Shown here one piece after another: positions 1-64,000 of a stretch of DNA of 64,000 bases (positions are counted from its first letter, which is position 1; every line of letters starts with the position of its first letter). Made by a program: the position numbers and the translations under genes. Source of the DNA: Sporichthya polymorpha DSM 43042 (GTDB lineage Bacteria > Actinomycetota > Actinomycetes > Sporichthyales > Sporichthyaceae); the NCBI RefSeq assembly GCF_000384115.1, contig NZ_KB913029.1, positions 3,323,057-3,387,056 of the forward strand, written 5' to 3'. The notes beneath the pieces were generated by a model. It worked only from the letters and a program-made list of their open reading frames with translations, was not told the DNA's origin and made no database searches.

Positions 1-471
1 CAGATCGGGCAGATCTGGTTCGACACCCCGAACACGTTCGACTACCACAACGATCCCGACCGCACCGCGCAGTCGTGGAACGACCGCGGCTGGGCGACCT
101 TCGGCGACCTGGGGTACCTCGACGCCGAGGGCTACCTCTACCTCGCCGACCGCCGCGCGGACCTCGTCATCAGCGGGGGAGTGAATCTCTATCCCCGCGA
201 GGCCGAGGACGTGCTCGTGCTGTACCCCGGCGTCGCCGACGTCGCCTGCGTCGGTGTCCCCGACCCGGAGCTGGGGCAGGTCCTCGTCGCCGCCGTCCAG
301 CCGGCCGCCGGAGCCGACGCTGCGGCCCTACCCACCGAGCTCGATGCGTTCGCCCGCGACCGACTCTCCGGCTTCAAGTGCCCCCGCCGCTACGTCGTCG
401 TCGACGAGGTCCCCCGCCTCCCGACCGGCAAGCTCCTCCGCCGCGACCTCCTCACCCGCCTCTTTCAATAA
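1..471 (+). CDS. Acyl-CoA synthetase (AMP-binding), C-terminal part
   Basis: This is the 3' end of a gene that begins before the window. The 156 visible residues read as the C-terminal lid domain of an ANL-superfamily acyl-CoA ligase: GDLGYLDAEGYLYLADRRAD is the hinge region with the conserved Asp and Arg, ISGGVNLYPREAED follows, and LPTGKLLRR carries the catalytic Lys near the end. Such enzymes adenylate a carboxylic acid and transfer it to CoA in the cytoplasm. The TAA stop lies inside a partial copy of the AAGGGGTGTCACCC repeat. It converges on the TetR gene that follows. The substrate is unknown. Confidence 0.93.
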   Translation, partial: QIGQIWFDTPNTFDYHNDPDRTAQSWNDRGWATFGDLGYLDAEGYLYLADRRADLVISGGVNLYPREAEDVLVLYPGVADVACVGVPDPELGQVLVAAVQPAAGADAAALPTELDAFARDRLSGFKCPRRYVVVDEVPRLPTGKLLRRDLLTRLFQ

Positions 472-486
472 GGGGTGTCACCCCCA
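469..486. repeat. Partial copy of the 58-bp palindromic element
   Basis: TAAGGGGTGTCACCCCCA matches the inner arm of the palindromes at 3151, 13830 and 51887. It lies between two convergent genes, as the full copies do, and it includes the stop codon of the ligase. It has no A/T tracts here, so terminator function is uncertain. Confidence 0.55.
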
Positions 487-501
487 GTGTTGATGGTGGG
501 G

Positions 502-1116
502 TCAGCGGGACGCGACGGCGATCGCGGCGAGGCAGAGTTGGACGGAGGTCTCGACGACCTCGTCCCGGGAGAGGTCGGCCGGGTCGCCGCGAAGCCAGTG
601 GGTCAGGGCCTCGGTGACGCCGCTGACGAGGGCGTAGAGCGCGAAGCGGGTCGACGGGACCTCCGGGTCGAGGTCGGCGACAGCGCCGAAGAGTCCGGTG
701 AACCGGTCGAACGCGGCGGTCCGGAGCTCCAGCAGGGCGGGCTCGGACTCGGCCTCGGCGTAGAGGCGGGCCGTCCCGGGTTCGGCCTCCAGGGTCGCGA
801 GCAGCGAGCGGACCGCGTGGCGCAGCCGGCCTTCCAGCTCGGTGGGGACGTCGACGATCTCGCTCGTCGTCCGGGCGTAGAAGTCGTCGAAGAAGGCGGT
901 GAGCAGGTCGACGAGCAGAGCGTCGCGGGTCGCCCAGCTCTCGTAGAAGTAGCGCTTGTTGAGCCCGGCCGCGGCGCAGACGGAGTTGACGGTCGCGGCG
1001 GTCGTGCCGCCGGCCGCGATCAGCTCGAGGGCCGCCTCCCGCAGCGCCGCCCGGCGCGCGGCCTGACGCTCGCCGGCGCCGAGGCCGCCATAGGTCTTCT
1101 CGGGCGACGTGGTCAT
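502..1116 (-). CDS. TetR-family transcriptional regulator
   Basis: A 204-residue TetR regulator. The N-terminal helix-turn-helix occupies about residues 15-60 (ALELIAAGGTTAATVNSVCA, then GLNKRYFYESWATRDALL), followed by a helical ligand-binding domain. I start at MTTSPEK (ATG 1116) because the upstream in-frame start at 1164 lies inside the operator at 1154-1171. The gene is divergent from the linalool dehydratase/isomerase-like gene and converges with the acyl-CoA ligase. It probably represses itself and the divergent gene through the shared palindrome; the inducer is unknown. Confidence 0.88.
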   Translation of the reverse strand: MTTSPEKTYGGLGAGERQAARRAALREAALELIAAGGTTAATVNSVCAAAGLNKRYFYESWATRDALLVDLLTAFFDDFYARTTSEIVDVPTELEGRLRHAVRSLLATLEAEPGTARLYAEAESEPALLELRTAAFDRFTGLFGAVADLDPEVPSTRFALYALVSGVTEALTHWLRGDPADLSRDEVVETSVQLCLAAIAVASR

Positions 1117-1153
1117 GGCGAAAGGTTGACACCCCTGCGACGGCGGAAGAGTC

Positions 1154-1171
1154 TGGTACCGCACGGTACCA
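1154..1171. promoter_or_regulatory. Palindromic operator between tetR and the Ldi-like gene
   Basis: TGGTACCGCACGGTACCA has perfect 8-bp arms (TGGTACCG/CGGTACCA) around a 2-bp centre. It sits in the divergent intergenic region, 37 bp from the regulator start and 34 bp from the chosen GTG of the opposite gene. Its size and symmetry fit a TetR dimer site. It differs from the known KstR and KstR2 consensus sites. Confidence 0.75.
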
Positions 1172-1205
1172 GTTGATGCCCACTCGCCCGAGAGGAACCG
1201 GTGGC

Positions 1206-3167
1206 GTGACGACCCTGGCCCACCCGAACGCCGAAGCAGACCTCCTGATCAGTCCGCGGACCGGGGGAGGTCCGGTCGCCAAGGTGCGCCGCCGGCGCAG
1301 CGTCGCCGTCTGGATCGTGCTCTGCGTCCTCGGCGCGTTCCCGAGCCTGCTCGACGCGGGCGCCGGCCGGCAGGCCGCCGGGCTCGGCCTGTTCTTCCCC
1401 GGTGCCGGGTTCCTCGCCGCCGAGGGCTGGATGGTCGTCCTCGTCCTGCCGTGCCTGCTCCTGATGGGCCTCGCCTGGGTCGCGTGGTTCGGCGCGGGCA
1501 TGGTCGTCGCCCCGGTGATCGTCTGGCTCGGCTCCGCCGCGGCCGCCGGTGCCCTCGTCGGCGACACGACCGACGCGGGCCTGCCGATCGTCGCCGCCGT
1601 CACCGTCGTGGGTCTGCTCGGCGGTGCCGTCGCCTCCCGTGCCCAGCAACGCAAGGCCGTCGCCCGACGGGAGGAGCGCAACACCGTGCTGCCCGCGCAG
1701 CTCGACGAGGTGAACGCGATCCGCGCCCGGGCGATCGCGGCACCCAAGGCGCCCGAGATGAGCGCCGAGCAACTCAAGGGGATCCGGTACGCGCTCGACC
1801 TCGCGATGCAGCCGAAGGACGACTGGAGCGGCTTCAACCGCGTCGACCAGTTCCAGACCTCGGCGCTGCGCTACCAGATCAACCAGCTCGGCTGGATGCT
1901 GGCGCTCGCGCAGAGCCGTTACGCCCCGAGCCACCACGGTGAGCTGAGTGAGGGTCAGATCCGGCTGGTCGACCGGTACCTGCAGAAGGACGTCTGCAGC
2001 TACTGGCGATACGAGCGGGCCTGGGGACACCTGCGTCTCGACGCCGACCCGATCGTTCGCGACAACATCATGCTGACCGGCTACGTCGGCCTCAACCTCG
2101 CGCTCTACGAGGGCAATACCGGCGACTTCCGCTGGGACGCCCCCGACGCGCTGCCCTTCGCCGTCAGCAAGCGGCGCGTGTACCCGCACAGCTCGCTGGA
2201 CGTCCGCGACTCGTTGCTGGCGAACTACGCTCGACACACCGACGACTACTGCTTGTTCCCGTGCGAGCCGAACTGGATCTACCCGGCCTGCAACTTCCGC
2301 GGCGCCGTGACGCTCGCCGGCTACGACCGCGCCCGCGGCACCGACCACTGGCCGCGCCTGCGCGATGCCTTCCGCGCCAAGCTCGAGGCCGAGTTCATGC
2401 GCCCCGACGGGACCTGTATCTCCCTGCGCTCCGAGCACACGGGCTTCGCCGTCCCGTTCCCGATGCCGGACTCCGTCCTCGCGAAGGAGCTCAACGCCGT
2501 CCTGCCCGAGCTGGCCCACCGCTACTGGGCGCTGGTCCGCTCCGAGCTCCTGCCGGTGATCGACGGCGAGCGCCGGATTCTCCTCGACAAGGCCAACGTC
2601 GACTTCGGCAACTACACCCTCTCCGACGCGTTCGCGCTCGCCTGCTACCACGGCTCCGCGCGCGAGATGGGGGACTACGAGGTCGCCGACCTCGCGATGG
2701 CCCGCCTGCTCGACGTGCTGGAGTGGGACGAGACCGAGACCTATTTCCCGGGCCGCTCGACGCTGGTGAACGCCACGATCGCGACCGACCGGCTGCTCGA
2801 GGTCGACGCCTGGCGGACGGCGGTCAACGTCCCGACCGACCCGAAGATCCGGTCCGGACCGGTCCTCGGCCGCGCCGGGTTCCCGGAGGTCCTCGTCGCC
2901 GCGGCCCGCTCCGACGGCGCCGCGCTCGACCTCGTCCTCTCCGCCCGGACGCCGGGGGAGTACGAGCTGCATTTCGAGCGGCTCCGCCCGACCGTGCGCT
3001 ATCGAGTGAGCAGCGGGACTGTCGGCACCGCCGTCGAGGTCATCGCCGACGCCACCGGCACCGCCCGCGCGACCGCCGCCCTCGACGCCCGGACCGAACT
3101 CCGCCTCACCCCGGCCCGTAGCTCGGCGACCGACCTCGCGGCCGCCTCCCTGTCAAAAAAAGGGTGA
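1206..3167 (+). CDS. Membrane-anchored linalool dehydratase/isomerase-like protein
   Basis: A 653-residue protein. About four hydrophobic segments lie near residues 33-50, 76-93, 97-118 and 127-144, followed by a large soluble domain. That domain resembles the (alpha/alpha)6 barrel of linalool dehydratase/isomerase (Ldi). The best motif is FPCEPNWIYPAC, with Cys353 and Cys362 nine residues apart, the spacing I recall for the two active-site cysteines of Ldi. The role may be hydration, dehydration or isomerisation of a terpenoid alcohol at the membrane; that is inference from family. I chose GTG 1206 because AGAGGA lies 10 bp upstream; TTG 1173 and ATG 1176 are alternatives. The last codons (LSKKG) and the stop come from the palindromic repeat at 3151. 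Control is probably by the divergent TetR. Confidence 0.7.
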   Translation: MTTLAHPNAEADLLISPRTGGGPVAKVRRRRSVAVWIVLCVLGAFPSLLDAGAGRQAAGLGLFFPGAGFLAAEGWMVVLVLPCLLLMGLAWVAWFGAGMVVAPVIVWLGSAAAAGALVGDTTDAGLPIVAAVTVVGLLGGAVASRAQQRKAVARREERNTVLPAQLDEVNAIRARAIAAPKAPEMSAEQLKGIRYALDLAMQPKDDWSGFNRVDQFQTSALRYQINQLGWMLALAQSRYAPSHHGELSEGQIRLVDRYLQKDVCSYWRYERAWGHLRLDADPIVRDNIMLTGYVGLNLALYEGNTGDFRWDAPDALPFAVSKRRVYPHSSLDVRDSLLANYARHTDDYCLFPCEPNWIYPACNFRGAVTLAGYDRARGTDHWPRLRDAFRAKLEAEFMRPDGTCISLRSEHTGFAVPFPMPDSVLAKELNAVLPELAHRYWALVRSELLPVIDGERRILLDKANVDFGNYTLSDAFALACYHGSAREMGDYEVADLAMARLLDVLEWDETETYFPGRSTLVNATIATDRLLEVDAWRTAVNVPTDPKIRSGPVLGRAGFPEVLVAAARSDGAALDLVLSARTPGEYELHFERLRPTVRYRVSSGTVGTAVEVIADATGTARATAALDARTELRLTPARSSATDLAAASLSKKG

Positions 3168-3209
3168 CACCCCTTACTGCGCAGTAAGGGGTGTCACCCT
3201 TTTTTGACA
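3151..3209. repeat. 58-bp-type palindromic repeat, copy A (bidirectional terminator)
   Basis: This is an almost perfect 59-bp inverted repeat: TGTCA, an A-tract, GGGTGACACCCCTTACTGC, then the mirror image with a T-tract. It is nearly identical to copies at 13830 and 51887. It lies between two convergent reading frames, and the flanking A/T tracts fit a bidirectional intrinsic terminator. The left arm is translated as the end of the Ldi-like protein and provides its TGA stop. Confidence 0.88.
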
Positions 3210-3238
3210 ACGGGGCGGCGCCGGCGCGAACCAGGGGG

Positions 3239-3829
3239 TCAGGCGCGGTCGAAGAGGAGGTCGAGGCGGGAGACGCCGCGGAGGATGTAGCTCGGGATCC
3301 GCTCGGGGGTCCGGCCGGCGGGGTCGAGGCGGAGGTTGGTGGTCCGGGTCAGGAGGGCCTCGAGGGCGATGCGGCTTTCGGCCTTGGACAGGTTGCTGCC
3401 GAGGCAGAAGTGGGGGCCCTGGCCGAAGGCGAGGTGGGCCCCCTCGCCGCTGCGGTCGAACTTGATCGTCTCGGGGTCGGCGTACTGCTCCGGGTCCCGG
3501 TTTCCCGAGCTGTAGCAGAGCAGCAGGTGCGCGCCGGCGGGGACGGCGACGCCGGCGATCTCGGTGTCGACGAGCGCGGTCCGGTAGAGCCCGGTGATCG
3601 GGGACTCGACGCGGAGGGACTCCTCGATCAGCTTCGGCGCCAGGGACAGGTCCGCCCGGACCTGCGCCATCAGCTGCGGCTGCTCGAGCAGGAGCATGAC
3701 GGTGGCCGTGATGTGGGTGGTCGTGGTCTCGTTACCCGCGATGAGGAACTGCGTGAGCATCGTCAGCAGTTCGTCCTGGCTGAGCGACTCGCCGTCGACC
3801 CGGGCGTGGACGAGGTCGCTGATCGAGGA
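3239..3829 (-). pseudogene. Cytochrome P450, 5'-truncated (C-terminal half only)
   Basis: About 197 residues of a bacterial P450, against a usual 400 or so. The oxygen-binding I-helix (LIAGNETTTT), the ExxR motif (EESLR) and the heme loop (FGQGPHFCLGSN) are present. The N-terminal half, with the B-C and F-G substrate regions, is absent. P450-like sequence fades near SISDLVHAR at about 3829, exactly where an unrelated plus-strand coding sequence begins. It is therefore probably a relic cut by a rearrangement and not a working enzyme. An assembly join cannot be excluded. Confidence 0.75.
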
Positions 3830-3860
3830 GCCGATCGACCTGCGCATCGACGACAACGAG

Positions 3861-4478
3861 ATGACGTGGGAGGAGGGCTCGCTGCTCTCGCTCAGCGGCC
3901 CGCGTCCGACCCTCGGTGGTCAGTTCCTGTCGACGATGCGCGACGAGCCGCTCGCCTACGCGAGCCAGCCCTACTGGCTGACCGGCACGATCCTCGGCGA
4001 GCGGGTCGAGGGCCCGATCTTCTTCGACCAGGTCTACTTCCGCCACGGCAGTGAGTGGAAGGAGTACCCGTACTACACCGACGTCCAGATCGTCTGGAAC
4101 ATCTTCGCGAACAAGTACGCCGACGGGACGATCGAGTTCGGCAACATCACCAAGGGCCGCCGCCGCTGGGGCGCGGGCATCGTCGCGGAGGGCAACAAAG
4201 CGATCGCCGAGGCGAACTACGTCGGCGCCGAGTTCGAGGTCGACGCCGACGGCTACGTCACCGGCGCGAGCTACGACCTCGGCCCGGCCGGCGTCTGGGA
4301 CTTCGTCGGCGACCCGGCCCAGCAGCTCTCCGGCTTCAACAAGGCCCGCTGGGGCGGCTACCGCGCCCAGGGCGGCATGACCCGTCGCCGCGGCGACACC
4401 CGCGAGGTCGTCTCCGGCTGGACCTGGGTCGAGGCCTTCAGCGACCGCATGAAGGAAGAAGAGCTCCTCCGGCACTGA
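3861..4478 (+). CDS. Unknown protein, probably 5'-truncated
   Basis: I do not recognise this family with certainty. From the first in-frame ATG (3861) it has 205 residues rich in aromatic and beta-strand patterns (GPIFFDQVYFRHG, then GNITKGRRRWGAGIV and GVWDFVGDPAQQL), somewhat like lipocalin or AttH/CrtC-type beta-barrels. Coding-like sequence (IDLRIDDNE) continues upstream of the ATG until it meets the broken P450 near 3830, so the true N-terminus has probably been lost. It converges on the methyltransferase with a 42-bp palindrome between. Confidence 0.55.
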   Translation: MTWEEGSLLSLSGPRPTLGGQFLSTMRDEPLAYASQPYWLTGTILGERVEGPIFFDQVYFRHGSEWKEYPYYTDVQIVWNIFANKYADGTIEFGNITKGRRRWGAGIVAEGNKAIAEANYVGAEFEVDADGYVTGASYDLGPAGVWDFVGDPAQQLSGFNKARWGGYRAQGGMTRRRGDTREVVSGWTWVEAFSDRMKEEELLRH

Positions 4479-4488
4479 CCCGCTCGTA

Positions 4489-4530
4489 CGTCCGAGGATG
4501 TGGCTGCAATTGCAGCCGCATCTTCGGACG
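4489..4530. terminator. 42-bp palindromic repeat, copy 1 (bidirectional terminator)
   Basis: CGTCCGAGGATGTGGCTGCA is followed by its near-perfect inverted copy ending TCTTCGGACG, for 42 bp in total. It sits between two convergent stops (4478 and 4536). A second 42-bp copy with the same outer and inner arms lies at 40221 in the same kind of position. There is no T-tract, so termination is inferred from position and stem strength. Confidence 0.75.
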
Positions 4531-4535
4531 CAACG

Positions 4536-5342
4536 TCAGTCGCGGACGGCGATGATCGCGGTCGCGCCGAGGTTGTGACGCAGCCGGTGCATGACGCGCC
4601 AGAGGTGCGCGACGCGGCGGGTGACGACGGGGCGGCGGAGGATGTTGCCGACCAGCCGGGCCGTGCCGGCGACGCCCTCGTCGCGGACGACGGTGGCGGG
4701 GGAGAGCAGCAGCATCGGGGACGGCGCAAACACCGTCACCTGGAAGCCGTGCTCGGCGAGGAGGTCGGTCCACTCCGCGCGGGTCAGGGGCCGGGCGCCG
4801 ACGCGGACGGCCTGGCTGATCTGGATGCCGACCTCCCGCTTCCGCTCCGCGGGCAGGTCGTCCGGGGTGAGCAGCAGCTCGTGCAGGCCGAGGCGGCCGC
4901 CGGGGCGAAGGAGCCGCGCCGCCTCGGTGAGGATCGCGGCCTTGCTGGAGTTCGTCTCCAGGCTCAGGCACGCCTCGCCGTAGAGAACACTGGCCGAACC
5001 TGTTGGCAGGCCCGTGTCGGACGGGTGCGCGACCACGCAGGTGTAGGGCACCGCGCTGACCTGACGGCGGGAGCGCTCCGCCTCCACCTCGGTGCGGTCG
5101 AGGCCGTGGAAGCTCCGCGGGCGCAGCGCCTCCACGCGGCGGACGGTGGTGCCGAGGCCGGGCGCGAGGTCGACGACGTCGTCCTCGGGACCGATCCCGA
5201 GGCCGCGGAGCATGACGTCGCTGACGTCGCCGCCACCGGGCCGCATCACGGTCTTGCCCATCTGGGCCAGCAGCCAGTGGGCGGGCATCGTCGCCGGGTC
5301 GAGGCCCGCTCCCGGGTCCGGCAGCACGCGCTCGGTGGCCAT
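4536..5342 (-). CDS. Class I SAM-dependent methyltransferase
   Basis: A 268-residue protein. The SAM-binding motif I is VVDLAPGLGTT (about residues 57-68), and motifs for strands 4-5 follow (EAARLLRPGGRLGLHELLL). It probably methylates a small molecule in the cytoplasm. I chose ATG 5342 over GTG 5348 because GGAG lies 7 bp upstream. A DtxR/IdeR-like iron box lies 47 bp upstream, so expression may respond to iron; the box could also serve the divergent transporter operon. The substrate cannot be predicted. Confidence 0.85.
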   Translation of the reverse strand: MATERVLPDPGAGLDPATMPAHWLLAQMGKTVMRPGGGDVSDVMLRGLGIGPEDDVVDLAPGLGTTVRRVEALRPRSFHGLDRTEVEAERSRRQVSAVPYTCVVAHPSDTGLPTGSASVLYGEACLSLETNSSKAAILTEAARLLRPGGRLGLHELLLTPDDLPAERKREVGIQISQAVRVGARPLTRAEWTDLLAEHGFQVTVFAPSPMLLLSPATVVRDEGVAGTARLVGNILRRPVVTRRVAHLWRVMHRLRHNLGATAIIAVRD

Positions 5343-5388
5343 TCTCACGCTCCGATATCGGGCCGTTTCTGGTCAGAGGATACATAAC

Positions 5389-5407
5389 TTAGCTTAGGCT
5401 CGCCTCA
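5389..5407. promoter_or_regulatory. DtxR/IdeR-type iron box
   Basis: TTAGCTTAGGCTCGCCTCA matches 15 of 19 positions of the actinobacterial consensus TWAGGTWAGSCTWACCTWA. It lies between the methyltransferase start (5342, minus) and the binding-protein start (5446, plus), so it may repress either or both under iron sufficiency. Confidence 0.6.
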
Positions 5408-5445
5408 CCCGATTGCCTGTTTCCAACCCCTGCCGGAGGGCCCCC

Positions 5446-6852
5446 GTGACGTACCCCCGCGCGCTGGTCGCCGTCCTCGCGGCCTCGCTGCTGGCTGCCG
5501 GATGTTCCGGCTCGGACGACGACACCACCGCGGCGCCGGACGCGGTCGCGACCGTCGAGAGCCGGCCCGAGACCCCGGTCCTCGACACCGGTGCCGACAC
5601 CGTCGACCCCGCGCTCCCGGGCACCGACCCGAGCGCCGCGCCGACGGGTTCGCCCGACCCGGGAAACCCGGCCGCCGGGACCACCCCCGCCCCCGAGGCG
5701 TCCGCGGCGACCGACGCTGTCGGCAGGGCCAAGGACAACGTCGCCGCCGTCACCGGCGGGAAGCAGCCCGCAGCCGGGCCGGCCGTCGTCAAGCTCGGCG
5801 GGGTGTTCCCGCTCTCGGGCCCGCTGGGCTCGGTGGGCACCGCGATGATGGAGAGCGTCCAGGCCGTCATCGCCCAGACCAACGCCGCCGGCGGCGTCCG
5901 CGGCACCAAGTTCGAGCTCGTCGTCGAGGACGACCAGTTCGACCCCGTCCGCGGCAAGGCCGTTGTCCAGAAGCTCATCGAGCAGGACAAGGTCTTCGCC
6001 TTCGCCGGGATCTTCTCGCCGTTCACGACGCAGGCCGCGCTGCCGGTCATCCGCGCCGCGAAGGTGCCGGTGTTCCCATCCGGCTCGGACGACCGTGAGT
6101 TCGGCGAGCCGATGCTCTTCCCGGTCACGAACCCGTGCGGCCGCCAGATGGCGGGCAACGTCCAGCACTTGGTGTCCGAGCGCAAGCTCGCCAAGCTGGC
6201 GGTCGTCTACGTCAACGTCGAGGCCGTCTCGAACTGCGCCAAGTACTTCACCGCCGTCGCGAAGAAGCTCGGCGCGGACGTCGTCTTCAACGGTGCCACC
6301 GCGCCCGGTGCGCCCGACTGCGCGAGCCGCATGGTCGCCGCCCGCGCGTCCGGCGCCGAGGCGCTGATCGTCATCACCGAGAACCTCGGCACCGTGAAGT
6401 GCCTGCAGGCCAAGGACCAGCTCGGCTGGGACGTGCCGGTGTCGATCTCGTACAACAACACCGACGACCCGGTGATTCTGCGCGGTGCCGGCAAGGCGGG
6501 CGAGGGGATGCTTTCCTCCAGCCCGTTCACCGGCGCCTCCAGCGCGGCGTTCGCCGAGCAGTGCGGCGCGATCAAGAAGTTCTACCCGGAGTCGCGGCTG
6601 CAGTTCTTCTCGATCGTGGGATGCCTCGGGACGAAGCTGCTCATCGAGGGCGTCAAGATCGGCGGGTTCGAGCGCACCGGCCTGATCTCGGCGCTGGAGT
6701 CCGGCCGGACGTTCTCCTTCGGTGACCTGGTCCCGCCGCTGAGCTACGCCAATGACCAGCACCTGCCCTACGACCTGACCGCGACGGTCGAGGTGAAGGA
6801 CGGCACGTGGGTCCGCGTGGGCAAGCTCTACACCCCGGCCGGTGTCGAATGA
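5446..6852 (+). CDS. ABC transporter substrate-binding lipoprotein (module 1)
   Basis: A 468-residue Peripla_BP_6 (LivK-type) protein. A lipoprotein signal ends at lipobox LLAAGC (Cys20). A Pro/Thr/Ala/Asp-rich tether of about 90 residues (21-112) precedes the ligand-binding fold, which starts at VVKLGGVFPLSGPLG. Such proteins capture a solute outside the membrane and deliver it to a LivHM-type permease. I chose GTG 5446 because GGAGGG lies just upstream and the signal peptide starts there. Its stop overlaps the start of the secreted companion (ATGA). Module 2 at 33246 has a paralogue with the same long tether. The substrate is unknown. Confidence 0.9.
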   Translation: MTYPRALVAVLAASLLAAGCSGSDDDTTAAPDAVATVESRPETPVLDTGADTVDPALPGTDPSAAPTGSPDPGNPAAGTTPAPEASAATDAVGRAKDNVAAVTGGKQPAAGPAVVKLGGVFPLSGPLGSVGTAMMESVQAVIAQTNAAGGVRGTKFELVVEDDQFDPVRGKAVVQKLIEQDKVFAFAGIFSPFTTQAALPVIRAAKVPVFPSGSDDREFGEPMLFPVTNPCGRQMAGNVQHLVSERKLAKLAVVYVNVEAVSNCAKYFTAVAKKLGADVVFNGATAPGAPDCASRMVAARASGAEALIVITENLGTVKCLQAKDQLGWDVPVSISYNNTDDPVILRGAGKAGEGMLSSSPFTGASSAAFAEQCGAIKKFYPESRLQFFSIVGCLGTKLLIEGVKIGGFERTGLISALESGRTFSFGDLVPPLSYANDQHLPYDLTATVEVKDGTWVRVGKLYTPAGVE

Positions 6853-7835
6853 CGGCCCGTTGGACCCGCCCGGTGTTCGCTCCGGCGCTCGCCGCGGTGC
6901 TCGCCGTCGGTGTCCCCGCGGCGCTGGCGACGCCGGCTGAGGCCGTGACGCAGCTGTGCGGCGCCACGTCGCTGTCGGTCGCGCCGGAGGCCGGCCCCGC
7001 GAAGACCCTGCGCGCCGGCAAGGCCGTCGCCCGCGGGCTGTTCGTGACCTACAGCGACAACGACACCGTGCTCGACGGCGGCACCATCGCGCCCCCGGAC
7101 GTGAGCTCGCCGCTGGCCGAGGCCTCGGTCGACCGCACCGGGTTCGGCCAGGCGATCGCCTCGCCGTTCTACAGCCCGTACAGCGACGCGGCCGGTCTGC
7201 CGAACGCCTTCACCGGCGCGGAGCTGCCGACCGGTGCGATCAGCGAGCCGAGCCGCGCCAAGGTCGCCGGCCGTCCCCCGCAGGACTCTCAGCTCGCCGT
7301 CGGCGGGCCGGGAGGCACCTCGTGCGTCCGGATCACCGACGGCCCGCTGGCCGAGGCCGCGGCCGTCGTCGCCGACCTCGCGCCGGGTGTGACCGCCCGC
7401 GTGGGTGACGTTCGTGCGCTCGCCGGTCCCGCGGCCACCGGATCGCTGTCGACCTCGAAGGTCGTCCTGCTCGACGTCCTCCTCGGCACCCTGCACATCG
7501 AGCAGATCGTGCTCGACGCGCGCGCCGTCGCGGACGGGGCCGCGGGCGAGGGCGCGGCGACGAGCCTGGTCTCGGGTCTCACCGTCGGTGGGCAGGCGTT
7601 CCGCCTGACGCCGAAGGGTTTCGAGCCGGGGCCGGGGACGCCGGACCTGTCCGCGCTGAAGGCCGCCGGCATCGAGCTGGTGCTGCCGGGCAGCGCGACG
7701 CACACGGCCGCGGGTGACCGCTCGCTGGCGCGGGCGACCGGCCCGACGCTCCGCCTGACGACGCCGGACGGCCGGGTGCTCACGGTCGTGCTGGGTGAGG
7801 CGATCGCCGACGCCCAGCTCGACCGCATCGGCTGA
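6849..7835 (+). CDS. Secreted transporter companion protein (module 1), unknown family
   Basis: A 328-residue protein with a Sec signal peptide (about residues 1-33, ending ATPAEA) and no other membrane segment. It overlaps the binding-protein gene by 4 bp and precedes the permease fusion, so it is part of the import operon. Its C-terminal half aligns by eye with the product at 38969: GLTVGGQAFRLTPKGFEPG matches VTIAGQTFGLTSNGLVVPG, and TGPTLRLTT...VLGEA matches TSASLRLTY...ILGQV. I recognise no named domain. An extracytoplasmic accessory role in uptake is inferred from position and from the repetition of this pairing in module 2. Confidence 0.8.
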   Translation: MTARWTRPVFAPALAAVLAVGVPAALATPAEAVTQLCGATSLSVAPEAGPAKTLRAGKAVARGLFVTYSDNDTVLDGGTIAPPDVSSPLAEASVDRTGFGQAIASPFYSPYSDAAGLPNAFTGAELPTGAISEPSRAKVAGRPPQDSQLAVGGPGGTSCVRITDGPLAEAAAVVADLAPGVTARVGDVRALAGPAATGSLSTSKVVLLDVLLGTLHIEQIVLDARAVADGAAGEGAATSLVSGLTVGGQAFRLTPKGFEPGPGTPDLSALKAAGIELVLPGSATHTAAGDRSLARATGPTLRLTTPDGRVLTVVLGEAIADAQLDRIG

Positions 7836-7862
7836 CCTGCCTGATCTGACGGAGCCTCAGAC

Positions 7863-10418
7863 GTGCTGGACCTGGCCCTCACCGGCCTGCCGCTCGGGGC
7901 GATGTACGGGCTGGCCGCCCTCGGTCTGCTCGTCGTGCACCGGACGACGGGGAACGTCGACCTCTCCCTCGGGGGAGTCGCGGCGGTGGCGGCCTACGTC
8001 TACCACCACGCCAGCACGGGGGGCGGGCAGCCACGAGCGGTCGCGTTCGTGGCTGCCCTCGCGGTGGCGGCGGCCTGCGGTGGGGTGAGCGCGGCCGCCG
8101 CGCGCGGAATTGGGCCCGACCGCCCGATCACCGCCGCGGTCGCGAGTTTGGCCTGGGGCGGCGTGCTCACCGCGAGCTGCGTCCTGTTCTTCGGGCGGGA
8201 CGTCCAGTTCGTCGCGCCCTGGATGGGCGGGCATCGCTTCGACGTCGCCGGCACGACGCTGTCGGCCCATCAGATCCTCGTCATCGCCGTCGCCTTGGCC
8301 GCGGTCGCCGCGGGGGCGGCCGTGCTCCGGTTTTCCGCGGCCGGCCTCGCCTGGCGGGCCTGCGCGGACAACGCGCTCGGCGCGGTCCTCATCGGTCTGC
8401 GGCGCGGTCGCATCGAGGCGGGCTGCTACGTCCTCGCCGCGCTGCTCGCCGGCCTGGCCGGGGTGCTGCTCGTCCCGCTGCTCTACCTCGACGCCACCGC
8501 GCTCACGCTGTTCTTCCTGCTCAAGCCGGCCGCGGCGGCGGTCGCGGGCCTGCTGGTCAGCCTGCCGATCGCGTTCGGCGCCGCGGTCGCGATCGGGGTG
8601 GGCGAGAGCATGGCGGTCAGGTACCAGGACATCCCGGGTCTGGGGGAGAGCGTTCCGTTCGCGGTCGCGGGTCTTGCGCTGCTGGCCCGGCGGGCGCGTC
8701 GTGCCCGGGAGTCGCGGGACACCGCCCTCGCCACCGGCCCGACGCACCCGCCGGGCACCGGACGGCTCGCCCCGGCGGCGGTCGTGCTGGTGTTCGCCCT
8801 CGCCGGCACCCCGTTGCTGACGGCCTATCAGGCCACGATCGCCGAGCTCGCGGCCATCACCGCCCTGCTCGCCGCCACCCACGTGGTCCTCACCGGGTGG
8901 GGCGGTCGGCTCTGCCTCGCCCAGCCCGCGTTCGCCGGGATCGGCGGCATCGTCGCGGCCCGGTGCGCGGCCGAGGCGGGATGGCCGTTCCTGCTCGCCC
9001 TGGTCGCCGGCGCGTGCGCGGCCGCCGTGGCCGCCGCGGTGCTCGGAGTCTTCGTCGCCCGCGGCGTCACCGGCCTCCCGTTCGCGCTGCTGACCGTCGC
9101 GTTCGGCGCCGCCGTCCACGGCACGCTGTTCACCTGGCCCACGTTCGCCGGCACCGCCGAGGACCGGACGCTGTCGGCCGCCTCGATCGCGGGCATCGGC
9201 CTGGGTGGGCACCGCTTCACGGCCACCGTTCTCGTGGTCACCGCACTCGCGTTCCTGGGCCTGCGCACCTTCGCCCGGTCCCGCCTCGGAGCGGCGCTGG
9301 TCGCCGGCCGCGAGCACGATCGCGCCGCCGCCGGGCTGGCCGTGCCGGTCGTGCGTGCGCAGATCGCGGCGCTCGTCGTCGCGGGCGCCCTGGCCGGTCT
9401 CGCCGGAGCCCTGACGGCGTATCAGCTCGGCACGGTCGCGCCGGAGCAGTCCCACCCGCTGACCGCGCTGCCGATCCTGTCGGCCGCCGCGCTGGGTGGC
9501 CTGGAGTCCCCGTGGGGTGCGCTGCTGGGGGCGGTGCTGCTCACGGTGGCGCCGGAACTCCTGCGCCAGGCCGACGCCCCCGACCTTGCCGCGCTGGTCT
9601 CGCCGGTCGTCCTGCTCGCGGTCGTGCTGCTCCGGCCCGGTGGGCTGGTGAGCCTCCGCCGCCCGGTGCGGCGCCCGGTGCGGCGCCCGGCGTTGCGCGG
9701 CATGACGCAGCCGACCTCGGGGGCGCTCACCGTCCGCGGCCTGACGGTCCGTTACGGGTCGCGGACAGCCGTCGACGGCGTGGACCTGACGGTCGAGCCG
9801 GGGGAGGTCGTTGCCCTCGTCGGGGCGAACGGCGCCGGCAAGACGAGCCTGCTCGACGCGGTGGCCGGGGCGGTGCGGCCCGCGGCGGGGACGGTCCGCG
9901 TCGCCGGCCGTCGCGACGGCCTGATCGTGCGGACCCTGCAGTCCGGCGGCCTGTTCGGCCGGCTCACGGTCCGGGAGAACCTCGCCCTGGCCGCGCGCTG
10001 GCACGGCCGGGCCGAGCCGGAACTGCCCGCCGATCTCGCCGACCTGGCGGACCGGGACGCGGGTTCCCTCGCGCACGGCACCGCGCGCCTGGTCGAGATC
10101 GCCCGCGCCGCGTCGCTGCGGCCGGCCGTCCTGCTGCTCGACGAACCCGCGGCCGGTCTGAGCCGGTCCGAGGCCGACCGGATGCTGCGCCTGGTCCGCG
10201 AGCTCGCTCCCGACGCCGCGGTGCTGCTCGTCGAGCACGCGCGGCACGTCGTCGACGCCGCCGACCAGGTCGTCGTCCTCGACGCCGGTGCCGTCCTCGC
10301 CGAGGGTCCGCCGGCGGAGGTGCTCGCCGACCCCGTCGTCCGGGAGGTCTACCTCGGCGTGCCCGCCTCCGGCGAGGTCGCAGCCGAGCCCGAGGCCGTT
10401 CGGTCAGGGCAGGCGTAG
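7863..10418 (+). CDS. LivH-LivM-LivG triple-fusion ABC transporter subunit
   Basis: An 851-residue fusion. Residues 1 to about 285 are a LivH-type permease and about 300-598 a LivM-type permease. A basic linker made from a 12-bp tandem repeat (RRPVRRPVRRP) follows, and 614-851 form a LivG-type ATPase. Walker A is GANGAGKTS, Walker B is VLLLDEP and the H-loop is VEHARH. The ABC signature is degenerate: SLAHGTARL replaces LSGGQ. An in-frame ATG at 9702 could allow separate synthesis of the ATPase, but I see no good ribosome site. No LivF gene follows, so a second ATPase must come from elsewhere or the protein homodimerises. Start GTG 7863 has GGAG upstream. Confidence 0.88.
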   Translation: MLDLALTGLPLGAMYGLAALGLLVVHRTTGNVDLSLGGVAAVAAYVYHHASTGGGQPRAVAFVAALAVAAACGGVSAAAARGIGPDRPITAAVASLAWGGVLTASCVLFFGRDVQFVAPWMGGHRFDVAGTTLSAHQILVIAVALAAVAAGAAVLRFSAAGLAWRACADNALGAVLIGLRRGRIEAGCYVLAALLAGLAGVLLVPLLYLDATALTLFFLLKPAAAAVAGLLVSLPIAFGAAVAIGVGESMAVRYQDIPGLGESVPFAVAGLALLARRARRARESRDTALATGPTHPPGTGRLAPAAVVLVFALAGTPLLTAYQATIAELAAITALLAATHVVLTGWGGRLCLAQPAFAGIGGIVAARCAAEAGWPFLLALVAGACAAAVAAAVLGVFVARGVTGLPFALLTVAFGAAVHGTLFTWPTFAGTAEDRTLSAASIAGIGLGGHRFTATVLVVTALAFLGLRTFARSRLGAALVAGREHDRAAAGLAVPVVRAQIAALVVAGALAGLAGALTAYQLGTVAPEQSHPLTALPILSAAALGGLESPWGALLGAVLLTVAPELLRQADAPDLAALVSPVVLLAVVLLRPGGLVSLRRPVRRPVRRPALRGMTQPTSGALTVRGLTVRYGSRTAVDGVDLTVEPGEVVALVGANGAGKTSLLDAVAGAVRPAAGTVRVAGRRDGLIVRTLQSGGLFGRLTVRENLALAARWHGRAEPELPADLADLADRDAGSLAHGTARLVEIARAASLRPAVLLLDEPAAGLSRSEADRMLRLVRELAPDAAVLLVEHARHVVDAADQVVVLDAGAVLAEGPPAEVLADPVVREVYLGVPASGEVAAEPEAVRSGQA

Positions 10419-11576
10419 CTCCTGGTTGTTCGGCCACCCGAGCAGCCGGGCGCCGACGACCGCCACGTTGAGCGTGAACCGGTCGTGGGACTCGCTGACG
10501 GCGAACCCGGTCAAGGCGGCGACCCGCTCCAACCGGTAGTCGACGGCCCGGACCGAGAGGTGCAGCCGGCGCGCGGCCTCGGTGACGTTGCCGCCGACGG
10601 CGAAGTACGTCTCGAGCGTCCGCAGCAGTGGCTCGGGCCCGCCGCGGGCAGCGAGCAGCGGGGTGAAGACGGCGTGGACGAGGTCCGCGATCGCGGCGTG
10701 GTCGCGGGCCACGACGCGGTAGACGAGCAGGTCGCGGGCCCGCAGGACGTTGGTGTCCAGCGGTAGTCGCCGCATCAGCGCGAGGGCCTCGCGGGCCTCC
10801 TCGTAGGATCGGGCGATGCCGTAGGCGCCACTGTGCGGGCGACCGACGCCGATGCCCCACGTTCCGCCGTGATGCTTCGTCAGTTCCTTGTGCAGCAGGT
10901 CGCCCACGTCACCGCGGGGGTCGGGTTCGGTCTCGGGAACCAGCACGACGACGACGTCGTCCTTGTCGGCGACGAGCACCTCGCGGTCGCCGAACCGGTC
11001 GACGACGCTGCGCTCGAGTGTCGTCGCCGCGCCCTCGGCCGCCGCCCCGCCGCGGAGCGGGAACGCGAGCGCGATCTGGTGCGGCCGCGCGAGGTCGAGT
11101 CCGAACGGCTCGGCGCGTTCGACGAGCGCGGCCACGTCGGCGTCGCCGCGGAGCAGGTCGTCGACGAACCGGCGGCGCTGGCGCTCCTCCTCGTACGCGG
11201 CCTCCCGACGGCGGGCCTGGTGGCCGGCGACCAGGGCCGCGACCGCGTCGTCGACGACGCGCAGGACAGCCTCGCCGGCGGAGCGTACGGTCGCCGGGTC
11301 GGCGGGGTCGGTGCCGATCGGGAGCTCGCGCCAGAGCCGCCAGGCCGCGGCCAGGTAGAGCCGGACGGCCGCCTCGGCCGAGATGCCCTCGTCGGCGGCG
11401 CGCGCACCGAGGTGCCGGATCGCCTCGAGGTCGACCTCGGAGGCATGCTCGCCCGAACGCCCCGCCTGCTCCAGCAGCGCGAGGTACTCACCGAGCAACT
11501 CCGGGGGAGCCCCGGAGGCGTCGCCGGCGGCGTCCAGGACCGCCCGGACCGCCGGTGAGGGGGCGCTGGTGACCAC
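10404..11576 (-). CDS. PucR/CdaR-family transcriptional regulator
   Basis: A 390-residue regulator. A variable helical sensory region is followed by the middle domain (AYGIARSYEEAREALALMRR) and a C-terminal PucR helix-turn-helix (LLRTLETYFAVGGNVTEAAR, then HLSVRAVDYRLERV). This family usually activates catabolic or transport operons in response to the substrate. The gene overlaps the end of the permease fusion by 15 bp tail to tail and is a good candidate regulator of module 1. Start GTG 11576 has AGGAGGT at the right spacing. Confidence 0.87.
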   Translation of the reverse strand: MVTSAPSPAVRAVLDAAGDASGAPPELLGEYLALLEQAGRSGEHASEVDLEAIRHLGARAADEGISAEAAVRLYLAAAWRLWRELPIGTDPADPATVRSAGEAVLRVVDDAVAALVAGHQARRREAAYEEERQRRRFVDDLLRGDADVAALVERAEPFGLDLARPHQIALAFPLRGGAAAEGAATTLERSVVDRFGDREVLVADKDDVVVVLVPETEPDPRGDVGDLLHKELTKHHGGTWGIGVGRPHSGAYGIARSYEEAREALALMRRLPLDTNVLRARDLLVYRVVARDHAAIADLVHAVFTPLLAARGGPEPLLRTLETYFAVGGNVTEAARRLHLSVRAVDYRLERVAALTGFAVSESHDRFTLNVAVVGARLLGWPNNQELRLP

Positions 11577-11768
11577 CGTGACCTCCTGGCTCGGCGACGC
11601 GGATGTTTGCCGGAATCCCGCAATCAGCTTAGCGGGAGTCGTCCGGCTTCGCCCCTGGCTCCACCGCGGAAACGGACCGATAGTGGAGGGAGAGCCGTCC
11701 GCCGGGGCGGCCTGAGCCGTCTTCGGCGCCTGCTTCGCCGATTGCGGGTTTTCTGAAAGGGGACACCC
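11577..11768. other. Divergent intergenic region between pucR and the DksA-like gene
   Basis: This 192-bp stretch must hold the promoters of both genes. I see a purine-rich ribosome site (GAAAGGGG) ahead of ATG 11769. An AT-richer patch near 11620-11640 (CAATCAGCTTAGCGGG) may hold a promoter. No strong palindrome or further gene was seen. Confidence 0.4.
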
Positions 11769-12158
11769 ATGTCCGCTGTCTCACTGCAGACCGACTCGGC
11801 CGGGTCCGGCGAGACCCTGCCGGACTACCGCGAGCTGCTCGTGGCCCAGTGGCGCACGCAGCTCGACGACGTCACGCGGCTGTCGATCGACGTGGAGTCC
11901 TCCCGCGACGCGGACGGCCAGGCCGTCGGGGGCGCGCGGACCGAGGAGTCCCGCCTGGCGGCCCGCCTGCTGGCCGCGGCCCGCCGTCAGCTCGAGGAGA
12001 CCGAGGCGGCGCTCAAGCGGCTCGACGAAGGCAAGTACGGCATCTGCGACGGCTGCCGGCTGCCGATCCCGCCGGCGCGCCTGGAGGCGCTGCCCGCGGC
12101 GCGGCTGTGCGTCTCGTGTCAGAGCACCTTCCGCGCGTCCGCGGGGGACCGCGACTGA
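11769..12158 (+). CDS. DksA/TraR-type zinc-finger protein
   Basis: A 129-residue protein: a charged helical N-terminal region, then a C-terminal C4 zinc finger, YGICDGCRLPIPPARLEAL followed by LCVSC (Cys-x2-Cys ... Cys-x2-Cys). Such proteins bind the secondary channel of RNA polymerase or act as general regulators. The usual acidic DksA coiled-coil tip is not evident, so the effect on polymerase is uncertain. The last 40 bp overlap the end of the convergent stress-protein gene. Confidence 0.88.
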   Translation: MSAVSLQTDSAGSGETLPDYRELLVAQWRTQLDDVTRLSIDVESSRDADGQAVGGARTEESRLAARLLAAARRQLEETEAALKRLDEGKYGICDGCRLPIPPARLEALPAARLCVSCQSTFRASAGDRD

Positions 12159-13081
12159 CCGCCCCGGGCCCCGCCACCCAGGCGGGTGCGCGCGGCTGCC
12201 GACCCGACGACGGCGACCGGGCACTGCGCCGCCGGCAGCAATCGCTGCCCGACCGAGCGCAGGTCCCACGGCCGGCGGGGGCTCCGCCCGGCGGAGCCGA
12301 GCACGAGCAGTGCCGCTCCCGCCGACTCGCGGAGGAGCACGGTCGCGGCGTCGCCCACGGGACCCGCGACGGAGACGTCGAGGTCGGGGAACTGCTGCTG
12401 CCCCGCGGTGATGGCGGCCCGGATCTCCGGGTCCCGCACGGCGGCCTCGCCCGTGGTGGCGGGGCTCCCGTGCGGGACGCCCGCCAGGGCGTTGAGCGTC
12501 GCGTCCTCGGGCGTGACGTGGACGAGCGCGAGCGGGACCCCGCGCTGCGCGGCCGCGGTGAACCCGAACTCGACGGCCGCGAGGCCGGCCGGGCCGGGCG
12601 TCACGCCGACGACGACGCGGGGTGGGGCCGGCATCGGCACGAGCTCGCGGTGCCGGACCACGACGACGGGGCAGGGCGTCCGCGCGGCCAGACGGCCGGC
12701 GACGGACGGGGAGAGCAGGCGGCGCGTCGCCGAGCGGTTGCGGCGGCCGACGACGAGCAGCGGCGCGGAGAGCGCGGCCTCGCTCAGCGTCCGGATCGCA
12801 GGGCCGCGGAGCAGGGCGGCGTCCACCGGAAGGTCGGAGTCGACGAGCCGGGCTCGGTCCATCGCGCTCTCCAGGACCTCGACGGCGACGGCGGCCGCGG
12901 TGCGGAGCCGCGCGTAGGTGTCGAAGCCGGAGGGGTCGAGGCTCGGCGTCGGGCGCAGGACGTGGACGATCCGCAGGCCGAGGCCGCGTGCGCCCGCCTC
13001 GGCGGCGGCCCACTCGACGGCGTCCGTCGCGCTCGCGGCCGCGTCCACGGCGACGAGCACTCGCGTCGATGTGTCGGCCAC
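12119..13081 (-). CDS. Universal stress protein, tandem UspA domains
   Basis: A 320-residue protein with two UspA domains (about residues 5-145 and 152-295). Both carry the nucleotide-site end motif: VVGRRNRSATRRLLSPSVAG in the first, and LVLGSAGRSPRRPWDLRSVG in the second. Tandem Usp proteins are typical of actinobacteria and respond to hypoxia or stationary phase. A 15-bp inverted repeat upstream is shared with the divergent MarR gene and probably controls both. A low-complexity tail (about 25 residues) runs into the DksA-like gene. Confidence 0.9.
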   Translation of the reverse strand: MADTSTRVLVAVDAAASATDAVEWAAAEAGARGLGLRIVHVLRPTPSLDPSGFDTYARLRTAAAVAVEVLESAMDRARLVDSDLPVDAALLRGPAIRTLSEAALSAPLLVVGRRNRSATRRLLSPSVAGRLAARTPCPVVVVRHRELVPMPAPPRVVVGVTPGPAGLAAVEFGFTAAAQRGVPLALVHVTPEDATLNALAGVPHGSPATTGEAAVRDPEIRAAITAGQQQFPDLDVSVAGPVGDAATVLLRESAGAALLVLGSAGRSPRRPWDLRSVGQRLLPAAQCPVAVVGSAAARTRLGGGARGGQSRSPADARKVL

Positions 13082-13103
13082 GGTTCCTCCTGGCGGTGCT
13101 TTC

Positions 13104-13118
13104 TATCGTAACACGATA
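13104..13118. promoter_or_regulatory. Inverted-repeat operator (probable MarR site)
   Basis: TATCGTAACACGATA has perfect 6-bp arms around a 3-bp spacer in the AT-rich centre of the region between the stress-protein and MarR genes. Size and position fit an autoregulatory MarR operator. Confidence 0.6.
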
Positions 13119-13179
13119 TTTACCGCCGGACGGGCGTGATCGGAGGGCCGGCCGGGGACGCCCGTGATGAGATAGGGCC

Positions 13180-13629
13180 GTGGCAGGACGGCGCCGGGAT
13201 GTGGGCTCGCAGACCCTGACCACCTCGGAACCGCTGACCAAGTCCGACTTCGAGGCCCTGGCCCGGTTCCGCTTCGGCATCCGGCGCTACCTGCGCTTCA
13301 GTGAGGACATCGTCCGCACCCTCGGACTGACCCCGCAGCAGTACCAGTTGCTCCTCGCGATCAAGGGCTTCCCCGACCGCGACTGGGCACTCGTCCACGA
13401 GCTCGCCGACCGGCTCCAGCTGCGGCACCACAGCGTCGTCGAGCTGATCAACCGCGCGCAGGCGCAGGACCTCGTCGTGCGGCAGCCCCACCCGGACGAC
13501 AACCGCGCCGTCCGCGTCGTCCTGACTCCGCACGGGGAGCAGGTCCTGAGCCGCCTCGCCTCCCTCCATCGCGATCAGCTCAAGCGCATGGGGGATGCTC
13601 TGGCCCTGCCGATCTGGCACGACGAATGA
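13180..13629 (+). CDS. MarR-family transcriptional regulator
   Basis: A 149-residue winged-helix regulator: LTPQQYQLLLAIKGF begins the DNA-binding domain, and the recognition helix and wing follow (LQLRHHSVVELINRAQAQDL, then HPDDNRAVRVVLTPHGEQVL). GTG start at 13180. It is divergent from the stress protein. It is followed 17 bp later by a damaged cupin gene, a pairing I recall from other actinobacteria. Ligand unknown. Confidence 0.88.
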   Translation: MAGRRRDVGSQTLTTSEPLTKSDFEALARFRFGIRRYLRFSEDIVRTLGLTPQQYQLLLAIKGFPDRDWALVHELADRLQLRHHSVVELINRAQAQDLVVRQPHPDDNRAVRVVLTPHGEQVLSRLASLHRDQLKRMGDALALPIWHDE

Positions 13630-13646
13630 CAACCGGAGGACGTTCG

Positions 13647-13813
13647 ATGGAGAGTCCGTCGCTGACCGCCCTCGCACCGTCCGCATGAACGCCGGCGACG
13701 AGTCGTGGACCGGCTCCGCCGGCGACCACCTCGCGATCCCGCCCCGCCGCCACGACCTCCACGCCGACACCGACGCCGTCGTCCTCCTCACCGTCGCGAC
13801 CCGCGCCTCGTGA
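13647..13813 (+). pseudogene. Cupin-domain protein relic with internal deletion
   Basis: ATG 13647, 6 bp after the purine-rich site CCGGAGGAC, starts MESPSLTALAPSA and stops at once. In another frame the sequence resumes as VRMNAGDESWTGSAGDHLAI, then HADTDAVVLLTVATR. Small cupins that follow MarR genes usually read through about 50 more residues between these two parts (a His-rich metal site and GRVRL). The middle is missing and the frame has shifted, so this looks like a deletion relic. It ends just before palindromic repeat copy B. Confidence 0.6.
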
Positions 13814-13829
13814 CCCCCTGATCGAGCGT

Positions 13830-13886
13830 TGTCGAAAAAGGGTGACACCCCTTACTGACGAGTAAGGGGTGTCACCCTTTCTTGAC
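13830..13886. repeat. 58-bp-type palindromic repeat, copy B
   Basis: This is the same element as 3151 and 51887, with small mismatches in the A/T tracts (TGTCGAAAAAGGGTGACACC ... TTTCTTGACG). It lies between the plus-strand cupin relic and the minus-strand gene at 13950, again a convergent junction. Confidence 0.85.
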
Positions 13887-13908
13887 GGCGGCGGCCGCCG
13901 CCTCGAAC

Positions 13909-13925
13909 AAGGGGTGTCACCCCTT
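13909..13925. repeat. Short inner palindrome of the 58-bp family
   Basis: AAGGGGTGTCACCCCTT is a perfect 17-bp palindrome equal to the inner arm of the larger repeat. It is flanked by short direct repeats (CGAACA on both sides) and lies 22 bp after copy B. Confidence 0.7.
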
Positions 13926-13949
13926 ATCGAACAGCGGACTGACGTTACG

Positions 13950-14498
13950 TCAGAAACTGCCGCCCCCGTCGAAGCTGCCGCCGTCGAAGCCGCCGCCCCA
14001 GCTGTGGCCCTCGGAGGGGCCGGACCAGTCGATGCCTCCCTCCTGGGCGGCGTCCATCTCCGAGCCGGTGGGGTCGCCGGACATCGCGGCGGCGATCGAC
14101 GTGCCGACGTAAGCCCCGGCGATGCCGGCGAGGAGGGAGCCGGCCATCAGGCCGCCGGTCCCCAGGCCGCCGGTGCCGAGGCCGCCGAAGGTGCGCTCGA
14201 GGGTGCCGGGCTGGCGCATCTCGGCGCGGGTGGCGGCGCGGGCGAGGGTGTCGGGGTCGTCGGAGGTCGGACGCTCGTGTTCCGGCGTGACGGTGGTGAG
14301 CTCGGCGAGGACCTGACGGCGCTGATCCGGCGTCAGGGCGGCGAAGGCCTCGGCGTGGGCGTCCTCGACGGTCTCGGGTGGAGCGGTCCGCAGCAGGTAG
14401 CGGTAGCGCTCGATCGCCTGATCGTCCGCGGAGGTCGACCCGGACCGTTGCGCAGGCACGTCCGGCTCCAGACCGAGCAGTCGCTTGAGCAGGCCCAT
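13950..14498 (-). CDS. Conserved hypothetical protein with Gly-rich C-terminus
   Basis: A 182-residue protein I cannot assign. The N-terminus (MGLLKRLLGLEP) and a helical, charged middle (LTPDQRRQVLAELTTVTPEH) lead to a Gly-rich hydrophobic segment (GLGTGGLMAGSLLAGIAGAY, near residues 110-135). The tail repeats Gly/Ser/Asp (GGGFDGGSFDGGGSF). It may associate with the membrane through that segment. It converges on the cupin relic, with the repeats between, and is divergent from the gene at 14627. Confidence 0.75.
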   Translation of the reverse strand: MGLLKRLLGLEPDVPAQRSGSTSADDQAIERYRYLLRTAPPETVEDAHAEAFAALTPDQRRQVLAELTTVTPEHERPTSDDPDTLARAATRAEMRQPGTLERTFGGLGTGGLGTGGLMAGSLLAGIAGAYVGTSIAAAMSGDPTGSEMDAAQEGGIDWSGPSEGHSWGGGFDGGSFDGGGSF

Positions 14499-14626
14499 GA
14501 CAACCTCCGGTGACCGCGGGTCGACGCGCTCGACGATCCCCTTCCCCGCGCCGAGCGGTTCGAAGCCCGCGCGGCTTGATCATCCCCGCGCCGGGTAGGA
14601 GGACCGACTGCGACGAAGGGGACGAC

Positions 14627-15304
14627 GTGGAGCGAGCAGTACAGCTGGGCCGGACCGCGGCGGACGCGGGCAGTACGGCACTCGCGGCGGTGTTCGGGAC
14701 GGTGGCGAAGGTTCGCCCAGCGCCCAAACCCCTGCACCCGGCCGGGACGCAGGTGCCCGGGACTCTCCGGCGGTGGGGCTCCCGCCGCGCCTGGGGTGTG
14801 CCGTGGGTCGACGAGGCCGGGGAGGACCGCGTCCTCGTCCGCTTCTCGCGCGCGACCGGCCTGCCCGACCCGCTGCCGGACATCCTCGGCCTGACGATCC
14901 GGGTGCAGCGTCCCGACGGGCCCGCCGACCTGTTGCTCGCGACGACGGGCACGGGCGTCCTGACGAAGTTCACGCTGCTGCCGCGCCGCGACCCCGGCGC
15001 GGACTACGGGACGCTGATGGCCTACCGCACTCCGACCGGTCCGCTGTGGCTGTTCGCGCGCGGTGACGGCCGCGGCCCGTTCCCGCGGCGGATCACGCTC
15101 TCGGCCGCCGACGCGCGCGGCGGGGTGGCGCCGTTCGGCGAGATCGTCCTCGACGCCGAACCCGATCCGACCGACCCGGTCATCTCCTTCGACCCCGTCG
15201 AGAATCCCTTGCCGGGACTGGAGTTCTACCCCTGGGAGCAGCGCCTGCGTGAGGGTGCTTACGCCGCGGCGCGATCCGTGCGTGGCCGGGAGAGGTCCGG
15301 GTAG
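14627..15304 (+). CDS. Small catalase-fold-related hypothetical protein
   Basis: A 225-residue protein. VRFSRATGLPDPLPDILGL resembles the catalase core signature (VRFS...D.RG.A.R), and a barrel-like pattern follows, but the protein is far shorter than a catalase (about 480 residues). I see no proximal heme Tyr motif (RxxxY), so peroxidase function is not supported. I chose GTG 14627 because AAGGGG lies just upstream. A 79-residue gene follows 37 bp later, perhaps in the same transcript. Confidence 0.7.
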   Translation: MERAVQLGRTAADAGSTALAAVFGTVAKVRPAPKPLHPAGTQVPGTLRRWGSRRAWGVPWVDEAGEDRVLVRFSRATGLPDPLPDILGLTIRVQRPDGPADLLLATTGTGVLTKFTLLPRRDPGADYGTLMAYRTPTGPLWLFARGDGRGPFPRRITLSAADARGGVAPFGEIVLDAEPDPTDPVISFDPVENPLPGLEFYPWEQRLREGAYAAARSVRGRERSG

Positions 15305-15341
15305 CGCCCTCGGTGAGACCGAACGACACGGGGAGATCTAC

Positions 15342-15581
15342 ATGTCGATGACGGCGCGGGAACGGGCCATCCTCGATGCGACTGCCGCGGACCTGTTGGA
15401 GACTGCGCCGGCGCTCGCCGGGTTCCTCGCCGAAGGGCCGCACCTGCTGCGGATTCAGGGCGTCCCACCGAAGGAGATCGACGGGTTGGTGCCGGACTGG
15501 CAGCCGCCGTCGCGGCGCACGCGGATGAAGCGCAGGCTGGGCTTCGGCAAGCCACGACTGATGCGACCACCGGAGCTCTGA
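15342..15581 (+). CDS. Small hypothetical protein (79 aa)
   Basis: ATG 15342 has GGGGAG 5 bp upstream. The product begins MTARERAILDATAADLLE and ends in a basic patch (RRTRMKRRLGFGKPR). It is soluble and mostly helical, with no recognised domain. It lies between the catalase-related gene and the thioesterase, all on one strand with short gaps, so co-transcription is likely. Confidence 0.6.
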   Translation: MSMTARERAILDATAADLLETAPALAGFLAEGPHLLRIQGVPPKEIDGLVPDWQPPSRRTRMKRRLGFGKPRLMRPPEL

Positions 15582-15604
15582 TCACCCGTTCGTAGGCTGG
15601 CCGC

Positions 15605-16387
15605 GTGGCAGACGCGTTCTACGAACCCCTCGGTGACGAGACCTACCGCTCGACCGAACACACCGTCGGGCCCTGGGGCCCCGACTCGCAGCACGCCGGA
15701 CCGCCTTCGGCGCTCCTCGGTCGCGCACTCGAGCGGATGGAGACTTCCTGGCCCGGGACGCTGACGCGGATCAGCCTCGACATCCTCGGCGCTGTGCCGG
15801 TCGCCGACCTGCAGGTGCGGACTCAAGTGCTGCGTCCCGGCCGCAACGTCGAACTCGTCCAGGGCGAACTCCTCGCCGGGAACCGCGCCGTGCTGCGGGC
15901 CCAGGCGTGGCGGATGCGTACCTCGGCGATCGACCTCCCGCCGGTGCCGGCGGGCGGCCCCGTCGACCCCGTCCCGGAGTTTCCCGAGGAAAATCAACCC
16001 TTCTTCGAGTGGGGCGGCGGCTACCTGCGCGCGATGCAGTGGCGGCCGGTGCCCGGGACTCGGCGCGGCGTCGGTCAGGCCGCGGTGTGGGCGCGGATGG
16101 GCGTCCCGCTCGTCGCCGGCGAGGAGCCGACGGCTCTGCAGCGGGTCCTCGCCCTCGCGGACTCCGGCAATGGCGTCTCCCACCGCCTCGACCCCGAGGA
16201 GTGGCTGTTCATCAACACCGACCTGACGGTCCACCTCGTCGCGCCCCCGGCCGGGGAGTGGATCTGCCTCGACGCCGTCACCCGCCTCGACAACACGGGG
16301 TTCGGTCTCGCGTCGTCCCGCATCTACGACCGGGACCGTCTCGTCGGCCTCGGTGCCCAGTCGCTCTTCGTCGCGCCACGTTCCTGA
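15605..16387 (+). CDS. Acyl-CoA thioesterase-like protein (TesB/double hot-dog type)
   Basis: A 260-residue protein. The first half has the TesB-type pattern GPWGPDSQHAGPPSALLGRA; the second ends with LDAVTRLDNTGFGLASSRIY, typical of the second hot-dog fold. Such enzymes release CoA from acyl-CoA, which fits the acyl-CoA metabolism elsewhere in the window. GTG start at 15605, 24 bp after the preceding small gene. Confidence 0.82.
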   Translation: MADAFYEPLGDETYRSTEHTVGPWGPDSQHAGPPSALLGRALERMETSWPGTLTRISLDILGAVPVADLQVRTQVLRPGRNVELVQGELLAGNRAVLRAQAWRMRTSAIDLPPVPAGGPVDPVPEFPEENQPFFEWGGGYLRAMQWRPVPGTRRGVGQAAVWARMGVPLVAGEEPTALQRVLALADSGNGVSHRLDPEEWLFINTDLTVHLVAPPAGEWICLDAVTRLDNTGFGLASSRIYDRDRLVGLGAQSLFVAPRS

Positions 16388-16403
16388 CCGTCGTCACCTA
16401 CCG

Positions 16404-16420
16404 TGGAGATGACATCTCCA
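16404..16420. repeat. 17-bp palindrome TGGAGATGACATCTCCA, copy 1
   Basis: A perfect 8-bp-arm palindrome just upstream of the GPP34 gene and after the thioesterase stop. Further copies lie at 17129 (after the GPP34 gene) and 43579. It may be a regulatory site or a terminator stem. Confidence 0.7.
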
Positions 16421-16438
16421 ACGAGGGCAGGGGACGGG

Positions 16439-17119
16439 ATGACGCTGATCGCGGAGGACGTCCTGCTGCTGCTGCTCGACGACGAGTCGGGGGCGTTCGC
16501 GGCCGGGAGTGACCAGCGCGGCCCGGTGCTGGCCGGCGCGGTGCTCGCGGAGCTGGCGCTCGCCGGGGCCGTCGAGATCGAGACCGAGACCGGGTTCTGG
16601 AAGCGGACCCGCGTCACGGTGGAGGACCGCGGCGCCGTGAGCGACCCCGTGCTGCTCGCGGCGCTCGACGAGATCGACCAGAAGCCGCGCTCTCCGCAGG
16701 ACCTCGTCGGCCGGCTCGGCAAGCGGCTGCCCGACGAACTGTGCGACCGCCTCGTCGAGCGCGGCCTCCTGCGCCGCGAGGAGTCGAAGGTGCTCGGGCT
16801 GTTCCCGCGCAAGCGCTGGCCCGCCGCGGACTCCCGTCACGAGGAGGAGCTCCGTGCCGACCTCCGCCGCGTCCTGCTCGACGGCGGCGACGCGGAGGAG
16901 CGGACGGGCACCGTGATCGCCCTCCTCTCCGCCGTCGACCTCGTGGCCAAGGTCGTCGACCGCGGCCCGCTCTCCGCCCGCGACCTCAAGAAGCGCGCGA
17001 AGGAGGTCGCCGACGCGAGCTGGGCCAGCGACGCCGTCCGCCAGGCCGTTCAGGCGAGCCAGGCCGCGATCCTCGCCGCCGTCGCCGCGGCCGGTGCCGT
17101 GGCGAGCAGCGGTTCCTAG
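16439..17119 (+). CDS. GPP34 (GOLPH3)-family protein
   Basis: A 226-residue protein with the GPP34 pattern: TLIAEDVLLLLLDDESGAF at the start, LAGAVLAELALAGAVEIE next, then ALLSAVDLVAKVVDR. Family members bind phosphoinositides in eukaryotes. Actinobacterial copies are common, and their role is unsettled. ATG 16439 follows GGGACGGG. The gene is bracketed by two copies of the 17-bp palindrome (16404 and 17129), which suggests a separately controlled or inserted unit. Confidence 0.88.
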   Translation: MTLIAEDVLLLLLDDESGAFAAGSDQRGPVLAGAVLAELALAGAVEIETETGFWKRTRVTVEDRGAVSDPVLLAALDEIDQKPRSPQDLVGRLGKRLPDELCDRLVERGLLRREESKVLGLFPRKRWPAADSRHEEELRADLRRVLLDGGDAEERTGTVIALLSAVDLVAKVVDRGPLSARDLKKRAKEVADASWASDAVRQAVQASQAAILAAVAAAGAVASSGS

Positions 17120-17128
17120 CCGCTCCGG

Positions 17129-17145
17129 TGGAGATGTCATCTCCA
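17129..17145. repeat. 17-bp palindrome, copy 2 (TGGAGATGTCATCTCCA)
   Basis: The same element as 16404 with the central A changed to T, placed 10 bp after the GPP34 stop and 32 bp before the iron box. Confidence 0.7.
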
Positions 17146-17176
17146 GGAGTGGGGTTTCGTTTCGCCTCGATTCGAG

Positions 17177-17195
17177 TAAGGTAAGCCTTACTTGA
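17177..17195. promoter_or_regulatory. DtxR/IdeR iron box upstream of the FhuF-like gene
   Basis: TAAGGTAAGCCTTACTTGA matches 17 of 19 positions of TWAGGTWAGSCTWACCTWA. It lies 52 bp before the chosen start of a ferric-reductase-like gene, the textbook position and function for an iron-repressed site. Confidence 0.85.
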
Positions 17196-17246
17196 CTCTG
17201 GGTGAGCCCGGCGACACGGGGCGCCCCTGCCTTCCTGAGGACCGAC

Positions 17247-18143
17247 GTGCGCTTCCCCGATCCCACGGCTCCTGACCTCGCCGCTTGGCTGAGCGGTGAG
17301 TTCCGCGCGCTCACGGCGACCACGTCCACCGACCCGACGCGACCGTTGAGCCGGGCGCAGGTGCTGGTCGACGACGCGGCCGTGCTCCGCGAGGCGCACC
17401 GGCGCCTGCAGGGCCGGGACGTCACGCCGCAGGCCGGCGCGACCTACATCTCCGGCTGGTTCGCCGGCGAGCTCGGGCGGATCGTCGGGCTCGGGCTCGC
17501 CTCCGCGGGGGCCGGCCTGGTGCTCGACGGCGGGACGCTGATCTTCGACGTCGTGGAGGAGGGCTGGCCCGAGCGCGTCCGGCCAGGTCGCGTCCGCGCG
17601 ATCGTGGCGCCGGACCACCCGTGGGCCGGGAGCGCGGACGTCGAGGTCGTGCCCGCCGACGAGGTCCTGCCGCGGACGATGGCGGCGCTCGTCGAGGTGG
17701 CGGCCCCGCTGATCGAGGCCTGCCGGGGCCTCGCGAAGGTCAGCGTCTCCGGGCTCTGGGACGAGGTCGCCGACGGGGTCGTCAGCGAGCTCGCCTACTG
17801 CGACAAGCTCGACGTGACACCGCTGGCGGAGGAGATCGTCACCGCCGCGGTCGCCGTGCCCGGCATGCCGTGGAAGGCCCGTCCGAAGCTGGTGTGGGCC
17901 GAGTCCGACGTCCTCGGCCGCGTGCTCATCGCCCAGAAGGGCGGCTGCTGCCTCGCGTTCACCTGCCGTCGCGAGCCGGCGCCCGAGTCAGAGCTGACGG
18001 GCCCTCAGCTGGCGTACCGTCAGCGCTTCGGGCTCGACCCGGTCGGCAAGCGCTACTGCGGGACGTGCCGGTTCCGCGACCTCGACGACGTCGTCGAGCG
18101 TCGCGTCGCCTGGGCCGAGCTCAACCGCCGTCAGGCCAGCTGA
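17247..18143 (+). CDS. FhuF-like ferric siderophore reductase ((2Fe-2S) protein)
   Basis: A 298-residue protein. The C-terminus carries GGCC (Cys234-Cys235) and YCGTC (Cys271-x2-Cys274), the four cysteines expected to bind a 2Fe-2S cluster in FhuF-type reductases. Such enzymes release iron from ferric siderophores in the cytoplasm. The gap between the CC pair and the CxxC is about 35 residues, longer than the roughly 10 in E. coli FhuF; this stretch also holds Cys240. I chose GTG 17247 (GAGG upstream); GTG 17202 is possible. The iron box upstream supports the call. Confidence 0.82.
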   Translation: MRFPDPTAPDLAAWLSGEFRALTATTSTDPTRPLSRAQVLVDDAAVLREAHRRLQGRDVTPQAGATYISGWFAGELGRIVGLGLASAGAGLVLDGGTLIFDVVEEGWPERVRPGRVRAIVAPDHPWAGSADVEVVPADEVLPRTMAALVEVAAPLIEACRGLAKVSVSGLWDEVADGVVSELAYCDKLDVTPLAEEIVTAAVAVPGMPWKARPKLVWAESDVLGRVLIAQKGGCCLAFTCRREPAPESELTGPQLAYRQRFGLDPVGKRYCGTCRFRDLDDVVERRVAWAELNRRQAS

Positions 18144-18144
18144 G

Positions 18145-20277
18145 TCAGGCGCCGACGAGCCAGGGCCAGAGTTCGCCGTTCGTCTCGGCCACGGCGCGCT
18201 CGGCGAGGTGGCGGCCCCAGGTCGCCTCGTTGCCCCACTCGTCCCGCCATGACCACAGCGGACGGGTGAGCCGGTGGAGCGCGTGCTCCTGGCTGACCCC
18301 CAGCGCGCCGTGCAGCTGGTGGGCGATGCGGGCCCCGGTCCCGGCGGCGACGCTGGACCGCGCCTTCGCCGCCGCGGTCAGCAGTGACGCGCGCGGGGTG
18401 CCGGTCGACGCCACCGCGACGTCGGTGATCGCCCGCGCCGCCGAGGCCTCGGCCGCGAGCTCGGCCAGCGACTGCTGCACCGCCTGGAACTGCACGAGCG
18501 CCCGCCCGAACTGGACCCGGTCGTGAAGGTGGGTCGCCGTCAGCGGGACCAGCCGCGCCAGCGCCGCCGCGATCTGGACGCTGCGGGTGAGAGCGCCGGT
18601 CCGTTCGACCTCCGCGAGGACGTCCGCGATCGACCGATCCACCGACGCGGTCGCGAGCGGGACGGCGTCGACGGCCACCGCGTCCCGTGGCTCATCGGCG
18701 GCGTTGCGGCCCGCCGTGATCGTGGCGTCCGCCGCCCGGACGAGGGCGACGGTCGTGCCGGCGCCGTCGGCGACCGGCACCAGCAGGTGCGACGCCCAGC
18801 TCGCCCACGCCACCCGGGACGCGGTCGCGGTGACCCGGCCGCCGGACAGCGTCGCGTCCGCCGCCGGGACGACCACCACCACCTCGGCGTCGTCGGGCAG
18901 CGCGAGCCCCGCCGCGGCGAGCAGCGAGGCGGCCCCGATCAGCGTGTCCGCCAGCGGCGAGGGCGACCCGACCAGGGCGGCGGCGACGTCCGCGGCGTCG
19001 CGGAGCTCACCCCCGTGCCCCCCGAGCTCCTCGGGCAGGCCGACGCGGTGCCAGCCGTCGTCGAGCATCCGCTTGAGCAGGGCGCGGCTGCGCTCGGGCG
19101 CCCAGACCCCGGAAGGCTCGAACACCTCGGTTCCGGCGCACATCGCGGCCACCGCCGCCCCGGCCTCGCTGGCGGGCTTGACGGGGTCGGTGGTGAGGGA
19201 CTTGGCGACGATCCCGCGCAGGATCTCGTTGGTCCCGCCGCGGAGCGTGAACCCGGGGGAGTGGGTGACCGAGTGCGCCAGGTGCCGCGTCAGATCGTCG
19301 GCGGAGTCGGGGTCGGCCTCGCGCGGGTGCAGCCGGCGGGCCAGGTCGATGACCCGCCCTTCGAACCGTGTCCCGAGGTCCTTCACGAGCGCGGCCTCGA
19401 CTGCCGGCGCTTCCCCGCGGCCGAGGGCCTCGGCCACCGCGGCGGACATCGCGCGCAGCGTCGTCAGCTCGGCCAGCGCGATTCCGAACTCGGCTGACGA
19501 GGCGTCAGCAGCGGCGGCGAGCAGGGGAAAGGTCGAGAGGAAGCGCTCGGGTCCGGACCGCTCGTAGGCGAGCTCGGAGGTGACCTGCTTCCAGCCGTCG
19601 CCCTCGGCGCCGAGCAGGTCCGCGTCGGTGAGGCGGACGTCGCTGAGCACGACCTCGTTGAAGTGGTGCCCGCCGTCGAGCGACACGATCGGGTTGATCG
19701 TCACGCCGGGTGCACGCAGGGGGACGAGGAACTGGCTCAGGCCGGCGTGCCGCGCCTTCGGGTCCAGGGGCGAGGTGCGCACCAGCGCGATCATGTAGTG
19801 CGCCTCGTGGGCGCCGCTGGTCCAGACCTTGGTGCCGTTGAGGACCCAGTGCTCCCCGTCGCGGCGGGCGGTCGTGCGCACCGACGCGAGGTCGGAGCCG
19901 CTGTCCGGCTCGGACATCCCGATCGCGAAGAAGCACTCGCCGCGGGCCATGGCGGGTAGCAAGCGCTGCTTCTGCTCCTCGGTCCCGTGCTTGAGGATCG
20001 ACGGACCGGACTGCCGGTCCCCGATCCAGTGGGCCGCGACCGGCGCCCCGGCGGCGAGGAGCTCCTCGTTGACGATCAGACGCTCGCGCTCGGTCCGCGC
20101 GTGGCCGCCGTACTCGGTCGGCCAGGTCATGCCGAGCCAACCGCGCGCGGCCTGGGCCCGGCTGAACGCGGGGGAGCAGCCCGAGAGCCAGGCATCGCAT
20201 TCCAGGCGGATGCCGAGCTCGGCGACCTGCTCGGCGACGAACGCCCGAACCTCGCGCCGCAGTGCTGCTTCGTCCAT
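18145..20277 (-). CDS. Double acyl-CoA dehydrogenase (FadE34-type fusion)
   Basis: A 710-residue protein made of two acyl-CoA dehydrogenase halves. Residues 1 to about 375 hold a complete first domain: FAIGMSEPDSGSDLASVRT is the FAD/substrate motif and TLRGGTNEILRGIVAKSL the C-terminal helix. The second half is more degenerate, with RVQFGRALVQFQAVQQSLAE and ARIAHQLHGALGVSQEHALH. Length and layout match mycobacterial FadE34, a fused counterpart of the two-subunit dehydrogenases used on steroid side chains. It may oxidise a side-chain CoA thioester. An AT-rich inverted repeat lies upstream. Its stop is one base from the convergent FhuF-like stop. Confidence 0.88.
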   Translation of the reverse strand: MDEAALRREVRAFVAEQVAELGIRLECDAWLSGCSPAFSRAQAARGWLGMTWPTEYGGHARTERERLIVNEELLAAGAPVAAHWIGDRQSGPSILKHGTEEQKQRLLPAMARGECFFAIGMSEPDSGSDLASVRTTARRDGEHWVLNGTKVWTSGAHEAHYMIALVRTSPLDPKARHAGLSQFLVPLRAPGVTINPIVSLDGGHHFNEVVLSDVRLTDADLLGAEGDGWKQVTSELAYERSGPERFLSTFPLLAAAADASSAEFGIALAELTTLRAMSAAVAEALGRGEAPAVEAALVKDLGTRFEGRVIDLARRLHPREADPDSADDLTRHLAHSVTHSPGFTLRGGTNEILRGIVAKSLTTDPVKPASEAGAAVAAMCAGTEVFEPSGVWAPERSRALLKRMLDDGWHRVGLPEELGGHGGELRDAADVAAALVGSPSPLADTLIGAASLLAAAGLALPDDAEVVVVVPAADATLSGGRVTATASRVAWASWASHLLVPVADGAGTTVALVRAADATITAGRNAADEPRDAVAVDAVPLATASVDRSIADVLAEVERTGALTRSVQIAAALARLVPLTATHLHDRVQFGRALVQFQAVQQSLAELAAEASAARAITDVAVASTGTPRASLLTAAAKARSSVAAGTGARIAHQLHGALGVSQEHALHRLTRPLWSWRDEWGNEATWGRHLAERAVAETNGELWPWLVGA

Positions 20278-20349
20278 GGGCTGCTCCTAGGTCTCGCCGC
20301 ACCGTAGCGGGCCGGTCCGGGCCCTGCCGAGACTGGCTCACTCATTTTA

Positions 20350-20364
20350 GAGATAGCAAATCTC
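20350..20364. promoter_or_regulatory. Inverted repeat in the promoter region of the double dehydrogenase
   Basis: GAGATAGCAAATCTC (5-bp arms, 5-bp spacer) lies inside an unusually AT-rich patch. It is flanked by the direct repeat CTCATTTT on each side. It is placed between the divergent dehydrogenase (start 20277) and ExoD (start 20433) genes, so it is a candidate operator for either. Confidence 0.45.
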
Positions 20365-20432
20365 ATTTTGTTGAGTGGAACCGCCACCGGTGCGCCGAGC
20401 CTGAACCAAGCCCTCGGGGGTAGGGCCCGGGC

Positions 20433-21068
20433 ATGACCAAGCCGCGGGGCGCGACCCCGGAGCAGGCCACGCCCGAGCGTGCGCTCAGTGACCGCCTCGA
20501 CGCGTGGCTGGGGGACGACCAGCCGAAGACGCTCGGCGGACTGCTCACGCACTTCGGGCAGCAGGCGTTCGCGGTCGCGTTCGTCCTGCTGATGATGCCC
20601 TCGGCGCTGCCGATCCCGACGGCGGGCGTGACGCACGTCCTGGAGGCCGCGACGCTGCTGATCGCGCTGCAGCTGGTCGTCGGCCGGGACGAGCCGTGGC
20701 TCCCGCGTCGCGTGCGGGACAAGGAACTGAAGTCGCTGCAGTCGGCGAAGGCCCGGCGGCGCCTGGTCACTCCGTTGCAGAAGGTGGAGAAGGTTGCCCG
20801 GCCGCGCTTCGCGCGCACGGTGCAGAGCAACCCGGGGCGGATCGTCTTTGGCCTGGTCGTTGTGGTCTTCGTGATCGGCGCGCTGGCCGCGCCCCCGTTC
20901 AGCGGCCTGGACACCCTCCCGTCGGCCGGCATCGTGCTGGTCAGCCTCGGCGTGCTCTTCGGGGACGCGATTCTCGTCGGCGTCGGTCTGCTCGTCGGGG
21001 CCGGCGGCATCGGGCTGATGATCGCCCTCGCCGGGACCGTCGCCTCCGCGATGGGCAGCATGGTCTGA
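20433..21068 (+). CDS. ExoD-family membrane protein
   Basis: A 211-residue membrane protein of the ExoD (exopolysaccharide synthesis) family. QQAFAVAFVLLMMPSALPIP and the conserved VTHVLEAATLLIALQLVVGR are followed by a polar loop. Two more hydrophobic stretches end the protein (IVFGLVVVVFVIGALAAPPF and LVGVGLLVGAGGIGLMIALA). In rhizobia ExoD affects polysaccharide production; the molecular function is not settled. ATG 20433 has GGGGG upstream. It is divergent from the double acyl-CoA dehydrogenase. Confidence 0.85.
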   Translation: MTKPRGATPEQATPERALSDRLDAWLGDDQPKTLGGLLTHFGQQAFAVAFVLLMMPSALPIPTAGVTHVLEAATLLIALQLVVGRDEPWLPRRVRDKELKSLQSAKARRRLVTPLQKVEKVARPRFARTVQSNPGRIVFGLVVVVFVIGALAAPPFSGLDTLPSAGIVLVSLGVLFGDAILVGVGLLVGAGGIGLMIALAGTVASAMGSMV

Positions 21069-21125
21069 GCACTTCCGGCCGCGTCGTCTAATAGGTTTAG
21101 ATAACGCGGACCGGAAGGAGCGTTC

Positions 21126-21986
21126 ATGGAGATCGGCGTGCTGTTCGGCCTCGCCTACGGGGCGGGTCGGCCGGAGTTCCTCGACCACCTCGCGGTCGCG
21201 GTGGAGGAGCGCGGCATCGCGTCGGTGTGGGTCGCGGAGCACGTCGTGCTGTTCGACTCCTACGACAGCCCGTACCCGTACAGCCGCGACGGCAAGGCCC
21301 CGCTGCCTGCGGACGCCGGGCTGCTCGAGCCGTTCGTCGCGCTCAGCTATCTCGCCGCGCGGACGACGACGGTCCGCCTCGGCACCGGCATCTGCATCGT
21401 CGGCCAGCGCAACCCGCTCTACACCGCGAAGCAGGTGGCGGACCTCGACGTCCTCTCCCGCGGCCGCGTCGACTTCGGCGTCGGCATCGGCTGGTTGCGC
21501 GAGGAGTACGAGGCCCTCGGCGTGCCGTGGGCGAATCGCGGCCCGCGCACCGACGACCACCTCGCCGTGATGCGCGCGCTGTGGACCGACGAAGTGTCGT
21601 CCTACTCGGGCCGGTACTACGAGCTGCCGCCGAGCCGCCTGTACCCGAAGCCGGTGCAGACGCCGCACCCGCCGATCCACGTCGGGGGCGGGAGTGACGC
21701 CGCCCTGCGCCGCGCCGCCCGCTTCGGCCAGGGCTACTACGGCATGAACATCCCGCCGGAGGAGCTGCCGGCCGTGCTGACCCGCCTCGACGCCGAGCTG
21801 GAGAACGAGGGCCGTTCCCGCGAAGGTTTCCAGATCTCCATCGCCCCCGCGTTCGGCAGCTTCGGCCCCGGCCTCGCCGACCGCTACCGCGACCTCGGCG
21901 TCGACCGCCTCATCGTCCCCCTCGCCGCCTTCGGCCCCGAGGACCTCGACCGCGCCCTCGACGCCCTCACCGCCGCCGGCGTCTGA
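21126..21986 (+). CDS. LLM-class F420-dependent oxidoreductase
   Basis: A 286-residue TIM-barrel protein of the luciferase-like monooxygenase family. SVWVAEHVVLFDSY near the N-terminus, VRLGTGICIVGQRNPLYTAK and VDFGVGIGWLREEYEALGV are the usual cofactor-side motifs. Actinobacterial members of this subgroup commonly use coenzyme F420. ATG 21126 follows GGAAGGAG. It is a single gene between ExoD and the molybdoenzyme; the substrate is not predictable. Confidence 0.88.
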   Translation: MEIGVLFGLAYGAGRPEFLDHLAVAVEERGIASVWVAEHVVLFDSYDSPYPYSRDGKAPLPADAGLLEPFVALSYLAARTTTVRLGTGICIVGQRNPLYTAKQVADLDVLSRGRVDFGVGIGWLREEYEALGVPWANRGPRTDDHLAVMRALWTDEVSSYSGRYYELPPSRLYPKPVQTPHPPIHVGGGSDAALRRAARFGQGYYGMNIPPEELPAVLTRLDAELENEGRSREGFQISIAPAFGSFGPGLADRYRDLGVDRLIVPLAAFGPEDLDRALDALTAAGV

Positions 21987-22070
21987 CCCGCTGATCCGTC
22001 CGACCCCACTCGAAGGAGACGGACAGGATCCGGCGCGTTAGCCGAAGTGGGAGCCGGGCACGTCCTCGGT

Positions 22071-24407
22071 ATGGACGCACGGATCGCAGAACCCTGGGGC
22101 GCACGGACTCCCTACGGGCCGGGGGAGACCTGGCCGGAGCGGGTCGACAGTTTCCTCGCGGACGGGGTGAGCGAGGCCGACGTCGAGCGGTGGGTGCCGA
22201 CGGCGAGCATCCTGCACTCCAACGGGGACGCGCTGGACGTCGCGGTGGCCGGGGGGCGGATCGTCGGGGTGCGCGGCCGCGCGCACGACCGCGTCAACCA
22301 CGGCCGGCTCGGGCCGAAGGACCTCTACGGCTGGCAGGCGAACAATTCGACCGACCGGCTCACGCGTCCGCTGATCCGGCGCAACGGACACCTGGTCGAG
22401 ACCGACTGGGACACGGCGATGGACGCGATCGTCCGCCGCACGCGTGAACTCCTCGACGAGCACGGGCCGTCCGCGATCGGCTTCTACACCTCCGGCCAGC
22501 TGTTCCTGGAGGAGTACTACACGCTCGGCGTCCTCGCGCACGGCGGGCTGCGCACCAATCACGTCGACGGCAACACCCGGCTGTGCACCGCGACCTCGGC
22601 CGAGGCGCTGAAGCAGAGCTTCGGGTGTGACGGCCAGCCCGGCTCGTACACCGACGTCGACCACGCGGACGTGATCGCGCTCTTCGGTCACAACATGGCG
22701 GCCACGCAGACCGTGCTGTGGTCGCGGATCCTCGACCGCCTCGCCGGGCCGAACCCGCCGCAGGTCATCTGCGTCGACCCGCGGCGGACGCCGGTGGCCG
22801 AGCACGCCACCGTGCACCTCGCGCCGCTGCCCGGGACCAACCTCGCGCTGATGAACGCTTTGCTGCACGAGGTGATCGTGAACGGCTGGACGGACGAGGA
22901 CTACATCGCCGCCCACACCGTCGGCTACGACGAACTCGCGAAGCAGGTGAAGCCCTGCACCCCCGAGTGGGCCGCGGAGATCTGCCGCGTGCCGGCGGCG
23001 GACATCCGCGCGGCCGCCCGGGTGGTGGGGAGCGCACAGCGGCTGCTGTCCACCGTCCTGCAGGGCTTCTACCAGTCGCACCAGGCGACCGCCGCCGCCG
23101 TGCAGGTCAACAACCTCAACCTCCTGCGCGGGATGCTGGGCAAGCCGGGCTGCGGGATCCTGCAGATGAACGGCCAGCCCACCGCGGAGAACACCCGCGA
23201 GTGCGGCGCCGACGGCGACCTCGCGGGCTTCCGCAACTGGTCCTCCGACGCGCAGCTCGCGGACCTGGCGCGTGTATGGGGCCTCGACATGCACGACATT
23301 CCGCACTACAGCCCGCCGACCCACGTGATGCAGCAGCTGCGCTACATCGAGGAGGGGTCGATCCGCATGTGGTGGGTCTCGGCGACCAACCCGGCGGTGT
23401 CGCTGCCGGAGCTCGCGCGGATCCGGTCGATCCTCGCGCAGGAACGGCTGTTCCTGGTCGTCCAGGACATCTTCCCGACCGAGACCACGGAGCTCGCCGA
23501 CGTCGTCCTCCCCGCCGCCACGTGGGCCGAGAAGGAGGGCACGTTCACCAACGCCGACCGCACCGTGCACTACTCAGGTCGGGCGGTCGACCCTCCGGGT
23601 GACGCTCGGTCAGATCTCGACATCTTCCTCGACTACGCCCGGCGCCTCGACCTCCGCAACCGGTCCGGGGGGCCGCTCATCCACTGGACCGACCCGGCGA
23701 GTACGTTCGCGGCCTGGCAGGAGTGCAGCCGCGGCCGCCCCTGCGACTACACGGGGCTGAGCTACGCGATGCTGCGTGAGCGCGGCGGCGTCCAGTGGCC
23801 GTGCAACGCCGAGAACCCCGACGGGACCGAGCGCCTCTACGTCGACGGAAAGTTCTTCGCCGCCCCGGACTACTGCGAGACCTACGGCCGCGACCTGCTC
23901 ACCGGCGCCCCGATGGAGCCCACGGAGTACCGCGCGCTCAACCCGGACGGCAAGGCGATGTTCAAGGCCGCCGAGTACACGCCGCCGCCGGAGACCCCGA
24001 GCGACGATCAGCCGTTCGTCCTGACGACCGGCCGGACGCTCTACCACTTCCACACCCGCACCAAGACGGCCCGCGCCCCGCAACTCGACGCGGCCGCGCC
24101 GGAGGTGTGGGTGGAGGTGGCGGCCGTGGACGCCGAGCGGCTCGGCGCCGACGAAGGCGACGTGCTCGAGATCCGCTCCCCTCGCGGGTGCGTGCGGGCC
24201 CCGGCGCGAATCGGCGGGATCCGCGAGGGCGTGGTGTTCCTGCCGTTCCACTACGGCTACTGGGACACCAAGACCGAGGACGACGGCCACGAGCGCGCCG
24301 CCAACGAGCTCACGATCACGGCCTGGGACCCGGCGTCGCGCCAGCCGTTGTTCAAGACCGCCGCGGTGTCGGTGCGGAACCTGACGAAGGACGGTGGGCA
24401 GCGATGA
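22071..24407 (+). CDS. Molybdopterin oxidoreductase lacking N-terminal 4Fe-4S cysteines
   Basis: A 778-residue protein of the formate dehydrogenase/nitrate reductase family. Features in order are RVNHGRLGPKDLYGWQAN, then GNTRLCTATS with Cys172 as probable molybdenum ligand. NPAVSLPELARIRS and TTELADVVLPAATWAEKEGT follow, and a C-terminal molybdopterin dinucleotide-binding domain begins near TTGRTLYHFHT. The first domain normally carries Cys-x2-Cys-x3-Cys for a 4Fe-4S cluster; here the same stretch reads ASILHSNGDALD, giving Ser46, His49 and Asp53. The cluster is therefore probably absent or altered. No signal peptide is seen, so it is cytoplasmic. ATG 22071 or GTG 22047 could start it. It overlaps the next gene by 4 bp. 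Confidence 0.87.
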   Translation: MDARIAEPWGARTPYGPGETWPERVDSFLADGVSEADVERWVPTASILHSNGDALDVAVAGGRIVGVRGRAHDRVNHGRLGPKDLYGWQANNSTDRLTRPLIRRNGHLVETDWDTAMDAIVRRTRELLDEHGPSAIGFYTSGQLFLEEYYTLGVLAHGGLRTNHVDGNTRLCTATSAEALKQSFGCDGQPGSYTDVDHADVIALFGHNMAATQTVLWSRILDRLAGPNPPQVICVDPRRTPVAEHATVHLAPLPGTNLALMNALLHEVIVNGWTDEDYIAAHTVGYDELAKQVKPCTPEWAAEICRVPAADIRAAARVVGSAQRLLSTVLQGFYQSHQATAAAVQVNNLNLLRGMLGKPGCGILQMNGQPTAENTRECGADGDLAGFRNWSSDAQLADLARVWGLDMHDIPHYSPPTHVMQQLRYIEEGSIRMWWVSATNPAVSLPELARIRSILAQERLFLVVQDIFPTETTELADVVLPAATWAEKEGTFTNADRTVHYSGRAVDPPGDARSDLDIFLDYARRLDLRNRSGGPLIHWTDPASTFAAWQECSRGRPCDYTGLSYAMLRERGGVQWPCNAENPDGTERLYVDGKFFAAPDYCETYGRDLLTGAPMEPTEYRALNPDGKAMFKAAEYTPPPETPSDDQPFVLTTGRTLYHFHTRTKTARAPQLDAAAPEVWVEVAAVDAERLGADEGDVLEIRSPRGCVRAPARIGGIREGVVFLPFHYGYWDTKTEDDGHERAANELTITAWDPASRQPLFKTAAVSVRNLTKDGGQR

Positions 24408-24886
24408 AGCTCGGCCTGGCCCTGCGGGAGCTGCACCGTTCCGAGACCGAGCTCGCCCAACGGCTGCTGCACGCCGGGGAGCGGCACGAGGCGGACCAGG
24501 ACGTCTACCACCTGTCCCGCACCCTCGCGGCCTGGTCGACCGAGCACGTCCGCGCGATCGCGGAGCAGGCCCGCCGCTACGACGAGGACCTCGACCCCGA
24601 GCCGCGACTGGAGACGCGCCTGGTCGAACGGATCCGGGAGCGCGCGGCCGAGGTCCTCGGCCGGGAACCCGAGGCCGGGTTGCTCCTGCTCCTCGACCTG
24701 CGGGAGATCTACCTGGCCGCCGCGGGCGTCTCGGTCGATTGGGAGCTGATCGCCCAGGGAGCCCAGGGCGTCCAGGACCTCCCGCTGATCGAACTCGCCC
24801 AGCGCTGCCACGCCGAGAACCTCCGCCAGATGCGCTGGGCGAACGCGAAACTCAAGGAGTCCGCGACCCAGGTCCTGCTCACCTGA
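24404..24886 (+). CDS. Helical partner of the molybdoenzyme, unknown function
   Basis: A 160-residue, nearly all-helical protein coupled to the molybdopterin oxidoreductase by an ATGA overlap. The N-terminus MKLGLALRELHRSETELAQ and later SRTLAAWSTEHVRAIAEQAR resemble four-helix ferritin-like or DUF892-like proteins. I see no clear di-iron ExxH pair. It may stabilise or mature the oxidoreductase, or act as a small subunit; this is inference from coupling only. Confidence 0.75.
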   Translation: MKLGLALRELHRSETELAQRLLHAGERHEADQDVYHLSRTLAAWSTEHVRAIAEQARRYDEDLDPEPRLETRLVERIRERAAEVLGREPEAGLLLLLDLREIYLAAAGVSVDWELIAQGAQGVQDLPLIELAQRCHAENLRQMRWANAKLKESATQVLLT

Positions 24887-24908
24887 GGCGGGCGCGACTG
24901 GCAGTCGG

Positions 24909-25655
24909 TCAGACGAAGATCAGGTCCGCGACCTTGCAGCAGGTCGACCTCTCGGCGAGCGTGTCGGCGAGGCCGCGAAGCATGGCACTGCCGTCGCCGG
25001 TGAACGAGGAGCCGTGCATCAGGGCGAGGGTGCGGGGTTCCAGGTCGGCGAGGCGGTGCAGAACGGCCCGGGTGTTCGGGGCCATCGTCATCGCCTGGAA
25101 CATCTCCTCGGCCTCGACGGCCGGGCAGACGATGTCGCCGTGCACCAGCGCCGGCCCGTTGCCGACGTGGGTGAACAGGTCGCCGCAGAGCAGCGTGCCG
25201 GTGGTCTCCTCGAACAGGACCCGCGCCTCCCACCCGTGAGGGACGTGCGGGGTGTCGAGGTGCCGGACGCGCTTGCCGCCGAGGTCCAGCACCTCGCCGT
25301 CAGCGAGCGGCACCGGCGGGCGGTCGAGCAGGTCGGCGAGCTGGACGTCGCAGCCGAGCGCCCCGTGCGCGACCTGCGCCTCCGGGGCCGCGCCCAGCCA
25401 GTGGTTCACCGCGCCGGACTCGTCCGCCTCGACGTGCCCGAACGCGATCCACCGCAGGTCCCGCGTCGGCCGGATCCGGTTCACCGCCTCGGCCAGCTGC
25501 GGGAACATCCGCCGGTGGCCGGTGTGGAACAGCAGCGGTTGCTCGGCGTCGAGAAGGAACTGGTTGAACGTGAACCCCGCCGGCGGGGCGATCTCCGGCA
25601 CCCAGGTCGACAGGCGGTAGATCCCGTCGGCGATCTCGTCGATCCTCGTCTCCAT
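24909..25655 (-). CDS. MBL-fold metallohydrolase, flavodiiron-like
   Basis: A 248-residue metallo-beta-lactamase-fold protein. The metal site reads GHVEADESGAVN, an H-x-E-x-D pattern like that of flavodiiron proteins rather than HxHxDH. TLLCGDLFTHVGN and LALMHGSSF supply later ligands. There is no flavodoxin domain, so it would need a separate redox partner. I chose ATG 25655 because GGAGGTG lies 6 bp upstream. It converges on the molybdoenzyme partner gene. Confidence 0.82.
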   Translation of the reverse strand: METRIDEIADGIYRLSTWVPEIAPPAGFTFNQFLLDAEQPLLFHTGHRRMFPQLAEAVNRIRPTRDLRWIAFGHVEADESGAVNHWLGAAPEAQVAHGALGCDVQLADLLDRPPVPLADGEVLDLGGKRVRHLDTPHVPHGWEARVLFEETTGTLLCGDLFTHVGNGPALVHGDIVCPAVEAEEMFQAMTMAPNTRAVLHRLADLEPRTLALMHGSSFTGDGSAMLRGLADTLAERSTCCKVADLIFV

Positions 25656-25746
25656 CGCTGCACCTCCGTCGCGGTCAAGTCGGTGCGCAGACGATGGCAA
25701 CGGATACGGGTCCCGGGCATCGGGGAAACCCCCCCCCATCACCCCC

Positions 25747-27309
25747 CTAGGTGCGGCCCAGGTGCGCGGCGGCGAAGGCGGCGGCCTCGGCGCGGGAGCG
25801 GACGCCGAGTTTGGCGAGGAGCCGGCCGACGTGGTGCTCGGCGGTCTTGGCGGAGATGAAGAGCCGGGCCCCGATCTCGGCGTTGGTGAGGCCGGAGCGG
25901 AGCAGTTCCAGCACCTCCCGCTCACGGGCCGTCAGGTGGGGGAGGACGGCGTCGGGGGAACGGCCGGCGGCGCGGGTGGGGGTGCCGAGCGTCCGGAGCA
26001 GGGCCGCGGCGCGGTCGGAGCACAGCCGGGCTCCGACGCGGTCGAAGACGGCCAGCGCGTCCTGCGCCTCGACGACCGCGGCCGCGGTGTCGCCGGCGTC
26101 GGCGAGAACCTGCGCAACCTCGAGGCAGACGGCAGCCGAGCGCACCGGCCGCTCGCCGCCGAGGTGCTCCAGCGCGGCGCGAAAGTACGTCAGCGCGGCG
26201 GGATCTCCCTCGGCCACCGCCACGCGCCCCACGGCGAGCGCGGCCTCGGCCCGCAGGATCTGATCATCCGTCAGCGCCGTCAGTTCGGTCAGTCGCGCGG
26301 CTGCCGCGCGGGCCTCGTCGAGGGCCTGCTGCACGACCGCGGCCTCGACCAGGAGCCCGAGCAGCGCGCCGGTCCGCATCCGGTCACCGGGGACGGCGTC
26401 GACCTCCCGCCGCAGCAGCCCGACGGCGAGGTCCGGCCGACCCGTCGCCAGGTGCAGCCGGGCCAGCGGCTCGGCGGCCGACGGCCGGGAGCGCGCCGCC
26501 GCGAGCAGTTCCGCCGCCTCGGCGAACTTGCCCTGCAGCAGCCGCAGCTCGGCGAGCCGGGTCGCGGCGTCGTGGCGCTGGCCGGGGGTGGCGCCGGGCT
26601 CGTCGAGGACGTCCCGCATCGCCGTCTCACCCTCGGGCCAACGCCCGACCGTGCACAGCACCGACCCGTACGCGAGCCGGCAGTGCGCGTACAGCACGCG
26701 CGGCCGACGCTCGGGCGGCAGCGCGGTCACGATGCGCTGCAGCTCCTCCGCACGGGCGGCGTCCCCGGCCCGGTCGTAGGCGGTGAGGATCGCGCAGTAC
26801 GAGGTCGCGGCGAGGGAGACGTCGGCGAGCTCGCCGGTGGACAGTGCCGCCATCGCCTCGTCGAGCCGCGCGAACCCCTCGGTCAGCCGGCCGTGGAGCA
26901 CGAGCCCGTAGCCGCTGTCGGCGAGCGCGCGCACCTCCAGGTCCGGGTCACCGAACTCGATCGCGAGCTCGAGCGCGGCGTCCGCGGCGGTGAGCAGCCG
27001 CTCGATGTCGGTGAGCTCGCACGCCGTGATCGCGAGCTCCAGGTACCCGAGCTCGACGCACCGCCCGACCGGTTCGAGCTGCCGTCGGCCGCGGTGCACC
27101 CACCCCTGCCCGGCCGCGGGGTTGCCGAGGAACGTGCCGTGGACGTCGGCGAGCGTCGCGGCGATCCGGGCCGCGTGGCGCGGTTCGCGGGCCGCCCGCC
27201 AGTGCCGGAACGCGGCCTCCAGATGGCCGCGCGCACCGTGCAGGTCGGCGTCCCGGAACGCCTGCCAGGCGAGTTCCTGGCTCCGGGTGGCCTCCTCGAC
27301 GTGGCTCAC
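25747..27309 (-). CDS. LuxR-family regulator with TPR-like helical repeats
   Basis: A 520-residue regulator. The C-terminal LuxR/NarL helix-turn-helix reads HLTAREREVLELLRSGLTNA and then RLFISAKTAEHHVGRLLAKL (about residues 450-510). The rest is an Ala/Leu/Arg-rich array of helix pairs resembling tetratricopeptide repeats. There is no P-loop ATPase domain, unlike full MalT/LAL regulators. It lies upstream of the MBL gene on the same strand with a 91-bp gap containing a run of C residues. Confidence 0.85.
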   Translation of the reverse strand: MSHVEEATRSQELAWQAFRDADLHGARGHLEAAFRHWRAAREPRHAARIAATLADVHGTFLGNPAAGQGWVHRGRRQLEPVGRCVELGYLELAITACELTDIERLLTAADAALELAIEFGDPDLEVRALADSGYGLVLHGRLTEGFARLDEAMAALSTGELADVSLAATSYCAILTAYDRAGDAARAEELQRIVTALPPERRPRVLYAHCRLAYGSVLCTVGRWPEGETAMRDVLDEPGATPGQRHDAATRLAELRLLQGKFAEAAELLAAARSRPSAAEPLARLHLATGRPDLAVGLLRREVDAVPGDRMRTGALLGLLVEAAVVQQALDEARAAAARLTELTALTDDQILRAEAALAVGRVAVAEGDPAALTYFRAALEHLGGERPVRSAAVCLEVAQVLADAGDTAAAVVEAQDALAVFDRVGARLCSDRAAALLRTLGTPTRAAGRSPDAVLPHLTAREREVLELLRSGLTNAEIGARLFISAKTAEHHVGRLLAKLGVRSRAEAAAFAAAHLGRT

Positions 27310-27342
27310 GCCAGCGACGATAGGCGCTGCCCTGACGTGAGG

Positions 27343-27786
27343 TCAGCCCTGCGCCGCGGGGCGGGGGAGCGGGATCACCGGGGCGATCCGGGGCTCACCG
27401 CCGCACCGGCCGCCGCGGGCGCGCCAGCCGTAGAGCCAGTGCTTGACGAGGAAGCTCTCGTCCTCGTCGTCGGAGTCGGCGGGGTAGGGGCACGCCTCGG
27501 GGGACTGTCCGGCCTCCGCCGCGCAGGCCCCGCGGCCGACCGCCGTCAGGACCGCCTCGTGGTCCTCCCAGCCCCGGACCCAGGCGGAGGCGAGAACGCG
27601 GGCGTCGGGCTCCTCGGGGTCGAGAAACGCCCACGGGTCGCACGGCTGCCGCCGGTGCCGGGCCAGCGCCCCGCGCCGCCGCTGCTGGGCGCACGCGTAG
27701 ATCAGCACCAGCGCCGCCCGTCGCTCCTCGGCGTCGAGCACCTCGACCGGGTCGGGCGACCCGACCAGTCGCAGAACCTGCCCCAT
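27343..27786 (-). CDS. Ribosome-modulation-factor-like (Rmf/CrpP-fold) protein
   Basis: A 147-residue soluble protein. The C-terminal third has ASAWVRGWEDHE, ACPYPADS and KHWLYGWRARGGR. This recalls the CPY...W..GWR pattern of ribosome modulation factor. The N-terminal region (LVLIYACAQQRRRGALARHR) is basic and could touch RNA. A role in ribosome hibernation is inference from the motif alone. I chose ATG 27786. It lies 33 bp upstream of the LuxR-type gene on the same strand. Confidence 0.6.
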   Translation of the reverse strand: MGQVLRLVGSPDPVEVLDAEERRAALVLIYACAQQRRRGALARHRRQPCDPWAFLDPEEPDARVLASAWVRGWEDHEAVLTAVGRGACAAEAGQSPEACPYPADSDDEDESFLVKHWLYGWRARGGRCGGEPRIAPVIPLPRPAAQG

Positions 27787-27983
27787 GGCTGCCCCCTCCC
27801 GGTTCTCGTGTGTCTCAGGTGTACCGGCTGCCTCTGACAACTCTGGTCCGCTTCGTCCTCCGAACCTTGCCGACACGCCAGAAACGCCTTACCGGTCCCG
27901 TAACGACTCCGTGCCCCCGGCGGCCATTACGGGGCCTGCTGATCTTGCGAAGGATCTCGGGGGTCGGAAGTCGTCGCGGTGCG

Positions 27984-28883
27984 ATGGAGGGGGCCGGCTT
28001 GGAACAGCTGCGTCGTGGGAGATGGCGGATCCGGGGAATCGCGAGTGCGGTGACCGTCGCTGCGGGGGTGGCGCTCGCCGGGCCGGGTTTCGCGGCCGGG
28101 GCGGAGGACCCGCCGGAGGAGGGGCGGATCTCGGCGATCAACAACGCCGACGAGGTCCGCGCGATGGAGGCGAAGGCCGCGGCGAGTCCGCAGGTCCAGC
28201 AGGCCGAGGCGAAGGCTCAGGCCGCCCAGGCGCGGGCGCGCAAGGCGGTCAGTGCCGCCACCCGGGCGAAGAAGAAGGCGGCGGCGTCCGCGGCTCGGGC
28301 CAAGCAGCTCGGCTCCCCGGGGGCCAGGCGGTCCGCCGCCAAGGCCAAGGCGGCGGCCAAGAAGGCCAACGCCAAGGCGAAGGCCGCGAAGCAGGCCGCG
28401 GCGCGGGCGGCGGCCCACGCCGAGGAGGTCCGGCGCAGTGTGATGCGCGGGGAGAGCTCGAGCAAGAACGCGTTCCTGGCCGACTCCTCGCAGGGCGCGA
28501 CGACGACCGACGACAGTCGCCGGTCGGTCGTCCTCGACCTCGCCAACCAGGCCCGGTCCGCGGCGGGCTGCAGGCCGCTGACCTACCACTCGCTGCTCGA
28601 GCGCTCGGCCCAGGGCCACGCCGAGGACATGGCTCGCTACAACTACATGGGCCACGTCTCCAAGGACGGGCGTACGTTCGACCAGCGCATCCGCGCCGCC
28701 GGCTTCGACGGCGACCGGATCGGCGAGAACGTGGGCGCCGGCTTCAGCACCGCCAGCGGCGTCGTCGACGCATGGATGCGCTCGCCGGCGCACCGCGCCA
28801 ACATCCTCGACTGCCGCTACCACTACCTCGGCGTCGGTTACGTCGTCGGCGGCGGCTACTGGGTGCAGAACTTCGGTAGCTGA
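27984..28883 (+). CDS. Secreted CAP/SCP-domain protein with Ala/Lys-rich region
   Basis: A 299-residue secreted protein. The signal peptide ends near residue 42 (LAGPGFAAGAE). A long Ala/Lys/Arg-rich helical region (about residues 55-150, with runs such as AAKAKAAAKKANAKAKAAKQ) follows, then a C-terminal CAP domain. The domain carries HAEDMARYNYMGHVSKDGRT, IGENVGAGF and SPAHRANILDCRYHYLGVGY. The lysine-rich part could bind cell-wall polymers or DNA. ATG 27984 is preceded by a longer open frame without a good ribosome site. Confidence 0.87.
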   Translation: MEGAGLEQLRRGRWRIRGIASAVTVAAGVALAGPGFAAGAEDPPEEGRISAINNADEVRAMEAKAAASPQVQQAEAKAQAAQARARKAVSAATRAKKKAAASAARAKQLGSPGARRSAAKAKAAAKKANAKAKAAKQAAARAAAHAEEVRRSVMRGESSSKNAFLADSSQGATTTDDSRRSVVLDLANQARSAAGCRPLTYHSLLERSAQGHAEDMARYNYMGHVSKDGRTFDQRIRAAGFDGDRIGENVGAGFSTASGVVDAWMRSPAHRANILDCRYHYLGVGYVVGGGYWVQNFGS

Positions 28884-28918
28884 CCCCAGCCGGCGGCCGA
28901 GGAGTAACACCCCCTGGT

Positions 28919-28959
28919 CAACGCCCGGTGGCCCCGGTGGGAAGGGTCACCGGGCGTTG
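28919..28959. terminator. Hairpin after the CAP gene
   Basis: CAACGCCCGGTG and CACCGGGCGTTG form a perfect 12-bp stem around a 17-base loop, 36 bp after the CAP stop. There is no T-tract; termination is inferred from position. Confidence 0.65.
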
Positions 28960-29013
28960 CCGTGCCTCGGGCCCCCCGACCACGACGAATCGTCGTGCCG
29001 AAGAATCGAGGGC

Positions 29014-30234
29014 ATGACGACGATGTCAGCTCCGGGTACGCCCGGACTCACCGACCGCGTGATCGACCTCCGGGCCCGCATGCTCGAGTTCATCGACGGC
29101 GAGGTCTGTCCGCTGGAGAAGACGGTCGACGCCGGTGGTCCCGAGGCGAAGGCCGCGCTCGACGGGTTGCGGGCCGAGGCGAAACGGCGCGGGCTGTGGG
29201 CGCTGGGACATCCCGAGGACCTCGGCGGCCAGGGCCTCTCGTTCCTCGAGTTCGTGCACCTCAACGAGATCATCGGCCGGTCCGAGATCGGCATGTGGGC
29301 CGTCGGGTCGATGACGCAGCACGACACGATCATGTGGCGCCGCTACGGCACCGAGGCGCAGCAGCGGCGCTGGCTCGACCCGCTGGTCTCCGGCGAGTAC
29401 GAGTGGATCGGCATCGGCCTGACCGAGCCCGAGGTCGCGGGCTCGGACCCGACGCAGATGCAGACCTCGGCCGTGCTCGACGGCGATGGCGACGACGCCC
29501 ACTGGGTGATCAACGGCCACAAGTGGTTCACGTCGTGGGCCAGCGCGTCGCCCGCGGTGCTGGTGTGGGCGAAGACCGACCCCGACGCCCCGCCGCACCG
29601 GAAGTTCTCGGCGATCATCGTCCCGGTCGACACCCCCGGCTTCACGCACGTGCGCGACATCCGGACGATGGGCAGCGTCACCGGCCGTCACGGCGAGATC
29701 CGGCTGGAGAACGTCCGGGTGCCGGCGTCGAACCTGTTCGGCGAGCGGGGGCAGGCGTTCGCGATCGCGCAGACGCGGCTGGGGCCCGGGCGCATCTTCC
29801 ACTGCATGCGGTGGCTCGGGCAGATGCAGCGCGCGTTCGAGCTGATGTGCGACCGGGCGCGGACGCGGTACGCGCACGGTTCGCTGCTGGCGGAGAAGGG
29901 CGAGATCCGTCGCTACATCGCCGAGTCCGCCGCCGACATCCAGGCGCACCGGCTGATGACGCTCGACGCGGCCCGCGCCGTCGACGCGGGCAGCGAGGAC
30001 GCCCGTGTGCAAATCAGCCTGATCAAGTTCCGCGGCGCGGAGTACCTGCACAACGTCATCGACCGCGCGATCCAGGTGTACGGCGCGGCCGGCGTCACCG
30101 AGGACTTCCCGCTTGAGTCCATGTACCGGCACGCGCGGTACGCCCGCATCTACGACGGACCCGACGAGGTGCACCGGATGGTCGTCGCCCGGACGCTGGT
30201 GAAGGACGGCGCGGTCGCGCCGTGGCAGCGGTGA
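29014..30234 (+). CDS. Acyl-CoA dehydrogenase
   Basis: A 406-residue FAD-dependent acyl-CoA dehydrogenase. GIGLTEPEVAGSDPTQMQTS is the middle-domain motif, INGHKWFTSWAS follows, and the C-terminal helices include IQVYGAAGVTEDFPLESMYR. It oxidises an acyl-CoA at the alpha-beta bond. ATG 29014 is preceded by GAGGGC. It overlaps the following SDR gene (GTGA). This three-gene order with SDR and phosphotransferase-like genes is common in actinobacterial lipid catabolism. Confidence 0.92.
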   Translation: MTTMSAPGTPGLTDRVIDLRARMLEFIDGEVCPLEKTVDAGGPEAKAALDGLRAEAKRRGLWALGHPEDLGGQGLSFLEFVHLNEIIGRSEIGMWAVGSMTQHDTIMWRRYGTEAQQRRWLDPLVSGEYEWIGIGLTEPEVAGSDPTQMQTSAVLDGDGDDAHWVINGHKWFTSWASASPAVLVWAKTDPDAPPHRKFSAIIVPVDTPGFTHVRDIRTMGSVTGRHGEIRLENVRVPASNLFGERGQAFAIAQTRLGPGRIFHCMRWLGQMQRAFELMCDRARTRYAHGSLLAEKGEIRRYIAESAADIQAHRLMTLDAARAVDAGSEDARVQISLIKFRGAEYLHNVIDRAIQVYGAAGVTEDFPLESMYRHARYARIYDGPDEVHRMVVARTLVKDGAVAPWQR

Positions 30235-30992
30235 CGGGGGAGCTGGCCGGGCGGGTCGCGTTGGTGACGGGCGGGACGCGCGGGCTCGGGTACGAGATCG
30301 CGCGGGCCTACGCCGCGGCGGGGGCGGACGTTGTCGTCGCGAGCCGCAAGCCCGACGCGTGTGCCGCGATCGCGGCCCGGCTGTGGGAGCAGACCGGCCG
30401 GCGGGTGCTCGGGATCCCGACCCATGTCGGGCGCTGGGACGAGTGCGACCGGCTTGTCGAGGCCGTGTACTCCGAGTTCGGCCGCTGCGACGTCCTGGTG
30501 AACAACGCGGGGATGTCGCCGCTCTACGACTCGGTCGACACGATCAGCGAGGACCTGTTCGACAAGGTCCTCGCCGTGAACCTCAAGGGCCCGTTCCGTC
30601 TCGCGAGCCGGATCGGGGCGCGGATGGTCGAGGCCGGGCGCGGGTCGATCATCAACGTCAGCAGCGTCGCGGCCGTGCAACCGAGCGCGGCCGAGGTGCC
30701 CTACGCGATGGCGAAGGCCGGGCTGAACAACATGACCACGGCGCTGGCGCGCGTGTTCGCCCCCGCGGTGCGGGTCAACACGATCATGCCGGGCATGTTC
30801 CTGACCGACATCTCCAAGGCCTGGGATCCGGCGGAAACCGCGAAGCGCTTCGCCGAGGACGTCCCCGCCCGTCGTGGTGGCCGGCCGGACGAGATCGTGG
30901 GGGCGGCGCTGTACCTCGCGAGCGACGCGTCCGGCTACACCACCGGGTCCGTGCTGAAGATCGACGGCGGCTACGCCTGGGCGGCGGGCTGA
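30231..30992 (+). CDS. Short-chain dehydrogenase/reductase
   Basis: A 253-residue SDR. The nucleotide motif is VTGGTRGLGYEIARAYA, NNAG follows, and the catalytic Ser and Tyr-x3-Lys lie in INVSSVAAVQPS and YAMAKAG. It is probably a 3-hydroxyacyl-CoA or alcohol dehydrogenase. GTG 30231 overlaps the dehydrogenase stop (GTGA); GTG 30222 is possible. It is followed after 1 bp by the phosphotransferase-like gene, so the three are one operon. Confidence 0.9.
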   Translation: MTGELAGRVALVTGGTRGLGYEIARAYAAAGADVVVASRKPDACAAIAARLWEQTGRRVLGIPTHVGRWDECDRLVEAVYSEFGRCDVLVNNAGMSPLYDSVDTISEDLFDKVLAVNLKGPFRLASRIGARMVEAGRGSIINVSSVAAVQPSAAEVPYAMAKAGLNNMTTALARVFAPAVRVNTIMPGMFLTDISKAWDPAETAKRFAEDVPARRGGRPDEIVGAALYLASDASGYTTGSVLKIDGGYAWAAG

Positions 30993-30993
30993 C

Positions 30994-32040
30994 GTGGCGT
31001 CAGACACTTCTTCGGGCCACGCATCCGACATCGAGGGCGTCGACCTCGCCGCCCTCGCGGCGTGGATGGACTCGGCGGGGCTGGGGTCGGGGCCGATCAC
31101 CGACACCGAGTTGCTCGTCGGCGGGACGCAGAACATCCTGCTGCGCTTCACCCGCGACGGCCGGGACTACGTGCTGCGCCGCCCGCCCGTGCACAAGCGC
31201 GCCAACAGCGACGAGACGATGCGCCGCGAGATGCGCGTGCTCGGGGCGTTGGCCGGCAGCGACGTCCCGCACCCGGGGCTGATCGCGGCATGCCCGACCG
31301 AGGACGTCCTCGGTGCCGCGTTCTACCTGATGGAGCCGGTCGCGGGCGTCAACCCCTCCGAGGACCTGCCCGAGCGGTACCGCACCGACCCGGAGTGGCG
31401 AGAGGGGCTGGGCTTCTCGATGGTCGACGGGATCGCCGCGCTCAGTCGCGTCGACCACGTCGCGCGCGGGCTCGCCGACTTCGGCCGCTCCGAGAACTGG
31501 ATCGCGCGGCAGGTCGGGCGCTGGCGCAAACAGCTCGACTCCTACGCCGATGTCCCGAAATACCCGGGGCCGTCGCTGCCGCACGTCGAGGAGGTCAGCG
31601 CCTGGCTGACGGAGCATCAGCCGACCGAGTGTCGCCTCGGCCTGGTGCACGGGGACGCGCACATCGCGAACGTCCTCGTCAGTCGTGACGAGCCCCGGGT
31701 CGCCGCGTTCGTCGACTGGGAGCTCGCCACGATCGGCGACGTCCGCCTCGACCTCGGCCACATGATCGCGACCTGGCCCGGCCGGCCGGGAACGGTCGCG
31801 AAGGTCGAGATCCCTGGCCTGCCGGAGCCGGACGCGCTGGTGGCGCGGTACGCCGAGTCGGCCGGCCGCGAGGTTCACGACATCGAGTGGTTCGTCGTGC
31901 TCGCCTGCTACCGGCTGGGGATCATCCTTGAGGGCTCCTGGGCCCGCATGCTCGCCGGTCAGACCACGGCGGAGGTCGGCGAACGCCTCGGTGCCATGGG
32001 CCGGGCCCTGTTCGAGCAGGCGCACGAGATCACGGGGTAG
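30994..32040 (+). CDS. Phosphotransferase-family (APH-like) protein
   Basis: A 348-residue protein with an aminoglycoside-phosphotransferase/kinase fold: GLVHGDAHIANVLV is the catalytic-loop motif and DWELATIGDVRLDLGHM the metal-binding DxD region. In actinobacteria this subgroup travels with acyl-CoA dehydrogenases and SDRs, and resembles the ACAD10/11 kinase domain that phosphorylates 4-hydroxyacyl-CoA. A role in 4-hydroxy acid catabolism is inference. GTG start 30994. Confidence 0.85.
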   Translation: MASDTSSGHASDIEGVDLAALAAWMDSAGLGSGPITDTELLVGGTQNILLRFTRDGRDYVLRRPPVHKRANSDETMRREMRVLGALAGSDVPHPGLIAACPTEDVLGAAFYLMEPVAGVNPSEDLPERYRTDPEWREGLGFSMVDGIAALSRVDHVARGLADFGRSENWIARQVGRWRKQLDSYADVPKYPGPSLPHVEEVSAWLTEHQPTECRLGLVHGDAHIANVLVSRDEPRVAAFVDWELATIGDVRLDLGHMIATWPGRPGTVAKVEIPGLPEPDALVARYAESAGREVHDIEWFVVLACYRLGIILEGSWARMLAGQTTAEVGERLGAMGRALFEQAHEITG

Positions 32041-32065
32041 CCTCCGCCCCCCGCCCCGCCGCTCC

Positions 32066-32127
32066 CACGAAAGCGCAGATCCGTACGCCCGATTGGCGAT
32101 TTCCGCGTACGCAACTGCGCTTTCGTG
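32066..32127. terminator. Long hairpin after the acyl-CoA dehydrogenase operon
   Basis: CACGAAAGCGCAG (32066-32078) pairs perfectly with CTGCGCTTTCGTG (32115-32127); an inner CGTACG pair extends the stem. It lies 25 bp after the phosphotransferase-like stop, with the next promoter following. There is no T-tract. Confidence 0.65.
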
Positions 32128-32185
32128 GTGCACAGGTGGGGGTAGCTACGCTCGACCGAGCATCGCTTCTAGCAATGGGTGGGCA

Positions 32186-32971
32186 ATGAGCGACAAGGTT
32201 CTCGTCGAGCAGCGCGGTCACGTTCTCCTGGTGACCATCAACCGGCCGGAGGCGCGCAACGCGGTCGACCTCGACGTGTGCGTCGGCGTCGGGGACGCGG
32301 TCGAGCAGGCCGAGGCCGACCCGGAGATCCGCGCGCTGGTCCTCACCGGGGCGGGGGAGCAGGCCTTCTGCGCCGGCGCGGACCTGAAGGCGATCGCGCG
32401 CGGCGAGCCGATCCTGCCCCCGGGCAAGGAGCACTGGAGCTTCGCCGGGTTCGTCAACCACTTCACGCGCAAGCCGACGATCGCCGCGGTCAACGGCAAC
32501 GCCCTGGGCGGCGGCACCGAGCTGGCGCTGGCGTGCGATCTCGTCGTCGCCGTCGAGACCGCCAACTTCGGGCTCCCCGAGGTCAAGCGCGGCCTGGTCG
32601 CCGCCGCCGGTGGTGCCTTCCGCATCACCCGGCAGCTGCCGACACGCGTGGGCCTCGAGCTGCTGCTGACCGGCCGCCCGATGCCGGCCGAGGAGGCCCT
32701 GCGCTGGGGCCTGGTCAACCGGATCGTTCCCTCGGGCGAGGCCCTGTCCGCGGCCCTGGAGCTCGCGGAGACCATCGCCGCGAACGCACCCCTCGCGGTG
32801 CAGGCGTCCAAGCGCATCGCCTACGGCGTCGCCGAGGGCGAGCGCGCCGATGAGGAAGCTCTCTGGAAGCTCAACAACGGGATCATTCCCGAGATCATGC
32901 GCAGCGCGGACGCGAAGGAGGGCCCCACCGCCTTCGCCGAGAAGCGCGCCCCGGTCTGGACCGCCCGCTAG
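32186..32971 (+). CDS. Enoyl-CoA hydratase/isomerase (crotonase family)
   Basis: A 261-residue crotonase. The oxyanion-hole motifs are AFCAGADLKAIARG and NGNALGGGTELALACDLVVA, and FGLPEVKRGLVAAAGGAF carries the Glu expected for a hydratase. It adds water to an enoyl-CoA during beta-oxidation. ATG 32186 (MSDKVLV) starts the family-like sequence; the open frame upstream has no coding character. It is monocistronic between two strong inverted repeats. Confidence 0.9.
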   Translation: MSDKVLVEQRGHVLLVTINRPEARNAVDLDVCVGVGDAVEQAEADPEIRALVLTGAGEQAFCAGADLKAIARGEPILPPGKEHWSFAGFVNHFTRKPTIAAVNGNALGGGTELALACDLVVAVETANFGLPEVKRGLVAAAGGAFRITRQLPTRVGLELLLTGRPMPAEEALRWGLVNRIVPSGEALSAALELAETIAANAPLAVQASKRIAYGVAEGERADEEALWKLNNGIIPEIMRSADAKEGPTAFAEKRAPVWTAR

Positions 32972-33046
32972 CCCTTCCGTCGGCACCTGCGCCACTCAAT
33001 CCGGTGCACTTTTAGGCGTTTCACCCCCATGCGCCGCGTCTCCCCT

Positions 33047-33124
33047 GCGGGATGACGTCCCGCAGGGTGCCCGTGTCAGCCCGGAGGAGGGCTGACACCC
33101 CACGACTGCGGGACGTCATCCCGC
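33047..33124. repeat. Compound inverted repeat (two nested stems)
   Basis: Outer arms of 19 bp (33047-33065 and 33106-33124) are perfect complements built on GGGATGACGTCCCGCAG. Inner arms GTGTCAGCCC (33073-33082) and GGGCTGACAC (33089-33098) form a second stem. Each outer arm also contains a near-palindrome (CGGGATGACGTCCCG). It probably terminates transcription from the enoyl-CoA hydratase. Confidence 0.65.
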
Positions 33125-33192
33125 CGGAGGAGCGGGCGCGGAATCGGACACGGGGGGCCACGAACGGCCACGTTCCGCAACCCTTTACCGGC

Positions 33193-33221
33193 TAATCGAT
33201 ACATGATAAATCTATATCGAT
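33193..33221. promoter_or_regulatory. Operator-like AT-rich site upstream of module 2
   Basis: TAATCGATACATGATAAAT (33193-33211) matches the 19-bp motif seen at 44431, 50718 and 52190. In addition ATCGATA (33195-33201) and TATCGAT (33215-33221) form an inverted repeat with a 13-bp spacer. The site lies 25-50 bp before the binding-protein start. Confidence 0.5.
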
Positions 33222-33245
33222 CAGCCAGCCGGCGGAGGGACGCGC

Positions 33246-34739
33246 ATGCGCAAGCTGGGGTCGTCGTGCTCGCCGCGCGCGAGGCGGCACACCGGGCACC
33301 GCAGTACCGGGAACCGGGCCGTGGGGCGATCGGTCGGAGCCGCCATCTGTCTGGCGCTCGTGCTCTCGGGGTGCGGGACGCAGATCGAGCGCGCGGACAT
33401 CGCGCGGGCCGCCGGCGAGGTCGTCCCCGACACCGGGGCGAACCCCGGGACAGGGACCGGCACCGACCCGGCAGTGGCCGGCGGCGGTGAGGTCGCCGCG
33501 CCCGGCAGCGTTCCGGTGGCGCCGGGGTCGAGTCCGGTCGTGCCCGGCGCGACGCCCGTGCCGGGGACGCCGGCCACGGCCGCGCCCGGTGGCGGGAGGA
33601 CCAACCCGACGACGCCGAACACCACCAAACCCGGGGCCGGTGCCCCGCAGGTGGCGACGAAGTCCGAGATCAAGCTCGGCCACATCGGCACGTACTCCGG
33701 CGTCCTCGGCGCGATCTTCAACGGCGGACGCGAGATGACCGCGGTGTGGGCGAACTGGGTCAACCTCAAGGGCGGACTCAACGGCCACCCCGTCCGCGTC
33801 ATCACCGCCGACGACGGTGGCGACCCGTCCCGCAACCTCTCGCTGACGCGCGACCTGGTGGAGAACCAGGGCGTCGTCGCGTTCGTCGGCAACATCACCC
33901 CGCTCTCGCTCAACGGCGCCAAGGCGTACCTGGAGCAGAAGCAGATCCCCATCGTGGGCGGCGACCTCACCGACGTCGGGTGGTACCAGAGCCCGATGTT
34001 CTTCCCGCAGGGCGCGCTGATCGACGGCCCGCTGCGCGGGAGCGCGGCGCTCGCGGTGAAGCACGGCGGGCCGAAGGTTGCGCTGCTCTACTGCGGCGAG
34101 GCGGCGGCCTGCTACCGCGCCCGCGACCTGTTCCAGGGCGACGCCGTGACCAAGGCCGGCGGCCAGCTCGCGTACTCGGCGCAGGTCTCCCTCGCGCAGC
34201 CGGACTTCACCGCCGAGTGCCTGCAGCTGCGCTTCCGCGAGATCGACGCGCTGGTCGCGACCGTCGACGGCAACTCGCTCGCCCGCATCGCGCGCGACTG
34301 CAAGCAGCAGAACGTCGACGTCCAGTACGTCTCGTTCGCGCTCGCCCTCGTCGACTCGCTGCGCCAGAGCCCGCACCTCGACGGGCTCGTCGGCACCACG
34401 GGTCTGTTCCCGTGGATGCTCCGGGACAAGGAGGCGGCCGACTACGGCGCCGCCCTCGCTCGCTTCGGCCCGCGGATCAACACGTCCGGCTCGACGGCCG
34501 CGGTGTGGGGGAGTGGCCTGCTGCTCCAGGCCGCGTCCCGCGGGCTGCCGGCCGGCACCGTGACCTCCGCCGACATCCTGGACGGGCTGTACGCGCTGAA
34601 GAAGGAGAACCTCGGCGGTCTCGCTCCGCCGCTGACGTTCCGCAAGGGACAGCCGGCGCCGATGATGACCTGCTGGTACACGATCGCGCTCAACAAGGGC
34701 GTTTTCTCGACACCGTCGGGGCTGAAGTACACGTGCTGA
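33246..34739 (+). CDS. ABC transporter substrate-binding lipoprotein (module 2)
   Basis: A 497-residue Peripla_BP_6 protein. A long basic n-region leads to lipobox VLSGC (Cys43). A Pro/Gly/Thr/Val-rich tether (about residues 44-138) precedes the binding fold, which starts at IKLGHIGTYSGVLGAIFNGG. Four cysteines in the fold (for example LLYCGEAAACYRA) may form disulphides outside the cell. It heads a seven-gene operon with permease, two ATPases, two small membrane proteins and a secreted companion, so import of an unknown solute is likely. ATG 33246 has GGAGGGA upstream. Confidence 0.9.
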   Translation: MRKLGSSCSPRARRHTGHRSTGNRAVGRSVGAAICLALVLSGCGTQIERADIARAAGEVVPDTGANPGTGTGTDPAVAGGGEVAAPGSVPVAPGSSPVVPGATPVPGTPATAAPGGGRTNPTTPNTTKPGAGAPQVATKSEIKLGHIGTYSGVLGAIFNGGREMTAVWANWVNLKGGLNGHPVRVITADDGGDPSRNLSLTRDLVENQGVVAFVGNITPLSLNGAKAYLEQKQIPIVGGDLTDVGWYQSPMFFPQGALIDGPLRGSAALAVKHGGPKVALLYCGEAAACYRARDLFQGDAVTKAGGQLAYSAQVSLAQPDFTAECLQLRFREIDALVATVDGNSLARIARDCKQQNVDVQYVSFALALVDSLRQSPHLDGLVGTTGLFPWMLRDKEAADYGAALARFGPRINTSGSTAAVWGSGLLLQAASRGLPAGTVTSADILDGLYALKKENLGGLAPPLTFRKGQPAPMMTCWYTIALNKGVFSTPSGLKYTC

Positions 34740-34785
34740 CACTCCACGCAGGGTCCCGCCCCGACGCGGAAGAAGGAGCGCGCAG

Positions 34786-35148
34786 ATGAACACGCTCGCG
34801 AAGGTCCGCCTGCACTGGGACCGTGTGTCCGGGTGGGGTCTGGTCGCCGTCGGCGCGGTCGTGCTGGCGTTCGGTTGGTACAAGGTGTCGAAGACGCCGT
34901 ACCCGGCCGAACAGATGCCGTACATCGTCTCCGCCGGCATTGTCGGCGCGCTGCTCGTGGTCTTCGGCGCGGCGATGCTGATCTCCGCCGACCTGCGCGA
35001 CGAGTGGCACAAGCTCGACCGCGTCGAGACGCTGCTGACCAAGGCGCTGGCGACCTCTGACGAACCGTCGGCGGGTGCCGACACCGAGCAGGTCGTCACC
35101 CGGATCGACTCGCCCCGACCGCACAGCGCGGCGGGGCGCCGGGCGTGA
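34786..35148 (+). CDS. Small membrane protein in transporter module 2 (120 aa)
   Basis: A 120-residue protein with two transmembrane segments (near residues 18-38, LVAVGAVVLAFGWYKV, and 45-66, VSAGIVGALLVVFGAAMLIS). A cytoplasmic helix (WHKLDRVETLLTKALA) follows. No family is recognised. It overlaps the next small membrane gene (GTGA). Position between binding protein and permease suggests an accessory of the transporter. ATG 34786 follows AAGGAGCG. Confidence 0.78.
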   Translation: MNTLAKVRLHWDRVSGWGLVAVGAVVLAFGWYKVSKTPYPAEQMPYIVSAGIVGALLVVFGAAMLISADLRDEWHKLDRVETLLTKALATSDEPSAGADTEQVVTRIDSPRPHSAAGRRA

Positions 35149-35597
35149 CCGCGGTCCTCCGGCGGCTCTCTCCCTGGTCGCCGGTGGAGTCCCGGCGGCT
35201 CCTGCTGCTGGTCGGGGTCGGTCTGCTCGTCGTGGCCGTGGCCTGGTGGATCGTCTCCCGCGAAGCGGCGTGGAACGACCAGACCGACGCGATGGGTCTC
35301 GCGGTGCTCGGCGCGATGGTCGCCGCCTACGGCGTGACGAGCTGGCTGCTGCGGGCGCGCGCGGTCTGCAACGCGCGGCGCAACGCGATGTTCGCCGTGA
35401 TCGGTGACGTCGGCCCCGGACGAACCGCGGCGCCGCCGGCGGTGACGGAGGAAGGGCCCGCCGAGGAGGTCGTCGCGCACCCGGAGCAGGGTCGCTACCA
35501 CCGGCCCTCCTGCGCCCTTGCCGCCGGCACGAACTGGCCGCTGGTGCCGCGCGCGACGCTGATCGACCGTCAGCCGTGCGGGGTGTGCGACCCGTGA
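35145..35597 (+). CDS. Small membrane protein with Cys/His tail in module 2 (150 aa)
   Basis: A 150-residue protein with two transmembrane helices (LLLLVGVGLLVVAVAWWIVS and AMGLAVLGAMVAAYGVTSW). A soluble tail ends YHRPSCALAAG ... RQPCGVCDP. The spacing of His, Cys and a final Cys-x2-Cys resembles the small zinc-binding tail found at the ends of some nucleases and Ada-like domains. Metal binding is inference. It is translationally coupled on both sides and so is probably part of the transporter complex or its sensor. Confidence 0.75.
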   Translation: MTAVLRRLSPWSPVESRRLLLLVGVGLLVVAVAWWIVSREAAWNDQTDAMGLAVLGAMVAAYGVTSWLLRARAVCNARRNAMFAVIGDVGPGRTAAPPAVTEEGPAEEVVAHPEQGRYHRPSCALAAGTNWPLVPRATLIDRQPCGVCDP

Positions 35598-37510
35598 TCG
35601 ACAACCTGCTCCCGTTCATCGTCACCGGGCTGAGCACCGGGTCGGTCTTCGCGATCGCGGCGATGGGCCTGGTGCTCACGTACAAGACGTCCGGGGTCTT
35701 CAACTTCGGTCACGGCGCGCTGGCGGCGGCCGGGGCGTACGTGACCTGGGACCTGTGGGTGCAGCGTGGTTGGCCGTGGCCGCTCGCGCTCGCCACCGCG
35801 GTGGCGGCGGTCGGGATCGTGGGTGGGTTCGTCCTCGAGCGCGTCGCCGTCGGGCTCGCGGACAAACCCGCCGCGTTGCGGGTCGTCGCGACGGTGGGGG
35901 TGCTGCTCGCCGTTCAGGCCGCGCTGACGATCCACTACGGCAGCGCCAGCATCCCGATGGACTACTTCCTCCCGTCCGAGACGGTCGAGGTCGGCAGCGT
36001 CAACATCCGCTACGAGCAGATGATCGTCTTCGTCGTCGCCCTCAGCTGTGCCGCGGGACTCGCGCTGTTCTTCCGCCGGACGCGCCTCGGCGTCTCGATG
36101 CAGGGCGTCGTCGACGACCCGGCGCTGCTCGGTCTGCAGGCGGTCAGCCCGGTCCGCGTCCGGCGCAGCGCGTGGATGATCGGGTCCTGCTTCGCCGCGT
36201 TCTCCGGTGCGCTGCTCGCCCCGACGTTGAACCTCGACGCGACCCTGCTGACGCTCCTCGTCGTCCAGGCCTTCGGCGCCGCGGCGATCGGCCGGTTCGA
36301 CTCGCTGCCGCTGGTCTACGCCGGCGGTCTCGCGATCGGCGTCGGCCAGGAGGTGACGAAGTACGTCGTCTCCAAGGACTTCCTCGTCGAGAACGTCGAC
36401 TCGCAGTTGCTGCAGCCGCTGCCGAGCAACGTGCCGTTCCTCGTGTTGTTCGTGGTGCTCCTCGTGGCCCGGCGGTCGGCGTTCCCGGAGCGCGGTGCGA
36501 AGGTCGTGAAGCGCGAGCGCCCCCCGCGGCCGATGCCGCCTCGGGTCGTCACGGGCGGAGCCACCGCGGCCCTGGTGCTGCTCGTGCTGGTGCCCGCGTT
36601 GGTGCCGGGTTCTCGGATGCCGCTGTACAGCACGGGCCTGGCCTACGTCGTGCTGTTCGCGTCCCTGCACCTCCTGGTCCGGACGTCGGGTCAGGTGTCG
36701 CTGTGTCAGATGGCCTTCGCCGCGATCGGCGCCGCCGCCTCCGTGCACGCGCAGGACGCCGGTGCGCCGTTCCTGCTCGCGGTCCTGATCGCCGGCCTGA
36801 TCGCCCTGCCCGTCGGCGCGTTCATCTCGCTGCCGGCGGTGAAGCTCTCCGGGGTCTACCTGGCGATCGCGACCTTTGGTTTCGGCATCCTCGTCGAGCG
36901 CATCTTCTTCCCGTCCGACTGGATGTTCGGCGCGCAGCAGTCGCAGGCGGCGCCAAGGCCGGGCTGGGCCGAGGGTGACACGGCCTACTACTACGTGGTG
37001 CTCACGGTGGCGCTGCTCGCGGTCGGGTCACTGGTCCTGGTCCACCGGTCCCGCCTCGGCCGGTTGCTGCGCGCGCTCGCGGACTCCCCGGCCGCGGTGG
37101 TGGCGCACGGGACCCGCGCGAACGTCCTGCGGCTGTTCGCGTTCTGCTTCTCCGCGTTCCTCGCCGGCGTCAGCGGTGCGGTGCTCGTGCCGGTCACCGG
37201 CAGTGCGAGCGGGTTGTCGTTCAACTTCGGCGTCTCGCTGATGCTGCTCGCGGTGCTGATCCTCGCCGGCCGGCGTCCGCTGGTCGCCCCGTTCGTCGGT
37301 GCGGCGGCGATGATCGTCGTCCCCGGCTACGTCACCAACGCCGAGGCGCTGGAGTACCTGCCGATCGTGTTCGGCGTCTCCGCCGTGCTGCTCGCGACCG
37401 GCGCGCTCGAGCGGGGCTGGTCCGCCGCGACGACGACGCGGCGCATGGCGGCTCGTCCGGCGGTCGGCCCGGCGCGGGCGCGCGAGGCCGAGTTGGTAGG
37501 TGCGCGATGA
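35594..37510 (+). CDS. LivH-LivM fused ABC permease (module 2)
   Basis: A 638-residue fusion of two branched-chain-amino-acid-type permeases. Residues 1 to about 295 are LivH-like, with GSVFAIAAMGLVLTYKTSGV and FNFGHGALAA. Residues from about 320 are LivM-like, with SGQVSLCQMAFAAIGAAASV and SGVYLAIATFGFGILVERIF. GTG 35594 overlaps the previous stop (GTGA), and the end overlaps LivG (ATGA). It forms the membrane channel for the solute bound by the lipoprotein at 33246. Confidence 0.92.
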   Translation: MIDNLLPFIVTGLSTGSVFAIAAMGLVLTYKTSGVFNFGHGALAAAGAYVTWDLWVQRGWPWPLALATAVAAVGIVGGFVLERVAVGLADKPAALRVVATVGVLLAVQAALTIHYGSASIPMDYFLPSETVEVGSVNIRYEQMIVFVVALSCAAGLALFFRRTRLGVSMQGVVDDPALLGLQAVSPVRVRRSAWMIGSCFAAFSGALLAPTLNLDATLLTLLVVQAFGAAAIGRFDSLPLVYAGGLAIGVGQEVTKYVVSKDFLVENVDSQLLQPLPSNVPFLVLFVVLLVARRSAFPERGAKVVKRERPPRPMPPRVVTGGATAALVLLVLVPALVPGSRMPLYSTGLAYVVLFASLHLLVRTSGQVSLCQMAFAAIGAAASVHAQDAGAPFLLAVLIAGLIALPVGAFISLPAVKLSGVYLAIATFGFGILVERIFFPSDWMFGAQQSQAAPRPGWAEGDTAYYYVVLTVALLAVGSLVLVHRSRLGRLLRALADSPAAVVAHGTRANVLRLFAFCFSAFLAGVSGAVLVPVTGSASGLSFNFGVSLMLLAVLILAGRRPLVAPFVGAAAMIVVPGYVTNAEALEYLPIVFGVSAVLLATGALERGWSAATTTRRMAARPAVGPARAREAELVGAR

Positions 37511-38286
37511 GTCCGGACCTGCGGCTGACCGGGATCACCGTCCGCTTCGGTGGTCTGACCGCCGTCGACGACGTCTCGCTCGTCGCGCGTGCGGGCGAGG
37601 TGACGGGGCTGATCGGCCCCAACGGCGCCGGCAAGACGACGACGTTCAACGCGACGACCGGTGTCGTCCCGATCAGCGCGGGGTCGGTGGAGCTCGGCGG
37701 GCGCCGGATCGACGGGCTCTCGACCGCGGCGCGCGCGGAGCTGGGGCTGGGGCGGACGTTCCAGCGCATGGAGCTGTTCGACTCCATGACGGTGCGTGAG
37801 AACGTCGCGCTCGGGCCGGAGATGCGACAGGCCGGACGGAGCACGTGGACGCACCTGTTCGCCCCCGCCGCGGAGCGTCGCGAGGTGCGGGAGCGCACCG
37901 AAGACGCGCTGTCGGTGTGCGGGCTGCGTCCGGTCGCCGACGTCCGGACCGGGGAGCTCTCGACGGGTCAACGGCGCCTGGTGGAACTGGCCCGCGCGCT
38001 GGCGTCACGGTTCGACCTCCTACTGCTGGACGAGCCGTCGTCGGGCCTCGACCCGATGGAGACCGGGCGGTTCATCGAGATCCTGCAGTCGATGGTCGAG
38101 ACCTACGGGACGGGCCTGCTGGTCGTCGAGCACGACATCGCGCTGGTGCGGGAGCTGTGCACGAGCCTGTACGTCCTCGACTTCGGCAAGCTCATCGCGA
38201 GCGGGCCCGCCCGCGAGGTGCTCGGCAGCGAGATCGTCCGCGCGGCCTACCTCGGGTCCGAGGCCGTCGAGGAGGCCGTCTCATGA
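37507..38286 (+). CDS. ABC transporter ATPase, LivG-type
   Basis: A 259-residue ATPase: Walker A GPNGAGKTT, signature ELSTGQRRLVELARAL (LSTGQ), Walker B LLLLDEPSSGLDP, and H-loop VVEHDIALV. The C-terminus (VRAAYLGSEA) is typical of LivG. It overlaps the permease and LivF genes by 4 bp each, giving stoichiometric coupling. It powers the module 2 importer and could also serve module 1. Confidence 0.93.
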   Translation: MSPDLRLTGITVRFGGLTAVDDVSLVARAGEVTGLIGPNGAGKTTTFNATTGVVPISAGSVELGGRRIDGLSTAARAELGLGRTFQRMELFDSMTVRENVALGPEMRQAGRSTWTHLFAPAAERREVRERTEDALSVCGLRPVADVRTGELSTGQRRLVELARALASRFDLLLLDEPSSGLDPMETGRFIEILQSMVETYGTGLLVVEHDIALVRELCTSLYVLDFGKLIASGPAREVLGSEIVRAAYLGSEAVEEAVS

Positions 38287-38969
38287 TGCGGCTGACCGAC
38301 ATCACCGCCGGGTACGAGGACACCACCGTGCTGCGGGGCGTCGACCTGACGATCCCGGACAATGCGGTGGTCGCGCTGCTCGGCCCGAACGGCGCGGGGA
38401 AGACGACGTTGCTGCGCGTCGCGTCCGGGCTGCTGCGGCCGTGGTCGGGGCGCGTCGAGCTCGACGGACGGGACGTCACGGGTCAGCCGTCGCACGCGCT
38501 CGCTGCGGCCGGGGTGTGTCACGTGCCGGAGGGGCGGGGCGTGTTTCCGGGTCTGACGGTGGACGAGAACCTGCGGCTGCAGGCGCCGAGCCGGACGGCG
38601 GTGGCCGAGCGCGTCCTGCCGGCGTTCCCGCGGCTGGGGGAGCGGCTCACGCAGCGGGCGGGCAGCCTCTCCGGCGGTGAGCAGCAGATGCTCGCGCTCG
38701 CCCACGCATACACGGGCCGGCACAGCGCGGTGCTGCTCGACGAGGTGTCGATGGGCCTCGCCCCGCGCATCGTCGACGAGATCTTCGAGCACCTGAAGGT
38801 TCTGGCTGCGTCGGGCACATCTCTTCTTTTGGTCGAGCAATACGTGAAACGGGCCCTCGAGCTCGCAGACTACGTCTACGTGCTGCGCCGCGGGCAGATC
38901 GAGTTCGCGGGGGAGCCGTGGCAGCTGGGCACCGACGCCATCCTGTCGTCCTACCTGGGAGAGAGCTGA
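38283..38969 (+). CDS. ABC transporter ATPase, LivF-type
   Basis: A 228-residue ATPase: Walker A GPNGAGKTT, signature SLSGGEQQMLALAHAY, Walker B VLLDEVSMGL and H-loop LLVEQYVKRAL, the hallmarks of LivF. It is the only LivF in the window; module 1 has none, so this subunit may be shared. Its TGA overlaps the ATG of the secreted companion (TGATG). Confidence 0.93.
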   Translation: MMRLTDITAGYEDTTVLRGVDLTIPDNAVVALLGPNGAGKTTLLRVASGLLRPWSGRVELDGRDVTGQPSHALAAAGVCHVPEGRGVFPGLTVDENLRLQAPSRTAVAERVLPAFPRLGERLTQRAGSLSGGEQQMLALAHAYTGRHSAVLLDEVSMGLAPRIVDEIFEHLKVLAASGTSLLLVEQYVKRALELADYVYVLRRGQIEFAGEPWQLGTDAILSSYLGES

Positions 38970-40213
38970 TGATCCGACGCACCGTCAGCGGCGTCGCCGT
39001 GGGTGGTCTGCTCGCGCTCGCCGGGGGAGCGGCGCTGATGACCTCGGCCCGCGCCGCCGAGCCCGGCGTGTTCACGCTGTCCGCACGCGCGGACTCGGTC
39101 GGGATTCAGACGATCGCCCAGGACGCTCCGGTCGTGTCGATCGGTGGCGGCGAGATCGCGCTGGTGACCCCGTCGAGCGCGCAGTCGCAGATCGACTCCT
39201 TCGGTGGATCGCGCAGCTTCGCGTCCGCGCCGTACCCGGGTGACCTGATCGTGAGCCTGCCGCCGACGATCGCGGGCGTCTCCGGCGGGTCCGCGCCGGT
39301 GCCCGAGTACCCGGCGTACGTCTCCAGCGACTACCCGGTGCGCAACGAGCAGGTCCTGCAGTTCGGGCCCCAGCAGCTGACGGCGCGCAGCGCCGAGAAC
39401 TCCAGCGAGGCCCAGGCGCAGATCGGCCTCCAGTCCACCCCGCCGGAGGTCGCGGCCGCGATCACGAAGACTTCGGTTGTGCGGAACACCGCGACCGGTG
39501 GTGCGACGGCCTTCGCCGACGCGTTGCTCTCGCCGCTGTCGTACACCGACGTTCTCAAGCTCGGGCAGGTCCACACCACCGCCAAGGCGGTGTGGGAGCC
39601 GGGCGCGACCAAGCCGACCCTGACGTCGACCTTCGACGCCGGCAACGTCACGATTGCGGGCCAGACGTTCGGCCTGACGTCGAACGGCCTGGTCGTCCCG
39701 GGCTCGAAGACTCCGGTCGACGACGCCGCGATCGCGGAGCTGCTCAAGAACACCGGGGCCTTCCTCGAGGTCCTGCCGGAGCAGCGGACGGCCACGAGCG
39801 TGACCTCCGCCAGCCTGCGTCTGACCTACCAGCAGGTCCTCCCGAACGCCGGGCTCACGACGGTGCGTCTGATCCTGGGTCAGGTCTCCGCGACGGCGGT
39901 GTCGGAGGCGTCCGGGCTCGCGGGGCCCGCTGCCGTTCCGGGTGGTGCGGCGTCCGGCGGTGAAGTGCCGGGCGTTCTCGACCCCGTCGGCATCCCCGGC
40001 GCGGGCGTCGACGCCGCGGGCGTCGGCCAGCTCCCCTCGGTGCCCGTGACGACCAACCTCGTCCCCGGCGCCGCCGGCACCGACGGCGTCCAGCTCGCCG
40101 GCCGCACCGCCCCACCGCTCCCCGACTTCGACCGCTTTTACCTCGTCCTCGTCCTCGGCGCACTTGCCGCGGTGGTGACCGCCCGCATCCGCTCCGCCCG
40201 CCGCTTCGTCTGA
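38969..40213 (+). CDS. Secreted/anchored transporter companion (module 2), unknown family
   Basis: A 414-residue protein. The signal peptide (about residues 1-30, GGAALMTSARA) leads to a beta-rich exported region. A Pro/Gly/Val-rich stretch and a C-terminal membrane anchor close the protein (FYLVLVLGALAAVVTARI, followed by RSARRFV). The exported region is a distant relative of the product at 6849: VTIAGQTFGLTSNGLVVPG and SLRLTYQQVL have counterparts there. Both follow or sit inside LivK/H/M/G-type operons. A wall-spanning solute-handling role is inferred, not shown. Confidence 0.8.
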   Translation: MIRRTVSGVAVGGLLALAGGAALMTSARAAEPGVFTLSARADSVGIQTIAQDAPVVSIGGGEIALVTPSSAQSQIDSFGGSRSFASAPYPGDLIVSLPPTIAGVSGGSAPVPEYPAYVSSDYPVRNEQVLQFGPQQLTARSAENSSEAQAQIGLQSTPPEVAAAITKTSVVRNTATGGATAFADALLSPLSYTDVLKLGQVHTTAKAVWEPGATKPTLTSTFDAGNVTIAGQTFGLTSNGLVVPGSKTPVDDAAIAELLKNTGAFLEVLPEQRTATSVTSASLRLTYQQVLPNAGLTTVRLILGQVSATAVSEASGLAGPAAVPGGAASGGEVPGVLDPVGIPGAGVDAAGVGQLPSVPVTTNLVPGAAGTDGVQLAGRTAPPLPDFDRFYLVLVLGALAAVVTARIRSARRFV

Positions 40214-40220
40214 CGCCGGA

Positions 40221-40262
40221 CGTCCGACGATGTGGCTGCAACAGCGACCACATCGTCGGACG
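40221..40262. terminator. 42-bp palindromic repeat, copy 2 (bidirectional terminator)
   Basis: CGTCCGACGATGTGGCTGCA, then its inverted copy ending CATCGTCGGACG. It has the same length as and about 80% identity with the copy at 4489, and again lies between convergent genes, touching the stop of the amidohydrolase. Confidence 0.75.
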
Positions 40263-41558
40263 CTACGGGTGGACGAGGTGGCCGGCGATGAGGGTCGCGC
40301 GGGTCTCGCCGTTCTGGCGGAGGACGAGGTCGGCGGGGGCGCCGACTTCCACCTTTCGCGGCGGGCCGCCGGGGTCGTCGGGTGGGGCGAGATAGGCGGC
40401 GAGGGCCTCGGCCGGCGTGAGGCACTCGGCGGGGTTGAGGGGCTCGCCGTCGGGGGTGAGGCGAGTCGTGGCGGCGGCGATCACCGCCCACGGGTCGAGC
40501 GGGCCGTGCGGGGCGTCGCTGGAGAGCGCGAGGGGAACTCCGGCGCGGCACAGGGAGGCGCAGCGGTAGAGATCGGTGTGGTCGGACGCCGGAACGTCCC
40601 GGCGGTAGTCGCCCCCACGGGCGGCGAGGAACCCGGGCTGGGTGACGACGCGCAGCCCGCGCTCGCGCAGCAGCGGGATCGCCGACGCCGGGACGAGCGC
40701 CGCGTGCTCGATCCGGTCGCCGGGGCGGAAACCGGCGGCGTCGAGGGCGGCGAGCAGCAGCGCGAACGCCTCCCGGGTGACGCAGTGGACGGCGACCGCG
40801 CGCCCCGTCCCGTGGGCGGCGGCGATGCGGGCGGTCAGGTCGTAGAGATCCGGCAGGTCGGGGTCGGCGAGCACGATCTTGTACGGCCCGACAGTGGTGC
40901 CGAGCGGTGCGGCGCACCCCAGCCCGACCCCGAGCAACGTGACGCGCTGGGGGAGAGCGGTCGCGTCGAACTCGACGAGGTCGGGCGTCGCGTCCGTGAC
41001 GGCGGTGATGCCGTACGCCGCCAGCCGGCGACCGACCGCGGTGAGGTCCGGCAGGCCGCGGACCGGCAGCCGGGTCCGTAGCCAGTCGTCGGCCCGGTGC
41101 AGACGGCCGGTCGGTGCCCCGGTGCCGTCGCGCTCGATTCCGGGGTGGTCGGCCGCGCCGAGATCCAACAAGCGCGCCCCGGCCGAATTCACCGTCCACT
41201 GCGCCCCGCTCCGGTGCTGGGCTCGGACGGGACGGTGGGGGTGCAGGGCGTCGAGCGCCCCGGCGTCGAGGTCGCCGGCCAGCCCGACGGCCCGGACCCA
41301 GCCGTGGTCGTCGGCCGGGGTGGCTTCGAGGGCAGCGGCGATCTGAGATGGCGTCAGACCGGTGAGGTTCACCGAGGCTTCGGCGGCCGCGATCGCGTGT
41401 AGGTGGAGGTGGTGGTCGACCAGACCCGGCAGCACCTGGGCCCCCGCGGCGTCGAGGAGTTCCTCGCCGCGCAGGTTCGGCTCGATCTCCGCGATCCGGT
41501 CCCCGTCGAGCCGGAGGTCGACGCGGCGGTCGTCGAGGAGGGCGTTGCGGATCAGCAT
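40263..41558 (-). CDS. Amidohydrolase (YtcJ-like metal-dependent hydrolase)
   Basis: A 431-residue amidohydrolase-superfamily protein. LPGLVDHHLHLHAI is the metal-binding H-x-H motif, VHCVTREAF and IEHAALVPASAIPLL contribute later His ligands, and ALSSDAPHGPLDPW holds the catalytic Asp. The closing GAPADLVLR is typical. It hydrolyses an amide, ring or ester of unknown identity. Its start overlaps the end of the upstream CoA-transferase gene by 7 bp, so they form a two-gene operon. Confidence 0.87.
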   Translation of the reverse strand: MLIRNALLDDRRVDLRLDGDRIAEIEPNLRGEELLDAAGAQVLPGLVDHHLHLHAIAAAEASVNLTGLTPSQIAAALEATPADDHGWVRAVGLAGDLDAGALDALHPHRPVRAQHRSGAQWTVNSAGARLLDLGAADHPGIERDGTGAPTGRLHRADDWLRTRLPVRGLPDLTAVGRRLAAYGITAVTDATPDLVEFDATALPQRVTLLGVGLGCAAPLGTTVGPYKIVLADPDLPDLYDLTARIAAAHGTGRAVAVHCVTREAFALLLAALDAAGFRPGDRIEHAALVPASAIPLLRERGLRVVTQPGFLAARGGDYRRDVPASDHTDLYRCASLCRAGVPLALSSDAPHGPLDPWAVIAAATTRLTPDGEPLNPAECLTPAEALAAYLAPPDDPGGPPRKVEVGAPADLVLRQNGETRATLIAGHLVHP

Positions 41559-42712
41559 CCGAGCTCCCGGCGGACCGCGTCGGTGTCCGCTCCGGAGTCC
41601 GGGGCCTCGCCGCGTATCGGCCGCGTGCGGGGCGGTTGCGCGCCTTCGGTGACCACCGCGGATTCCCCGCCCGTGAGCGTCGCCGCGACCACGGCCGTCA
41701 TGTCGACCTCGACGAGTTCGCCGGGAGCGGCGGTCACGGCCCGCACGGCCGCGGTCAGCCCGGCGAGGGGGTCGGCGATCGCGTCCCCGACGAACACCGG
41801 CCCGGCGGCGTCCCCCGCGACGAGGCCGGCGCCGGCGGCGACGTCGTCCCCGAACCCGACCCTGTTGCTCGCGCGTCCGGCGGCGGTGATGGACACCCAG
41901 GTGGCGTCGGTGCTCTCGGGGGTGAGGCCCCAGCTCGCGAGCGCGCGGGGGCGTGAGGCCTCGATGACGACGTCCGCGGCCTCGACGAGCGCGGTCAGGA
42001 ATCGGCGGCCGTCGCGGTCGTGGGGGTCCGCGACGACCGAGCGGTGCCCCGCGTGGAGGAGTCGGTAGAAGTCCGGGTTGCCGCGGCGCGCGCCGTCGGG
42101 CCGGGTCGGGGTCTCGACCTTCACGACCCGCGCGCCGGCCAGCCCGAGCAGGTGCGCGCACAGCGGCCCGGCCCACAGCGCGCTGAAGTCGACCACCAGT
42201 CGACCCGCCACTTCTCCGGCGGGGCGCGCCCTTCCTCCGCCCTCGAAGGGCGCGGCGCGCGGGAGAAGTCGGGGGATCGGAGCGGCCGCGACGCCCAGCA
42301 ACGACGCCCGCTCGGCGAGGTCGGCGCCGCTGTGGACGGCGAGCCAGTCCGCGACGGCGGGCCACGGGTCGGCCGGGAGCTCCGCGCCGACGAGCGCCCC
42401 GAGCAGCAGCGGGTCGTCGGGCCGGGCGCACGAGACGGCGGCCCAGCCGTCGGCGGTCGGCAGCAGCCGGCAGCTCCCACCGACGGACATCGAGCCCTGC
42501 CGTCGGCCGCCGGTGAACGCGGCCCGCTCGGCGAGCAATGCGGCGCCGTCGATCCCGACCCCGACGTCGGCCAGCTGCTCGCCGAGCTCACGAGCGAGGG
42601 TCGCGGCGGCACCGGGCGGGACCAGGGGCGGGCCGGCCTGACGCCCCGTCAGGAAAGCGACGCCGCTGGCGAGCCAGTCGGCGACGCGGTCGGTGGTGGC
42701 CCCCGGGAGCAC
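41552..42712 (-). CDS. CaiB/BaiF-family CoA-transferase
   Basis: A 386-residue class III CoA-transferase or racemase-like protein. VVDFSALWAGPLCAHLLGLA and ARVVKVETPTRPDGARRG are the family signatures, and FYRLLHAGHRSVVADPHDRD replaces the usual N-R-GK-S pattern, so catalysis is uncertain. An extra N-terminal region of about 160 residues precedes the core. GTG 42712 lies 24 bp from the divergent enoyl-CoA hydratase start. It is co-transcribed with the amidohydrolase. Confidence 0.8.
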   Translation of the reverse strand: MLPGATTDRVADWLASGVAFLTGRQAGPPLVPPGAAATLARELGEQLADVGVGIDGAALLAERAAFTGGRRQGSMSVGGSCRLLPTADGWAAVSCARPDDPLLLGALVGAELPADPWPAVADWLAVHSGADLAERASLLGVAAAPIPRLLPRAAPFEGGGRARPAGEVAGRLVVDFSALWAGPLCAHLLGLAGARVVKVETPTRPDGARRGNPDFYRLLHAGHRSVVADPHDRDGRRFLTALVEAADVVIEASRPRALASWGLTPESTDATWVSITAAGRASNRVGFGDDVAAGAGLVAGDAAGPVFVGDAIADPLAGLTAAVRAVTAAPGELVEVDMTAVVAATLTGGESAVVTEGAQPPRTRPIRGEAPDSGADTDAVRRELGC

Positions 42713-42736
42713 CGGCCGACTATACGCTCGCGTGTC

Positions 42737-43600
42737 GTGGGAGACGTCGCGGTCGTGGAGCTGGACGGCGTCGGGCTGCGGCTCGTGCCGACCGGCGCCG
42801 ACGCCGCGCCCGACGAGGTCGCGGTCGCCGATCCGCCGGCCGAGGCCGCGCGGATCGAAGCGGCCGTCGACGCGAACCCCCACGCGGCGGCCCTGCTGGT
42901 CTCGGTGCTGCGCCGGACGCTCGACCTCGACGTCCGCACCGCGCTCGAACTGGAGTCCCTCGCGTACTCGACGCTGCTCGGCGGGCCCGAGTTCGCAACC
43001 TGGCTGTTTCGCCGTGGGCCGCGCCCGGTCCCGCCGCTCGTCGCGGACCCCGTGCGACTGACGCGTGACGGCGACGTCCTGCACGTCACGCTCACCCGTC
43101 CCGAGCGCCGCAACGCCTACGGGGCGCAGGTGCGGGACGCGCTCGTCGACGCCCTCGCCGTCGCGCTCGCCGACCCCGACGTGCACGTGGTGCTCGACGG
43201 CGCCGGCCCGTGCTTCTGCGCCGGGGGCGACCTCGACGAGTTCGGCACCACCCCCGACCCCGTCACCGCCCACCTGATCCGCACCCAGGCCGGAGCCGCG
43301 TGGCCGTTGCATCAGCTCGCCCCGCGGGTCGAGGCCCGCCTGCACGGCCCGTGCATCGGGGCGGGCATCGAGCTCCCGGCGTTCGCGGGCCGCGTCGTCG
43401 CCGCCCCGGGCACGACGTTCCGGCTCCCCGAGCTCGGCATGGGCCTGATCCCCGGCGCCGGCGGCACCGTCAGCCTGCCGCGGCGGATCGGCGTCGCGCG
43501 GACGGCGTACCTCGTCCTCTCCGGCGCCCCCCTCGACCTCGACACCGCCCTCGCCTGGGGCCTCGTCGACGCCCTCGGTGGAGATGACATCTCCACCTGA
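42737..43600 (+). CDS. Enoyl-CoA hydratase/isomerase family protein
   Basis: A 287-residue crotonase-type protein. About 95 N-terminal residues precede the fold, which starts LHVTLTRPERRNAYGAQVRD; the oxyanion motifs are CFCAGGDLDEFG and HGPCIGAGIELPAFAGRVVA. Its catalytic glutamate region is FRLPELGMGLIPGAGGTVSL. GTG 42737 is divergent from the CoA-transferase with only 24 bp between. The final residues (GDDIST) and the stop are encoded by palindrome copy 3 (43579). Confidence 0.85.
   Translation: MGDVAVVELDGVGLRLVPTGADAAPDEVAVADPPAEAARIEAAVDANPHAAALLVSVLRRTLDLDVRTALELESLAYSTLLGGPEFATWLFRRGPRPVPPLVADPVRLTRDGDVLHVTLTRPERRNAYGAQVRDALVDALAVALADPDVHVVLDGAGPCFCAGGDLDEFGTTPDPVTAHLIRTQAGAAWPLHQLAPRVEARLHGPCIGAGIELPAFAGRVVAAPGTTFRLPELGMGLIPGAGGTVSLPRRIGVARTAYLVLSGAPLDLDTALAWGLVDALGGDDIST
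43579..43595. repeat. 17-bp palindrome, copy 3 (TGGAGATGACATCTCCA)
   Basis: Identical to 16404 and extended here to a 21-bp perfect palindrome (GG/CC added on each side). It encodes the C-terminus of the crotonase and lies between convergent genes, so it may act as a terminator stem. Confidence 0.7.
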
Positions 43601-43611
43601 TCGGGCCGGGG

Positions 43612-44232
43612 TCAGGCGGGTTGGGGAGCGAGGAGGGCGCCGAGGCGGACGAGTTCGGCGCGGCAGGCGTCGAGGCCGGTGAACAGGATCGGGTGGATGC
43701 CGAGGGCGGCGGCGCCGTCGACGTTCACCGCGAGGTCGTCGACGAACGCGACCTGGGAGGCGGGGCGGTCGAGCTTGTCGAGCAGGACCCGGTAGATCTG
43801 CGGCTCGGGCTTGCGGACCCCGGCCTCGCTGGAGTCGACGACGACCTCGAACAGGTGGAACGGGAACGTCGCGCGCCAGGCGGCCTCGGCGACGTTGTTG
43901 GTGAGCAGGGCCGTCGTCGCGTGCTCCCGGACCTCTTCGACGAACGCAAGCATCGCCGGGTTCAGCACCTGCCCTTCGGACGCCGCGGCGCCGAGACGCT
44001 TCATGTCGATCCGGGTCCCGTGCCGCCGCTCGGCCTCGATGCAGACGTACTTCATGAACTCGCGCGACGTCAGCTGCCCCGTCTCGAGGAGCCCCATCTT
44101 CGGGTCGTCCCGGAAGAACGTGACCAGCGCGTCGGTCGGCAGCCCGAGCTCCGCCTCGTAGGTGTTGAAGCCCGCGAACGCCGAGTGCGTTAGCACCCCG
44201 CCGAAGTCGAACGCCACCGCCGTCACCGTCAT
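43612..44232 (-). CDS. HAD-superfamily hydrolase (subfamily IA)
   Basis: A 206-residue HAD hydrolase. Motif I AFDFGGVLT lacks the second Asp of DxD (DFG), motif II is ALLTNN, motif III has RKPEPQIY and motif IV reads VAFVDDLAVNVDGA. The DFG variation is seen in HAD-IA proteins annotated as epoxide-hydrolase-like. Substrate unknown. It converges with the crotonase and is divergent from the CoA-transferase operon. Confidence 0.87.
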   Translation of the reverse strand: MTVTAVAFDFGGVLTHSAFAGFNTYEAELGLPTDALVTFFRDDPKMGLLETGQLTSREFMKYVCIEAERRHGTRIDMKRLGAAASEGQVLNPAMLAFVEEVREHATTALLTNNVAEAAWRATFPFHLFEVVVDSSEAGVRKPEPQIYRVLLDKLDRPASQVAFVDDLAVNVDGAAALGIHPILFTGLDACRAELVRLGALLAPQPA

Positions 44233-44308
44233 GGATCCCGACGGTAGGCCGCCGCCGGGCCCGCCGTCAAAACCTGCAGCGATATCCCGGTCGCCGCCAC
44301 CCCGCCGC

Positions 44309-44396
44309 CTTCACCAGCCACGCCGCCCTCTTCACCGGCCAGAACCCTCCTTCACGCGCCCCGCCGGGCCAGTGAAGCGGGGTACAGCTGGTGAAG
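44309..44396. promoter_or_regulatory. Phased array of TTCAC half-sites
   Basis: TTCAC occurs on the plus strand at 44310, 44331 and 44351, and inverted (GTGAA) at 44372 and 44391, giving spacings of 19-21 bp. The outermost copies form a perfect inverted pair (CTTCACCAGC and GCTGGTGAAG). It lies between the HAD and CoA-transferase genes, upstream of the catabolic operon. Confidence 0.5.
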
Positions 44397-44430
44397 CTGG
44401 CCCTGGGACCGCCCTGGCGACCCGCCAGAT

Positions 44431-44449
44431 AATTCGATACAGTATTTAG
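44431..44449 (+). promoter_or_regulatory. Shared 19-bp AT-rich motif upstream of the CoA-transferase operon
   Basis: AATTCGATACAGTATTTAG contains the palindrome ATACAGTAT. It matches similar sequences at 33193, 50718 and 52190 and lies 25 bp before GTG 44475. It may be an operator or a promoter element. Confidence 0.5.
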
Positions 44450-44474
44450 CGATTCGCCATCCCAGGGAGGTCGC

Positions 44475-45707
44475 GTGGCCGGTCCGATGACGGGCGTGCG
44501 GGTGCTTGAGGTCGCCCAGTACACGTTCGTGCCGGCGGCCGGGGCGGTGCTCGCGGACTGGGGTGCGGAGGTCGTGAAGATCGAGCACGCCGAGCGCGGG
44601 GACGCACAGCGCGGACTGATCAAGCTCCGGGGCTACGACGCCTACAGCCAGGGGTCGTCGTTCGTCCCCGTCATGGAGGGCCCGAACCGCGGCAAGCGGA
44701 GCGTCGGGCTCGACCTGGGCAACCCGGCGGCGCGGCCGGTCCTCGACGAGTTGATCCGCCGCAGCGACGTCTTCCTCACGAACTACCTGCCGAGCGCGCG
44801 GGCGAAGCTGGGCATCGACGTCGAGGACGTGCGCGCGATCAACCCCGAGATCGTCTACGTCCGCGGCAGCGGTTTCGGCCAGCGCGGGCCCGAGGCCGAC
44901 AAGGGCGGTTACGACAGCACCGCGTTCTGGGCCCGCGGCGGCAGCGCGGCCGGGGCGACGTCGCCCGGCGCCGACGACCTCACCCGCATGCCCGCCGGCG
45001 CGTACGGCGACTCGACCGGCGGCCTGACGATCGCCGGCGGTGTCGCGGCCGCGTTGTTCAAGCGCGCGACGACGGGGGAGACGTCGGTCGTCGACGTCTC
45101 GCTGCTCGGCGTCGGGGCCTGGGCGACGCAGTTCAGCGTGAACCTCGCGCTGCTGGCCGGCGGTTCGCTGCCGGAGAAGAACCGGCCGCGCCACGGCTCG
45201 GTGTCCAACCCGCTGACCGGCGCTTACCGCACCGCGGACGACCGGTGGATCGAGCTGATGATGCTTCAGCCCGGTCGCTACTGGGCGGAGTTCTGCGCGG
45301 CCGTCGGCCGCGACGACCTCACCACCGACCCGCGCTTCGCGACGACCGAGGCTCTCATGGCCAACGCTCCCGCCGCGGGCGAGATCGTCGCCGAAGTCAT
45401 CGCCGCGCGGCCGCTCGCCGAGTGGCTCGACGTCCTCGGCAAGATCTCCGGGCAGTGGGGTGTCGTGCAGAACGCCTGGGAGGTCGGTCAGGATCCGGCG
45501 CTGCGGGCCAACGGCGGCATCGTCCCGGTCGTCGACGCGGAGGGTGTCGAGCGCGAGCTCGTGGCCAACCCCGTGCAGTTCGACCAGACCCCGCCGCAGC
45601 TCACGCGCGCGCCGCAGTTCGCCGAGCACACCGACGAGGTCCTGCGCGAGCTCGGCCTCTCCGACGAGGAACTGATCGCCCTCAAGATCGCCGGAGCCGC
45701 CACGTGA
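44475..45707 (+). CDS. CaiB/BaiF-family CoA-transferase
   Basis: A 410-residue class III CoA-transferase. GVRVLEVAQYTFVPAAGAVL, the Asp-containing LADWGAEVVKIEH, then NRGKRSVGLDLGNPAARPVL and GSGFGQRGPEADKGGYD are classic. It would move CoA between carboxylic acids or act as an alpha-methylacyl-CoA racemase. GTG 44475 has GGGAGG upstream. It is coupled (GTGA) to a 103-aa gene and then an acyl-CoA ligase. Confidence 0.92.
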   Translation: MAGPMTGVRVLEVAQYTFVPAAGAVLADWGAEVVKIEHAERGDAQRGLIKLRGYDAYSQGSSFVPVMEGPNRGKRSVGLDLGNPAARPVLDELIRRSDVFLTNYLPSARAKLGIDVEDVRAINPEIVYVRGSGFGQRGPEADKGGYDSTAFWARGGSAAGATSPGADDLTRMPAGAYGDSTGGLTIAGGVAAALFKRATTGETSVVDVSLLGVGAWATQFSVNLALLAGGSLPEKNRPRHGSVSNPLTGAYRTADDRWIELMMLQPGRYWAEFCAAVGRDDLTTDPRFATTEALMANAPAAGEIVAEVIAARPLAEWLDVLGKISGQWGVVQNAWEVGQDPALRANGGIVPVVDAEGVERELVANPVQFDQTPPQLTRAPQFAEHTDEVLRELGLSDEELIALKIAGAAT

Positions 45708-46015
45708 GAGCCGCCATCGGCCAGACGCTCGCCAGCATCGTCGACGCAACGACGGTCGTCGTCGTCCGCTGGCCGGACGCCGACGTCGACCTCACCTGCG
45801 GTGGGGCCCCGATGATCGACCCCAAGGGGCCGGACGCCGGGGCGACGGCTGAGCTGGACCCCGCCCAGTCCGCGGGCGCGCAGCTCGGCAAGCGGTACGT
45901 CGCCGACGGTCTCGACCTCGAACTCCTCTGTACCAAGGCCGGCACGGGCACGCTCGCGGTCAACGGCGCCGCGCTGGCGATCAAGACCGCCAAGCCGCTG
46001 CCCGCCTCGGACTGA
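45704..46015 (+). CDS. Small conserved hypothetical between CoA-transferase and CoA ligase (103 aa)
   Basis: GTG 45704 overlaps the CoA-transferase stop (GTGA), and the gene ends 6 bp before the acyl-CoA ligase. The product is a soluble, beta-rich protein: VVVVRWPDADVDLTCGGAPM, AGAQLGKRYVADGLDLELLC, then GTLAVNGAALAIKTAKPL. I do not recognise a domain. The tight coupling implies a role in CoA activation or substrate handling of this operon. Confidence 0.72.
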   Translation: MRAAIGQTLASIVDATTVVVVRWPDADVDLTCGGAPMIDPKGPDAGATAELDPAQSAGAQLGKRYVADGLDLELLCTKAGTGTLAVNGAALAIKTAKPLPASD

Positions 46016-46021
46016 GGCGTC

Positions 46022-47467
46022 ATGCACCTGACGATGCTGCTCGACATGGCCGTCGACGGCTTCGGCGACCGGGTCGTCGTCGGACGCCGCCAGGGCGGCC
46101 TGACGCCACGTCAGCTCCGGGCGCTCGCGCAGGGTGGTGCCCGCCTGGTCGCCGAGCAGAAGGCCGACGCGATCGTCTACCTCGCGGTGAACGGACCCGC
46201 GTTCCCGGTCGCGCTCTTCGCGGCCGCGTACGCCGGGGTCCCGCTGGTCCCGGTCAACTACCGCCTCGGTGCCGAGCAACTCGACGGCGTTCTCTCCCGT
46301 CATCCCGCCGCCCTCGTCATCGCGGACGACGGCCTCACCCCGGAGCGGTTCCTCGCCGCCGCCGCGCAGGGGCCGGCCGAGGCGGCGACCGGGGACGGAC
46401 CCGCCGTCGTCATCTACACCAGCGGGACGACCTCGGCCCCGAAGGGTGTCCTGCTCCGCCACGAGAACCTGGTCTCCTACGTCTTCGGCACCGTGGAGTT
46501 CGCCGCCGCCGACGAGGACGAGGCGACGCTGATGAGCGTCCCGCCGTACCACATCGCGGGGGTCTCGAACGTCCTGTCCAACCTCTACGCGGGCCGCCGG
46601 GTGGTGATGCTCCCGGCGTTCGACCCGGCGGAGTGGCTCGCCACCGTCCGCGCGGAGCGCATCACCCACGCGATGGTCGTGCCCACGATGTTGGCCCGGA
46701 TCATGGCCTGCGGTGACGATCCATCAGTTCCGTCGCTGCGTTCCCTCGCCTACGGCGGCGCCGCGATGCCGCCGCAGGTCATCGAGGCGGCGCTCCGGGC
46801 GTGGCCGCACGTCGACTTCGTCAACGCCTACGGGCTCACCGAGACCAGCTCGACCGTCGCTGTCCTCGGTCCCGCCGAGCACCGCGCCGCGATCGCCTCG
46901 GCCGACCCGGCGGTCCGCGCCCGCCTGCACTCGGCCGGGCGCCCGGTGCCGGGCGTCGAGATCGAGGTCCGCGACGACGCCGGTGCGGTTGTCGCACCCG
47001 GCACCCCCGGCCGCATCTGGATCCGCGGCGAGCAGGTGTCGGGGGAGTACGCCGGCAGCGGCTCCGCCGTCGACGAGCGCGGCTTCTTCGACACCCGCGA
47101 CTCCGGCCGCCTCGACGACGAGGGCTACCTGTTCGTCACCGGCCGGGTCGACGACACCATCATCCGCGGCGGGGAGAACATCGCCCCGGCCGAGATCGAG
47201 GACGTCCTGCTCCGCCACCCCGCGGTCGCGGACGCGGCGGTGGTCGGCGTCCCGGACCCGGAGTGGGGTCAGCGGCTCGAAGCCGTCGTCGTCCCGGCCC
47301 CGGACGCCGAGCCGGACGCCGAGGCGCTGCGCACCCACGTCCGGTCGACGCTGCGGGGGTCCAAGACTCCGGACCGCATCGTCTTCCGCCCCGAACTGCC
47401 CCGGACTCCGACCGGCAAGCTCCTCCGCCGCGAGGTACTCGCCGAGCTCCGGGGTCAACCGGTCTGA
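46022..47467 (+). CDS. Acyl-CoA synthetase (AMP-binding)
   Basis: A 481-residue ANL ligase: P-loop VVIYTSGTTSAPKGVLLR, NAYGLTETSSTVAVLG, hinge DEGYLFVTGRVDDTIIRGG and C-terminal TPTGKLLRRE. It activates a carboxylic acid to its CoA thioester, the entry step for beta-oxidation. ATG 46022 (MHLTMLLDMA) lies 6 bp after the preceding stop. It converges on the thiolase gene. Confidence 0.93.
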   Translation: MHLTMLLDMAVDGFGDRVVVGRRQGGLTPRQLRALAQGGARLVAEQKADAIVYLAVNGPAFPVALFAAAYAGVPLVPVNYRLGAEQLDGVLSRHPAALVIADDGLTPERFLAAAAQGPAEAATGDGPAVVIYTSGTTSAPKGVLLRHENLVSYVFGTVEFAAADEDEATLMSVPPYHIAGVSNVLSNLYAGRRVVMLPAFDPAEWLATVRAERITHAMVVPTMLARIMACGDDPSVPSLRSLAYGGAAMPPQVIEAALRAWPHVDFVNAYGLTETSSTVAVLGPAEHRAAIASADPAVRARLHSAGRPVPGVEIEVRDDAGAVVAPGTPGRIWIRGEQVSGEYAGSGSAVDERGFFDTRDSGRLDDEGYLFVTGRVDDTIIRGGENIAPAEIEDVLLRHPAVADAAVVGVPDPEWGQRLEAVVVPAPDAEPDAEALRTHVRSTLRGSKTPDRIVFRPELPRTPTGKLLRREVLAELRGQPV

Positions 47468-47477
47468 CGAGGGACGG

Positions 47478-48662
47478 TCAGCGGGTCAGCAGGACGGCCC
47501 CGGCCACGGGTCCGCCGCCGTTGGCGACGACCGCGACCTCGGCGCCGGGGACCTGCCGGCCCCCCGCGGTGCCGCGGAGCTGGACCACTGCCTCCTGCAG
47601 GAGCCCATACCCATGGAGCCGCCCGCCGGAGAGCTGGCCGCCGTTGGTGTTGAGCGGCAACGTCCCGTCGAGGGCGATGTTCGCCCCGCCCTCCAGGAAC
47701 GCACCTCCCTCGCCGTGGCCGCAGAAGCCGAGCGCCTCCAGCCACACCAGCGCGAGGATCGAGAACCCGTCGTAGAGCTGGGCGACGTGGACGTCGGACG
47801 GCTTGAGGTCGGTGCGGCTCCACAGGTGCCGGGCTGCGCCCTGCGCCGGCATCGAGGCCAGGTCCGCGTACTGGTCCCATGATGGCCGGCCGGTCAGCGC
47901 CGTCCCGACGGCCTCGACGCGCACCGCGCCGTGCGGGGTGTCGGCGGCGTGGGCAGCCGTCGACACGATCAGCGCCGTCGAGCCGTCGACGGGGACGTCG
48001 CAGTCGAGCAGGCACAGCGGCGTCGAGATCATCCGGGCCGCGAGGTAGTCCTCCATGCTCAGAGGAGCGGTGTAGACCGCGGCCTGGGAATCGAGCGCCG
48101 CGTGCCGCCGGGCCGTGACCGCGATCTGCCCGAGCTGCTCACGCGTCGTGCCGAAGTCGTGCATGTGCCGCATGGCGATCGGCGCGATCCAGTTCGCGGG
48201 GGAGATCCCGCCGAACGGCTGGCTCCAGACGCCGTAGCTGCCCGCCTGTTCCAGTCCGGGCAGCACCGACCCGCGGCCGAGGGCGCCCTGGACCGAGGAC
48301 TCGGTGACGGTCCGGTAGACGAGCACGTGCCGCGCCAACCCGGTCGAGATCGCCATCATCGCCGCGACGAGGGCCCCGAGCTGACCGGGCAGTTCGCCCG
48401 ATCCCTGAAACCACGTCAGGTTCAAGCGCAGCGCGTCCTGCACCTCCGCGGGCGGGGGACCGCCGTAACCTCGCGAGGTGTCCGCGTAGCCGCCCGGATA
48501 GGTGCAGAGGCCGTCGACGTCCTCGGGTCGCAGCCCGGCGTCCGCGATCGCGCCGAGGGCGGCCTCCACCGTCAGGTCGAGCGCCGACCGGCCCAGTCGC
48601 CGTCCGACCGCCGACCGTGCGACGCCGCTGATCACGGAGTCGCGCTCGAAGCGCTCACCCAT
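47478..48662 (-). CDS. Thiolase-fold lipid-transfer protein (Ltp-type, no nucleophilic Cys)
   Basis: A 394-residue thiolase-superfamily protein of the SCP-2/Ltp type. The region normally holding the CxS nucleophile reads GSGELPGQLGALVAAMMAIS, with no cysteine. VAQLYDGFSILALVWLEALG carries a Tyr typical of Ltp aldolases, and LNTNGGQLSGGRLHGYGLLQ and GGGPVAGAVL follow. Known Ltp2-type partners of DUF35 proteins catalyse retro-aldol cleavage of side-chain CoA esters. It overlaps the DUF35 gene by 8 bp, which supports a complex. Confidence 0.87.
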   Translation of the reverse strand: MGERFERDSVISGVARSAVGRRLGRSALDLTVEAALGAIADAGLRPEDVDGLCTYPGGYADTSRGYGGPPPAEVQDALRLNLTWFQGSGELPGQLGALVAAMMAISTGLARHVLVYRTVTESSVQGALGRGSVLPGLEQAGSYGVWSQPFGGISPANWIAPIAMRHMHDFGTTREQLGQIAVTARRHAALDSQAAVYTAPLSMEDYLAARMISTPLCLLDCDVPVDGSTALIVSTAAHAADTPHGAVRVEAVGTALTGRPSWDQYADLASMPAQGAARHLWSRTDLKPSDVHVAQLYDGFSILALVWLEALGFCGHGEGGAFLEGGANIALDGTLPLNTNGGQLSGGRLHGYGLLQEAVVQLRGTAGGRQVPGAEVAVVANGGGPVAGAVLLTR

Positions 48663-49074
48663 CGGCGGGACGGAAGACGGGGTAGAAGACGTCGTGCCGG
48701 TGGACGAACGCCACCTGCACCGGTTGCCCGATCCGGACCTCCTCCGCCGCGCGGCCCACGACGTTCGTGCTCAGCCGCAGCCCGGGCTGCTCGTCGAGCT
48801 CGACGATCGCGTAGACGTACGGCTCCTGGCCCGGCACCCACTGCTGGACGTTGACGGTGAAGGATGCCACCGTCCCGCGGCCGGAGAGCTCCTGCGGCGC
48901 GACCGACGCCGAGGAGCACTGCGGGCACCGCGGAGAGGGCGGGTGCAGCCAGTAGCCGCAGTCGCCGCACCGCAGCATGCGCAGGAGGCCGTCGGCCCCG
49001 GACGCCCAGAAGAACCGGTGCAACGGGTCGTCGGCGGGGCGGGCGCGGACGAGCAGAGGGTCGTCGACGATCAC
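48655..49074 (-). CDS. DUF35 OB-fold/zinc-ribbon protein, partner of the Ltp-type thiolase
   Basis: A 139-residue DUF35 protein: zinc ribbon LRCGDCGYWLHPPSPRCPQC, then an OB-fold (GRGTVASFTVNVQQWVPGQE, ending VQVAFVHRHDVFYPVFRP). DUF35 proteins and domains bind Ltp-type thiolases and help hold the acyl-CoA. GTG 49074 overlaps the SDR stop (GTGA). There is no MaoC domain, so it is not a ChsH2-style two-domain protein. Confidence 0.9.
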   Translation of the reverse strand: MIVDDPLLVRARPADDPLHRFFWASGADGLLRMLRCGDCGYWLHPPSPRCPQCSSASVAPQELSGRGTVASFTVNVQQWVPGQEPYVYAIVELDEQPGLRLSTNVVGRAAEEVRIGQPVQVAFVHRHDVFYPVFRPADG

Positions 49075-49925
49075 GGGTGGAACGCCGCCGTCTTCAGGTA
49101 GCCGCCCGCGTCGATGCGCAACTGAAGCCCCGTCACGTAACGAGACTCGTCGGAAGCGAGGTAGACCACCGCCGCGCTGACGTCCTCGACCTCGACGAAC
49201 GGCACCGGCATCGCCGCCATCGCGGGGAACGCGGCCTCGGCGTCCTCCCGGGTCGGCTCGTCGAGGTCGGGCCGGAACAGCCGGTACATCCCGGAGTTCT
49301 GCAGCATCGGGGTGTCGACGTTGGTCGGGTGAATGCAGTTGACCCGGATCGACTGCGGCGCCAGGACCGTCGCGAGTTCGTGGACGTACTGCGCCAGCGC
49401 GACCTTCGCGTACTTGTAACCCACCGCACCGGGGCCGCCGTCGCCGCCGCCGCGGGGTCGCAGAGCGGTCAACGACCCGGTCGCGATCACCGAGGCGCCG
49501 GGACCGAGGTGGGGGACCGCCGCGTTGATCGTCGCGATCGCGCCGAGCAGGTCGACGTCGACGGCGTCGAGCAGGGCCTGGATCCCGCGGTCCTCGCCGA
49601 GCGGCGCGATCCCGGCCTGGGCGACGACGACGTCGAGGCGGCCGAACTCCGCGATCGTGCGGTCGACGGCGGCCCGCACCGCCGCGGGGTCCCGGACGTC
49701 GGCGGTGACCCCCAGTGCCCGCCGGTCGTGCTGCTCGACCAGCGCGACGGTTTCGGCCAGGTCGGCGGGGGCGGCGAGCGGGTACGGCGCGGAAGCGATG
49801 TCGGCGCAGATGTCGAGGGCGACGACGTCCGCGCCCTCCGCGGCGAGCGCGACGGCGTGCGCCCGGCCCTGCCCTCGCGCCGCGCCGGTGATCAGCGCGA
49901 CCCTCCCGGCAACGCGTCCGCTCAT
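49071..49925 (-). CDS. Mycofactocin-coupled-type SDR family oxidoreductase
   Basis: A 284-residue SDR with the subgroup signature GRVALITGAARGQGRAHAV, and DICADI after the second strand. The catalytic Tyr-x3-Lys lies in YKYAKVALAQYV; VNCIHPTNVDTPML and VTGLQLRIDAGGY follow. Such enzymes keep NAD bound and are thought to pass electrons to mycofactocin. ATG 49925 overlaps the GntR gene stop (ATGA). A close relative lies at 60549. Confidence 0.9.
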   Translation of the reverse strand: MSGRVAGRVALITGAARGQGRAHAVALAAEGADVVALDICADIASAPYPLAAPADLAETVALVEQHDRRALGVTADVRDPAAVRAAVDRTIAEFGRLDVVVAQAGIAPLGEDRGIQALLDAVDVDLLGAIATINAAVPHLGPGASVIATGSLTALRPRGGGDGGPGAVGYKYAKVALAQYVHELATVLAPQSIRVNCIHPTNVDTPMLQNSGMYRLFRPDLDEPTREDAEAAFPAMAAMPVPFVEVEDVSAAVVYLASDESRYVTGLQLRIDAGGYLKTAAFHP

Positions 49926-50680
49926 TCCATGAGGTCCAGGACGGACCTCGCCCCCGGGGCGGAGAGCAGGTGCGCGTCCCCGGCCTGGAGGTGACGCCGC
50001 CACAGATCTTCGGCGCCGGCGACGTCCCGCGCGGCGATGAGGTCGATGAGCTTGCGGTGCGCGCGGTGCGCGATCTCCAGACCCTCGCGGGTGCTGACCT
50101 CGGACCCGTGCGCCGCGAGGAAGCGGTCGGACTGCACCTGGATGATCCGGTTGGTCACCGAGGTGAGGACGTCGTAGGTCAGACACCCCGTCAGTTGTAC
50201 GACGAGATGATGGAAGCGCCCGTGCGCACGGCTCGCCTGCGCCGGGTCGCCCATGACAGCAGCCTCCTCGGCCAGGGCGCCGCGGAGCACGGCGACGATC
50301 TCCGGCGTCCCGCGCTCGGCGAGTAGGCCGGCGGCGGGGGCCTCGAGCATCACCCGCGCGCGGTGGACGTCCGCGAGCGTCGCGCCCTCGTACTGCAGCA
50401 GCAGGCCGATGTAGCGGGAGACCATCGGGACGGCAGGCGTCCGAATGCGCGCGCCACCGCCGGCCCCCCGACGAACCACCAGCAGGCCCTCGGACTCGAG
50501 GATCCGCAGCGCCTCCCGGACGGTCGTCCGCGCGACGCCCATCTCGGCCATCAACTGGTCCTCGGGCGGCAGCGGGTCGTCGGCCTCGAGTTCGCCGGTG
50601 ACGATCTTGCGGCGCAGAGTGCGAGCCACGATCTCGGCGGCCTTCGGGAGCCGGATCGTCTCCAGCTTCGTGGTCGCCAC
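49922..50680 (-). CDS. GntR-family regulator (FadR/FCD type)
   Basis: A 252-residue regulator. The winged helix reads DQLMAEMGVARTTVREALRI and then LESEGLLVVRRGAGGGARI (about residues 35-85). The FCD ligand domain carries HGRFHHLVVQLTGC and a later AHRKLIDLI with metal-binding His. It leads the operon with SDR, DUF35 and thiolase and is divergent from an acyl-CoA dehydrogenase. The AT-rich motif at 50718 in the shared promoter is a candidate site. Confidence 0.9.
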   Translation of the reverse strand: MATTKLETIRLPKAAEIVARTLRRKIVTGELEADDPLPPEDQLMAEMGVARTTVREALRILESEGLLVVRRGAGGGARIRTPAVPMVSRYIGLLLQYEGATLADVHRARVMLEAPAAGLLAERGTPEIVAVLRGALAEEAAVMGDPAQASRAHGRFHHLVVQLTGCLTYDVLTSVTNRIIQVQSDRFLAAHGSEVSTREGLEIAHRAHRKLIDLIAARDVAGAEDLWRRHLQAGDAHLLSAPGARSVLDLME

Positions 50681-50717
50681 GGGCGCACTCCTCTCGGCCG
50701 CCGGGAATTTGCCGGAA

Positions 50718-50736
50718 AAATCGTATCAGGAATAAG
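50718..50736. promoter_or_regulatory. Shared 19-bp AT-rich motif in the gntR/dehydrogenase promoter
   Basis: AAATCGTATCAGGAATAAG matches the motif at 33193, 44431 and 52190. It ends 9 bp before ATG 50746. No ribosome site is visible for that gene, so its mRNA may be leaderless, with TAAGCT as the -10 box. Confidence 0.5.
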
Positions 50737-50745
50737 CTATTTCCC

Positions 50746-51876
50746 ATGACGCCGGCTGACGAGCTTCGCGCCGTGCTCGCGACGATGCCCGACGAGCTCC
50801 GCCGCGGCCCCGCTGCCGACTTCGACGAGATGCTCGCCGCCCAGCGCTGGCTGGCCTCGGCCGGGTGGGTCGCGCCCGGGTGGCCGGTCGAGCACGGCGG
50901 CCGGGGTCTCGGCGTCGCCGACCGCATCGCCTGCGACGCCGAGTACGCCGCGGCGGACGTCCCGCTGCCGGCGGGCATCCTCGGCCTCGCGAACGTCGGC
51001 CCCGCGCTGATGGAGTTCGGCACCGCCGAGCAGCAGGCGCATCTGCCGCGGATTCTCGACGGCTCCGAGATCTGGTGCCAGGGCTTCAGCGAGCCCGGGG
51101 CCGGCAGCGACCTCGCCGGCCTGCGCACCCGTGCCCGCCCGGCGGGGGAGTCCTTCGACGACGGCTTTGTGATTGACGGTCAGAAAGTCTGGACCTCCCA
51201 CGGCATGCACGCGACGCACTGCATGCTGCTGGTCCGCACGGACCCGGATGGCCCGAAGCACAAAGGCATTTCCGTCCTGCTCGTCCCGATGGACAGCCCC
51301 GGCATCGAGCGTCGCCCGATTCGGATGATCTCCGGCGACTCCGAGTTCGCGGAGGTGTTCTTCACCGGCGTCCGTGTCGCCGCGTCCGCGCTGCTCGGCC
51401 CGTTGCACGGCGGTTGGGGTGTGACGGTCCGGACGCTGGTGCACGAGCGGACCGGCGTCCTCTCGCGTGCCGCGGAGCTGGAGAACCGCGCCCGCCAGGT
51501 CGCCCTCGCGACGACGGACCTCGACCCGCTCGACCGCGACGAGGTCGTCCGCCGCTACGTCGAGGCGCGCGTCCTCGGCCAGCTCGGCCAGGCGACCCTC
51601 GCCCGCGGTGAGGCCGGCCAGGACACCGCCGGCCTGCAGGCGCTGATCAAGCTGTCGTGGGGCCTGACCGACCGCGCCCTCGCCGAGACCGCGCTCGACG
51701 TCGTCGGGCTCCCCGCCACCGTGGGTTCGGCCGGCCCCGGCGCCGCCCCCAGCTCAGCCCCCAGCGACCTCGCCTGGCGCTGGCTGAACGCCCGGGCCTC
51801 GACGATCGCCGCCGGGACCACCGAGGTGCTCAAGGACCTCGTCGCCGAGCGCGTCCTCGGCCTCCCGCGCTCCTGA
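50746..51876 (+). CDS. Acyl-CoA dehydrogenase
   Basis: A 376-residue FAD enzyme: CQGFSEPGAGSDLAGLRT, DGQKVWTSHGMHATHC, then STIAAGTTEVLKDLVAERVL at the C-terminus. It belongs to the group often found as one half of alpha2beta2 dehydrogenases. No second subunit is adjacent, so pairing with another dehydrogenase of the cluster is possible. ATG 50746 may be leaderless. A complete 58-bp palindrome follows the stop. Confidence 0.92.
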   Translation: MTPADELRAVLATMPDELRRGPAADFDEMLAAQRWLASAGWVAPGWPVEHGGRGLGVADRIACDAEYAAADVPLPAGILGLANVGPALMEFGTAEQQAHLPRILDGSEIWCQGFSEPGAGSDLAGLRTRARPAGESFDDGFVIDGQKVWTSHGMHATHCMLLVRTDPDGPKHKGISVLLVPMDSPGIERRPIRMISGDSEFAEVFFTGVRVAASALLGPLHGGWGVTVRTLVHERTGVLSRAAELENRARQVALATTDLDPLDRDEVVRRYVEARVLGQLGQATLARGEAGQDTAGLQALIKLSWGLTDRALAETALDVVGLPATVGSAGPGAAPSSAPSDLAWRWLNARASTIAAGTTEVLKDLVAERVLGLPRS

Positions 51877-51886
51877 CCTGCAGCGA

Positions 51887-51944
51887 TGTCAAAAAAGGGT
51901 GACACCCCTTACTGCGCAGTAAGGGGTGTCACCCTTTTTTGACA
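51887..51944. repeat. 58-bp palindromic repeat, copy C (bidirectional terminator)
   Basis: A perfect 58-bp palindrome with 29-bp arms: TGTCAAAAAAGGGTGACACC, CCTTACTGC, then the mirror image ending in a T-tract and GACA. It lies between the convergent dehydrogenase and ferredoxin genes. It is virtually identical to copy A 48.7 kb away. Confidence 0.9.
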
Positions 51945-51968
51945 GCGCCCGGGGACCGCGGCGGCGCG

Positions 51969-52163
51969 CTACTCGAAGAAGACCTTGATCGCGCGCTCGG
52001 GGCACTCGGCGGCGCCGCGGAAGGCGGCCTCGCCGTGCTCGTCGTCGATCTCGAACTCGCCGCCGACGTTGTAGCCCTCGTCGTCGAGGACGTAGACCTC
52101 GGGGGCGAGGGCGAAACAGCGGGCGTTGCCCTGGCAGACCTCGCGGTCGACCTTGACCCTCAT
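51969..52163 (-). CDS. [3Fe-4S] ferredoxin of the P450-partner type
   Basis: A 64-residue ferredoxin. Cys10, Cys16 and Cys54 (CQGNARC ... ECPERA) give the C-x5-C ... C-P pattern of a 3Fe-4S protein. The position usually His, Ala or Cys is Asn13, a variation recalled from mycobacterial P450-linked ferredoxins. It is divergent from the operon containing a P450 (53413), the likely electron acceptor. Start ATG 52163 has GGGAGGA upstream. Confidence 0.9.
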   Translation of the reverse strand: MRVKVDREVCQGNARCFALAPEVYVLDDEGYNVGGEFEIDDEHGEAAFRGAAECPERAIKVFFE

Positions 52164-52189
52164 CGCGTCCTCCCGGTTGCCGGGCGAAT

Positions 52190-52208
52190 AATTCGGTATA
52201 AGATAAAG
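52190..52208. promoter_or_regulatory. Shared 19-bp AT-rich motif between ferredoxin and amidohydrolase operon
   Basis: AATTCGGTATAAGATAAAG matches 33193, 44431 and 50718. It sits in the divergent promoter region, 26 bp from the ferredoxin start and 44 bp from the amidohydrolase start. Confidence 0.5.
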
Positions 52209-52252
52209 CGACCCAGCGCCAGGGACAACCGAGACCGCCGAGGTGACCGCGG

Positions 52253-53413
52253 ATGCCGCTCCGGGACGACATGCAGCTGATCTCGGTGGACGACCACCTC
52301 GTCGAGCCGCCCCACCTGTGGCAGGACCGCCTCCCGGTCGCGCACCGCGACGCCGGTCCTCGCATCATCCAGGTCGAGGACGACGCGGGCCAGATCTCCG
52401 ACGTCTGGCTCTACGAGGGCCGCAAGTACCCGCAGATCGGCCTCAACGCCGTGGCCGGGAAGCCGCCGGAGCAGTTCGGCACCGAGCCGATGCGGTACAC
52501 CGACATGATCCCGGGCTGCTACGAGCCCGAGGCGCGCGTCATCGACATGGACCTCGACGGCGTGCAGGCCGCGATCTGCTTCCCGAGCTTCCCGCGATTC
52601 GCGGGCACGGTCTTCCTCCAGGGCGAGGACAAGGCGCTCGCGCTGCTGTGCGTCCAGGCCTGGAACGACTTCATGCTCGACGAGTGGTGCGCCGCCGCGC
52701 CCGAGCGCTTCATCCCGATCGCGATCCTGCCGCTCTGGGACGTCGACGCCGCGGTGAAGGAGATCCACCGCGTCGCCGCCCGCGGGGCGAAGGCGATCTC
52801 GTTCACCGAGAACCCCGTCCCGCTCGGGCTGCCGAGCTTCCACACCGACCACTGGGACCCGGTCTTCTCCGCCGCGGAGGAGACGGGACTGCCGCTGTGC
52901 CTGCACTTCGGGACGTCGGGCCAGGCGCCGACGACCGCACCGGACGCGCCGTTCGCCGTCACGATCACGCTGTTCGGCTGCAACTCGATGTTCGCCGCGG
53001 CCGACCTCATCTTCTCCCCGGTGTTCCACCATCACCCCAACCTCAAGGTCGCGCTCGCCGAGGGCGGCATCGGCTGGGTGCCCTACCTGCTCGAGCGCGC
53101 GGACTACGTCTGGGACCGGCACCGCTGGTACCAGAACGTGAACCAGGCGGTCCCGCCGTCGGAGCTCTTCCGCCGGCACATCTGGGGCTGTTTCATCGAC
53201 GACGTGCACGGCCTGAAGAACCGCCACGAGATCGGCATCGACCGGATCACCTGGGAGTGCGACTACCCGCACTCGGACTCGAACTGGCCGAACAGTCGCA
53301 AGCGCGCGATCGAGGTCTTCGCCGACATCCCCGACGACGAGGTCGCGCGCATGGTGGAGTGGAACAGCCGCGAGCTCTTCAACTTCCCGCGAACCCCGAC
53401 GGACGCGGCCTGA
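52253..53413 (+). CDS. Amidohydrolase family 2 protein (TIM-barrel metal-dependent hydrolase)
   Basis: A 386-residue protein of the ACMS-decarboxylase-like amidohydrolase group. ISVDDHLVEPPHLWQDR has the DxH-type metal motif, LPLCLHFGTSG the next His, HHHPNLKVALAEGGIGW the barrel strand and WECDYPHSDSNWPNS the catalytic Asp. Relatives in actinobacterial steroid and aromatic clusters are thought to cleave or hydrate rings or C-C bonds. ATG 52253 follows GAGGTGA. Its TGA overlaps the P450 start (TGATG). Confidence 0.88.
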   Translation: MPLRDDMQLISVDDHLVEPPHLWQDRLPVAHRDAGPRIIQVEDDAGQISDVWLYEGRKYPQIGLNAVAGKPPEQFGTEPMRYTDMIPGCYEPEARVIDMDLDGVQAAICFPSFPRFAGTVFLQGEDKALALLCVQAWNDFMLDEWCAAAPERFIPIAILPLWDVDAAVKEIHRVAARGAKAISFTENPVPLGLPSFHTDHWDPVFSAAEETGLPLCLHFGTSGQAPTTAPDAPFAVTITLFGCNSMFAAADLIFSPVFHHHPNLKVALAEGGIGWVPYLLERADYVWDRHRWYQNVNQAVPPSELFRRHIWGCFIDDVHGLKNRHEIGIDRITWECDYPHSDSNWPNSRKRAIEVFADIPDDEVARMVEWNSRELFNFPRTPTDAA

Positions 53414-54822
53414 TGGGCAAGCCCGACCCCAACGACTCCGACTGGTCGGACCTCGACCTCCTGACCGTAAACGAGGCGACCGAACGGCTCGACGCCGAGA
53501 TCGCCGCCCTCACCGGCCAACTCGGCGCGCTGGCCGGCACCGAACGCGACGCCGCGAACCGTCGCCTCGACCTGCTCGTCGCGGCGCGCGACCGCGCGGC
53601 GGCGGGGCCGAAGCGTCCGCTCTACGACGCGCCGCCGGACCGCCCCGCCCACGTCCCGGCCGAACTCGTCCGCGACGTCGACCACGTCTTCGGGCCGGAC
53701 TTCCTCGTCGATCCCTTCGCCGCGTACCGCGAGCTGCGCGATCGGCGAGTCTGGTGGAGCCCGCGCCACGGCGGGTTCTGGATCCTGACGCGGGCCGAGG
53801 ACATCCGCGGCGCCTACCAGCAGCCGGACCTGTTCTCCTCCGCGGCGACCGGCATCCCCGCGCACGTGCAGCGCAAGGAGAAGCTCTACCCGCTCGAGCT
53901 CGACCCGCCCGCGCACACCGCGTACCGCCGCGTCATCGCGCCGCTGTTCGCGCCGAAGGCCGTCACCGCGCGGACCGCGGCCATCGACGCGACCTGCGCC
54001 GCCCTCGTCGACGAGATCGCCCCCCGCGGTCGGGCCGAGTTCCTCGCCGACTTCGCCGAGCCGTTCCCGACGCGGATCTTCACGAACATCCTCGGCCTGC
54101 CCGTCGCCGAGGCACCGAAGTTCGTGGCCTGGAACAACAAGTTGCTGCACTCGCAGGACCAGCCTGAGCGTCGCCGCGAGGCGGGCCTCGAGATCAACGG
54201 CTACCTCCGGGAGCTGATCGAGGCCCGCCGGGCCGAGCCGCGCGACGACGTCGTGTCCGCGCTGCTCGCCTCTGAGGTCGACGGCCGGCCGATCGAGAAC
54301 GACGAGATCCAGAACCTCTGCTTCCTGCTGTTCATCGCCGGTCTCGACACCGTCACCGCGGCGCTGTCCTGGTCGTTCCGCTTCCTCGCCCTGCACCCGG
54401 AGCACCGGCGTCAGATCGTCGACGATCCGGCGCTGATCCCCAGTGCCGTCGAGGAACTGCTCCGCGTGCACTCCTTCGTCAACCCGGCGCGGACCGTCAC
54501 CCGCGACGCCGAGTTCGCCGGAGTCCAGCTGCGCGAGGGGGACCGCGTGCTGCTCGCGACGGCGCTCGTCGCCCAGGACCCGGAGGAGTTCGCCGACGAA
54601 GCGACCGTCCGCTTCGACCGCGACGCCAACCGCCACCTCGCCTTCGGTGCCGGCCCCCACCGCTGCGCGGGCTCGCACCTCGCCCGCGACGAGCTCGCCA
54701 CCGCGCTCACCCTCTGGCACCGGCAGATCCCGGACTACGAGATCGCCCCCGGTGAGACCGTCACCATGCACGCCGGCGGGGTCTTCGGCCTCGACCGCCT
54801 GCCCCTGGTCTGGTCGACGTGA
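53413..54822 (+). CDS. Cytochrome P450
   Basis: A complete 469-residue P450. A hydrophilic helical extension of about 70 residues (ATERLDAEIAALTGQLGALA) precedes the fold. LFIAGLDTVTAALSW is the I-helix with a polar centre, EELLR the ExxR motif and FGAGPHRCAGSHLARDE the heme loop. It hydroxylates a lipophilic substrate with electrons from a ferredoxin, probably the one at 51969. It is coupled to the amidohydrolase before and the dehydrogenase after (GTGA). The N-terminal extension is unusual for a soluble bacterial P450. Confidence 0.93.
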   Translation: MGKPDPNDSDWSDLDLLTVNEATERLDAEIAALTGQLGALAGTERDAANRRLDLLVAARDRAAAGPKRPLYDAPPDRPAHVPAELVRDVDHVFGPDFLVDPFAAYRELRDRRVWWSPRHGGFWILTRAEDIRGAYQQPDLFSSAATGIPAHVQRKEKLYPLELDPPAHTAYRRVIAPLFAPKAVTARTAAIDATCAALVDEIAPRGRAEFLADFAEPFPTRIFTNILGLPVAEAPKFVAWNNKLLHSQDQPERRREAGLEINGYLRELIEARRAEPRDDVVSALLASEVDGRPIENDEIQNLCFLLFIAGLDTVTAALSWSFRFLALHPEHRRQIVDDPALIPSAVEELLRVHSFVNPARTVTRDAEFAGVQLREGDRVLLATALVAQDPEEFADEATVRFDRDANRHLAFGAGPHRCAGSHLARDELATALTLWHRQIPDYEIAPGETVTMHAGGVFGLDRLPLVWST

Positions 54823-56009
54823 CGGACCGATCAGGCCTGACGGCGGCCGAGCTCGCGGCCGAGCTGCGGACGTTTCTGACCGAGCATCACCCGGGGCGGG
54901 CGCCGAAGGACCCGGGGGAGCGGCTGGCGTTCCTTCAGGCCTGGCAGGCGACGTTGTTCGACCACGGCTGGGCGGGGCCCGGGTGGCCGCCGCGGTGGGG
55001 TGGGATGGGGCTGCCCCTGCCGCTGCAGGCGGTCTACCACCGCGAGATGGCCGCCGGCCGCGCGCCGGTGCCGCCGAACAACATCGGCGGCATCGTGGGC
55101 CCGACGATCCTCACCTGCGGGACCGACGAGCAGCGCTCGCGGTGGATCCCGCCGCTGCTGCGCGCCGACGAGCTGTGGTGCCAGGGCTTCTCCGAGCCCG
55201 ACGCCGGGTCGGACCTCACCGCACTGCGCACCCGCGCGGTGCGGGACGGCGACGTCTACCGCGTCACCGGCCGCAAGGTCTGGATCTCCGGCGCGGTGAA
55301 CGCCGACTGGATGCTCTGCCTGACCCGGACCGGCGAACCGGACTCCGGGGCCGCGGGCATCACCTGCCTCGTCGTCGACATGCACGCGCCGGGCGTCCGC
55401 GCGTCCCGGCTGCGCGACCTGACCGGCGGGGCGCACTTCGCCGAGGTGGAGCTCGACGACGTCGAGGTCCCGGTGAGCCATCGCATCGGGGCGGAGAACG
55501 AGGGCTGGGCCGCGGCGCGCGCGACGATGGGCCACGAGCGCTCGACGTCGCTGGCGGCGTCCGGCATGCGCTACCAGCGGGTGACGCGTGACCTGCTCGA
55601 CCTCGCGCGCCGCCGAGGGCAGGCCGACGACCTGCACGTCCGCGACCGGCTCGCCCGGGCCGTCACCGGCGCGCGGCTGCTCGAGTGGAGTGGCCAACGG
55701 GTTCTCGCCCGCGTCCTGGAGGGCGGCGAGCCGGGCCCGCTCGCGTCGGTGATCCGGTTGCAGCACGGCGTCTTCGAGCAGCAATTGCACACCCTCGCCC
55801 TCGACCTCCTCGGACCGCACGCCCAGCTCGACGCCGCCGACCCGACCCTCGCCTCGGGCGAGCGCCACGACGGGAACTGGCTGCGCGGGTTCCTGCGCAC
55901 CCGCGCGAGCACGATCGGGGCGGGAACGGCCGAGATCCAGCGCACGACGATCGCCGACAAGGTCCTGGGACTGCCCCCGGAGACCGGCAACTCAAGGAGC
56001 ACCCGATGA
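54819..56009 (+). CDS. Acyl-CoA dehydrogenase (possible alpha subunit)
   Basis: A 396-residue protein: CQGFSEPDAGSDLTALRTRA, TGRKVWISGAVNADWMLC, and TIGAGTAEIQRTTIADKVLG near the end. GTG 54819 overlaps the P450 stop (GTGA), and its own stop overlaps the next dehydrogenase (ATGA). Two adjacent, dissimilar dehydrogenases are the pattern of heterotetrameric steroid-type FadE enzymes, so the pair probably works as one complex. Confidence 0.92.
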   Translation: MTDRSGLTAAELAAELRTFLTEHHPGRAPKDPGERLAFLQAWQATLFDHGWAGPGWPPRWGGMGLPLPLQAVYHREMAAGRAPVPPNNIGGIVGPTILTCGTDEQRSRWIPPLLRADELWCQGFSEPDAGSDLTALRTRAVRDGDVYRVTGRKVWISGAVNADWMLCLTRTGEPDSGAAGITCLVVDMHAPGVRASRLRDLTGGAHFAEVELDDVEVPVSHRIGAENEGWAAARATMGHERSTSLAASGMRYQRVTRDLLDLARRRGQADDLHVRDRLARAVTGARLLEWSGQRVLARVLEGGEPGPLASVIRLQHGVFEQQLHTLALDLLGPHAQLDAADPTLASGERHDGNWLRGFLRTRASTIGAGTAEIQRTTIADKVLGLPPETGNSRSTR

Positions 56010-57118
56010 CCGGGACGTTCGCCTTCACCGCCGAGCACGAGGCCCTGCGCGACACCGTGCGCCGGTTCCTCACCGAACGGTCCCCGGAGACCGAGGTCCG
56101 CCGACTGATGGAGACGACCGACGGTTACGACTCGGCGGTCTGGAAGCTGATAGCCAATCAGATCGGGCTGCCGGGTCTCGCCCTGCCGGAGAAGTACGGC
56201 GGTTCCGGCGCCGGGTTCGTCGACCTGCAGATCGTCCTGGAGGAGATGGGCCGCGCCCTGCTGTGCGCGCCGTTCCTCTCGACGGTCGTCCTCGCCGCCA
56301 ACGCGCTGCTCACCTCCGGCGACGAGGCCGCCTGCGCCGAGTACCTCCCCGGGATCGCCGAGGGCACGACGATCGCCACCCTCGCCGTCACCGAGGCTAG
56401 CGGCAGCTGGCGCGCCGACGACGTCACCGTTACCGCCGACGCGCAGTACCGGCTCACCGGCGAGAAGACCTTCGTCCTCGACGGTCACGTCGCCGACCTG
56501 CTGCTCGTCGTCGCCCGTACCGCCGCCGGTCCGACGCTTTTCGCGGTCGAAGCGGAGGCGGACGGCGTCACGCGTGAAGCCCTTGGCACCCTGGACGCCA
56601 CGCGCAAGCAGTCGCGGCTGGTTCTTGAGCACACCCCCGCCCGCCTCATCGGGGAGGACGGCGGCGCGGCCGTGCCCCTGGAACAGACCCTCGACCTCGC
56701 GGCCGCGGCCCTCGCGGCCGAGCAGGCCGGCGGTGCGCGGCGGACGCTCGAGATGGCGGTCGAGTACGCGAAGGTCCGCGAGCAGTTCGGCCGGCCGATC
56801 GGGTCGTTCCAGGCGATCAAGCACAAGTGTGCGGACATGCTGCTGGAGGTCGAGTCCTCGACCTCGGCGGCCTACGCGGTCGGGTGGGCGATCGACGCCG
56901 GTAGCGACGAGGTCCCGGTCCTGGCCCCGCTGGCGAAGGCCTACTGCTCCGAGGCCTACACCCACTGCGCGGCGGAGAACATCCAGATCCACGGCGGCAT
57001 CGGGTTCACCTGGGAGCACCCCGCGCACCTGTACTTCAAGCGCGCCAAGAGCACTGAGATCCTCTTCGGCAACCCGCGCCACCACCGCGCGCTGCTCGCC
57101 GACCGGCTGGGGATCTGA
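56006..57118 (+). CDS. Acyl-CoA dehydrogenase (possible beta subunit)
   Basis: A 370-residue protein. The middle-domain motif is degenerate (TLAVTEASGSWRADDVTVTA), as in the non-catalytic partner of heteromeric dehydrogenases. AKVREQFGRPIGSFQAIKHK and ENIQIHGGIGFTWEHPAHLY are well conserved and build the FAD/dimer interface. ATG 56006 overlaps the preceding dehydrogenase. The aldehyde dehydrogenase follows after 1 bp. Confidence 0.92.
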   Translation: MTGTFAFTAEHEALRDTVRRFLTERSPETEVRRLMETTDGYDSAVWKLIANQIGLPGLALPEKYGGSGAGFVDLQIVLEEMGRALLCAPFLSTVVLAANALLTSGDEAACAEYLPGIAEGTTIATLAVTEASGSWRADDVTVTADAQYRLTGEKTFVLDGHVADLLLVVARTAAGPTLFAVEAEADGVTREALGTLDATRKQSRLVLEHTPARLIGEDGGAAVPLEQTLDLAAAALAAEQAGGARRTLEMAVEYAKVREQFGRPIGSFQAIKHKCADMLLEVESSTSAAYAVGWAIDAGSDEVPVLAPLAKAYCSEAYTHCAAENIQIHGGIGFTWEHPAHLYFKRAKSTEILFGNPRHHRALLADRLGI

Positions 57119-57119
57119 G

Positions 57120-58559
57120 GTGCCGACAGAGCCAATGACGGCTGACGCCGCCCGCGCCCTCCTCCCCGCCGGGACCTGCTTCCTCGGCGGGAGCGTCACC
57201 GCGGGGACGGGCAACGCGCGGTCGTACGTCCACCCCGGCGACGGGAGCGCCCTCGGGGAGTTCCGGCTCGCGGGCGCGGACCAGGTCGAGCCCGCGATCG
57301 CCGCGGCGCGCAAGGTGCAGCCCTCCTGGGCGAAAAACCCGGCCTGGCGGCGGGACGCCCTGTTCGCGGCCGCCGCCGCGATCCGCGCCGACGCGGACGC
57401 CCTCGCCTCGGTCGTCACCCTCGAGATGGGGATGCCGATCCGCGCCGCGAAGGCCGGCGTCCTCCAGGCCGCGGAGTGGTTCGCCTACTACGCCGGCTGG
57501 GCGGACAAGGTCGGCGGTGAGGTCGCGCCCGTCGCACCGGGTGACGTGCTCGACTACACGAGCGCCGTCCCGCACGGCGTCGTCGGCGCGATCATCCCGT
57601 GGAACGGTCCGGTGATGGCGGCGGCGCTCAAGCTCGCCCCGGCGCTCGCGACCGGCAACGCGGTGGTGCTCAAGCCGTCCGACCTCGCGCCGTTCTCCTG
57701 CATCCGCCTCGCCGACACCCTCGGTCTGCCCGAGGGACTGGTCTCGGTCCTCGGCGGCGCCGGGGACGTCGGGGCCGCCCTGGTCGAGCAGGTCGACATG
57801 GTCAGCTTCACCGGCGGCGAGAACGCCGGCCGCGCGGTGGGCACGGCCGCCGCGGCGCGGTTCGTCCCCTGCGTCCTCGAACTCGGCGGCAAGTCCGCGT
57901 CGCTCGTCTTCGACGACGCCGACCCGGTGCGGGTCGGGAAGCTGGCGGCGCTCCTCGGCGCGGTCCAGAACAGTGGCCAGGGCTGCTTCCTCCCGACGCG
58001 GCTGCTGGTCCAGCGCGGCGTCGCGGACGCCGTGCTCGAGGCCGCGACCGCGCAACTCGCGAAGGTCCGCCTCGGCGACCCCTTCGACCTCACGACCTCG
58101 ATGGGCCCGGTCGTCGACGTCGCCGCGGCCGACCGCATCCTCGGCGTCATCGCGGCCGCGTCGGCCCGACTCGTCGCCGGCGGCGGACGTGGCCCCGGCC
58201 CGGCCTACGTCGAGCCCACGTTGTTCGCGGACGTCGACCCGGCCAGCAGCCTGGCGCAGGAGGAGATCTTCGGCCCGGTGCTCGCCGTCACGACCTTCGA
58301 CACCGAGGACGAGGCCGTCGAGATCGCGAACGGCACGCGCTACGGCCTCGCCGGGTACGTCTGGACGAACGACCTCGCCCGCGCGCACCGCGTCGCCGAC
58401 CGCCTCGAGGCGGGGTACGTGTGTGTGAACAGCCTCGCCGGGCTGCCGCCGTCCGCGCCCTTCGGCGGATGGAAGGCCAGCGGCCGCGGGAACGAGGGCG
58501 GCCGCGAGGGTATGCGCGAGTTCCTCCGCACCAAGAACGTCCACGTGGGGCTGACGTGA
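57120..58559 (+). CDS. Aldehyde dehydrogenase
   Basis: A 479-residue NAD(P)-dependent aldehyde dehydrogenase. IIPWNGPVMAAALKLAPALA and VLKPSD are the nucleotide motifs, CVLELGGKSASLVFDDAD holds the catalytic Glu, and QNSGQGCFLPTRLLVQ the catalytic Cys. EEIFGPVLAVTTFDTEDEAV is standard. It could oxidise an aldehyde released by P450 or aldolase chemistry in the cluster. GTG 57120 directly follows the preceding stop; ATG 57135 is possible. Its end overlaps the next gene (GTGA). Confidence 0.92.
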   Translation: MPTEPMTADAARALLPAGTCFLGGSVTAGTGNARSYVHPGDGSALGEFRLAGADQVEPAIAAARKVQPSWAKNPAWRRDALFAAAAAIRADADALASVVTLEMGMPIRAAKAGVLQAAEWFAYYAGWADKVGGEVAPVAPGDVLDYTSAVPHGVVGAIIPWNGPVMAAALKLAPALATGNAVVLKPSDLAPFSCIRLADTLGLPEGLVSVLGGAGDVGAALVEQVDMVSFTGGENAGRAVGTAAAARFVPCVLELGGKSASLVFDDADPVRVGKLAALLGAVQNSGQGCFLPTRLLVQRGVADAVLEAATAQLAKVRLGDPFDLTTSMGPVVDVAAADRILGVIAAASARLVAGGGRGPGPAYVEPTLFADVDPASSLAQEEIFGPVLAVTTFDTEDEAVEIANGTRYGLAGYVWTNDLARAHRVADRLEAGYVCVNSLAGLPPSAPFGGWKASGRGNEGGREGMREFLRTKNVHVGLT

Positions 58560-59764
58560 CGCTGGATCAGTTCGAGGCCCGGGTGCGAGAGTTCCTCGAC
58601 GCCCGCCGCCCCCGGCGCGCCCCGGTCGCGACCGAGTGGGGTTCGGGCGAGGAACGGCTCGCGCTCTTCCACGAGACCACCGACTCCCAGGAGCGAGCGG
58701 AGGCCGAGGTCGCCCTGGCCTGGCAGCGGGAGCGCTGGGCGGCCGGATTCGGCTGGATCACCGGGCCCGTCGAGCACGGCGGCGCCGGTCTGAGTGCCGA
58801 GTACGACCGGCGCTACCGCGAGATCGAGGCCGAGTACGACGTCCCCGACATGGCGCCGCTGCGGATCGGCCTCGGCACCGTCAGCCACGCACTGCTCGCC
58901 GCCGGGACCCCGGAGCAGATCGCGACCCACGCCGTCCCGCTCCACCGCGGTGAGGCTGTGGCCTGCCAGCTGTTCTCCGAGCCCGAAGCGGGGTCTGACC
59001 TCGCCGGCGTCCGCACCCGTGGCGTCCGCGAGGGCGACACCTGGCGCGTCGACGGGCAGAAGGTCTGGACGTCGAACGCGACCTTCGCCGACCTCGGGCT
59101 CGCGCTGATCCGCACCGACCCGGACGCCCCGAAGCACCGCGGCCTGACGATGTTTCTGGTGCCGATGGACGCGCCCGGCATCGAGGTCCGCCCGCTGCGG
59201 CAGATGACCGGCGGCGCGAGCTTCTGCGAGGTGTTCCTCTCCGACGTCCGGCTCGACGACGCGCTGCGACTCGGCGAGCCCGGGTCCGGGTGGAAGGTCG
59301 CGACATCGGCGCTGGCGGGGGAGCGGCGCGCGGTCGGCGACCGCTCGCACGAGATGAACGCCCGCGCGATGGCGCTGCTCGCGACGCTGGCGCAACGCAC
59401 CGGCCGCGCGGACGACCCCGCGGTCCGTGACGCATGGGTCGCGTTGCACTCCCGGCTGCAGATCGCGCGGTTCCAGCAGCAGCGCATGCAGGCCACGGAC
59501 GAGCGGACGCTGACCGGCGCCGAGCGCGCGATCGACAAGGTCCTGCTCGCGGCGAACTACAAGCTGATCGGCGATCTCGCCGCCGAGCTGCTCGGCCCGG
59601 CCTTCGTTGCCGACACGGGTGAGTGGGGCACGTTCACCTGGAACCGCTGGTTGATGGGCAGCATGGGGTACCGCATCGCCGGCGGGACCGAGGAGATCCT
59701 CAAGACGATGTTGGCCGAGCGCGTGCTCGGGTTGCCGCGCGAGCCGCAGGAGGCCAAGCGTTGA
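58556..59764 (+). CDS. Acyl-CoA dehydrogenase
   Basis: A 402-residue protein: CQLFSEPEAGSDLAGVRTRG, DGQKVWTSNATFADLGLALI, RPLRQMTGGASFCEVFLSDV, and RIAGGTEEILKTMLAERVL at the end. GTG 58556 overlaps the aldehyde dehydrogenase stop and its TGA overlaps the TTG start of the crotonase. It is the third dehydrogenase of this operon, so at least two different acyl-CoA oxidation steps are encoded. Confidence 0.92.
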   Translation: MTLDQFEARVREFLDARRPRRAPVATEWGSGEERLALFHETTDSQERAEAEVALAWQRERWAAGFGWITGPVEHGGAGLSAEYDRRYREIEAEYDVPDMAPLRIGLGTVSHALLAAGTPEQIATHAVPLHRGEAVACQLFSEPEAGSDLAGVRTRGVREGDTWRVDGQKVWTSNATFADLGLALIRTDPDAPKHRGLTMFLVPMDAPGIEVRPLRQMTGGASFCEVFLSDVRLDDALRLGEPGSGWKVATSALAGERRAVGDRSHEMNARAMALLATLAQRTGRADDPAVRDAWVALHSRLQIARFQQQRMQATDERTLTGAERAIDKVLLAANYKLIGDLAAELLGPAFVADTGEWGTFTWNRWLMGSMGYRIAGGTEEILKTMLAERVLGLPREPQEAKR

Positions 59765-60552
59765 GTTCTTCGGCACAGAGCTACGAGACCGTCCTGTTCG
59801 ACCTGGCCGACGGGGTCGCGACCGTGACGCTGAACCGGCCCGAGGTGCTCAACGCCTTCGACCAGCGGATGCTCGACGAGTTCGCGGACGTCTGGAAGCG
59901 CTGCCGCCTCGACGACGACGTCCGCGTCGTCGTGCTCCGGGCCGCGGGGGAGCGCGCGTTCTCCACCGGCGTCGACCGCAAGGCGGGCCGGGACCGCCAC
60001 CCGAACCCGTGGAGCGCCGACGACCCCGGGTTCTTCCTCGGCGCTAAGCAGAACCGCGTGTGGAAACCGCTGATCGCCGCGGTCCACGGCATGTGCGCGG
60101 GCGGCGCGTTCTACTGGATCAACGAGGCCGACGTCGTCATCTGCTCCGAGGACGCGACGTTCTTCGACCCGCACACCACCTACGGCATGCTCTCCGCGCT
60201 CGAGCCCGCCGGCCTGGCCCGGCGCATCCCGCTCGGGGAGGCGATGCGGATCGCGCTGTTCGGCCTCGACGAGCGGATGGGAGCCCAGCGCGCGTACTCG
60301 ATCGGCCTGGTGTCCGAGGTCGTGCCGGGTGGGCAGGCCGAGCTGTGGGAGCGGGCGCACGTTCTCGCGTTGCGCCTCGCCGAGAAACCGCCGCTGGCGA
60401 TCCAGGGGACGGTGAAGGCGGTGTGGGACTCGCTGTCGATGTCGCCGCACGCCGCCCGGGAGGTCCCGTTGGTCTACCCGCAGCTGGCGAATCCGCTGTC
60501 CCAGACCGACTTCTCCTCCGGCGGCGCGCGTCCGAAGCCGGAGATCCGATGA
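59761..60552 (+). CDS. Enoyl-CoA hydratase/isomerase family protein
   Basis: A 263-residue crotonase. VTLNRPEVLNAFDQRMLDEF opens the fold. The oxyanion motifs are RAFSTGVDRKAGR (usual AGAD replaced by TGVD) and VHGMCAGGAFYWINEADVVI, followed by DATFFDPHTTYGMLSALEPA, where a hydratase would have a second Glu. The chemistry may therefore differ from simple hydration. It starts at TTG 59761 within a TTGA overlap and ends in an ATGA overlap with the SDR gene. Confidence 0.88.
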   Translation: MSSSAQSYETVLFDLADGVATVTLNRPEVLNAFDQRMLDEFADVWKRCRLDDDVRVVVLRAAGERAFSTGVDRKAGRDRHPNPWSADDPGFFLGAKQNRVWKPLIAAVHGMCAGGAFYWINEADVVICSEDATFFDPHTTYGMLSALEPAGLARRIPLGEAMRIALFGLDERMGAQRAYSIGLVSEVVPGGQAELWERAHVLALRLAEKPPLAIQGTVKAVWDSLSMSPHAAREVPLVYPQLANPLSQTDFSSGGARPKPEIR

Positions 60553-61385
60553 GCGGGCGCCTGGCGGGCAAGGTCGCGTTCATCACCGGCGCGGCGCGGG
60601 GCCAGGGTCGGTCCCACGCGGTGAAGCTCGCGCAGGAGGGGGCGGATGTCATCGCCGTCGACCTCTGCGCGGACATCGACGTCGCGCCATACCCGCTCGC
60701 GACCCCGGACGACCTGGCCGAGACGGTGCGTCTGGTCGAGGCCGCGGACCGGCGGATCGTCGCGGCGCAGGCCGACGTCCGGGACCTCGACGCGCTGACC
60801 GTCGCCGTCGACGCCGGGGTGGCCGAGCTCGGCCGTCTCGACATCGTCCTCGGCAACGCGGGCATCGCGCAGTACGCCCCGATCACCGAGCTGACGGCCC
60901 ATCAGTGGTCGACGATGATCGACGTCAACCTCACCGGCGTCTTCCACACGGTGAAGGCGGCGCTGCCGCACCTCCTCGCGCACGGCGACGGCGGGTCGAT
61001 CGTTCTCACCAGCTCGGCCGCGGGCCTGCGCGGCATCGAGAACTGCGCGCACTACTGCGCCGCCAAGCACGGCCTGGTCGGGATGATGAAGGGCCTGGCG
61101 CTCGAGCTCGGCCGGCACCGGATCCGCGTCAACACCGTCCACCCCACGACGGTGAACACCGACATGGTGCAGAACCCCGCGACCTACGACCTGTTCCTCC
61201 CGGGCAAGGAGAACCCGACGCAGGAGCAGTTCGCCCGCATCGCGCAGCACCTGAACGTGCTCCCCGAGCCCTGGGCCGAGCCCGCGGACGTGAGCGCCGC
61301 GATCGCGTTCCTGTGCTCCGACGAGGCCCGCCTCGTCACCGGCGTCTCCTTCCCCGTCGACGCGGGGATGGCCGTCCGCTGGTGA
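60549..61385 (+). CDS. Mycofactocin-coupled-type SDR family oxidoreductase
   Basis: A 278-residue SDR: GKVAFITGAARGQGRSHAVK, VDLCADI, SSAAGLRGIENCAHYCAAKH with the Tyr-x3-Lys, VNTVHPTTVNTDMVQNP and VTGVSFPVDAGMAVRW. It is paralogous to 49071. It probably oxidises a secondary alcohol, with tightly bound NAD recycled by mycofactocin. It is the last gene of the nine-gene plus-strand operon that starts at 52253; a hairpin follows at 61423. Confidence 0.92.
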   Translation: MSGRLAGKVAFITGAARGQGRSHAVKLAQEGADVIAVDLCADIDVAPYPLATPDDLAETVRLVEAADRRIVAAQADVRDLDALTVAVDAGVAELGRLDIVLGNAGIAQYAPITELTAHQWSTMIDVNLTGVFHTVKAALPHLLAHGDGGSIVLTSSAAGLRGIENCAHYCAAKHGLVGMMKGLALELGRHRIRVNTVHPTTVNTDMVQNPATYDLFLPGKENPTQEQFARIAQHLNVLPEPWAEPADVSAAIAFLCSDEARLVTGVSFPVDAGMAVRW

Positions 61386-61422
61386 GCCTCGCTCGGGCCA
61401 GCTGAGTAGCGCCCGCCGAAGA

Positions 61423-61440
61423 GGAGTAGTCCGCTACTCC
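61423..61440. terminator. Short hairpin after the catabolic operon
   Basis: GGAGTAG TCCG CTACTCC, a 7-bp perfect stem with a 4-base loop, 37 bp after the SDR stop. It could be a terminator or an operator for the gene at 61504. Confidence 0.5.
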
Positions 61441-61503
61441 TGTGCTCCGCGCGCCCCGGTCGTCCAATGGAGGGGCGAGCAAAGGCGCGAGCGTGAGGAT
61501 GCG

Positions 61504-61689
61504 GTGAGAACGATGACGGCGATCGACGAGCGACTGACGGCCCCGGTGTCCGTCCGCCACCCCGAGCAGGGCTGGAGCCTCCTGATCAACGGGGTGGTCC
61601 TCTTCGACGACGGCGGCGCCCTCCTCCCCACCGGCGAGTCCCTCGCCCCGCCCGTCCCGGCCCTCGTCCCGGCCGCCCGGGCCGCCTAG
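61504..61689 (+). CDS. DUF5999-like small protein, Cys-less variant (61 aa)
   Basis: The core VRHPEQGWSLLINGVVLFDD is the signature I recall for the small actinobacterial DUF5999 proteins. The usual N-terminal C-x-H-x-P-x-CP stretch is missing, and so is the Cys in SLLCNG (Ile here). It starts at GTG 61504 with GAGG upstream; ATG 61513 is possible. The function of the family is unknown, and loss of the metal-like residues is noteworthy. Confidence 0.7.
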   Translation: MRTMTAIDERLTAPVSVRHPEQGWSLLINGVVLFDDGGALLPTGESLAPPVPALVPAARAA

Positions 61690-61723
61690 CCGATCCGGCA
61701 CATGCTCCTCCGCCCCGGGAGCC

Positions 61724-63556
61724 TCAGGCGGCTGGCTCGTCGGGTGCGGGGCGGGGTGGTTGTCGTTCATCCCCGGGTGCGCTGGCCTGGCCGGGTGGGT
61801 CGGGTTCGATCAGGGGTGGAATCTCGACGTCGTAGACGACCCCGAGGCGGGTGATCCAGCGGACTCGATCGTGGCCGAGCCGGATCAGTTGCCACCCGCC
61901 CTTGGTCTTGAGGTCGTGGTCGTGCTCGCACAGCGGGCCGAGGTTCCCGGCCAGGGTCAGGCCCCCGCGGGCGTGGTCGAGGGTGTGGTCGATCTCCGAC
62001 CGCGCGGCGGGGAGCCGGCAGCCGGGGGCCTGGCAGGTCGTCATCCGGAGCTGGGTGTCCCGGCGTAGTCCTTGGCGGGGGAACCGCCGCCGGGCGTCCT
62101 CCGGGTCTTCCGGGGCGGTCTCGTTCTCGGCGCTAGCGGTGGCGAGGAGGTGGTGGCGGCCGATCTCGACCAGGACGGGGCGCCAGAGCGCGACCTCGGG
62201 GCTGGTGACGGGCTCATCGAGCAGGGCCTGCAGCAGCGTGGCCGGGATGAGCAGGTCGACGATGCCGTGGTCACTGGTCCGGCGCCGTTCCCAGTCGATC
62301 GGCCGGGCGCTGACGAGCCCGGAGCTGACCGCGTACCCGTCGGGGCCGGTGACCGCGAACCGCCACTGCCCGGCGGAGAGTTGCTGGGCGAGGTCGCGGG
62401 CGAGTTCGGCGTGGATCGGGCCCTGCCCGGCGAGCTCAGCGGGGTCGCGGTCCAGCCCGAGCAGGGTGGAGAGCTTCGCGGTCAGCTGCACCCCGTGGTG
62501 CGGAGACCGCGCCACCGGCGCCGACTCCGGCTCGGGCGCCGACTCGGGCGCCGGCTCGGGCTGGGGCTCGGGCTGGGGCTCGAGCTCGGACTCCGGCTCG
62601 GGCGCCGGCTCGGGCTGGGGCTCGGGCTCGGACTCCGGCTCGGGCGCCGGCTGGGGCTCGGGCTCGAACGCGTCGCCCTCGTCGGTCTCTTCGGTGTCGT
62701 CGGTCTCGGTGGCCTGGTCGTGCTCGTCCTCGGTGGGGCGGGTGGTGGCGAGGTGGGCGAGGATCTGCTCGTCGGTGAAGTCGGCGTAAGTGCCGTCCAG
62801 CAGGTTGAGCGCGATCTCCGAGCGCAGGTGATCCAGCGGCCGCGGATCACCCGCACGTTTGGCGTCGTCGGCGAGCTTCCGCACCCGGGCGATCGCGGCG
62901 GCGACCCGGGCGGGGTCCTGGTTCTGCGCGGCCAGGGTGGCGGTGCCGTCCTCGTTGCGCCAGGAGATCACGCGCCGCTCGCGGTGCGCTTCGGCGAACC
63001 GTCGTTGGGCCCAGTCCGGGTCCAGTTGGATGCCGAGTTTGCGGCAGCGCGTGCCGATCTGCTCACTGGTCCAGGGGCGGTCGGCGTCGATCGAGCAGTG
63101 CCCGAGGACCTCCTCGATCACGGTGTTGGCGTGCTCGTCGGTCATGTCTCGGACCCAGAAATGGATCACCCGGGCCCGTTCGATGCTCAACTCGCCGGCG
63201 GTCATCGCGGCGTGCAGCTTGGGGAAGCGCCGCACGACGGCCCAGGCGAAGTCGAGCAGCTCATTCGCGGTGTAGGCCGAGATCCGCAGCGCGGTGCGGA
63301 CCTCATCGGCGCCCCAGCGGTCCGGGGCCGCCAGGCACACGACCTCGTCCTCGGAATCCAGGCCGCGGGACCCGACCTCGGCCACCATGCCCAACCAAAC
63401 CGCGTTCGCGGCGTTGAGCTGGCGCTGGCTGGCGCGCAGCACCGCGACCGTCCCGGCCCCGGTCATCGACGCGCACTCACCCTCACTCGGCCTCAGGCCG
63501 AGCGAGACCTGCCACGCACTCGGCGTGGAAGTGGTGGCTGTCGATGTCCCCGTCAT
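61724..63556 (-). CDS. HNH endonuclease (DUF222/13E12 repeat family)
   Basis: A 610-residue protein. The DUF222 helical domain spans about residues 40-290 ([35 protein letters not shown]). A Glu/Pro/Ser/Gln-rich linker (about 295-347) and a middle region follow. The HNH domain near residues 505-545 reads [38 protein letters not shown] and [10 protein letters not shown]. These genes are widespread, often multicopy and sometimes called REP13E12 in mycobacteria. Their function is not settled. No flanking direct repeats or transposase are visible. ATG 63556 was chosen for the start. Confidence 0.9.
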
Positions 63557-63706
63557 CACTGCTGAACCTAGAGGCCACCACCGACAGTCTGTTTTCGCCC
63601 AGATCACCCGCTGGTGTAGCACCTCTGGCGCCACATCAGCAACACCGGCCCCTGAAGAAGGGCTCACTAGACGTGCAGGCAGGTACGGGTTCGGGTCCTG
63701 CCGTGA

Positions 63707-63991
63707 TCAGGTCAGTGCGCGGACCCGCTTGACGGTCTTCGCGAGCAGGGCTTTGGACTGCGTGAGGTTGGGGAAGGGCCCGTTGTAGCGGGACGAGCCG
63801 ACGTTGAGCTCGGTCTGGCCGACGAGAGCGTTGAGGTCGTACCCCAGCATCGAGATGGAGACGTCGTCCACCGCGGCGTAGATCTCGTACCGGATCCCGA
63901 AGGCGACGTCCGCGCCGGCCACCGTCATCGTGATGGGCTTCAAGCGGATGAGTTCGACCACGCCGCCGTCGCGCTCGATGGAGGCGGTCAT
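63707..63991 (-). CDS. Hypothetical protein, possibly running off the window edge
   Basis: The visible frame gives 94 residues from an ATG at 63991, and it stays open to the window edge (KKA before the Met). It may therefore be the C-terminal part of a longer gene. The sequence is beta-rich and soluble (VVELIRLKPITMTVAGADVA, FGIRYEIYAAVDDVSISMLG), with no recognised domain. It ends 150 bp before the HNH gene start on the same strand. Confidence 0.6.
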   Translation of the reverse strand: MTASIERDGGVVELIRLKPITMTVAGADVAFGIRYEIYAAVDDVSISMLGYDLNALVGQTELNVGSSRYNGPFPNLTQSKALLAKTVKRVRALT

Positions 63992-64000
63992 GGCCTTCTT

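Follow-up and report, generated by a model that had tools for sequence, protein, structure and literature searches.

We have identified, in the window analysed here (a stretch of 64,000 nucleotides from Sporichthya polymorpha DSM 43042), a locus at approximately 44.4–61.4 kb whose genes, under common control, may break down a bulky cyclic hydrophobic compound by a CoA-dependent route, the likeliest substrate being a terpenoid or terpenoid acid; we give this reading a probability of about 0.5. An earlier note on this DNA had proposed the catabolism of a large hydrophobic acid, and our analyses support that general proposal. The sequence families, key residues, synteny, shared upstream element and gene fusion described below were observed directly; the substrate, the order of the steps and the role of a small helical domain termed here the DLLT domain are inferred.

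The core of this locus is an operon on the + strand consisting of eight genes, one fewer than the nine counted in the earlier note, whose genes, gene order and coupling were otherwise confirmed. These genes encode a predicted DitZ/PtmU3-like amidohydrolase-related dinuclear oxygenase (ARO), which would ordinarily be annotated as an amidohydrolase (52253..53413); a CYP101-like cytochrome P450 (53413..54822, DLLT extension included); the acyl-CoA dehydrogenases ACADa (54819..56009) and ACADb (56006..57118); an aldehyde dehydrogenase (57120..58559; PF00171, 457 bits); a third acyl-CoA dehydrogenase, c, assigned to the Glu-bearing type by sequence family and residue check (58556..59764); a crotonase-fold protein with a TTG start (59761..60552; PF00378); and a mycofactocin-coupled SDR (60549..61385). 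The seven junctions comprise one 1-bp overlap (ARO/P450, at 53413), five 4-bp overlaps (at 54819, 56006, 58556, 59761, and 60549) and one 1-bp gap (57118/57120). The chain of coupled genes, which had been described as running from 52253 to 60552, thus extends to 61385, with the SDR gene coupled as well. The corresponding operon of the sister genus has nine genes, because what makes up the initial ~70 codons of the P450 gene in the window is there a small gene of its own.

On the basis of sequence comparison, the operon is part of a conserved locus of roughly 17 predicted genes (44487–61385) that is common to two genera. Beyond what had been noted earlier, this locus contains a ferredoxin gene, a fourth acyl-CoA dehydrogenase gene and conserved neighbours back to position 44487. 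On the + strand lie the genes for a class III (CaiB-type) CoA-transferase (44487..45707; PF02515), a 103-aa protein of no assigned family that is kept in syntenic position in three relatives (45704..46015), an AMP-binding acyl-CoA ligase (46022..47467; PF00501) and the Glu-bearing dehydrogenase ACAD0 (50746..51876; identified by family match, relatives and residue check). On the − strand are those for a thiolase-fold, aldolase-like protein (47478..48662), a DUF35/OB-fold protein of the ChsH2 C-terminal type (48655..49074; PF01796, PF12172), a second mycofactocin-coupled SDR, SDR0 (49071..49925), a GntR/FCD regulator (49922..50680; 94–99% identity in three relatives) and a 64-aa ferredoxin, divergent from the operon and a likely electron donor (51969..52163; PF13459, 49.3 bits against a cut-off of 22.4), which shares 75–100% identity with its counterparts in the relatives G297–G299.

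The cluster is syntenic in the relatives G297, G298, and G299. Seven operon genes (all but the P450 gene) align one-to-one, with 94–98% identity in G297 and 74–88% in G298 and G299, and because of this one-to-one alignment across the three genomes the coding calls of the operon are not due to chance. The P450 gene is one-to-one in G297 and corresponds to two adjacent pieces (a small gene and a P450 gene) in G298 and G299. The synteny is imperfect, as SDR0 has no match in the G298 locus and G299 has an additional SDR-like match between ferredoxin and ARO. The locus is absent from the same-genus genome G296 (best P450 match 38%), and a scan of genome contigs, the window's own genome being left out, found six loci, only two of which match the greater part of the protein at more than 40% identity.

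A shared 24-bp element lies 5′ of the CoA-transferase gene (44429..44452, +) and again 5′ of the ARO gene (52188..52211, +). The two sites agree at 18 of the 24 bases, and they are the only two matches in 5.5 Mb to the 19-base core with at most 2 mismatches. Each of the three relatives has the element, with 0–1 mismatches, ahead of its CoA-transferase gene, and a third, degenerate copy is located 5′ of ACAD0 (50716..50739, +; 5–7 mismatches in relatives). No sigma-70-type site was found in a promoter scan. This putative promoter/operator-like element ties the ~17-gene locus into one predicted co-regulated unit.

The first gene of the operon had been read as an amidohydrolase, an assignment that is almost certainly wrong as far as hydrolysis is concerned. 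The closest PDB relatives of its product by phmmer are DitZ (5.5e-79) and PtmU3 (2.5e-43), with decarboxylases and hydrolases scoring 7e-5 to 3e-14, and these scores together with the residues led us to reject a hydrolytic amidohydrolase. ARO retains all seven residues of the dinuclear oxygenase metal site (D13, H15, H218, E270, D337, H340, and D342). Three His and three carboxylates (D13, H15, H218, E270, D337, and H340) occupy the ligand positions described for AibH2 and PtmU3 (PMC7782822), and D342 corresponds to the extra acidic residue (Asp342/Glu313) reported only for binuclear members. All seven residues are present in 16/16 aligned sequences, the seventh being Asp or Glu in each; it is Glu in PtmU3, where our residue alignment yields the published E313. 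PtmU3 carries out C-5 hydroxylation of diterpenoid-CoAs (PMC10127204). The chemistry of ARO may vary, because its identity to PtmU3 (29%) and DitZ (37%) is low and the family is common, with some match in 172 of 393 genomes of the class. The AlphaFold model of ARO is poor (pLDDT 43) and lends no support. The single-cluster ferredoxin gene lies ~90 bp from the ARO gene and divergent from it, and its product may serve the P450, ARO, or both.

The P450 (PF00067) has P450cam as its best match both in the PDB and by Foldseek. Its N terminus is the DLLT domain (53413..53622, +), a ~70-residue helical hairpin recognised from sequence and a model, with predicted helices at residues 19–39 and 43–63; it has no match in the copies of Pfam and NCBIfam searched. 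In the window's genus the domain shares one reading frame with the P450; in the sister genus it is encoded by a small gene of its own adjacent to that for ARO, as it also is next to other AROs. A sequencing error was considered as the source of the extension and rejected, because the same fusion occurs in two species of the genus and the P450 gene has no further in-frame start codon before codon 152. We also discarded the idea that the domain is the C-terminal part of longer AROs, as the motif is absent from the tail of the only long ARO examined, that of Massilia. Among the 15 top-ranked ARO loci (59–100% identity), 9 have DLLT within 1.5 kb, against 0/15 lower-ranked ones, so that it is not a general ARO partner. 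The 393 class genomes contain 23 DLLT matches, of which 14 are within 1.5 kb of an ARO gene, several of these being orthologs from one family and hence not independent; six others, from one genus and with a real motif, are not near ARO, and three cover the helical part alone and are probably chance. DLLT may be an accessory part of ARO that is tethered to the P450 in this genus, where it may unite the two oxygenases. We suggest more tentatively that the hairpin might be an undescribed component (an effector, docking or electron-delivery subunit) of the PtmU3/DitZ-like sub-class, its fusion to the P450 linking heme and dinuclear non-heme enzymes on one CoA-linked pathway.

The acyl-CoA dehydrogenation previously proposed is borne out by ACADa and ACADb, each of which matches one partner of solved steroid-type alpha2beta2 dehydrogenases. 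The two genes are adjacent and only one subunit type bears the catalytic Glu, as described for steroid acyl-CoA dehydrogenases (PMC8399759): ACADa is Tcur3483/ChsE4-like and has the HER Glu motif, and ACADb, the Tcur3481/ChsE5/IpdE2-like partner, is without it. The proposed P450 hydroxylation with alcohol and aldehyde oxidation is likewise supported; the scores of the SDR (409 bits) and SDR0 (333.7 bits, or 334) both exceed the TIGR03971 cut-off of 300 and the genome contains mftC (650.9 bits, cut-off 265). The proposal of a simple hydration by the crotonase fared less well: Tyr and His replace both hydratase glutamates in the window's protein and in three orthologs, so that a plain hydration step is doubtful. 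By the motif logic for Ltp2-type aldolases (PMC12329534), the thiolase-fold protein has the Tyr of its YDGF motif, a WFQGS motif and no nucleophilic Cys, with Gly in place of the oxyanion His of YDHF.

In the pathway that we propose, the ferredoxin-fed P450 would hydroxylate an unactivated C–H, probably that of a methyl group, and the mycofactocin-type SDR and the aldehyde dehydrogenase would oxidise the resulting alcohol to an acid, from which the AMP-dependent ligase and/or the CaiB transferase would form the CoA thioester. ACADa and ACADb would make up an alpha2beta2 dehydrogenase for large ring substrates. ARO would then hydroxylate the beta-carbon of the acyl-CoA, in the manner of PtmU3 acting on diterpenoid-CoAs and at a site presumably beyond the reach of ordinary beta-oxidation, and the thiolase-fold/DUF35 pair may catalyse an Ltp2-like retro-aldol cleavage of the beta-hydroxyacyl-CoA. 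The crotonase-fold protein may perform a non-hydratase step, e.g. C–C hydrolysis.

Other readings of the same genes were considered. ARO and the P450 could act on separate substrates, the locus being a mosaic of two acyl-CoA pathways that share transcription, and ARO paralogs and homologs do occur among many neighbours, often without a P450. We regard this as unlikely, as one overlapping transcription unit is kept across two genera, the promoter element is common to the locus and an ARO-linked domain is fused to the P450.

Side-chain breakdown of a steroid (a sterol or a bile acid), as a variant of the cholesterol/cholate system, would account for the alpha2beta2 dehydrogenase partners, the DUF35/thiolase-fold pair, the P450 and the mycofactocin SDR, all of which are parts of such systems, and a Streptomyces plasmid locus with an ARO of 71% identity also has HsaC-, HsaD-, and KstD-like genes. 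However, a steroid ring pathway is not evident in the window's own genome, because it contains only weak, partial KstD-like (33%) and HsaC-like (31%) matches to these plasmid proteins, which served as the queries and are themselves below curated cut-offs, and the P450 is nearest to CYP101, with CYP125-like chains ranking lower; we consider this reading quite improbable. An abietane (dit-type) resin-acid pathway is suggested by DitZ, the best structural relative of ARO, whose function is known here only from its PDB name, and by Pseudonocardia pini, in which a P450 of 45% identity adjoins an ARO of 71% identity with a DLLT gene. The ring-hydroxylating dioxygenase (the defining DitA) is nonetheless missing from the window, all eight PF00848 matches in the genome lying outside it, and we consider the dit-type reading very improbable. 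The preferred reading, terpenoid or terpenoid acid catabolism, suggests an O2-dependent route (beta-hydroxylation and retro-aldol cleavage) for breaking ring acids too crowded for ordinary beta-oxidation, and the locus supplies three marker genes for finding similar pathways. Within PF04909, PtmU3/DitZ-type oxygenases are commonly recorded as amidohydrolases, and little is known of the proteins that assist them; a small gene-linked domain fused to a P450 is a direct handle for finding such a helper.

The earlier note knew of no published pathway that combines precisely these genes, and within the open-access literature searched, to which subset alone this statement applies, we found none that matches. 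Individual parts of the locus resemble known systems. ChsE4-ChsE5, IpdE1-IpdE2, and Tcur3481-Tcur3483 are, like ACADa/ACADb, encoded by adjacent partner genes with Glu in one subunit type, whereas the window's locus has three Glu-bearing subunits and one beta-type partner, a poor fit to simple pairs. In Ltp2-ChsH2(DUF35) and Sal-Shy, as in this locus, a thiolase-fold gene adjoins a DUF35 gene and the thiolase fold has a catalytic-type Tyr and no nucleophilic Cys; their motif is YDHF/YDCY and that of the window's protein is YDGF. CYP101 (P450cam) is the best sequence and fold match of the P450 (~37% identity in the fold alignment), from which the latter differs in its DLLT extension and in being adjoined by a 4Fe-4S-family ferredoxin, whereas P450cam uses putidaredoxin, a 2Fe-2S protein. 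AibH2 and SfbO share the metal site logic of ARO (PMC7782822; PMC10811679) and have Rieske ferredoxin neighbours, whereas the only ferredoxin of this locus is of the single-cluster 4Fe-4S family. PtmU3 and DitZ (PDB 8uyr) belong, like ARO, to the PF04909 fold family and have all of the dinuclear metal residues; PtmU3, the nonheme diiron monooxygenase of platensimycin/platencin formation, acts on acyl-CoAs in a biosynthetic pathway, whereas the locus described here looks catabolic.

The locus is real and coherent and its parts are of known kinds; what is new, within the searches made, is the combination of genes, a ~70-residue helical hairpin domain (DLLT), the fusion of this domain to a P450, and two corrected annotations. 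Gene calls place eight genes in the plus-strand operon at 52253-61385, in the order ARO (a dinuclear oxygenase annotated as "amidohydrolase"; 52253..53413), P450 (53413..54822), the acyl-CoA dehydrogenases ACADa and ACADb, aldehyde dehydrogenase, ACADc, a crotonase-fold protein and an SDR, with families assigned by Pfam and NCBIfam. Adjacent genes overlap by 4 bp at five of the seven junctions and by 1 bp at another, and at the remaining one they are separated by a 1-bp gap. The nine genes claimed in the earlier note are thus one too many for the window genome, but the number is right for the sister genus, where DLLT is a separate gene. Upstream of the operon are found genes for a CaiB-type CoA-transferase, a DUF35 protein, a thiolase-fold protein, an acyl-CoA ligase, an unknown protein of 103 aa, a GntR/FCD regulator, a second mycofactocin-type SDR (SDR0; 49071..49925, minus strand), a fourth acyl-CoA dehydrogenase (ACAD0; 50746..51876, plus strand) and a divergent ferredoxin of 64 aa. 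A perfect 56 bp inverted repeat (51888-51943), with A/T runs near both ends, separates the convergent ACAD0 and ferredoxin stops and is probably a two-way terminator; it was not called in a terminator scan of the window. Just 3' of the operon lies a small DUF5999 gene (61513-61689; 60.9 bits vs. a cut-off of 27.5), which is kept in the same-genus genome G297 (92%) and was not seen in loci L052 and L053.

Among 60 genomes of the closest relatives, the best P450 matches are found in G297 (97%) and in G298 and G299 of the sister genus (76-77%), and same-genus G296 (94% complete) has a best match of only 38%. Locus comparison indicates that the neighborhood from CoA-transferase to SDR is kept in G297-G299 with two exceptions; an SDR0 match is absent from the G298 locus, and G299 has an additional SDR-like match beside the ferredoxin. 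The locus is a real unit larger than the eight-gene operon. Two copies of a 24-bp element, identical at 18 of 24 bases, are present, one at 44429, 5' of the CoA-transferase gene, and the other at 52188, 5' of the ARO gene. The search pattern was built from these sites, so that their own match is no test; at ≤2 mismatches its 19-base core had no third site in 5.5 Mb, and a reversed-pattern control gave zero matches in the same 5.5 Mb. Independent tests are provided by G298, G299 and G297, where the element shows 1, 0 and 0 mismatches, respectively, 5' of the CoA-transferase gene and 2, 2 and 0 5' of the ARO gene. A degenerate copy (5-7 mismatches) precedes the fourth dehydrogenase gene in relatives, and the closest match in 114 other loci (823 kb) has 6 mismatches.

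The description of the first gene as an amidohydrolase was not borne out. In the PDB, ARO matches DitZ (5.5e-79) and PtmU3 (2.5e-43), with hydrolases and decarboxylases far lower. Six metal ligands of AibH2 and an extra acidic residue marking binuclear members have been described (PMC7782822), for which LynB7 and PtmU3 equivalents are given elsewhere (PMC10127204), and the class and its metal site are also described in PMC10811679 and PMC10401708. All seven residues are present in ARO (D13, H15, H218, E270, D337, H340, and D342) and the positions are conserved in 16/16 aligned sequences, the seventh being E in PtmU3, where it numbers 313 in the alignment, as published. Every available sequence test identifies the "amidohydrolase" as an oxygenase. 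PtmU3 hydroxylates diterpenoid-CoAs at C-5 (PMC10127204). In Pseudomonas abietaniphila, 5alpha-hydroxy-dehydroabietic acid is formed by an unidentified enzyme that the authors suppose to be a P450 (PMC13063091). A DitZ-like ARO is a candidate for this step by analogy, because C-5 of dehydroabietic acid is beta to the carboxyl carbon and is the position hydroxylated by PtmU3; for the beta position, an oxygenase of the PtmU3/DitZ type would be as good a fit as a P450. The window genome has ~50 P450 matches and four further ARO paralogs (58-66% identity), which sit in other acyl-CoA gene clusters (L046, L047, and L048, at 3.22, 3.30, and 0.35 Mb of G000), two of them in tandem at 3299-3302 kb.

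Neither Pfam nor NCBIfam has a model matching the N-terminal ~70 residues of the P450 (DLLT; 53413..53622), and a DLLT profile found only weak coiled-coil-like matches in the PDB (best E 0.0084). In an AlphaFold2 model (alignment of 7 sequences), DLLT is predicted as a two-helix hairpin (residues 19-39 and 43-63, block pLDDT ~76-90) joined by a low-confidence linker (66-75) to a body whose closest fold is P450cam. Its motif, SDWxDxDLLT...EA..RL..EI, also occurs in stand-alone 64-81-aa proteins directly beside ARO genes in G298, G299, an own-genome paralog locus, Pseudonocardia pini, G510, two Rhodococcus plasmids and one Streptomyces plasmid. Across 393 genomes of the class there are 23 DLLT matches, of which 14 lie ≤1.5 kb from an ARO, six (all one genus) lie away from it and three look like chance helix matches. 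DLLT-type proteins with no ARO within 1.5 kb are seen in one genus at L114, L115, L116, L117, L118, and L121; the neighbors at L114 resemble, by eye, a Gfo/Idh/MocA-type oxidoreductase and a substrate-binding protein. In G298 and G299, the stop of the DLLT gene overlaps the start of the P450 gene; in the window and G297 the two form a single reading frame, and codon 1 of the window gene is followed by no other start before codon 152. Because stand-alone DLLT genes adjoin AROs without a close P450 neighbor, DLLT by inference looks like an ARO accessory captured by the P450; the plain alternative is that overlapping neighbors were fused by chance.

ARO homologs (57-71%) are also present on Rhodococcus, Streptomyces and Mycobacterium plasmids, where the loci examined have CoA-transferase, OB-fold and thiolase genes as neighbors. 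A steroid-like reading of the window locus is kept open by the Streptomyces sp. NBC_00080 plasmid (L062; record 447819-476958), on which ARO and DLLT adjoin HsaC-, HsaD- and KstD-like genes, but the window genome holds only weak relatives of this plasmid's KstD and HsaC. These three plasmid genes score below curated cut-offs, and L062, on a linear plasmid, is possibly an uncharacterised cluster for ring degradation.

In the thiolase-fold protein the aldolase-motif Tyr is present (YDGF) and the nucleophile position lacks a Cys; the motif is YDHF in Ltp2 and YDCY in Sal (PMC12329534). The best thiolase-fold matches carry YDGF in 13 of 15 comparison loci (YDCF in L097 and HDCF in L098), and no ARO is seen at one of these loci, L105. 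Crotonase-type hydratases act through two glutamates, which Tyr and His replace in the crotonase-fold protein and in its three orthologs; both are retained by other crotonases in the same alignment. The SDR, together with mftC, supports mycofactocin-coupled alcohol oxidation. ACADa and ACADb match the partner subunits Tcur3483/Tcur3481 and ChsE4/ChsE5 (the latter pair being the chains of PDB 4x28), and the H/G-E-R glutamate motif is kept in ACADa, ACADc and ACAD0 and lacking in ACADb. Steroid dehydrogenases are described as alpha2beta2 with the same Glu arrangement as ACADa/ACADb (PMC8399759); the locus differs from them, however, in having one partner for three Glu-bearing dehydrogenases.
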